Of a stretch of 29,129 nucleotides of DNA, positions 1 through 29,129 are shown one piece after another. The stretch covers positions 1 through 29,129 of the IMG/VR virus record IMGVR_UViG_3300049846_001059. The stretch is one strand, 5' to 3'. Numbering within the stretch: position 1 is the first letter of the stretch; each line of letters starts with the position of its first letter. The notes under the pieces were generated by a model. The model searched no databases. It was not told where the DNA came from and saw only the letters and a list, made by a program, of their open reading frames with translations. The position numbers and the translations under genes are program-made. The stretch is from a virus.

Positions 1-287
1 GGCTGAGTCGAGAACGTAGTCTCGATATCCCAGAACGCAACGTCGAACCCCACATAGTCAGCGATCTCCTCTCGTGTCACTCCCACCTTCTCCAGCGCCA
101 CGGGCTCACCGTAGGCGGTGGCAGGAGCAGGAGAACCCTGCACTCTACGTCGCCGCTTCACTTCGAACGCGTCGAAAGACTTTGAGTAGTTGGTCCTAGC
201 GCCAAACGCATGGTAAGCAGCCATGCCGGTCTCGCCTGCGACCGCATCGAGTGCGACAAGTTCCTGCTCCGTCCACTTGTTAGCCAA
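1..287 (-). CDS. Myb-like DNA-binding domain + DEDD 3'-5' exonuclease-like protein (partial, cut by window edge)
   Basis: Only the first 95 codons are present; the frame stays open to the left edge. The start is a TTG at 287-285, chosen because AAGGAG lies 6 bases upstream and no in-frame ATG precedes it. Residues 1-50 (MANKWTEQELVALDAV, then AFEVKRRRR) have the spaced Trp, acidic residues and basic end of the small Myb/SANT-like helix-turn-helix domains seen at the N-terminus of many phage nucleic-acid enzymes. After a linker of about 25 residues comes DVAFWDIETTFS (residues 82-93). Its D-x-E (D87, E89) matches the Exo I motif of DnaQ/RNase H-like DEDD exonucleases. The Exo II and III motifs lie outside the window. 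It sits after a hairpin terminator, so it probably starts a new functional block. A family B or A polymerase with an exonuclease domain is possible, but the N-terminal helix-turn-helix makes a stand-alone nuclease more likely. Confidence 0.7.
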   Translation of the reverse strand, partial: MANKWTEQELVALDAVAGETGMAAYHAFGARTNYSKSFDAFEVKRRRRVQGSPAPATAYGEPVALEKVGVTREEIADYVGFDVAFWDIETTFSTQ

Positions 288-300
288 GGTAGACTCCTTC

Positions 301-331
301 AAAAAGGGGAAGAGCCCCTGTTCAGGGGCTC
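301..331 (-). terminator. Rho-independent-type terminator closing the late operon
   Basis: On the minus strand a 9-bp perfect stem (GAGCCCCTG / CAGGGGCTC, bases 331-323 and 320-312) with an AA loop directly follows the stop of the 80-aa membrane-protein gene. It is followed by TTCCCC and a run of five T (305-301). The T-run is displaced by a C-rich stretch, so termination may be incomplete. It separates the structural/lysis genes from the exonuclease-like gene, whose ribosome site begins immediately after it. Confidence 0.65.
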
Positions 332-336
332 CTCAG

Positions 337-579
337 TTAGCCCTGCGCTTCGGGGTCACCGGGCACATAGGGCGCGGCCAGTGGCTCAGGCTTCGGCGCT
401 GACGGCTCGTTGCCGCGCGTTGCGAAGTAGAAGCCGAGGTACGGGCCAGCGAAGGCCATCACATCAGCCGACAGGGCCTGATCGATGGCGAAGTCATAGC
501 CGACAAGGGCGAGCATGCCGAGGGCGATGATGCCCCTGACGGTCCCCTTCGGAAGTCCAAACGGCTCACCACTGTCCAT
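337..579 (-). CDS. Small membrane protein, holin candidate (80 aa)
   Basis: Start ATG at 579 is preferred because GGAG lies 7 bases upstream (590-587). An earlier ATG at 603 with a close GAGGAG would add 8 residues. The protein begins MDSGEPFGLPKGTVRG, followed by two hydrophobic stretches at about residues 13-30 (GTVRGIIALGMLALVGY) and 38-53 (ADVMAFAGPYLGFYF). The tail is polar and rich in Pro and Glu (residues 55-80). Small size, two hydrophobic helices and a charged tail are typical of class II holins, and the gene is the last of the late operon after the fibre genes, a common place for lysis genes. No endolysin is seen beside it, so the holin role is inferred from shape and position only. 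It could instead be another small inner-membrane protein. Confidence 0.6.
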   Translation of the reverse strand: MDSGEPFGLPKGTVRGIIALGMLALVGYDFAIDQALSADVMAFAGPYLGFYFATRGNEPSAPKPEPLAAPYVPGDPEAQG

Positions 580-589
580 GAAAAGACTC

Positions 590-763
590 CTAAGACTCGT
601 CATCGTTCTCCTCTTCTGACTCGGTAGGAAAGTCGATGACGTTGCCCGACGCGCGAGCCTCGTACTCACTGACCAACCGGTTCAGCCGCTGGATCTCATT
701 GTCCCTCAATGAGACGGCTACGTAAAGTCGCCCGATGTAGGCGAACAGCGTGTCTTCGGTCAT
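590..763 (-). CDS. Small acidic helical protein of unknown function (57 aa)
   Basis: This small gene starts at ATG 763 behind a strong GGAAGGAGG with 4-5 bases of spacing and ends with TAG at 592-590. The product begins MTEDTLFAYIGRLYVAVSLRD and has a heptad-like helical stretch at residues 5-36 with regularly spaced Leu, Ile and Val (DNEIQRLNRLVSEYEA), so a short coiled coil is likely. The C-terminus is strongly acidic (ESEEENDDES). There is no signal peptide or membrane segment. It lies 28 bases downstream of the fibre gene, and its end encodes the ribosome site of the following membrane-protein gene, which suggests co-translation. I do not recognise a family. Roles such as a fibre chaperone or a lysis accessory would be guesses. 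Confidence 0.7.
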   Translation of the reverse strand: MTEDTLFAYIGRLYVAVSLRDNEIQRLNRLVSEYEARASGNVIDFPTESEEENDDES

Positions 764-791
764 GCGACCTCCTTCCGACCGTAGTCTACCA

Positions 792-3700
792 CTAGCTGAA
801 GTAGTATTCGGTCACAATCACAATCCCTTGTGCGCCAGCGCCGCCAGTCTGCCCAACCTGACTCACGGTGTTGTGCCCACCAGAGCCACCACCACCGTAG
901 GTACCACCGGCCTGCCCAGCATTCGTGGAGCCGCTACCAACAGTAGCGCCACCACCCCAGTGCCCTGAGCCACCTGTGCCGAAGGTCTTACGACCGACGC
1001 TCGGGGCGTCGTACATGAAGGGGGCACCGTCGCCGCCGACCATGTTGATGTCACCACCAGACGAAGTGCCGCCCGTCCCGCCAGCGCGGATCGTGAACAC
1101 ACCAGATGCAACACCAGACGCACCACCCGCACCACCACCACCGCTGACGGTCGTAATGCCGGTGCCAGAGAAGGTGGACGCACCACCCGCACCACCAGCA
1201 CCGCCCGTGTTAGCGCCAGCCGTCCCGCCCGTGCCAACTGTAGCCGTGAAGGACGCTGCGCCAGCGAGGTCGGCAGCCGTGAACAGCTTGCGAGCGTACC
1301 CGCCGCCGCCGCCACCAGCACCGCCCGAGTACTCGGAGCCAGCTGTCGCGTCCGCCCCGCCACCGCCGCCGCCAGCACCCTGACACTCAACGATGATGTG
1401 GCTAAAGTTACTCGGCTTCGTCCATGTGTTGGCACCGAGAGTGGTATACACGCGGACGATAGGAGCAGCGCCAGTCATCTGCCGCCCACCAAGGTTGAAG
1501 TCGGTGGTCGAGGTCAGAATGCCTGTCACCACGAGCGCATCGTCAGTCTTCAGAGTGTTCGCAGCGCTACGGTAGATGTTCGTGTCGCCGCCCCACTCGA
1601 TAAACGGGGAGCCAGTGAGGACGATCTTCGTCAGGGCACCGCCAGCAGCGTCATCGAACGTCAGCGTCTTCGCCGCGCTCCGGTTGATCTGGGTGTCGCT
1701 GTTCAGCCGCAGCCCGCTGTCGATGCGGAGGATGTTCGCCGCAGGGCTGTAGAGCGGGGTGTCGCCACCGAACCGCCAGCCGTTAGTGCCAACGTCAACG
1801 TAGTCCCGCGCGCCACCAGTAGAACCTCGGACCCGGAAGATACCACCTTTCTGCGCGTCAACCTGCAGACCACCTGCATCGATAGAGACACCACCGCCAA
1901 CGTAGCCCGGAGCCCACGGGGTCACCACAGCGGACGCTTCCAGCTTCACAGCGTCGAACCACGTGTTGAGCGTGGTATCGGTAGTCGTAGACAGGAGCGC
2001 AACCTTCACCTGCGAAGATCCAGCAGTAAACGGCCCTGCAACCTGATACACCGGGCGTCCGTTGCCATCCACCCAGTCCGTAGCAGTAGTCAGGGTGGCA
2101 GAAGTAGCAAGAACGTTGGAACCCATGTCCTCGACGCGCACGCGCGCACCAGTGTTGCCATCGGTCTTCACTCGGGCAGACAGGATGTAGGTCATGCCCG
2201 GGAGGACATCAACCGTCTGTGTGGTCTTCTGTGTAGCAGCATTCCCCGGGTGCTTCAGCGACTGCGTGCCGAAGATCTGAGTCGAAGTGTCAATCGACGC
2301 AGCAGAGGCGAGAGCCCAGTGGTCTGCAGCCAAGCCGGTGGCCGACCAACCAATCACCACCTGATTGAGCGACGGGGACACGGGGGACGCACCCCAAGCC
2401 AGCAGGGTCGCACGGTGGAAGAAGTACTGCAACAGGGGCACGGAGCCCACGGTCGAGTAGTAGGTACCCGGCTCAGCGGTCGTAGCGCTCGCGCCGTACT
2501 CCATCACGATAGCGTTGGTCGAGTCCTCGGTTGTGCTGACTGTTGGCGTGCTCCAAGACACGGGCGTGGTCGCCGTGTTGTAGTAGTAGGAGGCACGGCC
2601 CCACCGGAACCGAGTCGAAAACCGCGTGGACACCGTGGACGTGACACCAGCAGTACAGGTGACATCCATCTCAAACCGGTACTGCGTACCATTCACGATG
2701 GCATACGTCATCTGCTTGTAGGTCGCGGTCCCAGTGACGGTGGCAGTCTCCAGCAGCGCATCGGCAGCTGTGTACAGACGGCAGGATGCGCTCTGCTGTG
2801 CATGTCCGTCAGGGCAGGAGTAGTTCCACTCGGCGCGGACCTTCGGGGTCGTGCCCGAGCCAGCCGTGTAGTAGGTCTTCCCAAGTCCACCGCTGATAGG
2901 CTGCGTAACCGTGACTGTCGGCTGCTGTGCGATGTAGAAGTACTGCGTAGCGCACCACGCACCGTCGCCATTGAGGCTGTCGGCCGTCCTAGCCCGCCAC
3001 GCGTACCACTGGCCCCGGGTCTTGGAGGTCGCTGCATGAGTCACATTGTTGCCAGAGAACTCGGCCACCGAGTTGACGACATCCTCCCGGCCGCTACCGG
3101 AGAGCGAGGCCCAGTCGGGCTCGATGCCGTTGCCAGTGGTCGTGTCCACCTGAAGATCCCACGATGCAATGGGGTCGCTGTCGGCGTCCACATGCGTGAA
3201 CGTGATGTTCGGCGTCTGCGAGGAGAGCGTCGAACCAGAGGTAGGACCAGTCGGCGTGGGAGCAGACGGCGCTGTGTTGGTCGAGTAGGTCAGCACGATG
3301 TACGGGTCGTACGCCGACTCCTTGGAGTACCACTCCGAGGTCACCGACGAGGACGCCTCGTTGGACGAGATGATGCGGATGCCGTTGTTGGCCGTACCGG
3401 GGCCGGGGCTACCACCAGACATCTTCACCGTCGAGGGAGCCCATCGCTCCACGATGCTCGTGATGTCCCAGCTGAACCACGTGTTGTAGGAACGGGCAGT
3501 CGAGCCGGTGGACACAACGTAGGTTCCCGACACAGCGGGCTCGGTCGAGCGCTTCGGAGACACGCTGGACGACCAGAGGTTCTCGCCATCGCCAGACCCA
3601 GACTGACTGAAGGTACCAGTCACCAGCGCAAAGGTCATGTTGAAGTTGGCACCAAGCCCCGTATGCTCGCCGCCAGTCATCCGCAGGTAGATACGGGCAC

Positions 3701-3875
3701 TCGTAATCTGGGCCACGTCGGTCCAGTCGAGGTTGAACTTCAGGATCGGACGCCACGTGTAGCCGGTTCCAGTAGAGGACAGACCGACAGGATGGTGCTG
3801 GTCCGACCGGTTGCCCGAGTCGTACCCACCCATTGTCGAGTGGTCGGCGTTGATCGTGAGCGTTCTCGTAGCCAT
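792..3875 (-). CDS. Tail fibre / receptor-binding protein with DNRLRE domain and glycine-rich tip (1027 aa)
   Basis: The protein opens with MATRTLTINADHSTMGGYDSG and then RPILKFNLDW, continuing to about residue 200 as a DNRLRE-type beta-sandwich found in phage and secreted adhesins. Residues about 205-430 look like Fn3/Ig-like sandwiches (APSAPTPTGPTSGSTL; YAWRARTADSLNGDGAW). Residues about 515-660 resemble a carbohydrate-binding jelly roll ending FDAVKLEASAVVTPWAPG. Residues about 670-840 carry shaft-type repeats (DTQINRSAAKTLTFDD; DTNIYRSAANTLKTDD). From about 850 to the end the chain is extremely glycine-rich (many GGAGGGGGG-like runs) and closes with GIVIVTEYYFS, a widespread fibre-tip architecture. 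It starts at ATG 3875 within TAATG, coupled to the gene before. The role is host-surface binding; the receptor is unknown. Confidence 0.85.
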   Translation of the reverse strand: MATRTLTINADHSTMGGYDSGNRSDQHHPVGLSSTGTGYTWRPILKFNLDWTDVAQITSARIYLRMTGGEHTGLGANFNMTFALVTGTFSQSGSGDGENLWSSSVSPKRSTEPAVSGTYVVSTGSTARSYNTWFSWDITSIVERWAPSTVKMSGGSPGPGTANNGIRIISSNEASSSVTSEWYSKESAYDPYIVLTYSTNTAPSAPTPTGPTSGSTLSSQTPNITFTHVDADSDPIASWDLQVDTTTGNGIEPDWASLSGSGREDVVNSVAEFSGNNVTHAATSKTRGQWYAWRARTADSLNGDGAWCATQYFYIAQQPTVTVTQPISGGLGKTYYTAGSGTTPKVRAEWNYSCPDGHAQQSASCRLYTAADALLETATVTGTATYKQMTYAIVNGTQYRFEMDVTCTAGVTSTVSTRFSTRFRWGRASYYYNTATTPVSWSTPTVSTTEDSTNAIVMEYGASATTAEPGTYYSTVGSVPLLQYFFHRATLLAWGASPVSPSLNQVVIGWSATGLAADHWALASAASIDTSTQIFGTQSLKHPGNAATQKTTQTVDVLPGMTYILSARVKTDGNTGARVRVEDMGSNVLATSATLTTATDWVDGNGRPVYQVAGPFTAGSSQVKVALLSTTTDTTLNTWFDAVKLEASAVVTPWAPGYVGGGVSIDAGGLQVDAQKGGIFRVRGSTGGARDYVDVGTNGWRFGGDTPLYSPAANILRIDSGLRLNSDTQINRSAAKTLTFDDAAGGALTKIVLTGSPFIEWGGDTNIYRSAANTLKTDDALVVTGILTSTTDFNLGGRQMTGAAPIVRVYTTLGANTWTKPSNFSHIIVECQGAGGGGGGADATAGSEYSGGAGGGGGGYARKLFTAADLAGAASFTATVGTGGTAGANTGGAGGAGGASTFSGTGITTVSGGGGAGGASGVASGVFTIRAGGTGGTSSGGDINMVGGDGAPFMYDAPSVGRKTFGTGGSGHWGGGATVGSGSTNAGQAGGTYGGGGSGGHNTVSQVGQTGGAGAQGIVIVTEYYFS

Positions 3876-5296
3876 TAGACTGCCACCGAAAGCATGGTGA
3901 GGGCCGTGCCCTCGGTGATGTTGTCGAGCGCGGCAGTCCTACCCTGCGTGCCGTCGCCAGCCTTCCACTTCGTGGTATCGGTGAAGGTCACGGACGCAGG
4001 AGCCAAGACGAACGCAGCAAGCTCGAACGAGGAGTTGAGGACAACGTTGTGTCCACCGGAGAGAGCGCCAAACGTGATGGAGTCGGCCTTGATGCCAGAG
4101 GGTCCGATATCAACCGTGAGTATACCGCCCTGATAGAAACGGAGGTTCGCGTCGTTGAACTGACCGTAGTTGGCCGCGTTCAGGGGGTCGTAGACCTTGA
4201 TACCGAGCGTCGGCTCCCACTCTCCGACCTTGACGCTGGACCCATTGTAGACTTCGACGGCCGTTGCGCCACCCGTAGCCTTCACCGTCAGCTTACCCGT
4301 CTTCAGAAGGTCGGCAGTCAGGCCAGCCGTGGTGATCATGGCAGCCGTGATGGAGTTGGCCGCGATGTCAGCCGAGGCATATCCGATGACGCGCGGAGTG
4401 GCTGTGACGGTGGCGGTATAGCCAGCGTCCGGGTAGGTCAGGTAGTTGATCGCAGTCGAGTCGCCAGAAGAGGTCTCGACGTTCCCCGAGAAGTCAACAG
4501 CCCGCACCTGAAAGTCGTACGAGACATCAGGAGTCAGGCCGGGGATCCATGTCACCGTGTTCTTGGTGGTGAAGATCGTCCAGTTGGAACCAGAAGTCAG
4601 CTTGTAGCGTACCTGATAGAACATCAGGTCGGCCACACCAGTTCCAGTCCACGAGAGCGTAGCGCCACGGTACCCGCCCGTGGCAGCAGGGGCCTGCGGG
4701 ATAGGCGGGGCCACAGAGTCTCCAAGGCTAACCGCAGACTGCACGGCGGTGTATGCCGAGTAGTTCCCCTGCACGTCCACCGCGCGAGCGCGTGCCCAGT
4801 ACGTCACTGCGCCGATAGCACCGAGCATGTAGGCGGCAGACAGGCCCTTGCCGACAAGGACGATGGTCGGTCGGGACCAGTCAGGCAGAGGGGTCGGGAT
4901 AGCGCCGTCATTCAGGTTAGTGAACTCAACGTAGGTCCCGTAGTAATCCGCGTCACCCGGAGGCGTGAACGTCGCCTTGATCGCCACCACCGGGTCACCG
5001 TTGCTGCTGGTAGCAAGCTCACTCGTGACCGTGAAGCCGCTCGGCACGGCAGGAGGAGTCGTATCGAAGGAGGTCGGAGGCAGCGTACCGGGCGTGATGA
5101 GGATGTCGCCGGGGATACCACCGGGGACGATGGCCCCGCCGCCAACCGAGCCAGCACCGAGGTCGAGGACGGAGATGGCCTCCGTGTCCATGACCGAGCC
5201 GTACAGGTCGAGCGAGGGCGCGCCAAAGTCCACGCCGCTCTCAACGTGCGTGGGTCGGACAGTCGCCCCGGTTCCGTGTCGCCGCCTAACAGTCAC
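3875..5296 (-). CDS. Fibronectin-III-containing tail protein (473 aa)
   Basis: The start is GTG at 5296, overlapping the previous stop as TAGTG, so translation is coupled. The N-terminal 90 residues are low-complexity and Gly/Pro-rich. Two Fn3-like modules follow: about residues 88-195 (PPAVPSGFTVTSEL to YWARARAVDVQGNYSAYTAV) and 195-290 (APPIPQAPAATGGYRGATLSW to YDFQVRAVDFSGNVETS), each with the conserved W/Y pattern and the R-A-V-D ending. Then comes a tail-protein linker (ASADIAANSITAAMITTAGL) of the sort that joins tail hubs to fibres, and a small beta-rich part. The last 55 residues start like a jelly roll (NVVLNSSFELA) but stop far short of a full domain. It probably sits between the tail body and the long fibre encoded next. 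No enzymatic motif is seen. Confidence 0.8.
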   Translation of the reverse strand: MTVRRRHGTGATVRPTHVESGVDFGAPSLDLYGSVMDTEAISVLDLGAGSVGGGAIVPGGIPGDILITPGTLPPTSFDTTPPAVPSGFTVTSELATSSNGDPVVAIKATFTPPGDADYYGTYVEFTNLNDGAIPTPLPDWSRPTIVLVGKGLSAAYMLGAIGAVTYWARARAVDVQGNYSAYTAVQSAVSLGDSVAPPIPQAPAATGGYRGATLSWTGTGVADLMFYQVRYKLTSGSNWTIFTTKNTVTWIPGLTPDVSYDFQVRAVDFSGNVETSSGDSTAINYLTYPDAGYTATVTATPRVIGYASADIAANSITAAMITTAGLTADLLKTGKLTVKATGGATAVEVYNGSSVKVGEWEPTLGIKVYDPLNAANYGQFNDANLRFYQGGILTVDIGPSGIKADSITFGALSGGHNVVLNSSFELAAFVLAPASVTFTDTTKWKAGDGTQGRTAALDNITEGTALTMLSVAV

Positions 5297-5880
5297 TACT
5301 TCGGCCTCCGCTTCACGCGCTTCCTCTTCTTCAGCCGCTGTGGCGGTCGAGCCCGATGGGAGAGGGCGGTCCTCAGGCCAGCAAGATGGTCAATGCCCTT
5401 GCCACCTTCATAGAATGCCAGACCTTCGGTCCTCTTCCAAGTCGTCTTGTCATTCAGCGGCTTGTCCACCCGGTAGAACTCGGGCACAGCGTTCATGATG
5501 TCCTGAAGGCGAGTCCGAATATCGTCCTCCCACCAGTAGATCGGACGCCATCCCGCAGCCTCAATGAGCGCGAAGCGCATGGCGTCATTCTCAATGGCCC
5601 CCGGGAGCGTATGAAAGTAAGCGCCTTGGATCTCCAACCAAATGTGGTACTGCGGGAACAGGAAGTCGGGCTCCCAAGTAGGGTCCACCGCTCCTCCCAG
5701 TGAGTTCCTCTGGGGAGTATGTTCGAAGTAAATGCCACGGCGAACCAGTTCAGCCAAGACCATCTTTTCGATGGACGAGCCTTGGATACCGGGAAACGGA
5801 TCAATCCAACGTGCGACACGTACACGTGTTCGTCTGCTAGCATCCGGCTTCCTTTCTCGTCTAACGTACGTCGTAGGCAT
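5296..5880 (-). CDS. PD-(D/E)XK nuclease-like protein within the tail genes (194 aa)
   Basis: The central part (residues 32-125) follows the layout of DUF559/Vsr-type restriction-endonuclease folds: a first helix with Glu (GSSIEKMVLAELVRRGI, E38), a strand bearing EPDFLFP (D72), the next strand WLEIQGAYFH (E83, Q85), then ENDAMRFALIEAAGW, the usual helix before the last strand. The usual E-x-K is E-x-Q here, a substitution seen in some branches of the superfamily. The N-terminus (residues 5-24) and C-terminus (residues 172-194, RLKKRKRVKRRPK) are strongly basic, which would suit DNA binding. The gene is joined to both neighbours by one-base stop/start overlaps (TAATG upstream, TAGTG downstream), so it is made with tail proteins. 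It could be a virion-carried nuclease, a free-standing homing-type endonuclease, or a catalytically dead structural relative. Confidence 0.65.
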   Translation of the reverse strand: MPTTYVRRERKPDASRRTRVRVARWIDPFPGIQGSSIEKMVLAELVRRGIYFEHTPQRNSLGGAVDPTWEPDFLFPQYHIWLEIQGAYFHTLPGAIENDAMRFALIEAAGWRPIYWWEDDIRTRLQDIMNAVPEFYRVDKPLNDKTTWKRTEGLAFYEGGKGIDHLAGLRTALSHRARPPQRLKKRKRVKRRPK

Positions 5881-7778
5881 TAGTAGGTCTCGACAGTCTC
5901 CAGCAGGGTGATCCGAAGATCAGCCTCGCGGGGCTGCTCGATATCGTAGTGGACCGTGGACATATCGTAGATGATCACGCCGGGTCCGTTGCTCGCCCAC
6001 GTAACACCATCGAGGTCGATGAAGGTCACTTCAGTCTGGGAGCGATACAGGCCCTCCAGATACGCGATGAGCGTGTTCGTGTTCTTCGTCTCAACCGTGT
6101 CGTCCAGCAGCTCCCACTTGTCAGCGACAGGGATGGTGAACGTCCACATCCAGTTCGGCTCAGGCTGCGGAAGGTAGGCCACGACCACGCCTCGGAGAAT
6201 GGGCGTCTGCGTCTCGACCGTGGTCTTCATCACGATCTTCCACTTGAACCGGGTAGCCCGGATGTTGTTCAGGTAGAAGACGTACTGCCCGGTGGTCGAG
6301 GGGCCAGTCTGCGTAGTAAGCGCCGTGTAGGTCGCACCACCATCCGTCGAATAGGACACAGTGAACGACTGGTTCGCAGAGGGCATGGTCATGTAGACCG
6401 TGATCTTCCGCCACAGCTTCTGCAGACCCGGGGTCCCCGCATCGTAGAGCGAGGAGATGATGGTGCCACCGTTCGTGTGGGTCGTGTACTGAGCGGTGCC
6501 GAGCGCCACATCGCGGAAGGTATCGACCGTGAAGAAGACGCCCCACCCCCGGACGGTGCAGAACATCTTGCCTTGGAAGATGATGACATCGTCCACCACC
6601 CAGTCCCGGCCCACGCCAGAGGCATCGGTGTAGGTGGTCGTGTCGGGCTGGTAGGCGAAGATGGAGTGGGCATCCTCGACAGCGTCATAGCACGCGATGC
6701 CGAAACCGGTGGCAGCCCCCATGCCAAGCAGGGAACCAGCACCGTAGAAGAGCTTCCGGTTGTAGACGGTCATCTGCCCCATCTGCGTGGCCTTGCCGTC
6801 CTTGCCCCAACGCTTCAGCTCGGTGACAGCAGAGCCCGTGAACTGGTAGAGCACGCCGTAGCCGATGTCAGCTGTGTCCGTGTACTCGTAAGTACCAACA
6901 AACAACTTGCCATCGTAAGAACGCAGGCTCTGGCCGTTCGTCTGACCGTCCCACGACCAGATGTCAAAGGTGTTGTTGCCGTCAGTCCGATGCAGGTGGC
7001 CGTTCTGCGAGAGCATGTAGAGGAACCCAAGGTGGGTCTCCATCGCCTGAATGTAGTTGGAGCCAGAGTTTGCAGCCACCGAATAGAAGACCGTGGACCC
7101 ATCCCACGTCAGGTCAGTCTTGAACCGCCAGACCTGAGTACCGTAGGCGACGTAGAACTTCCCGTTGTACTGGCGCATCGCATAGATGGCCTGTGTCACG
7201 CCTGCCGGGTTCGTAACCAGCGTCCACGTGCCGGGGCTGGTCGCGTAGTACAGCTTCGGGGTGCCAGAGATGCTACCACCAAGGTACAGCTTGCCATCGA
7301 ACGTACCCCAAGAACGGACGATGAAGGAAGCAGGGAGCGTCACCGCAGCCCACGCCTGCGTTGACACAGTGTACGAGTAGAGACGGGCAACCGTGGTGGC
7401 GTTAGCGACCAGCGCATAGAGCACATTCGCGTACACGAACAGGCGGTGGAAGGCGATGTCGGTCGAGCCACCGAGCGTCCAGTTCGCGCCAGAGCCACGC
7501 TTCAGGTTGCGCCCGAGCGTGGCCTTCTCGTGGGAGGTCGTGTCGAGACCCGTGGCCTCGTCAAACATGGCATCGTCAGTCCACGACTCAGCGCCCATGC
7601 CACCAATCCAGCACTTCTGAACCCAGTGCTGCCAGATGGACAGGTTGTTGTAGTCGGGGTCGCCAGTAGCGATGCGAGCACCGAAGGTCGGTGCGGCCCT
7701 CTTCGTGTAAGAGTTGGGCCGCACGATCAGATACTCATTCCCCAGCTTGACGTGGTGGGTAGTGCCAACAGCAGGCAT
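5880..7778 (-). CDS. Beta-propeller-like tail protein, possible tail nozzle/hub (632 aa)
   Basis: The start is ATG 7778, with GGGGG 6 bases upstream. After an N-terminal head domain (about residues 1-100, rich in Trp and Tyr), the middle carries recurring blade-like units of 40-60 residues in which a short D/N-G-K-F/L-Y strand is followed by a second strand: YNGKFYVAYGTQVWRF, FDGKLYLGGS, YDGKLFVGTYEY, YNRKLFYGAGSLLG, FQGKMFCTVRGWG. This is Kelch/WD-like propeller spacing. The C-terminal 200 residues (LYDAGTPGLQKLWRKITVY onward, ending ADLRITLLETVETY) look like a beta-sandwich typical of tail tip proteins. It lies directly after the head-tail adaptor gene, where podoviruses encode the tail nozzle (T7 gp12-like). 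That assignment is from position and shape; a minor tail protein of another type is possible. Confidence 0.65.
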   Translation of the reverse strand: MPAVGTTHHVKLGNEYLIVRPNSYTKRAAPTFGARIATGDPDYNNLSIWQHWVQKCWIGGMGAESWTDDAMFDEATGLDTTSHEKATLGRNLKRGSGANWTLGGSTDIAFHRLFVYANVLYALVANATTVARLYSYTVSTQAWAAVTLPASFIVRSWGTFDGKLYLGGSISGTPKLYYATSPGTWTLVTNPAGVTQAIYAMRQYNGKFYVAYGTQVWRFKTDLTWDGSTVFYSVAANSGSNYIQAMETHLGFLYMLSQNGHLHRTDGNNTFDIWSWDGQTNGQSLRSYDGKLFVGTYEYTDTADIGYGVLYQFTGSAVTELKRWGKDGKATQMGQMTVYNRKLFYGAGSLLGMGAATGFGIACYDAVEDAHSIFAYQPDTTTYTDASGVGRDWVVDDVIIFQGKMFCTVRGWGVFFTVDTFRDVALGTAQYTTHTNGGTIISSLYDAGTPGLQKLWRKITVYMTMPSANQSFTVSYSTDGGATYTALTTQTGPSTTGQYVFYLNNIRATRFKWKIVMKTTVETQTPILRGVVVAYLPQPEPNWMWTFTIPVADKWELLDDTVETKNTNTLIAYLEGLYRSQTEVTFIDLDGVTWASNGPGVIIYDMSTVHYDIEQPREADLRITLLETVETY

Positions 7779-7790
7779 TGCCTACCCCCT

Positions 7791-8441
7791 TTACGCACGG
7801 GTGACAGGCATCGGCATCTGGAGGCGGTCGAGCAGGAGTTCAAACTGCGCGAACCAGAACTGGGACACCTGCATGATGTCGTTCGGATCCACCGCACCGT
7901 TGACCTGAGTGGCCGAGTACCGGGTGTAGTCCATCCGGTCATCGAGCACCCGAGCCGTAGCGAGCCCCATCGCGTAGAGCACCGGAAGCTCCTCGACACC
8001 AGCGGGGCCAGAGAACGCCTCCGACTGGGACGCCGTGTAGTTCGCGGACACGAAGGGCGTAAGCCGGTCGGCGGTCGTGATGCGGATCTTCGACCCGACA
8101 GCACCCGGAAGGGCGGTGTCGAGAAGGACAAGCTTCGGAGCCGTGAGCGACGGGATGATGTCGTACCGGCTGAGCGGAACATACCGGTTAGAGGCGGCGG
8201 CGGTCTCAACCTCGACAGTGAGCACCTTGCCCGTACCGACACCGGCAGGGAAAGTGTACTCGTAGGTAGACGAGGCGATGGTCAGGGTCGCGTCCTGCAC
8301 CATCTTGAAGACCTTCGGGAACATCGCAGCCTGACCGCGATTGAGGAACCGAAGCTTCGTCGCAAAGGGAACCTGCGTGTCCGCAACGTCGTTGAGTCGG
8401 TCACGCAGGTCATCGATCATGTCACCTGCATACGTTGCCAT
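7791..8441 (-). CDS. Head-tail adaptor / connector protein (216 aa)
   Basis: ATG 8441 has GGAG 7 bases upstream. The N-terminus (MATYAGDMIDDLRDRLNDV, then FATKLRFLNRGQAAMFPKVF) has the helix pair and LNR-x-Q pattern of connector proteins that bind under the portal (T7 gp11/P22 gp4-like and relatives). A beta-rich insertion follows (residues about 50-140: YEYTFPAGVGTGKVLTVEV, YDIIPSLTAPKLVLLD). The protein ends in two or three helices (VEELPVLYAMGLATARVLDDR; FWFAQFELLLDRLQMP) as expected for the ring-forming helical bundle. Length is within the 190-220 range of podovirus adaptors. Its position between head and tail genes fits. The exact family could not be confirmed. Confidence 0.65.
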   Translation of the reverse strand: MATYAGDMIDDLRDRLNDVADTQVPFATKLRFLNRGQAAMFPKVFKMVQDATLTIASSTYEYTFPAGVGTGKVLTVEVETAAASNRYVPLSRYDIIPSLTAPKLVLLDTALPGAVGSKIRITTADRLTPFVSANYTASQSEAFSGPAGVEELPVLYAMGLATARVLDDRMDYTRYSATQVNGAVDPNDIMQVSQFWFAQFELLLDRLQMPMPVTRA

Positions 8442-8451
8442 CGAGGTTCTC

Positions 8452-8706
8452 CTACTTAGCGATGAGGGTTAGGTCCAAAGTGTTCATAACGGTGAGCAGA
8501 AGGCCCATCGCCATCAGTACCCACGGTACAACACTTCGGACCCAAACACCAGTGTTGGCGTTGGCGCGTTCGCGCGCAACTGCCTCGGCCTGTGAGGCAA
8601 TCAGAGACTTCACGTCTTTCTTGATCTCGGCTACGTCGGCCTTCAGGGCTTCGATTTGTGTCTCAACCACCGCAAGCCTCGCATTCGTAGTCTCTGACGC
8701 CGTCAT
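8452..8706 (-). CDS. XhlA-like coiled-coil + single membrane helix protein (84 aa)
   Basis: ATG 8706 follows GGGGGAG by 6 bases. Residues about 8-46 form a clean heptad coiled coil (LAVVETQIEALKADVAEIKK and following). One hydrophobic segment lies at about 54-78 (VWVRSVVPWVLMAMGLLLTV) near the C-terminus, which ends with Lys. This is the layout of the haemolysin XhlA/holin-associated family: N-terminal coiled coil outside the bilayer, C-terminal anchor. XhlA proteins work with a holin and endolysin in lysis, but this gene sits between the head and tail genes rather than in a lysis cassette. A role as holin partner, or as a membrane anchor during assembly or DNA entry, is inference. Confidence 0.65.
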   Translation of the reverse strand: MTASETTNARLAVVETQIEALKADVAEIKKDVKSLIASQAEAVARERANANTGVWVRSVVPWVLMAMGLLLTVMNTLDLTLIAK

Positions 8707-8723
8707 GGGACGCTCCCCCGGTG

Positions 8724-8966
8724 CTAGATGCGACCGGACTCTTCGAGAAGATTAGCGACATCCTCGGGCACTTCCACCCGCTCGCCGCCCTTGATGATGA
8801 AGGTGTAGCCGTTGATCTGGACCCACTCATCCTGACGGGTCTTGATGCTGACCTTCTTCTGCGCTGCGAAGTAGTCACGCATCCGGTTCTGCTCCTTCAG
8901 CGCCGCCATAGCCTCTTGCCCTGCAACCTGCTCTGCGGTCTCCGGAGCCTTCTTGGACTCAGCCAT
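8724..8966 (-). CDS. Conserved small phage head-region protein (80 aa)
   Basis: ATG 8966 follows GGAGAAGGAGAG. The N-terminal half is helical and charged (residues 10-37: AEQVAGQEAMAALKEQNRMR). The C-terminal half is a compact beta unit: VSIKTRQDEWVQINGYTFIIKG followed by GERVEVPEDVANLLEESG. This second part resembles small proteins encoded next to capsid genes in many tailed phages, where a short two-stranded motif ends in V-x-V-P-x-x-V. Their function is not established. It lies between the decoration-like gene and the XhlA-like gene, with a stable hairpin in front. No catalytic residues or membrane segment are seen. Confidence 0.65.
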   Translation of the reverse strand: MAESKKAPETAEQVAGQEAMAALKEQNRMRDYFAAQKKVSIKTRQDEWVQINGYTFIIKGGERVEVPEDVANLLEESGRI

Positions 8967-9014
8967 TGTTCTCTCCTTCTCCTAGATGCGAAGCTTCCTC
9001 CGACTAGGAAGTAG

Positions 9015-9042
9015 GAGGGGGAGGGTCCGTCCCCTCCCCCTC
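9015..9042 (-). promoter_or_regulatory. Strong GC-rich intergenic hairpin downstream of the decoration-like gene
   Basis: An 11-bp perfect stem (bases 9015-9025 pairing with 9032-9042, core AGGGGGAGGG / CCCTCCCCCT) with a 6-base loop lies in the 86-base gap between the 158-aa and 80-aa genes. No T-run follows on either strand, so it is not a standard terminator. It may block 3' exonucleases or reduce read-through into the downstream genes. Confidence 0.55.
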
Positions 9043-9052
9043 AGTCACTCGC

Positions 9053-9529
9053 TTACGCGAACGACGGCTTGATGTAGGACGGGTAGGCGTAGACGAACGT
9101 CACCGTGGTGTCGCCCGTGGTGCCAGCCGTGCCGACAGTCGTGACCTTGGCCGAGAGCGTGCGCGCGGCGTTACCCACCTGCCGACGCTTCACCTGCGAC
9201 GCACCGATGGTGGCGACAGACGTGTAGTCGAGAGCAAGATCAGCACCGTGCTTGCCACCGGCAAGGCCGTTGATCGAGATGGACTCGCCAGCGAGAAGGT
9301 CAGTCGCCTTCAGGTTGACGGCGGTGAAGATGCCATCGTCATCGGTGGCGTCACCAACGATGAGCGTGGCGCTAGTGCCAGCGTTCCACAGCGCAGTCGC
9401 GTGGACGATGACATCAACGAGGACAGCGCCAGCGGGGACATCGAACGAAGCCGAGTAGACGCCCGCAGCGCCGCCGTTTTCGAGGAAGCGGATCGACTCC
9501 GCTCGCATAGTACCGGGAGAAGCAGCCAT
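9053..9529 (-). CDS. Probable capsid decoration / head-stabilising protein (158 aa)
   Basis: I chose ATG 9529 (MAASPGTMRAESIRFLENG), which has AAAGGG 7 bases upstream. A GTG 42 bases earlier would place a 10-bp hairpin inside the coding sequence. The protein is beta-rich, with alternating hydrophobic strands: YSASFDVPAGAVLVDVIVHA, SATLIVGDATDDDGIFTAV, GDTTVTFVYAYPSYIKP. The PAGAVLVDVIVHAT and LIVGDATDDDG pattern is common in small jelly-roll or beta-sandwich proteins encoded right after major capsid genes, which often stud the capsid surface. There is no signal peptide or membrane helix. The decoration role is inferred from position, size and fold; a head-closure or minor capsid role is possible. 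Confidence 0.65.
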   Translation of the reverse strand: MAASPGTMRAESIRFLENGGAAGVYSASFDVPAGAVLVDVIVHATALWNAGTSATLIVGDATDDDGIFTAVNLKATDLLAGESISINGLAGGKHGADLALDYTSVATIGASQVKRRQVGNAARTLSAKVTTVGTAGTTGDTTVTFVYAYPSYIKPSFA

Positions 9530-9547
9530 GGGTTGGCCCTTTCTATC

Positions 9548-9575
9548 GGGGGTGGGCTTTGTCAGGCCCACCCCC
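9548..9575 (-). promoter_or_regulatory. Strong GC-rich hairpin between major capsid and decoration genes
   Basis: A 10-bp perfect stem (GGGGGTGGGC at 9548-9557 with GCCCACCCCC at 9566-9575) with an 8-base loop starts 11 bases after the capsid stop. No T-run follows on the minus strand; the next bases are GATAGAAAGGG, the ribosome site of the following gene. It may stabilise the capsid message or partly attenuate transcription, giving more capsid protein than downstream products. Confidence 0.6.
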
Positions 9576-9585
9576 CTAGGTCAGC

Positions 9586-10512
9586 TTACGCGCTGACAGC
9601 ACACTCGTACCGGAGCATGAAGGCGTCGTTCAGGATCTTGGCCGTGAACGTGACCTTCCAGCCCATCGACTGCTGCTGGTCAACCGGGTCCGCCGTACCA
9701 GCCGAACCAAGCGGCTTGTAGTACGACTGGAGCGAATGACCGTCGAGGCTGATGACGCCGTAGGCGTTCGCCCCGAAGAACAGAGCCGTGTAGACATCGA
9801 TGCTGGCCGCGCCCGCACCCGCGAAGACCTTGGCCTTGTCAGAGACCCAGAACTTCACGCCGTACAGCTCACCAAGCGAGCCGTCGAACTGACGACCCGA
9901 CTGGGCGTACTGGTTGGCCGTCACCCACTCGCTCGTACCCTGAAGGTCGTAGGCGATGCGCGGGTGGAGGATGCAGTGGTACCAGCCGTCGATCTTCTTG
10001 GCGCGGTTCGTCACGAGCGTACGAACAGCCTTCCGAAGATCCGCGACCGAGATCTTGTCCGTGCTATCGACGGTGACCCGGGAGGTCGCGTCGTTCGCGT
10101 ACTGGACAGTCGTCCCGGCGACGAGGATGTCGCGGATGACCTCATCGATGGTCTCACCGGCCTCGATGCCCAGAAGGGTCGTGGTCTCGGTAAGGATCGG
10201 ATCGATGGTCGTGGTCGCCACGAGATCCGTGAAGCCGACCGCATCACCGAACTGCGAAACAGTCGCGGTGATGGCCGACACCTGAATGTCCTTCAGGGTC
10301 GGGGGCACGCCCTCGGTGAGAGGCGTGGTCGCCGTCGCCAGCGTCGAGAGGCGACGGAACTCGACGGTCTTGCCGCCGTTCTTGGGGATGGAGCGCTTCT
10401 GCGCGAACTTGTCGTGGAGGAGCACCGGGGTCGTGTATTCGAGAAGAACACGATCATAGAACGTCTTCATCTCGTTCGACAGACCGGCGCTACCGGTATG
10501 CATGAGAGCCAT
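9586..10512 (-). CDS. Major capsid protein, N4-gp56 family (308 aa)
   Basis: This is the shell subunit. ATG 10512 has AAAGGG 8 bases upstream. The sequence follows the N4-gp56 major capsid family: SNEMKTFYDRVLLEYTTPVL near the N-terminus, FAQKRSIPKNGGKTVEFRRL (about residues 36-55), TEGVPPTLKDIQVSAITATV (66-85), then QFGDAVGFTDLVATTTIDPI (87-106). Later come VTNRAKKIDGWYHCILHPRI, a central helix-and-strand region, and LYGVKFWVSDKAKVF. It ends in VTFTAKILNDAFMLRYECAV. Length is typical of the smaller members. A scaffold gene lies directly upstream and a decoration-type gene directly downstream, as expected. Assembled in the cytoplasm into a prohead around the scaffold. Confidence 0.9.
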   Translation of the reverse strand: MALMHTGSAGLSNEMKTFYDRVLLEYTTPVLLHDKFAQKRSIPKNGGKTVEFRRLSTLATATTPLTEGVPPTLKDIQVSAITATVSQFGDAVGFTDLVATTTIDPILTETTTLLGIEAGETIDEVIRDILVAGTTVQYANDATSRVTVDSTDKISVADLRKAVRTLVTNRAKKIDGWYHCILHPRIAYDLQGTSEWVTANQYAQSGRQFDGSLGELYGVKFWVSDKAKVFAGAGAASIDVYTALFFGANAYGVISLDGHSLQSYYKPLGSAGTADPVDQQQSMGWKVTFTAKILNDAFMLRYECAVSA

Positions 10513-10532
10513 GGTGGTTTCCCTTTAGGTCA

Positions 10533-11105
10533 TTAGCGTCGGGCAAGTGCCTCGTCAACGACCTTCTTGAAGTCTTCCGCGCTCATCTTCGAGAAGTCCT
10601 TTGCCTTGCTCGGTGCAGGGTTCCCGGTCTCGATCTCGGGCGCAAGCCCGTTCTCGGCCAGAACCTTGTTCCGGAGCGTCGTCTCCAGCTTCTCGTAGCG
10701 AGCAACCAGTGCAGCTGCGCTCTGGGCAATCTCGCCCGGAGTCGAGCCGGTGAGGTCGGCACCCGACAGGCCATACTCAGCGAGCTTCGGATACTGCTGG
10801 ACCGCGAACATCCGAGCCATCTCAGTCATGTAACCTGTCAGAGCATCACCGCTGTCGGCCGGGGCCTTCGGCGGCTTACCTCCCTCCGCATCGTCTCCCT
10901 TCGCGGCGGCGAGCATCGCGTCGAGCTGCTTCTGCAGCTTGTTCGCGCGAGCCGTCTCCTTGTCCTTAGCGGACTGAAGGTCGCTGATGCGCTTGTCGGT
11001 TGACTTCTGGTTTCCACCTGACTTGGACGGGTCCCCAGCGGGATCGCCATCGAGTTCCAGATCGTCACCATCGTCATCCAGTAGATCGTTCCTCAGTTCA
11101 GGCAT
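10533..11105 (-). CDS. Capsid scaffolding protein (190 aa)
   Basis: I chose ATG 11105 (MPELRNDLLDDDGDDLELDG), which has GGAG 6 bases upstream and overlaps the previous stop by 8 bases (ATGCCTGA). A GTG/TTG-type extension of 11 residues is less likely. Composition is typical of scaffolds: an acidic disordered N-terminus (residues 1-35), a charged coiled coil (about 36-68, KRISDLQSAKDKETARANKL), a Gly/Pro/Ala linker, then helices. It closes with a short basic helix (residues about 172-190, SAEDFKKVVDEALARR), the usual capsid-binding end. Its position immediately before the major capsid gene supports the call. No protease motif is visible, so scaffold release may need no cleavage or an enzyme encoded elsewhere. 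Confidence 0.8.
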   Translation of the reverse strand: MPELRNDLLDDDGDDLELDGDPAGDPSKSGGNQKSTDKRISDLQSAKDKETARANKLQKQLDAMLAAAKGDDAEGGKPPKAPADSGDALTGYMTEMARMFAVQQYPKLAEYGLSGADLTGSTPGEIAQSAAALVARYEKLETTLRNKVLAENGLAPEIETGNPAPSKAKDFSKMSAEDFKKVVDEALARR

Positions 11106-11322
11106 CGAACTCTCCCTCAAAGCCAAGGCAATCGGCAAAGAGGGCCACGATGTCGGACCTCAGAAACGCCCTTGCTTCTGCCGAGTATGCCGGATCTGCC
11201 ATATCGGAGCGTGCGAGTCGTACCGCTTGCGCCATAAGCGCTAGGTACGGACCCGAGCCATAGTCTGGCTCGCTACCTACAGTCGTGTGGGTTACCACCC
11301 CATCACCTTCAGTAGCAATCAC
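11098..11322 (-). CDS. Small protein of unknown function before the scaffold gene (74 aa)
   Basis: The only usable start is GTG 11322. Its nearest ribosome site (GAGGAGG) is just 2 bases away, too close for good initiation, but a short upstream frame ends in GTGA and could deliver ribosomes by coupling. The N-terminal 20 residues are polar and probably flexible. Residues 26-70 are helical (LALMAQAVRLARSDMADPAY; FLRSDIVALFADCLGFEGEF). The gene overlaps the scaffold start by 8 bases. I do not recognise a family; size and location suggest a head-assembly accessory protein, which is inference. Confidence 0.55.
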   Translation of the reverse strand: MIATEGDGVVTHTTVGSEPDYGSGPYLALMAQAVRLARSDMADPAYSAEARAFLRSDIVALFADCLGFEGEFDA

Positions 11323-11387
11323 AGCCTCCTCACCAGTTGCCTCCCACTTGCGTGGTCAGCCAAGGTCCTACGGCCCGAATGTACCAC
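11319..11387 (-). CDS. Possible 22-codon leader ORF between giant gene and 74-aa gene
   Basis: A GTG at 11387 has GGAG exactly 7 bases upstream, and the frame (MVHSGRRTLADHASGRQLVR and two more residues) stops in TGA overlapping the next gene's GTG as GTGA. The ribosome site is better than that of the 74-aa gene. The peptide itself resembles nothing I know. It may be a coupling leader that reinitiates into the 74-aa gene rather than a functional product. Confidence 0.3.
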   Translation of the reverse strand: MVHSGRRTLADHASGRQLVRRL

Positions 11388-11412
11388 AATCTATCTCCTG
11401 TCAACAAGCATT

Positions 11413-14400
11413 CTACGCAACTGAGTGGAAGCGAACCCACGCAGCACTCTCGCCGCCATGCGCCTTGCGCTTCTTCGTCCGCTGCTGCGGGTGGATGAAC
11501 TCGATAGGCTTCGGCTGCGCCTTGCCGTGCTTCAGCATGTCGCCATACGAGTTGAGGATGTGCTCAACCCAGCGCTGCCAGTCATCCACCAGATCGGGGT
11601 GGTCGGCCAGCTTGTCAAAAACGCTCGACAGACGGGCAAGCCCCTTCGCCTCCTGCGAGAAGATCTCGGGGTACTTCTCACGGAAGATACGGCGCAGCCA
11701 CTGGTCGTCCTTGGGCAGCGTCTGGTAGGCCGCGAGGATGAGCATGCGGCGACGAGACTCGGAGTCGTCCTGCTGTGCCATCCAGCGCGCGAACTCCGGA
11801 TGGTTCTGAAGGTACAGCACCCGGTTCGCATCATCGGCAGCAAAGTACTGCTGAAGCTGCCCCATGCGAAGGATGTCGGTCTTCAGCTTCTCCATCGGAT
11901 GCTTCGCGTAGTAGCGGTCCTTGTACGCCTGCGGCAGAGAGTCGAAGTACGCCTTCGCCTCGTCGCGCTTGCCGTCCTGCAGCAACGCAACCCACTTGCC
12001 CATGGCCTTGGCATAGCCGCTGGAGCCACTCGTCTGCCCGTCCGGGTTGTTGGAGTAGAAGCGCTCACGCACCCACGCAGGCAGTGAAGCGAAGTACGCC
12101 GCGCCGCCAGCATAGTCGCGGCGGCGGTAGAAGGCCGTCCACTTCTCCATGTATGAGGTATACGCGATGTTCTCTTCCATCTGCTTGCGCTTCTCTGGAT
12201 GCTTCGCGTAGTAGCGAGCACGCATCCACGGGTCGAGGGAGGCAAAGTACGCCTGCGCCTCGCCCCACCGCCCAGCCTTGATGAGCCGACCCCAGCCCTG
12301 CATCGCCTTGATGTAGGCGTCATTCGCCTCCCACTGATCCTGCTTGCCGGGATGCAGCCGGAAGTACTCACGCATGATGTCGGGATGCTTCTTCATCTCG
12401 GCAACGAAGGTCGCACCGAAGTTGTCGCTGGCGCGAGCCAGAGCGATGATGTCTCCAAGTCCCTCGCGGTACTTCTGGTCGCGCTCGTACTCCATCTTCT
12501 CTGCCGTGGTCATACGCGAGTACCGCCACGAGTTGAAGTCAGGGAGGATCTTCACGAGCGGGACAAGGCTCTGACCGTACGGCCCCTTCCTCAGCTCGTC
12601 ACCAACGAAGTCGGTCGTGGGGTCGTAGTAGAAGACAAGCGTATCCTCCAGCAGCTGCTGGTACTCCAGCTCGCTCACGAGGTACAGCTGGTCGGCCAGC
12701 TCGAAGTTCTTGGACTCCTGTGCAGCGGTGATGGCGATCTTGCGGATGCCGGTGCTTTCAAAGACATCCCACCAGTGCTGCTCATGGTCGCGCCAGATAC
12801 CCTGCTCACCCTGATAGATCTCGTTCAGGCGCTGGGCAACAGCCGGGAACGCCTTCAGGAACTGTGCCTGTCGCTCCTTCCACTGCCGCACGGCAGTCTG
12901 GAAACTCAGCTCGTCCTTGAAGTTCACACGGTCGGGGCGACGGATGTTGAAGTAGCTGGTCAGAAGGTCGTCAGTCACCCACGAGGAGATCTCAGCCTCC
13001 CACTCCTCAGGGGTCTGGAAGAGCACCACGGCCTCATACAGCTCCGGGTGCGAGCCGAAGTAGTTGTAACGCGCGAGCCGCGCGAGCATCTTCGCCTTCT
13101 GGTACTCCGGAGAACCCGGGGTCAGGCGGCTGATCTTGTGGTCCCACTCCAGCTGCATGGCCTTCAGCCCGTCGAACGCAGCCTTCACAGAGTTCTGGTA
13201 TTCGAGGCTGCGCTCATGGAACCACCCGTTCTCGTCAATCGAACTCGGGTCCATCAGCTCCTTCAGGCTGCGCGGAGTGTGGATGTCCACGGTGCGCATG
13301 CGGTTCTCGGCCCACCGAAGCTTCAACAGGCTACCTTCGATGGTGCTGTCCAGCCACGCCTTGGCGGCGTCGGGGTTCACCTTCTGCAAGGCGTAGTAGA
13401 ACTGCTTGTACCCAGCGACCTTGTCCCACGTCTTCACACCACCGAAGAACAGGAGCTTCGCGGCCAACTGCGAGGCCTCGTTGGGGTCCATGCCGCCCTT
13501 ATTGAACTCGACGTACTGTCGCCACAACTCAATCGGCCAGATAGAGTTCAGGGCGTCCGCCGTTCCACCCCACGGGGCGTCCCACGGAACCTCAACCTCG
13601 CGGTACTCGCCGGTGGGGTAGCCCGCAGCATTCTTCACGGGCTCCCAGCCAGTACGACCATAGATGTGGAATGCGTTCATGATGCCAAGCACGATGTTCG
13701 TCGTGTTGGGGCTGACAATCTGCGCCCACTGGTCGAGATGCTCGTGGATGGTCTGCGGGCCTTCAGCGTTCTTGAAGGCAGGCTTCAGACCACGCGAGGC
13801 GTCAGTGAAGACACCGAGGTCGATGAACGAGTCCGGAGCCCACGGCAGGCGGATAAGGCGCGCAAGAGCATCCGGCAGGGGCTCGGTCTCCGGGTCGTGA
13901 TCCTCGGCCCACTGCTGGCGGTTGTACTGCTCAATCGCATCACCGATGCGCTGGAGGTAGTTGAACACGAACGGATGCTCGGCCAGCTCGCCAAGGTAGA
14001 GCATCTTGTTCTTCCATCGGTACGACATGAACGGGAAGAAGGTGTTCAGGAGGCGCTCGATAGGCCCATTACCAACAGTCGGCCACAGGCGCTTCAACTC
14101 CTTCTGGATGAACCCACGCGCCACGATGTCAGCGGTAACCTCGTCCCCGAACTCCTTCAGGCTGCGCCGGTAGATCTCGTCGTACATGGAGCGAGCGAGG
14201 TTCAGCTTGGCCGAGTCCTCAGCAAAGCGAGCGACATCGGCAGGAAGCTCGCTGAAGCCGACTGCCATATCGAGCAGGCGGTTCAGGGACCCACGCTGCT
14301 CGACCGTCATCCGAGCCTCTTCGAAGGCTCCGATGGGAGTCGGGGTGCGGCCGAGCTTAGCCTCCAGACGCTGAACGGCCTTCTGGATGCGCGAACCCTC

Positions 14401-17400
14401 CAGTCCCCGGCGCACCCGGGCCGCGCCGTAGACGCCCTCGTCGGTGAGCAGAGTGGAGCTGCTCTCAATGCCGAAGGAGATGAGGTCGTGGGCCATGGCC
14501 TTCGCGGAGATCTCGCCATTCGACATGAAGCTGCGGGCGCTGAACCGGTACCACGCAGACTTCAGGCGCGAGTCAACCGCATTCGTGATGCCGAACCCGA
14601 GCATCGTGAAGACGAGACGACGCTGCAGAGAAGCCAGCCCACGGAAGAACGACCCAACACCATCGATGCGGCGACCATGCCATGTCGTATCGTTGAGCAG
14701 ATCCTTGGTGATCTCGGCAATGACCTGAATGCTATCGGCCCAGACAAGCGGCTTCGCTGCATCGCGGTTCTTCATCAGGGCCTTGACGTACGGCTCCAGC
14801 CGATCCCGGATGATCTTCTGGGCAGCGGCCAGCTCAGCCTCGTTGCGCACAATGTCGTCAGCGACTTCGAGGCCGCGAGCGACGAAGTACTTCTCAAACT
14901 CCTTCGGAGTCATGAGCCACGGGAGCGCGTGGAGACGGACACCACCCGGCATGCGCCGATCCGGCTTGCCCACGATGTCGCCAAGACGCTCAAAGAGGAA
15001 CTTCCGCTCCAGCGCAACGTCGCGCTTAGGCAGACGGCCGAGATCCTTATTCCCTTCGGCCAGCTCGCGGGCCAGCTCAGACCGGCTCAGGCGGGCTCCG
15101 GGGCGGAACTGCCCCGACAGATCTTCAACGAACCAGCCCCACTTCTCCATGAAGGCGTCAGCCACGCGCTTGTCGTGGATGAAGGAACCCATGATGTCGT
15201 TTCGGTCCAAGTAGCGTTCACGCTGAGACCATTCGGGGATATCCCCCCACTGCTGCCAGAAGAACTCGGCCTCGTCATCAATACCCCAAGAGATGTGCCC
15301 AGCCTCGATCTGCTCACGGGTACGGGGGGTCCAGATGCCCCGGTCGGTGAACCAGTTCCGCATCTTGGTCCGGTGGTTGAACTCAGGCGGACCCTGCCCA
15401 TGAGCACGCAGAGCCTTCTTCACGTCGCCAACGTTGTCCAGATCGTCCACGCCAAGGAAGTGCTTGGTGGCATGCTCCAGTGAGCGCTTCTGGAACGGCG
15501 AGATTACGCCGCCATCGAACTTCTTCAGATCGCGAGACGGCGTGTACCGCTCCTCGAACATCCTGATGATCGCCTCAGGAGAAAGAGTCTCGTTCTCTCC
15601 CGCCAGCTGGCCCAGCAGCTTCTTCGCGGTCGTTGCAGCCCAGCGAGCGCGCTCCGCGTTGTAGTGCTTGCTGACCGTCATCTCGTATGCCTTCTTGAAG
15701 CCTTCGCTGCCCCACGCATGCCCAGCGGCCTCGATCTCCTTCACAGCGGCGTCCTGAGCGCGGTAGAAGATGCCAAGCGAGTAGCGCCGTCGCATGAAGT
15801 CGCGGTTGTACACGGCGCGCATCTCGTTGTAGCGGGCCACGGACGTACCCAGCTCCCGGGCAGTTTCGATCTTGGCGCGGATGACGGCAATGTCTCGGTC
15901 CAGAACCTCAGCCTGCGGAGAGGACGGAGCGTACCCCTCGGGCCTGCGAAGGCGGACAAGCAGGTTCGACTTCTTGTCACCACGCGCCTTGCGAATGGCA
16001 CGGGCCATAGCCGCCTCGTGCTTCTCCCACTCTGCGAAGTCATAGAAGTTCGCACGGTTCGGCCCGGTCAGGATGTCCTGCATGTACTGGTCGAGATGGT
16101 ACGCCTCGTCACCGACGATCTCGCCAAGGCGCTTGCTAACGCGGATCTTCATCCATTCGAGGAACTTCCGCATCTCAGGGTTACGAATAGCGGCGCGGAT
16201 CTCGTCCAAATCGGAGAACAGCTCAGCGTAGGTGATACCGTGCAGGCTCTCTGCGTGCATGTCGAACCGACGCAGGAAAGAGTCAGGGATCGCCCTATTC
16301 ATGAAGGCGTCGAGCGCCTTCTGGTGCGTGACATAGTGCTGAGACACATCGCCAGCCATCTGCACGCGCCCAAGCTCGGGGTCCAGCGTGGCGGTCAGAA
16401 GCCGACGCCGCAGCGCGCGGCCCATCTCGACCGGAGCACCGGCCACGCTCCCGATCCACCAAGTGATGTTGTTCGGCGCAAAGGCCTCGATAGCACGCTT
16501 CGCGCCGATAGTCTCAACGCGCCGCATGTGCTGAACGCGAGTCAGCGGCGGGACAAACGACTTGCCGGTACGCTGAAACTCAAACAGCTGCAGCGTCCGC
16601 TCTGCGTCCTCGATCCGCCGACGCGCACTCACACGCAGGGCGGCACCTGCCTTACCCTTCGGTGCCTTCTCGAAGAGGCGACGGGCACGAAGCAGCTCAC
16701 GCTTCACCCAGTCTTCCTCAGACATGCCCGACAGGATCTCCAGCGCACGAGACGCAACCGACAGGTGCGGGGGGTTGACTTCCTCAGGGGTCGGAACGTG
16801 GACTCCAATCTCCTCGGCGGTAGAGGCGGCTGCAGCTGCTGCATCAGCGGCAGCCTTCTCCTGCCGTGCGACAGCGGCGGCTTCGTCGCGCGCATTCAGC
16901 TCAGCGGCAGTCGGAGGCTGCTTGCGCCCGTGCCCCACAATCGCCGGGTCCGGTGTCTCACGAGCAAACGCAGCACTCTCACGCTCCAGCTGCTGCCGAG
17001 TCTCTTCGTAGAGCTTGCGAGCCTCGTCCAACCCAATCGCATCGCCAAGTCGAGAAGCCCACAGTTCGGTGCCGAAGATCTGCTCAACGTCATTGATGAT
17101 GTACTTCCAGTGGGGGATGGTCTTCAGCTCAGTGACCAGTTCCTCCAGCCCGTCGAGAGTCGTAGAAGAGAACCCCTCGTCCAACGTCTTCTTGGCAAGA
17201 GCGACCAGTTCGTTCACAAGCGCCTTGCGGATGACCCTTGCACGCTCGTGAAGGTGCAGGTTCGGGGGAGTAGCGCCCTTGAACCAACCGATGAGTGTGG
17301 CGATCTGCTGGATGTTGCCGTCCAGATCGGCATTCGTGTAGGCCCTGCGCTCAAAGACCTCGGTGGGCGCGCCGCGCACGCGCTCGGCATGGTCTTCGAG

Positions 17401-20400
17401 GATGTTCTCATTGTGCTTGCCAAGCTCCTCAAACTCACGCTCAGCGTTCGTCTGTGCAGAGCGGGCAAGGTGTTCGGCGCGCGACCGGGCATTGCCGACC
17501 AGCAAGCCAGTCTCGCGGAAGAGTTCGATGTCGTCGGGATACTTGGTGGGGACAGTCCCCAGCCCAGTCGCATTGACCTGTCGCCCGCCGTGGATGAACT
17601 CCCACTCGGACTCAGCGATGACAGCGCGCTCCTTGGCGAACAGGGTCGAGATCAGTTCGCGTGCTTCAGCGTGGAAGCCAGCGCCAGCCATATGCTTCCA
17701 GTACACGCGCGCAAGAGCAGCCCAAGTCTTGCCACCGGCAAACTCGGGCTGAGCAAGCGCGAAGAGGAACTGGAGAGTGTGCAAGCCGGGGTTCTTGTGC
17801 GTTCGCAAGCCAGCCCAGTAGAGCTGCTGGTTCGCGTAGCGCCCCTCGTCATCGACCAGTCCCCTAACGTCTTGGATGAAGTGGAACCGTCCGGGGAAGA
17901 ACTCGACACCCTGTGGGCGTCCGAGATCGCTCCAGACCTTGATCGTGTAGTCGTGCAGTTTGTTCATGAAGTCAGCGCGGCGCTTGATGCCGTCAGTGCC
18001 GTACTGAGTGATGATGGCGTGGATGATCTGGGTCGCACGACGGATCGCAATCTTCGGGTCATTCAGGCCCGACACGCCACGCGCCATCCTGTCCATCCAC
18101 TGCAGCGGGATCTCGTCATGCCCCAGCCACGAAACCGGGGCCTCCATGACCAGATCGCTGCTATGCGTCACGTCGCCAAGGCCAGCCAGCCGACGCGGCC
18201 ACCCCCACCCGCTCGGGATATCCCGGGCAAGCGGGCCATAAGGGATCTGACCAAGAGCGAGGGCGGGATGAAGGTTCTGACCGGCGCGCAGAGCCGTCTC
18301 CATGAACTGGCGCTCGGCCTGAATGATGCTCAACGGTTCATCGATGATCTCGATGCTGTACGAAGCCTTATGCTCGATGATGTCGTGCAGACGGGGCTGA
18401 GTACCGCCAGCGTCCAGCTTCGCGATCTGGTCGTCCAGCTCTGCAAGCAACGGGCGATAGCGGGCGAGCTTCCGGATGGTCTCCGGATGCAAGCCACCCT
18501 CCAGCTCGGCAATCGCCTCGCTCAGCTGGTCGCGCCGACGCGAGAGCTTACCCAGCTCCTCCTGATCGGCAAGCATCTTCTTCAGCTGCTCTTCGGCTTC
18601 CACAACCGCTGCACGAGTCTCGGCCATGCGGTCGTGCAGCCGGGTGTAGTGCTCAGAATGCTGCTCAACGACATCGTCCGGACGCTTCTCCAGCTTCGCT
18701 TCGAGCTGCGCCTTACGAGCCTTGGCTGCCTGCTCTTCGGCCTCTGCCCGCTTGAAGTACTTCTCGGCGTCTTCGGCAGTCTTGCGAAGCTTCGGCAGCC
18801 TCTCCTGCAAGCCACGAATACGAGCAACGACCCCCTCTTCGGGGGCAGTGCCAGCGACCTTGGCAGTGCGCTGGCTCACAGCCGTGAGCGTCTCCTTGAC
18901 CTCAATCGTGGGCAGCCCTGCCCGGGCCTCCATCACGCGCCACAGACGCGCCATCATGTTGTCGGGGTTGTCCACCAGCGTGCGAGCAACCGTCATGCGC
19001 ATCTGCGTAAACCGCCGCCCGCCCTCAAAGCGCGAGAGATGGAACAGCATGAACACCTGCTGACCGTATTCAGCGAAGGCAGTCGGCGTCCAGCCGCCCG
19101 GAGGCGGCACATCGGTCTCTGCGAGGATGCGCGTCAGGAGCATCTTGCCCTTAGCGAGCCGCTGCTTCGGATCGAGGATGGCGGCAAGGTACTTACCCTG
19201 CGCGAAGGCTTGGCGTCCGGGGAGCATCGAGAACGTCTGATACTGGGTACGGAGGGAGTTACGGAATGCATGACCCTCTTGCTCCGCACCGGCCTTCTCC
19301 AGATCCTCAATGAGCTGTTGCCCGACACGCTGAGCGAAGCCGCCGCTGATGTCGTCCGAGGCGGAGATACGGTGCATGATGCCAACCGGGTCTCCAGTCT
19401 GGAGGGCGTCCAAGTCCCAGCCACGGACCTCAGCCACAACGGTCTGGACACGATCAGCGGCAGCGCGCCGGTACGCTTCAGGAGTGAGCTTTCCTCGCAT
19501 CAGGCTCTTGCGAAGGCGCACGATCTCTCGCTTGGCGTTCTCGAAGATCCGGCGCTCGTTGGCAATGTAGCGCGAAGCGCCTTCGCCATGGACGCCATGT
19601 CGTGCAGAAGCCTCGATCTGACGAGGGATGTACTGCGTGCGCGTAGAAGGGAGCTTCTTCGCCACAAGCTCGCCACGCTCCATCGCCTCGCGGAAACCGA
19701 CACTCTCCAGTTGTTCGGTCGCCTCAGCGATAGAACGGGCGCTGTACTCAGCCACGATCTGCTTCGCAATCTGAACCTGCTCAGTCACAGCGTGCCCGTA
19801 TCGCGGCACACGGGCACCCGGGGTCGCGCCAACCCTCTTGTCAACCTTCGGGCCTTCAGCGATCTTCTTCAGGATCTCGGCCTTACGGGCAGCGGCGCGC
19901 TCAGAGGCCGCGACACTCTCCGGGTGGGTGGCCCCACGAAGCGTATCGAGGATGCTCTGCTCGCGCGCAAGCGCCTCGTCAAAGCCGCGCTCCCAGATGG
20001 CGCGCGCCTCCTTCTCCGTCAGGGTCTTGCCTGCCACTTCAGACAGCAGCGTGTTCACGCGGTCAGCGTGCAGCTCGTTGAAGTCGCGGAAAGCCTGCGT
20101 GTTCTCAACAAACGGGATGTTGTGAACGAAGGTGAAGCCGCTCTCGTGGGTCAGGCGCGGAGTCGCCACGTACGCAGGGCTCTCAGGCGTAACCGTGCGC
20201 TGGACGGTCTCCGCAGTGGCCTCATGCGGAGCCGGGGCCTCGCCAGCAGCAGCGCGTGCGGTCTTCGCAGCCTCGGCTTCAGCGGCCTCGGCAACGACAA
20301 CACGAGCGTGCTCTACGTCGTTGGCGACACGCTCAGCGCTACTCGTAGCCTTCTTCGCCTCTTCCGAGATCTCCTGAGCTGCCTTTGCGAGATTAGCCTC

Positions 20401-23196
20401 ACGCTCAACGCGCTGGGTAGCGGTAGCGATCTGCTGCTCCCGCCGAGCCGCTGTCCTGCCTCGGGCATTCTGGGCCTCGCGGTGAAGGCGCGTCTGGCGC
20501 TTAGCCTCGTTGCGAGACTCACGGACAAGCACATCTGTAGCAGCCTGATCCGCAGCGGCCTTCGCCGCTTCACGAGCCGCCTGCTCGTCCGCCACCTGCT
20601 TCGCAAGCGTGATGGTGGGGATCTTCTGCGTCTTCACATACGTATTGAACTCGTGCTCCGCAAGCGACATCGCCATCTGGTAGTTCTTGTCGAGCCGCGT
20701 AAAGCCGCTCTCCTGCAGGAGCAGCTCGGTCATGCTCTTCCGGAGGGTCTTGTCCTTGGTCCCCGCCATCTGCTTGTAGATGTGCGCCCGGACCTCCTCT
20801 TCGGTCGCGCCCGCAACCTTCAGGGCCTTGACCTCCTTCACGTACTTCGCGTACCGAAGATCGCTCTCGCTAACGTTCAGCCAGTCCTTCGCACCCATCC
20901 AAGTCCGTCGCAGGCCAGTTGTTCCCTGCGTAACGTCCACGGCGTGCTCCAGCCGCTGCCCCCACGTGGTCACCTTCAACGGGAGCTTCACAAACGGATC
21001 AAGAGCAAAACCGGCGATAAGGTTAGCCTGCCAAGAGTCAGGGGAGAACGGGAGGGAACCATACTCGGTCAGGGCCGCAGCCGCGTCGAGCAGGTTCGCG
21101 GAGGGACGCCCAAGGATATCCTTCTGCTGCGCCGGGTTGCCATTCACCGGGGCCTGCCCAGCAAACTGAACGTTGAACTTCTGGTAGAAGTTGCTGAGAT
21201 CGTTGTAGATGCGCTCACGGTCTGAAGCGCTGCGCCCAGTGTTGATCCCGAACCCACCGACAGTCTGGCCGTACCGCTGCGCCCAAGCATCGCCTTCGTC
21301 GCTCTGGATGTAGGTCTTGATGACCTCGTGCATGGCCTGCTGCCGCGCCCATGTCGCACGCATCCGGTCATTCGACCCACGCAGGCTATGCGCGCGCAGC
21401 CACGCGGGGTCCTGCAGAAGAGCGCGCTCACGCGCCTGCACAAGAGCCTGCTGATCGGGCGGGATGAGGTCGTAGTTGAGGTTGTCGCCAGCCATGATCA
21501 GCTCGGCGGGTGCGCCAGAAGCGACAGTAGCGCCGTACTTGATCGCAGAACCGATGGCACCAAAGCCAGCGCCGAGCACGTCGAGCCCCTGCTTGATCAC
21601 GGGAAGCTGGACAACGGTCTCCAGTACGCCGTCCTTCTGCCCGCCAGCGGCCGTGTAGTAGCGCTGCTCCCACGTGGAGCGAGCGCGGAGGAAGTCGTTG
21701 TACCTCTTCGACAGCGCGGGGTTGCGGAGGCCGAGCCCAGACCGAATAGACTTCCACTCTTCGTCAGAGAAGAAGATGTGGCGGTTGTTCTCTTCCCACG
21801 TGGCAAGTGCAGTTTCGACGGTCTTCTTGATGTCATCACGAGTCGCAAGCCGTGAGAGGTTCAGCGTCTTCGTCGCCGCGTACACGTCCTGCTCGGCGCG
21901 GAGCTGATCGCGGTTGAGTCGGTTGTTCTCCCTCTGCTCCGCGAGGTAGTCGTCCTGCATCTGCTTCGCCTTCAGGTATTCGCTCTGCAGGCGTGTCGTG
22001 TACTGGGCGCGGCGGTAGGCATACTCTTCCTCGACGCTGCGCTGGCGCTTCTCGCGCTTCCCGGTATCAGGATCGGTGTAGTACACCCAAGAGGTCTTCT
22101 CAGGATCAATCAGGCTCTTGGCAACATCGGAGTAACTGTCGTCCAGATACTGACCGCCGTTCTTCCAGTCAGCCACGATGCGGGCAGCCTCGTCCAGCTC
22201 GCCGTGCTTTCGCAGCGTCATCGCCTTGTTGAAGACCGTCTTCTTGGCAAACTGGTAGAGCAGCTCGCGCTGGAACTGGCCGATCTCGTCAGCTGTCTGC
22301 TGAAAGATCGCCACGGTGCCCTGTGGGATGACGCCAGCCTTCGGAACCTGCGTGCCACCAGAGTAGAGGCGCATGTATTCGCCTTCGATGGCCTTGAACT
22401 CCTTGGAACTCTGGATGGACTCGATCTCGAAGGAGGCATCCTCGCTCTTCGGAGCGATGAGGTTACCCTTGTCATCCTGCTTGTACAGCGCCTTGATCTT
22501 GTCGAGGTAGGTCCGATACTGCGCAGAGACCCATGTCACATGCTGCTGGTATGCCTTGTAGACCTCAGTCACCACAGTGGAGTCGAGGACGGCACCCTTC
22601 GTGCTCTTCTGGAGCTTAGCGATGTCCTGAACAACGGCCTCCAGCGCAGCACCAGCCTCAGCGGTGCCACCCTTCGCCTTGGCAAGATCCAGCGCAGTCT
22701 GCGCCTGCTTCTTGATCAGCTCGTTCGAGTAGTAGTTCTTCAGGTCAACGCCCTGCGCGACGAGCTGCCGGTTGAGAGCCGCCATCCGGTTTTCATCGCG
22801 GTCGGTGCCAGCCTTGATAGGATCCGTGTACAGCGTCTTGTACTGAGTCGGCACCCAGCGCGTGACCTTCTCGCGGACGCCGGTATCAGGGTTCACGACG
22901 TACAGCGTCTTCAGTTCGTACCCCGGCTTCGGGGCAACGCCGGGGTTCAGCAGCGAAGAGGTCTGGGCGCGAAGGCGCTCCCAAGCCGCCTGCCGAGCCC
23001 GATAGGCCGCGAGCTTCCGCCGATAGTCAGCACGAGCCTTGGCGAGCAGTCGTTCGCGCGCCAAAGCAAGACCCTTGTCAGTCGCAGAGGCGATCTTGCC
23101 CTGCGTGTCGCGGGTGTCCGCAGCGATCTTGACCGGGGTCTTGACCTCCCAAGTCCTGCCGCTACGCGCGCCAGTCGTCAGATCGGAAGTTGCCAC
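11413..23196 (-). CDS. Giant internal-virion-type protein of 3927 residues, function unknown
   Basis: One uninterrupted frame starts at GTG 23196 (GAAGGG 8 bases upstream), 4 bases after the portal stop. Segments seen: a basic helical N-terminus (1-80); helical and Tyr-rich parts to about 530; a Gly/Ala-rich amphipathic stretch near 540-580 (VLGAGFGAIGSAIKYGATVA); a long Ala/Glu/Arg coiled coil at about 870-1010; further coiled coils near 1450-1590 (RAEAEEQAAKARKAQLEAKL); an Ala-rich linker near 2100. A conserved-looking block at about 2850-3110 contains LVFTMLGFGITNAVDSRLKS and NTFFPFMSYRWKNKMLYLGE. About 48-residue repeats fill 3600-3800, and the C-terminus is basic. There is no signal peptide, no clear protease or lytic-transglycosylase motif, and no complete N4-type RNA polymerase motif set. 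The gene's place between portal and scaffold suggests a protein packed inside the head and ejected with DNA. A large polyvalent protein is the alternative. Confidence 0.8.
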   Translation of the reverse strand: MATSDLTTGARSGRTWEVKTPVKIAADTRDTQGKIASATDKGLALARERLLAKARADYRRKLAAYRARQAAWERLRAQTSSLLNPGVAPKPGYELKTLYVVNPDTGVREKVTRWVPTQYKTLYTDPIKAGTDRDENRMAALNRQLVAQGVDLKNYYSNELIKKQAQTALDLAKAKGGTAEAGAALEAVVQDIAKLQKSTKGAVLDSTVVTEVYKAYQQHVTWVSAQYRTYLDKIKALYKQDDKGNLIAPKSEDASFEIESIQSSKEFKAIEGEYMRLYSGGTQVPKAGVIPQGTVAIFQQTADEIGQFQRELLYQFAKKTVFNKAMTLRKHGELDEAARIVADWKNGGQYLDDSYSDVAKSLIDPEKTSWVYYTDPDTGKREKRQRSVEEEYAYRRAQYTTRLQSEYLKAKQMQDDYLAEQRENNRLNRDQLRAEQDVYAATKTLNLSRLATRDDIKKTVETALATWEENNRHIFFSDEEWKSIRSGLGLRNPALSKRYNDFLRARSTWEQRYYTAAGGQKDGVLETVVQLPVIKQGLDVLGAGFGAIGSAIKYGATVASGAPAELIMAGDNLNYDLIPPDQQALVQARERALLQDPAWLRAHSLRGSNDRMRATWARQQAMHEVIKTYIQSDEGDAWAQRYGQTVGGFGINTGRSASDRERIYNDLSNFYQKFNVQFAGQAPVNGNPAQQKDILGRPSANLLDAAAALTEYGSLPFSPDSWQANLIAGFALDPFVKLPLKVTTWGQRLEHAVDVTQGTTGLRRTWMGAKDWLNVSESDLRYAKYVKEVKALKVAGATEEEVRAHIYKQMAGTKDKTLRKSMTELLLQESGFTRLDKNYQMAMSLAEHEFNTYVKTQKIPTITLAKQVADEQAAREAAKAAADQAATDVLVRESRNEAKRQTRLHREAQNARGRTAARREQQIATATQRVEREANLAKAAQEISEEAKKATSSAERVANDVEHARVVVAEAAEAEAAKTARAAAGEAPAPHEATAETVQRTVTPESPAYVATPRLTHESGFTFVHNIPFVENTQAFRDFNELHADRVNTLLSEVAGKTLTEKEARAIWERGFDEALAREQSILDTLRGATHPESVAASERAAARKAEILKKIAEGPKVDKRVGATPGARVPRYGHAVTEQVQIAKQIVAEYSARSIAEATEQLESVGFREAMERGELVAKKLPSTRTQYIPRQIEASARHGVHGEGASRYIANERRIFENAKREIVRLRKSLMRGKLTPEAYRRAAADRVQTVVAEVRGWDLDALQTGDPVGIMHRISASDDISGGFAQRVGQQLIEDLEKAGAEQEGHAFRNSLRTQYQTFSMLPGRQAFAQGKYLAAILDPKQRLAKGKMLLTRILAETDVPPPGGWTPTAFAEYGQQVFMLFHLSRFEGGRRFTQMRMTVARTLVDNPDNMMARLWRVMEARAGLPTIEVKETLTAVSQRTAKVAGTAPEEGVVARIRGLQERLPKLRKTAEDAEKYFKRAEAEEQAAKARKAQLEAKLEKRPDDVVEQHSEHYTRLHDRMAETRAAVVEAEEQLKKMLADQEELGKLSRRRDQLSEAIAELEGGLHPETIRKLARYRPLLAELDDQIAKLDAGGTQPRLHDIIEHKASYSIEIIDEPLSIIQAERQFMETALRAGQNLHPALALGQIPYGPLARDIPSGWGWPRRLAGLGDVTHSSDLVMEAPVSWLGHDEIPLQWMDRMARGVSGLNDPKIAIRRATQIIHAIITQYGTDGIKRRADFMNKLHDYTIKVWSDLGRPQGVEFFPGRFHFIQDVRGLVDDEGRYANQQLYWAGLRTHKNPGLHTLQFLFALAQPEFAGGKTWAALARVYWKHMAGAGFHAEARELISTLFAKERAVIAESEWEFIHGGRQVNATGLGTVPTKYPDDIELFRETGLLVGNARSRAEHLARSAQTNAEREFEELGKHNENILEDHAERVRGAPTEVFERRAYTNADLDGNIQQIATLIGWFKGATPPNLHLHERARVIRKALVNELVALAKKTLDEGFSSTTLDGLEELVTELKTIPHWKYIINDVEQIFGTELWASRLGDAIGLDEARKLYEETRQQLERESAAFARETPDPAIVGHGRKQPPTAAELNARDEAAAVARQEKAAADAAAAAASTAEEIGVHVPTPEEVNPPHLSVASRALEILSGMSEEDWVKRELLRARRLFEKAPKGKAGAALRVSARRRIEDAERTLQLFEFQRTGKSFVPPLTRVQHMRRVETIGAKRAIEAFAPNNITWWIGSVAGAPVEMGRALRRRLLTATLDPELGRVQMAGDVSQHYVTHQKALDAFMNRAIPDSFLRRFDMHAESLHGITYAELFSDLDEIRAAIRNPEMRKFLEWMKIRVSKRLGEIVGDEAYHLDQYMQDILTGPNRANFYDFAEWEKHEAAMARAIRKARGDKKSNLLVRLRRPEGYAPSSPQAEVLDRDIAVIRAKIETARELGTSVARYNEMRAVYNRDFMRRRYSLGIFYRAQDAAVKEIEAAGHAWGSEGFKKAYEMTVSKHYNAERARWAATTAKKLLGQLAGENETLSPEAIIRMFEERYTPSRDLKKFDGGVISPFQKRSLEHATKHFLGVDDLDNVGDVKKALRAHGQGPPEFNHRTKMRNWFTDRGIWTPRTREQIEAGHISWGIDDEAEFFWQQWGDIPEWSQRERYLDRNDIMGSFIHDKRVADAFMEKWGWFVEDLSGQFRPGARLSRSELARELAEGNKDLGRLPKRDVALERKFLFERLGDIVGKPDRRMPGGVRLHALPWLMTPKEFEKYFVARGLEVADDIVRNEAELAAAQKIIRDRLEPYVKALMKNRDAAKPLVWADSIQVIAEITKDLLNDTTWHGRRIDGVGSFFRGLASLQRRLVFTMLGFGITNAVDSRLKSAWYRFSARSFMSNGEISAKAMAHDLISFGIESSSTLLTDEGVYGAARVRRGLEGSRIQKAVQRLEAKLGRTPTPIGAFEEARMTVEQRGSLNRLLDMAVGFSELPADVARFAEDSAKLNLARSMYDEIYRRSLKEFGDEVTADIVARGFIQKELKRLWPTVGNGPIERLLNTFFPFMSYRWKNKMLYLGELAEHPFVFNYLQRIGDAIEQYNRQQWAEDHDPETEPLPDALARLIRLPWAPDSFIDLGVFTDASRGLKPAFKNAEGPQTIHEHLDQWAQIVSPNTTNIVLGIMNAFHIYGRTGWEPVKNAAGYPTGEYREVEVPWDAPWGGTADALNSIWPIELWRQYVEFNKGGMDPNEASQLAAKLLFFGGVKTWDKVAGYKQFYYALQKVNPDAAKAWLDSTIEGSLLKLRWAENRMRTVDIHTPRSLKELMDPSSIDENGWFHERSLEYQNSVKAAFDGLKAMQLEWDHKISRLTPGSPEYQKAKMLARLARYNYFGSHPELYEAVVLFQTPEEWEAEISSWVTDDLLTSYFNIRRPDRVNFKDELSFQTAVRQWKERQAQFLKAFPAVAQRLNEIYQGEQGIWRDHEQHWWDVFESTGIRKIAITAAQESKNFELADQLYLVSELEYQQLLEDTLVFYYDPTTDFVGDELRKGPYGQSLVPLVKILPDFNSWRYSRMTTAEKMEYERDQKYREGLGDIIALARASDNFGATFVAEMKKHPDIMREYFRLHPGKQDQWEANDAYIKAMQGWGRLIKAGRWGEAQAYFASLDPWMRARYYAKHPEKRKQMEENIAYTSYMEKWTAFYRRRDYAGGAAYFASLPAWVRERFYSNNPDGQTSGSSGYAKAMGKWVALLQDGKRDEAKAYFDSLPQAYKDRYYAKHPMEKLKTDILRMGQLQQYFAADDANRVLYLQNHPEFARWMAQQDDSESRRRMLILAAYQTLPKDDQWLRRIFREKYPEIFSQEAKGLARLSSVFDKLADHPDLVDDWQRWVEHILNSYGDMLKHGKAQPKPIEFIHPQQRTKKRKAHGGESAAWVRFHSVA
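11660..12400 (-). repeat. About 48-residue tandem protein repeats near the C-terminus of the giant protein
   Basis: Three clear copies plus degenerate flanks are encoded here. Each holds a W/Y helix, a second helix ending AxAYFxSL, then a helix ending RYYAKHP: AYFASLDPWMRARYYAKHP, AYFASLPAWVRERFYSNNP, AYFDSLPQAYKDRYYAKHP. Degenerate versions lie on both sides (MREYFRLHPGKQDQW; QQYFAADDANRVLYLQNHP; FREKYPEIF). The layout is TPR-like in period but not in consensus. A binding role is likely but unproven. Confidence 0.8.
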
Positions 23197-23200
23197 GGCC

Positions 23201-24880
23201 TTAGCCCTTCTTGGAGTTGATCAAACTCGCCTGATTAGGAACTGCAGAGGCTTCCAGAGAGTCCGAATACGCCGCATCGTCACCGGGGATGCCCTCTTCA
23301 GGCATCGGCCCTGCGCCGCCCATCGGCAGCTCGCTGCCTCCGAGGGTCTGCAGAGCGCCCACCGCCGCCTCCATCCGATCCGGGTGGAAGCGCGGGTCCT
23401 CCAGCTGCATCGCGATCCGGTCGATCTCGGCCTCGACATCCTCACGGCCCATCTCTTCGAGGTAGGTGTAGAGGCTGAGGGCCGGGAACGGCTGAGCCTG
23501 CAGCTGCTGCAGGTGGTTCTGCACGTACACCGGGTCGTCCGTCCGGATGGCGCTCGGCCACTTGATCCGGTTCTTGTACCACCCGCCGATGTCCTTGCCA
23601 CGGATCGCCACGTCGTAGAGCTTGAAGGAGCCAGTCTGGGAGGCATAACGCCCCCTCATGACGATCTCCTTACCCGGCATGAACTTCTCCCAGAGCTGGA
23701 GGATGTACTCGTTCATGCGCGAGAGCGAGGCTCCCCAGATGGTCTCGTGCGCCTCGTTGCTCTGGAGGGTCGGGTTCAGGCTCAGGTTCGTGACGATGCC
23801 GCTCTGGTTGGTCACCGTCTGCCCGAACGAGGCTCGCGGCTTGCCCGCAAGGTCGAACAGGACATCGAGGACGAGCGTGATCTGCTCATCGATGGCCGGG
23901 GCAGTGCCCTGCCAGTTGAGGAGCTTGATGTCGCCGTCGCGCCGGATCGGGATAACCGCGCCGTTCGCAGCCACGGAGCGCCGGATATCCTCCGGTGCCT
24001 GACCACTCTGGTAGTCGAGAATGGTCGGGTTCGCGTAGCGGCTGATGATGTCGGCCTTCTGGGAGACCAGCTGGTCGAGGTACTGGTTCAGTTCCACGAT
24101 CTGGTCGATGAGATTGAGCGGCTCGGCCAGTCCGCCCTGCGGGAAGCAGGGGAACTCCACGAAGGGGATGCCCTTCCACGGGTAGCCAAGGTTCCGCTCG
24201 ATGATGGCATTACCCATCACGCGCGTGAAGTTGCCGTCCACATCGAAGACATCGATGATCGTGGTCTGGTTCTTCTCGCCAAGGCGCGCCAGATCGTCCA
24301 GAACGGTCGGCGGGAAGTCCGCCTCGCTATCGCTGACGATGTCTTCCGCGAGGTTCGGGAACTCAGCCTTCAGCCGATCCGTGTTCCGGCGACTGACATA
24401 GACGCACCGCCAGACCTCGTCCCCGTCGTACTCGGGGTAGAAGTGGTCAGGCGTGCAGTTCTTGAAACGGACCATCTCCTTCTTCGGGTCCCACCAGACG
24501 TAGACGAGCCCACGCCGAAGAACGAACGAGTCCCACGCCGCATTCCAGAAAACCTTCGGGGCGTTGTTCGCCTCCCAAGTGCCATAGAGAACCCCTTCGA
24601 GGGCCTCAGCGTGCCGCCGCGCGACTTCATCCACCCCGGAGGGCATCACCTGAATGGCGGGCATGCGACCGATAAGGCTCTGCATGCTCTTGTCCACCAC
24701 GGGCTTCAGGTAGTTCATCGTCAGCGAGTAGCGGTTCGCGGGCTCCGGGTTCGTCAGAGCGTCCCAGTGGACGCCCTTGTAGCGCTCACGAGCGAGGTTG
24801 TACTCGGCATTCCTAGCGCCCCACCGTGCTCGGAGGTCCCGGTAGAGGTCCATGACCTCCAGCCTGTTCATCTCAGACAT
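23201..24880 (-). CDS. Portal protein (559 aa)
   Basis: The start is ATG 24880, with GGAGG 8 bases upstream, overlapping the terminase stop by 8 bases (ATGTCTGA). A TTG five codons earlier lies in the ribosome site and is rejected. The sequence reads as a portal of the SPP1/P22-like type: N-terminal helices (RLEVMDLYRDLRARWGARNA), LTMNYLKPVVDKSMQSLIGR (about residues 52-71), a wing region with WDSFVLRRGLVYVWWDPKKE (about 115-134), IPFVEFPCFPQGGLAEPLNL (about 238-257), then the stem/tunnel helices LIDQIVELNQYLDQLVSQKA. The C-terminal crown is Gly/Pro-rich and disordered. It forms the dodecameric DNA channel at one capsid vertex and docks TerL, encoded just upstream, and later the adaptor. Confidence 0.85.
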   Translation of the reverse strand: MSEMNRLEVMDLYRDLRARWGARNAEYNLARERYKGVHWDALTNPEPANRYSLTMNYLKPVVDKSMQSLIGRMPAIQVMPSGVDEVARRHAEALEGVLYGTWEANNAPKVFWNAAWDSFVLRRGLVYVWWDPKKEMVRFKNCTPDHFYPEYDGDEVWRCVYVSRRNTDRLKAEFPNLAEDIVSDSEADFPPTVLDDLARLGEKNQTTIIDVFDVDGNFTRVMGNAIIERNLGYPWKGIPFVEFPCFPQGGLAEPLNLIDQIVELNQYLDQLVSQKADIISRYANPTILDYQSGQAPEDIRRSVAANGAVIPIRRDGDIKLLNWQGTAPAIDEQITLVLDVLFDLAGKPRASFGQTVTNQSGIVTNLSLNPTLQSNEAHETIWGASLSRMNEYILQLWEKFMPGKEIVMRGRYASQTGSFKLYDVAIRGKDIGGWYKNRIKWPSAIRTDDPVYVQNHLQQLQAQPFPALSLYTYLEEMGREDVEAEIDRIAMQLEDPRFHPDRMEAAVGALQTLGGSELPMGGAGPMPEEGIPGDDAAYSDSLEASAVPNQASLINSKKG

Positions 24881-26399
24881 GCGCCGTTCCTCCAAGGATT
24901 TCTCCGTTCACACCGACCGGCATCTGGTACGGCGCGGGCTTTTCGATTTTTGCCTTCGGGGCCTCGCTCCAGAACAGCCCGCCGAGCACCGGAGCGCCAG
25001 TACCGACCGTTTCGCGCGCCAGATCGACTGCCAGCGCCAGAGAGATCACCGAGTCCGTGAATGGGATGTTCTTGTCGTCAATCGAGTAGATCCCCATCTC
25101 ATCCATCAGCTGGCTGACACAGGGCAACCGGAGAAGCCCCCAGTTCCCTTCCCCGGGGCCTTCGAGAATAGGATGACGGATTGTCTGTCCGTTGTCATCT
25201 ACTGTTTCCGACATGCCCACAACCTGCCGATTATCGTCCAGAGCCGCCTGCAGGCCGTTGATGATGTCCAGCTTGTTCGCCCGACTGCTCGTCTTGTGCG
25301 GATCGACTTGGATCTTCCTCTTGGTAAGCTCTTCCTCGATCACATCGCCACCGGGGCCGGTAGCGTCGATCCGGGACCACTTCACGTGGTATTCCTTCGC
25401 CACGCGGTCGATGGTCGAGTAAATCTCCTCCCACGCGACCTTGTTGAGCCGGGTGAAGCTCACGAGCTTCCAAGGGCGCTCCGTGATGTCCAGAACGCAC
25501 CCAACGGTGAAGTCCGTCTGCCTGCCGAGGTCCCAAGCCGCCACATAGCGGTGACCATCGACATAGTCCACGTGATGCGGCATCGCAGGGTCAAACGCGT
25601 TATCCCGCTGATCCCGGGTGAACGCGAGGCCCGTGAAGTCAACAAACTCGCCGTCGAGCACCTGTCGGCGGATCTTCGGGTCTGCAGAGGCCAAAAGTCG
25701 GTCTCGCATCTCGATATCCTCGCGCGGAAGGTGCGGATTGTCGTAGATCGACCCCCGCATCGAGAAATAGCCCGGTGTACCGCGCTGCCCGCGCTCGTAG
25801 TAGAAGTAGAGGTCGTTGTAGCCCTTCGGGGTCCCGATCAGGTCGATAGAGCCGCCTCCAGCCAGTCGCATGACGATGACGTTCGTCATGAGGGCCTTCA
25901 GGTTCGGGATCCAGCCCGCCTCATCGATGGAGAGGAACCGGTAGGCGTGTCCGTCGATGTACTTCCCGTCATCGTGGGCCGACCGGCAATGCATGATCGC
26001 CCCGTTGGCGAAGATGATGTGCGGGAAGGGCGTGGACCGCATGGCCTTCACGAGCACCTTCAGCGGGCTGTCCTTCAGGAGCTTCTTCGCCTCCTTGAAG
26101 ACGATAGCCGCCTGATCGGCCGACATGGCGACCGAGATGGTCTCGTACTCGGCAGCCTTCCACTCGGCCACCGTCTTGGCCTTGATCCCGACCTTGAAGA
26201 TGCAGTGCCAGATGTGCTTGATCGCGCCGATGACCGACTTGCCCCACCGGTTGCCCGGGACGAGCGTGTTGATGTTCGCCGTGCTGTTCACGAGCCACCG
26301 CGCCTGCCCGGGATGAGGCTTCTTGGGCAGGAACGTGTTCGCAAAGAGCACAGGGTCGGTCGCGCAGCGGATCCAGAGCTGCTTAGCCTCCGGTGTCAT
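24873..26399 (-). CDS. terL: Terminase large subunit (508 aa)
   Basis: Packaging motor ATPase and headful/cos nuclease. ATG 26399 has GGAGG 9 bases upstream and overlaps terS by 17 bases; a start 13 codons earlier is less likely. The ATPase half has Walker A VPGNRWGKS (residues 47-55), Walker B FLSIDE with the catalytic Glu (155-160), and coupling motif IGTP (188-191). The nuclease half has the RNase H-like acidic residues in AAWDLGRQTD (D290), SRIDATGPGGD (D345) and FTDSVISLALA (D449). All expected catalytic positions are present, and length is normal for the family. It works with TerS and the portal encoded on either side. Confidence 0.93.
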   Translation of the reverse strand: MTPEAKQLWIRCATDPVLFANTFLPKKPHPGQARWLVNSTANINTLVPGNRWGKSVIGAIKHIWHCIFKVGIKAKTVAEWKAAEYETISVAMSADQAAIVFKEAKKLLKDSPLKVLVKAMRSTPFPHIIFANGAIMHCRSAHDDGKYIDGHAYRFLSIDEAGWIPNLKALMTNVIVMRLAGGGSIDLIGTPKGYNDLYFYYERGQRGTPGYFSMRGSIYDNPHLPREDIEMRDRLLASADPKIRRQVLDGEFVDFTGLAFTRDQRDNAFDPAMPHHVDYVDGHRYVAAWDLGRQTDFTVGCVLDITERPWKLVSFTRLNKVAWEEIYSTIDRVAKEYHVKWSRIDATGPGGDVIEEELTKRKIQVDPHKTSSRANKLDIINGLQAALDDNRQVVGMSETVDDNGQTIRHPILEGPGEGNWGLLRLPCVSQLMDEMGIYSIDDKNIPFTDSVISLALAVDLARETVGTGAPVLGGLFWSEAPKAKIEKPAPYQMPVGVNGEILGGTAHV

Positions 26400-26853
26400 C
26401 GTCTTCAACCTCCGGGGCCTCGATGCCAGTCGGGCCACCCTCGGTGTCGGGGTTCTCGTCCCCGACCGACGCCGCAGCGAGCGTGTTCAGGAGTTCATCG
26501 AACGGGTTCCCAGCCGTCAGCCGGAACCACATGTCCATCGCCTTCATCGTGTCGGAGATGGTGGGCTTCCAGTTCTTCCTGTTGGCGAAGCCCTTCTGGA
26601 TGATCGTTTCGAGGATCTCGATATTCGTGGCCTTCTCGGCACTCTGCGCATCGCCCGAGTCGTCCGCACTCATGACAATATGCTTCTTGTGCCGACTCAG
26701 GGTCCCCGTATGGAGGACGATGTTGTCCTTCGCAGCAGCAGCGATGACCGTCCTCAGGGACGCCCCCGCGACCAGCATGTCGCTCGCCTGCTTGCCCCAC
26801 TTCGAGCCCTCCTTCAGAGAGCACAGCTCCGGGCATTCCAATCGATATGCCAC
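26383..26853 (-). CDS. terS: Terminase small subunit (156 aa)
   Basis: GTG 26853 follows AGGAGG by 5 bases. Residues 1-60 are a helical DNA-binding-like region (GKQASDMLVAGASLRTVIAA, then LSRHKKHI) resembling the helix-turn-helix of small terminases that recognise the packaging site. Residues 70-120 are helical (ATNIEILETIIQKGFANRKN; TMKAMDMWFRLTAGN) and could form the oligomerisation core. The acidic C-terminus (EAPEVEDDDTGG) would contact TerL. The gene overlaps terL by 17 bases. The call depends mainly on position and architecture, because small terminases vary greatly. Two Cys near the N-terminus (C7, C11) are unexplained. Confidence 0.75.
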   Translation of the reverse strand: MAYRLECPELCSLKEGSKWGKQASDMLVAGASLRTVIAAAAKDNIVLHTGTLSRHKKHIVMSADDSGDAQSAEKATNIEILETIIQKGFANRKNWKPTISDTMKAMDMWFRLTAGNPFDELLNTLAAASVGDENPDTEGGPTGIEAPEVEDDDTGG

Positions 26854-26862
26854 AGCGCCCTC

Positions 26863-27030
26863 CTAGATCGGTCGGCCGATCCTCTCCGCACAAACGGAGC
26901 AGAGGGGCTGTCCGTTGGCATCCAACGTGTACAGCCCCTCGCGCCGCTCCCTGCACGTCCTGCAGATCGGAGGCTTACTCTTCTTGATCGAGTCGCTCGT
27001 CGTGATCTCTCGCTGAACGATCAGAGCCAT
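26863..27030 (-). CDS. Mini zinc-ribbon protein (55 aa)
   Basis: The start is ATG 27030 within TGATG, overlapping the stop of the gene before by one base; it ends with TAG 9 bases before the TerS start. The product begins MALIVQREITTSDSIKK. It has CRTC (C23, C26) and CSVC (C44, C47) about 18 residues apart, which is a complete C-x2-C/C-x2-C zinc ribbon with the sequence LYTLDANGQPL between the knuckles. Most of the protein is the ribbon, so it probably binds nucleic acid or another protein. It resembles small Zn proteins common in phage genomes. The function is unknown. Confidence 0.75.
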   Translation of the reverse strand: MALIVQREITTSDSIKKSKPPICRTCRERREGLYTLDANGQPLCSVCAERIGRPI

Positions 27031-27203
27031 CAAAGACACCCTTCGCAGTAGTACCCGACATACAACCCGAACACGTTCTTCCGGGTCATCTGCTCCTCAG
27101 GATACTGGAACTCACACAAGTCGCAATACCGCATGCGCCCGCTTTCCTTCCTCGGAGGCTGATGAGTCCTCTTTTCGACCGGCGTTCGCTTCGTTTTGCC
27201 CAC
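27030..27203 (-). CDS. Second mini zinc-ribbon protein (57 aa)
   Basis: The start is GTG 27203, with AGGAG 5 bases upstream; a GTG-type extension of 15 residues upstream would run through a hairpin and is rejected. The N-terminal 24 residues are strongly basic (VGKTKRTPVEKRTHQPPRKE). A ribbon follows: YCDLC (C27, C30) and YCEGC (C53, C56), 22 residues apart. A basic tail plus a zinc ribbon suggests nucleic-acid binding. It is coupled to the next zinc-ribbon gene by TGATG. The two proteins are not close copies outside the Cys pairs. Confidence 0.72.
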   Translation of the reverse strand: MGKTKRTPVEKRTHQPPRKESGRMRYCDLCEFQYPEEQMTRKNVFGLYVGYYCEGCL

Positions 27204-27226
27204 TCTATCTCCTAAGACCGCGCGGG

Positions 27227-27254
27227 GAGCGGCTGGGCCAGCCCCCAACCGCTC
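27227..27254 (-). promoter_or_regulatory. GC-rich intergenic hairpin upstream of the zinc-ribbon genes
   Basis: The stem has 6 bp (GAGCGG / CCGCTC), one mismatch, then 4 bp (TGGG / CCCA) with a 6-base loop. It lies in the 55-base gap between the 140-aa gene and the first zinc-ribbon gene. There is no T-run, so full termination is doubtful. It may be a processing or attenuation point. Confidence 0.5.
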
Positions 27255-27258
27255 TACC

Positions 27259-27681
27259 CTAGCGCGGGATGACGGTTACGCCATACACGCGCATTGTACC
27301 ATCTTGCAGGTTCATATCTACCGGTTGTTCAAGAGGACCGAACGCAACCGGGTAATAGTTCATCAACGCCCGGTATTCGTCGCGGGTCACGACGTACGCC
27401 ACTCGCTCAACCTGCCGCCGCTCGATCATATACGTCTCACGAATGCCGACGCTGAACCGCCGAATATCCTCGACCAGCCGCTGGATGTGCGGCCACCGCT
27501 CCGTCCGATACGCGAACCGGATGTCGTTCGCGTTGATCGTGTCTCCGGGCTGAGTCTCGAACGCGCTCGGATGAACGAGATACGTCCCCGGCTGCCATGC
27601 TCCCGGCTCCGCAAAGTACCGGTCGAAGAGTTCAGTGATCGAAAGACGCTGTCGCGGCTCGCGGATGTCATGCAGGTTCAT
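27259..27681 (-). CDS. Hypothetical phage protein (140 aa)
   Basis: ATG 27681 overlaps the previous gene by 14 bases and lacks a strong ribosome site, so translation is probably coupled. The protein is mixed alpha/beta: helical N-terminus (RLSITELFDRYFAEPGAW), then GTYLVHPSAFETQPGDTINA, a central helix (RWPHIQRLVEDIRRFSVGIR), a strand YMIERRQVERVAYVVTRDEY, and a beta C-terminus (MRVYGVTVIPR). No membrane segment, Cys cluster or catalytic motif is recognisable. I do not know the family. Its place before terS, among small genes, suggests a regulatory or packaging accessory role, which is inference. Confidence 0.7.
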   Translation of the reverse strand: MNLHDIREPRQRLSITELFDRYFAEPGAWQPGTYLVHPSAFETQPGDTINANDIRFAYRTERWPHIQRLVEDIRRFSVGIRETYMIERRQVERVAYVVTRDEYRALMNYYPVAFGPLEQPVDMNLQDGTMRVYGVTVIPR

Positions 27682-27919
27682 CGAGGTACTTCATCTTTCT
27701 CACCGCGCTGCGCGGGATCGACGTGACCCCGGCCACATTGTTGAGATGGACACTGTTGCAGATCACGATCTCGCTCTTGGTCTTCTTGATCACGTACCCA
27801 ATCGAGCGACACATCATCATGTCGTGGTCCTCGACCGCCTCAGAGAGCGGGATCCACCCGCCACCGTGCAAAACACTGTCTTCCCACTCGATCTCGACCG
27901 CCCTAGTCTTCTGGACCAT
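27668..27919 (-). CDS. Conserved small phage protein of the W-G-W-x-x-L type (83 aa)
   Basis: ATG 27919 has GGGGAG 7 bases upstream; it overlaps the 189-aa gene by 17 bases. The sequence VEIEWEDSVLHGGGWIPLSE, then CRSIGYVIKKTKSEIVICNS, then VTSIPRSAVRKMKYLDEP matches a pattern I have seen in small proteins from many phages: a strand E-V-x-W-x-D, a G-W motif, S-x-G-Y-V, a strand I-V-I, and a final I-P-(R/K)-x-x-V-x-x-(I/M)-(R/K). It is a small all-beta fold, function unknown. There is no transmembrane segment. Confidence 0.75.
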   Translation of the reverse strand: MVQKTRAVEIEWEDSVLHGGGWIPLSEAVEDHDMMMCRSIGYVIKKTKSEIVICNSVHLNNVAGVTSIPRSAVRKMKYLDEPA

Positions 27920-28472
27920 CAACCCACTCCCCTCGAAGGCTCGGACACTCCAAAAGCGGGCTGGCGAGCCGATCGATCTTCCGTCCCTCCGCGCGGGCCT
28001 CCATTTCGAGCTGCGAGAGCCTCATGAGGTCCTCCCGGGCCTTCCAGTACGCCTTCGCGGTCTCCGGGTTCCGATGGAGGACGTAAAACGTGCCCTTCCA
28101 GTCTCTCCCGCGCTCCAAAAGGCCATTCTTGGCCCCCAAAACGTCTTCAAACGCGTCACACAGGTCCGAAAGCACCTTTCCGACCGTCACGGGGTCGAAA
28201 ACGAAGGCCTCGTTGGTCTCGTTCATGTGGATCGCGAGCTTATTCGACCTCAGCTCGATATCCGGATGGATGTGGGCCACCGCATCGAGCACATACAGGT
28301 GCGTGAGCGGGTCAAACTGCCCATTCGGCGTCCGATAGTGCCAATGACGGCTCGACTCCCACCGGATCCTCTGCCGAACACCCAACGTACCGGGCTTTTC
28401 ATCTTGCATCCATTCCACCGCCATCTGGGCGATGTCTTCGACCCCGCTGAAGGGCCGCTTCGGCCTTGCCAT
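27903..28472 (-). CDS. Hypothetical protein, first gene of the leftward operon (189 aa)
   Basis: ATG 28472 follows AAAGGAGG by 5 bases, so the start is well defined. The sequence begins MARPKRPFSGVEDIAQMAVE. It contains WHYRTPNGQFDPLTHLYVLD, then VAHIHPDIELRSNKLAIHMN, a helix VTVGKVLSDLCDAFEDVLGA, a WKGTFYVLHRN strand, and a long charged helix (ETAKAYWKAREDLMRLSQLE). It is mixed alpha/beta with no membrane segment or Cys cluster. I do not recognise it. As the first gene after the repeat-rich region it could act as a regulator binding there, but nothing in the sequence proves that. Confidence 0.75.
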   Translation of the reverse strand: MARPKRPFSGVEDIAQMAVEWMQDEKPGTLGVRQRIRWESSRHWHYRTPNGQFDPLTHLYVLDAVAHIHPDIELRSNKLAIHMNETNEAFVFDPVTVGKVLSDLCDAFEDVLGAKNGLLERGRDWKGTFYVLHRNPETAKAYWKAREDLMRLSQLEMEARAEGRKIDRLASPLLECPSLRGEWVDGPED

Positions 28473-28497
28473 GTCAGCCTCCTTTGACTGTAGACAC

Positions 28498-28506
28498 ACT
28501 ATATCA
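28498..28506 (-). promoter_or_regulatory. Probable extended -10 promoter for the leftward operon
   Basis: The minus strand reads TGATATAGT: an extended -10 (TGn) directly joined to TATAGT, 5 of 6 matches to TATAAT. The ATG of the 189-aa gene lies 26 bases from its end, with AAAGGAGG in between. No good -35 is seen at the expected distance, consistent with an extended -10 or an activator-dependent promoter. A phage polymerase promoter cannot be ruled out. Confidence 0.4.
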
Positions 28507-28547
28507 CACTCTACGGGCGGCTCGCGGGCCTCCGGACAAGAGCTTGT

Positions 28548-28732
28548 ATGATGATAGATAGCTCATAACTTCCGTGTTTTTGGAACACCCCCCTCTGAGC
28601 GTGGGCGAAGCCCCGTCAAACGGGGTGAAACATGGCAGTTCGGGTGTTTAGTTTGGAAATCGGTAGATCACACATCAGTTGTGGCCTCAGGGTGTTGAAA
28701 AAACACGGATCTTATGAGCTAACTATCATCAT
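28548..28732. repeat. Long inverted repeat: 43-base arms, 99-base spacer
   Basis: Arm 28548-28590 is the reverse complement of 28690-28732 at 38 of 43 positions. After a 5-base bulge, TGAG/CTCA (28596-28599 with 28686-28689) extends the pairing. Each arm holds a smaller palindrome GTGTT-N5-AACAC (28574-28588 and 28692-28706). The spacer holds CCCCGT/ACGGGG (28611-28625). The sequence is AT-richer than the genes. There are no obvious target-site duplications at its ends. It could be an operator array, an origin, or the template of a structured RNA. Confidence 0.85.
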
Positions 28733-28748
28733 TCAGAGGCGATCATAG
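28632..28748 (+). CDS. Possible small plus-strand gene (38 aa) inside the inverted-repeat region
   Basis: ATG 28632 follows GGGGTG by 5 bases and runs to TAG 28748. The product starts MAVRVFSLEIGRSHISCG and continues with LRVLKKHGSYELTIIIQRR. The pattern R-V-F-S-L-x-x-G-R-S with a basic middle and a strand at the end resembles tiny proteins in other phages. The possible ribosome site lies in the 3' arm of the CCCCGT/ACGGGG hairpin, which would hide it. Half of the frame lies in the repeat arm, so an accidental frame is just as possible. It would be the only plus-strand gene. Confidence 0.25.
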   Translation: MAVRVFSLEIGRSHISCGLRVLKKHGSYELTIIIQRRS

Positions 28749-28856
28749 GCCTCAAAATGACCCATTTAGGGGGTTTGAATGATGGATAGATAGTAAAAAG
28801 CCTGTGTGGACGAAAAAGTAGCATGTCTTGTACGGAAATCCAAAGTGAACACCCGA
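28640..28856. repeat. Second inverted repeat, interlocked with the first
   Basis: Bases 28640-28657 (TCGGGTGTTTAGTTTGGA) are the reverse complement of 28839-28856 at 16 of 18 positions. The left arm sits in the spacer of the long inverted repeat and the right arm outside it, so the two cannot pair as one nested structure. Between them are smaller hairpins: GAGGC/GCCTC at 28736-28753, and an imperfect one at 28752-28776. Confidence 0.75.
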
Positions 28857-29129
28857 TCTATCACAAATGAGATGGGTCGGCAGCGGCCGATCAATGGGTG
28901 TGCAGACGCAACAAGTTGCTATCGTGAGGTTTCCCCTTACATCTTCTTGTCCAACCCACCCCGAACTTGTGCTACCATCTGACATCAGACACCTGTGCCA
29001 CCCGGTTCGGGGCCGTCTTACCCGGTGTTTCGGGTGAGGTCTCCAGCAAATGTGCCCCTCTCCACCACTACACGCGTGGGACACTTTGAGGACCCCCTAC
29101 CTGTCGTGCGTGCAACACCGGGTGTGACC
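28857..29129. other. Non-coding right end of the window
   Basis: No convincing gene is seen on either strand. Short palindromes only: ACCCG-GTGTTT-CGGGT near 29019-29034, the 8-base palindrome CACGCGTG at 29071-29078, and ACACC-G-GGTGT near 29115-29125, the last sharing the GGTGT core of the repeats to the left. No tRNA cloverleaf is visible. Confidence 0.5.

Follow-up and report, generated by a model that had tools for sequence, protein, structure and literature searches.

The 3927-residue protein encoded at positions 11413-23196 of the DNA analysed here is probably a virion-internal protein that leaves the head as an unfolded chain and serves as a one-piece DNA-ejection apparatus. The DNA, referred to below as the window, is a 29,129-bp fragment whose IMG/VR virus record is not backed by a larger genome. 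The ejected-protein reading is based on the fixed place of the gene directly after the portal gene, the modular helical architecture of the product, its lack of cysteine and the lack of another candidate in a short-tail gene set; from these features we infer the presence of the giant in the virion, its ejection and its conduit function.

The giant open reading frame and its gene neighbourhood

The frame lies on the minus strand, starts with GTG and is uninterrupted by any stop, the calculated mass of the product being 445 kDa. Its start follows the portal stop after a gap of 4 nt, and AAGAAGGG, located directly 5' of the start, is a plausible ribosome-binding site. The GC content by codon position (0.65/0.43/0.78 for positions 1/2/3) is coding-like. 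Two antisense open reading frames of 1853 aa (15664-21225) and 1094 aa (12199-15483) were rejected as composition shadows of the giant's frame. The 11.8-kb open frame after the portal, pointed out in the preliminary description of this DNA, is thus confirmed by the open reading frame, by its codon-position GC and by homologous frames elsewhere. Promoter and terminator signals in the window did not exceed the chance level, and Rfam gave no match. The genes recognised around the giant are the following:

26383-26853, minus strand: probable small terminase subunit (by position; weak match to a PHROG of unknown function)
24873-26438, minus strand: terminase large subunit (phrog_2, 1.6e-30)
23201-24895, minus strand: portal protein (Pfam SPP1_portal, 1e-11; P22_portal, 4.8e-10)
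11413-23196, minus strand: giant, proposed one-piece ejection protein (3927 aa, 0 Cys)
10533-11138, minus strand: probable scaffold protein, 0 Cys (by position and composition)
9586-10512, minus strand: major capsid protein (phrog_1357, 4e-76)
7791-8441, minus strand: portal-tail adaptor of SU10 type (Pfam SU10_adaptor, 2.8e-7)
5880-7778, minus strand: nozzle-like tail protein, kelch-type beta-propeller of 632 aa (kelch matches up to 4e-6, profile A9)
792-5296, minus strand: two fibre-type proteins (FN3; Gly-rich tip)

The Pfam matches to portals of SPP1 and P22 type verify that the portal gene precedes the giant, as had been proposed; the scaffold placed after it in the same proposal agrees in position and composition, but has no family match. 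A probable decoration protein and two small proteins are encoded on the same strand between the capsid and the SU10-type adaptor genes. Genes for a tail tube, a tail chaperone or conventional ejection proteins were not recognised in the module of the window. The combination of an SU10-type adaptor, a kelch propeller and fibres with no long-tail genes indicates a short-tailed phage. A gene for a VSR/DUF559-like nuclease is found amid the tail genes (5296-5880), and at the same place in two relatives (G002 and G009).

Relatives in IMG/VR

Searches of IMG/VR with the capsid and portal proteins returned about 20 relatives. Full-length homologous giants are present in G001 (3727 aa), G002 (4283 aa), G003 (4345 aa) and G009 (2729 aa), and in 12 further contigs the stretch read beyond the portal matches the family profile (partial giants). 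Wherever a contig extends sufficiently beyond the portal gene, the start of a homologous giant follows. Compared with the window, the three nearest full-length relatives have portal and capsid proteins of 70-80% identity and G009 has 58%, whereas the giants are only 32-36% and 28.5% identical, respectively, indicating that the place of the gene is fixed while the sequence of the giant diverges fast. The contigs are assemblies, and the full lengths of the giants rest on open frames in several independent ones; the sequences of the family are few and divergent. Neither the giant nor its alignment matched anything in Pfam, PHROGs or the PDB, and tblastn of its two halves against phage records (50,697) gave no match, as did a search of phage records with the portal protein.

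The G009 contig (54.4 kb) has a 123-bp end repeat, with the gene of the giant spanning the contig ends, and probably represents a circularly permuted, complete genome. Among its recognisable genes there is no other ejection-protein candidate. Its prim-pol matches mostly actinophages by count, other replication and lysis genes being uninformative on the host, and two scans of genome contigs for a host link gave no match. A ThiF-family gene, identified by Pfam in G009 (L055, 7171-7884), where it adjoins the prim-pol and PD-(D/E)XK nuclease genes, was also found by similar sequence in G002 (3794-4621). One partial giant (L044) shows an apparent frameshift at 3880-4043, where homology, including the motif DPTNAIPLK, picks up in another frame.

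Anatomy of the giant

The following parts were located in the giant of the window:

20422-23196, minus strand: conserved N-terminal region, residues 1-925, present in every relative, even the most distant, G009 (alignment A1)
21496-21630, minus strand: apolar Gly-rich stretch, residues 523-567, candidate membrane-active segment
20227-20616, minus strand: long charged helix or coiled-coil-like stretch, residues 861-990 (composition heuristic)
16927-20424, minus strand: central block, about residues 925-2090, present in the five closer giants and absent from G009
18382-18903, minus strand: coiled-coil-like insertion, about residues 1432-1605, only in the protein of the window
11413-16827, minus strand: C-terminal conserved core, residues 2124-3927, best conserved and matched throughout in G009
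11707-12429, minus strand: tandem helical repeats of ~51 residues in four copies (RYYAKHP at residues 3610, 3661, 3712 and 3761)
11425-11448, minus strand: SAAWVRxH motif at the C-terminal end, residues 3917-3924, conserved in four giants but missing from G009

A second long coiled-coil-like helix occurs at residues about 1461-1560, so that the long coiled coils, the Gly-rich stretch and the repeat domain named in the preliminary description could all be found. The N-terminal part with its Gly-rich apolar stretch is common to all six giants compared; an HMM match covers residues 12-890 of the G009 giant, and in five of the six the 45-residue segment of most apolar composition is found at about residue 504-523. 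The C-terminal core is shared by all five giants that reach their C-terminus, and RYYAKHP-type motifs number four in the giant of the window and three in that of G009. The N-terminal third is the least conserved region of the giants, and the last 500 residues are the most conserved. The central block comprises ~1100 residues, in place of which the G009 giant has unrelated sequence; judged from this comparison, the block is exchangeable.

AlphaFold models of the C-terminal 995 aa (window, pLDDT 55) and of the central block (G001, pLDDT 50) were both almost all helix, with pLDDT values of about 65-84 in the C-terminal repeat region. A Foldseek search with the low-confidence C-terminal model yielded nothing significant, the weak lines including tape measures. 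That the giant contains no recognisable enzyme, as first stated, agrees with the searches of Pfam, PHROGs and the PDB and with motif scans: no Pfam enzyme domain was matched in any member of the family, and scans of the giants for HExxH, P-loop and polymerase motifs revealed no conserved match.

Two local features may be mentioned here. Within the first ~40 residues (23080-23196 in the window), most relatives have an (R/K)VWV(E/A/Q)(D/P)-like motif followed by an Ala/Lys/Pro-rich linker; the motif, a possible docking or packaging signal, is weakly kept in the protein of the window. The insert of the G009 giant (L056, residues ~890-1100; G009:C1 ~50600-51250) looks ADP-ribosyltransferase-like by eye (YVYRVVHEA...VYVTD...ADEVEVL); it had no match in Pfam or the PDB.

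Absence of cysteine

The giant of the window contains no cysteine in 3927 residues, while its own base frequencies at the three codon positions would predict about 52. The other two frames of the gene hold 134 and 187 TGY triplets, and the other proteins of the window have 25 cysteines in 5160 residues. The counts in the full-length relatives are 0/3727, 0/4345, 2/4283 and 0/2729, and 11 of the 12 partial giants have none; the twelfth (L044) has two, which most likely lie downstream of its frameshift. The proven ejected proteins of T7 (gp15, 0/747; gp16, 0/1318), P22 (gp7, gp20 and gp16, 0/1309 together) and N4 (gp50, 0/3500) likewise show no cysteine in a total of 6874 residues, whereas the portal, nozzle and fibre proteins that these phages retain do carry it; T7 gp14 and gp6.7 have one cysteine apiece. 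Across 17 genomes or fragments, cysteine-poor long open reading frames mostly encoded proteins known or proposed to be ejected or packed in the head, with a few fibre-type and other exceptions. The trait is not exclusive to ejected proteins, since scaffolds and some fibre-type and other virion proteins also lack cysteine. Avoidance of this residue would be expected of a protein that passes unfolded through a narrow channel into an oxidising outside.

No paper treating the absence of cysteine as a general rule for ejected proteins was found in the literature searched, although size, lack of cysteine and helicity were the grounds on which a 2270-aa protein of phage StenR_269 was named a virion RNA polymerase (vRNAP; PMC10747016). 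Counting cysteines is a cheap test that picks the ejected proteins of T7, P22 and N4 and flags unannotated candidates in other phages. Candidates flagged in this way are gp20 of Bacillus phage Pony (1679 aa; L064, 19840-24879), a ctQWt234 protein (1121 aa; L003, 31447-34812) and gp10 of Stella (1637 aa; L002, 6446-11359). In crAss001, gp46, gp47, gp49 and gp50 (L065, 24509-44724; 534-2412 aa) have 0, 1, 1 and 3 cysteines, and this near-absence is in keeping with head-packed proteins.

Proposed function and alternatives

In the proposed mechanism, the giant would be packed inside the head near the portal of a short-tailed phage, exit on infection through portal and tail in an extended or unfolded state, refold in the cell envelope and carry the DNA across, one chain thereby doing the task of T7 gp14, gp15 and gp16. 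The best candidate for a membrane-inserting segment is the apolar stretch in the N-terminal part; self-assembly or docking may be the task of the helical repeats near the C-terminus, and length or cargo may be supplied by the variable centre. With 3927 aa, the giant is comparable in size to whole ejection sets (2261 residues for T7 gp14, gp15 and gp16; 4294 for N4 gp50, gp51 and gp52). A virion-type, ejected protein, as had been suggested at the outset, is well supported by the lack of cysteine, the short-tail gene set, the place of the gene and the virion association of an unrelated look-alike described below; a one-piece ejection machine, suggested at the same time, fits the data as a presumed role. 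It would count against this role, were the envelope to be crossed that of a Gram-positive host, that phi29-like phages of such hosts are reported to be without ejection proteins (PMC8954989).

A virion-packaged enzyme acting in the host rather than building a conduit, for example an unrecognised N4-type RNA polymerase, would share with the N4 vRNAP both giant size and zero cysteines (0/3500). The authors of StenR_269 guessed likewise for their giant cysteine-free protein (PMC10747016), and the scanned genes of G009 include no recognisable phage RNA polymerase. However, the alignments to N4 vRNAP and T7 RNAP were at background, no member of the family has a Pfam match or a conserved [VIL]HD[SCAG] candidate for motif C, and there are no separate gp14/gp15-like genes to build the conduit. 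A very divergent polymerase domain could escape the homology, motif-C and Pfam tests, but a packaged polymerase is considered unlikely. It is also improbable that the giant is a polyvalent protein, whose effector or counter-defence domains, arranged in series, would be injected together with the DNA and which would serve as a conduit only secondarily, if at all. Phage polyvalent proteins are encoded near virion genes (PMC5512222), and the central block is present in five giants and replaced in G009 by the insert that by eye resembles an ADP-ribosyltransferase; on the other side, no enzyme domain was found in any member, and the central block was modelled, at low confidence, as nearly all helix. 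Of the features by which Iyer et al. (2017) recognise polyvalent proteins, the giant is encoded among virion genes and has variable modules, but lacks the recognisable enzymatic domains, of which there should be at least two. The earlier suggestion of several unrecognised activities therefore gains nothing from domain searches or from the low-confidence models, and what is left of it is the exchangeable central block.

Two structural roles were also considered. The giant would be an assembly or maturation factor of the head, such as a core or internal scaffold near the portal that is never ejected, if the place of its gene between the portal and probable scaffold genes were taken as decisive, and scaffolds too are free of cysteine; yet a separate scaffold-like gene exists, and both the size and the fast divergence of the giant are ill-suited to fitting a portal that is 70% identical, which makes this role very unlikely. 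It is least credible that the giant is an oddly placed tape-measure protein of a long-tailed phage. Its length, helicity and apolar stretch and the non-significant Foldseek lines to tape measures would suit such a protein, but the SU10-type adaptor and the nozzle-like propeller protein would not, nor would the lack of recognised tail-tube and chaperone genes. With the usual rule of ~0.15 nm per residue, the giant would imply a tail near 590 nm, and a tape-measure identity was rejected on gene content.

The one-piece ejection protein thus remains the preferred reading. In a more speculative version of it, which we put forward with considerable reserve, the conserved ends would attach to the portal and form the channel while the content of the central slot is swapped between phages, making the giant both needle and cargo carrier. 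The slot would hold a coiled coil or helical module in the window and possibly an ADP-ribosyltransferase-like effector in G009.

Comparison with known systems

Most of the ejection proteins known to date come from phages that infect Gram-negative bacteria and are encoded by sets of two or three genes. Alignments of the giant by hhalign, judged against a reversed-sequence background, stayed at background level for the Eekayvirinae giants, Stella gp10, Pony gp20 and the proteins of crAss001, N4, T7, P22 and StenR_269; a match to crAss001 gp47 was rejected as a one-column artefact. The giant is accordingly without homology to T7 gp14, gp15 and gp16 or P22 gp7, gp20 and gp16. The T7 proteins are encoded by three genes after the nozzle gene, in contrast to the one gene after the portal in the window, and ejection proteins of T7/P22 type in general have separate genes after the tail genes, which is not so for the giant. 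T7 gp15 and gp16 nevertheless share with it the lack of cysteine and the proposed task. Similarly, N4 gp50 (Schitoviridae) is a giant of 3500 aa without cysteine that is ejected; it differs in being a polymerase, in having its gene after the tail genes and in its partners gp51 and gp52. The putative vRNAP of StenR_269 (2270 aa) and its counterparts in Zobellviridae are also giant, helical and cysteine-free (PMC10747016), but their genes are in the canonical place after the tail genes. The capsid proteins of the window and of the StenR_269/Zobellviridae comparison are 31% identical.

The gene order, described initially as unusual, is indeed so in relation to T7 and N4, but large cysteine-free proteins encoded next to the portal gene also occur in Stella and in Microbacterium phages. 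Gp10 of the Streptomyces phage Stella (Beephvirinae; 1637 aa) is encoded between the portal and capsid genes; it is shorter than the giant, and additional genes separate the portal gene from the capsid gene there. The giants of the Microbacterium podoviruses Akoni (gp31), ArMaWen (gp31) and Burro (gp27) exceed 4400 aa, adjoin the portal gene and have no cysteine in about 13,460 residues; giant size, a place next to the portal gene and the absence of cysteine are shared with the protein of the window. Those of Akoni and ArMaWen (Eekayvirinae) and Burro (Burrovirus) are less than 30% identical to one another, and Burro virions contain a protein of ~250 kDa that was assigned to gp27 (PMC7302621). 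Nevertheless, Burro gp27 and Akoni gp31 show no homology to the giant of the window by HMM or hhalign (probability <1%); their genes precede the portal gene rather than follow it, and the capsid gene, recognised in the window, was unrecognisable to the authors describing these phages. In behaviour, the giant resembles the Microbacterium giants most, and homology places it in none of the families tested. It is therefore a new family, unrelated to the Microbacterium giants, of a kind of protein that is already known. Given an apparent single-gene ejection family here and unrelated look-alikes in Microbacterium phages, large ejected proteins devoid of cysteine seem to have evolved repeatedly.
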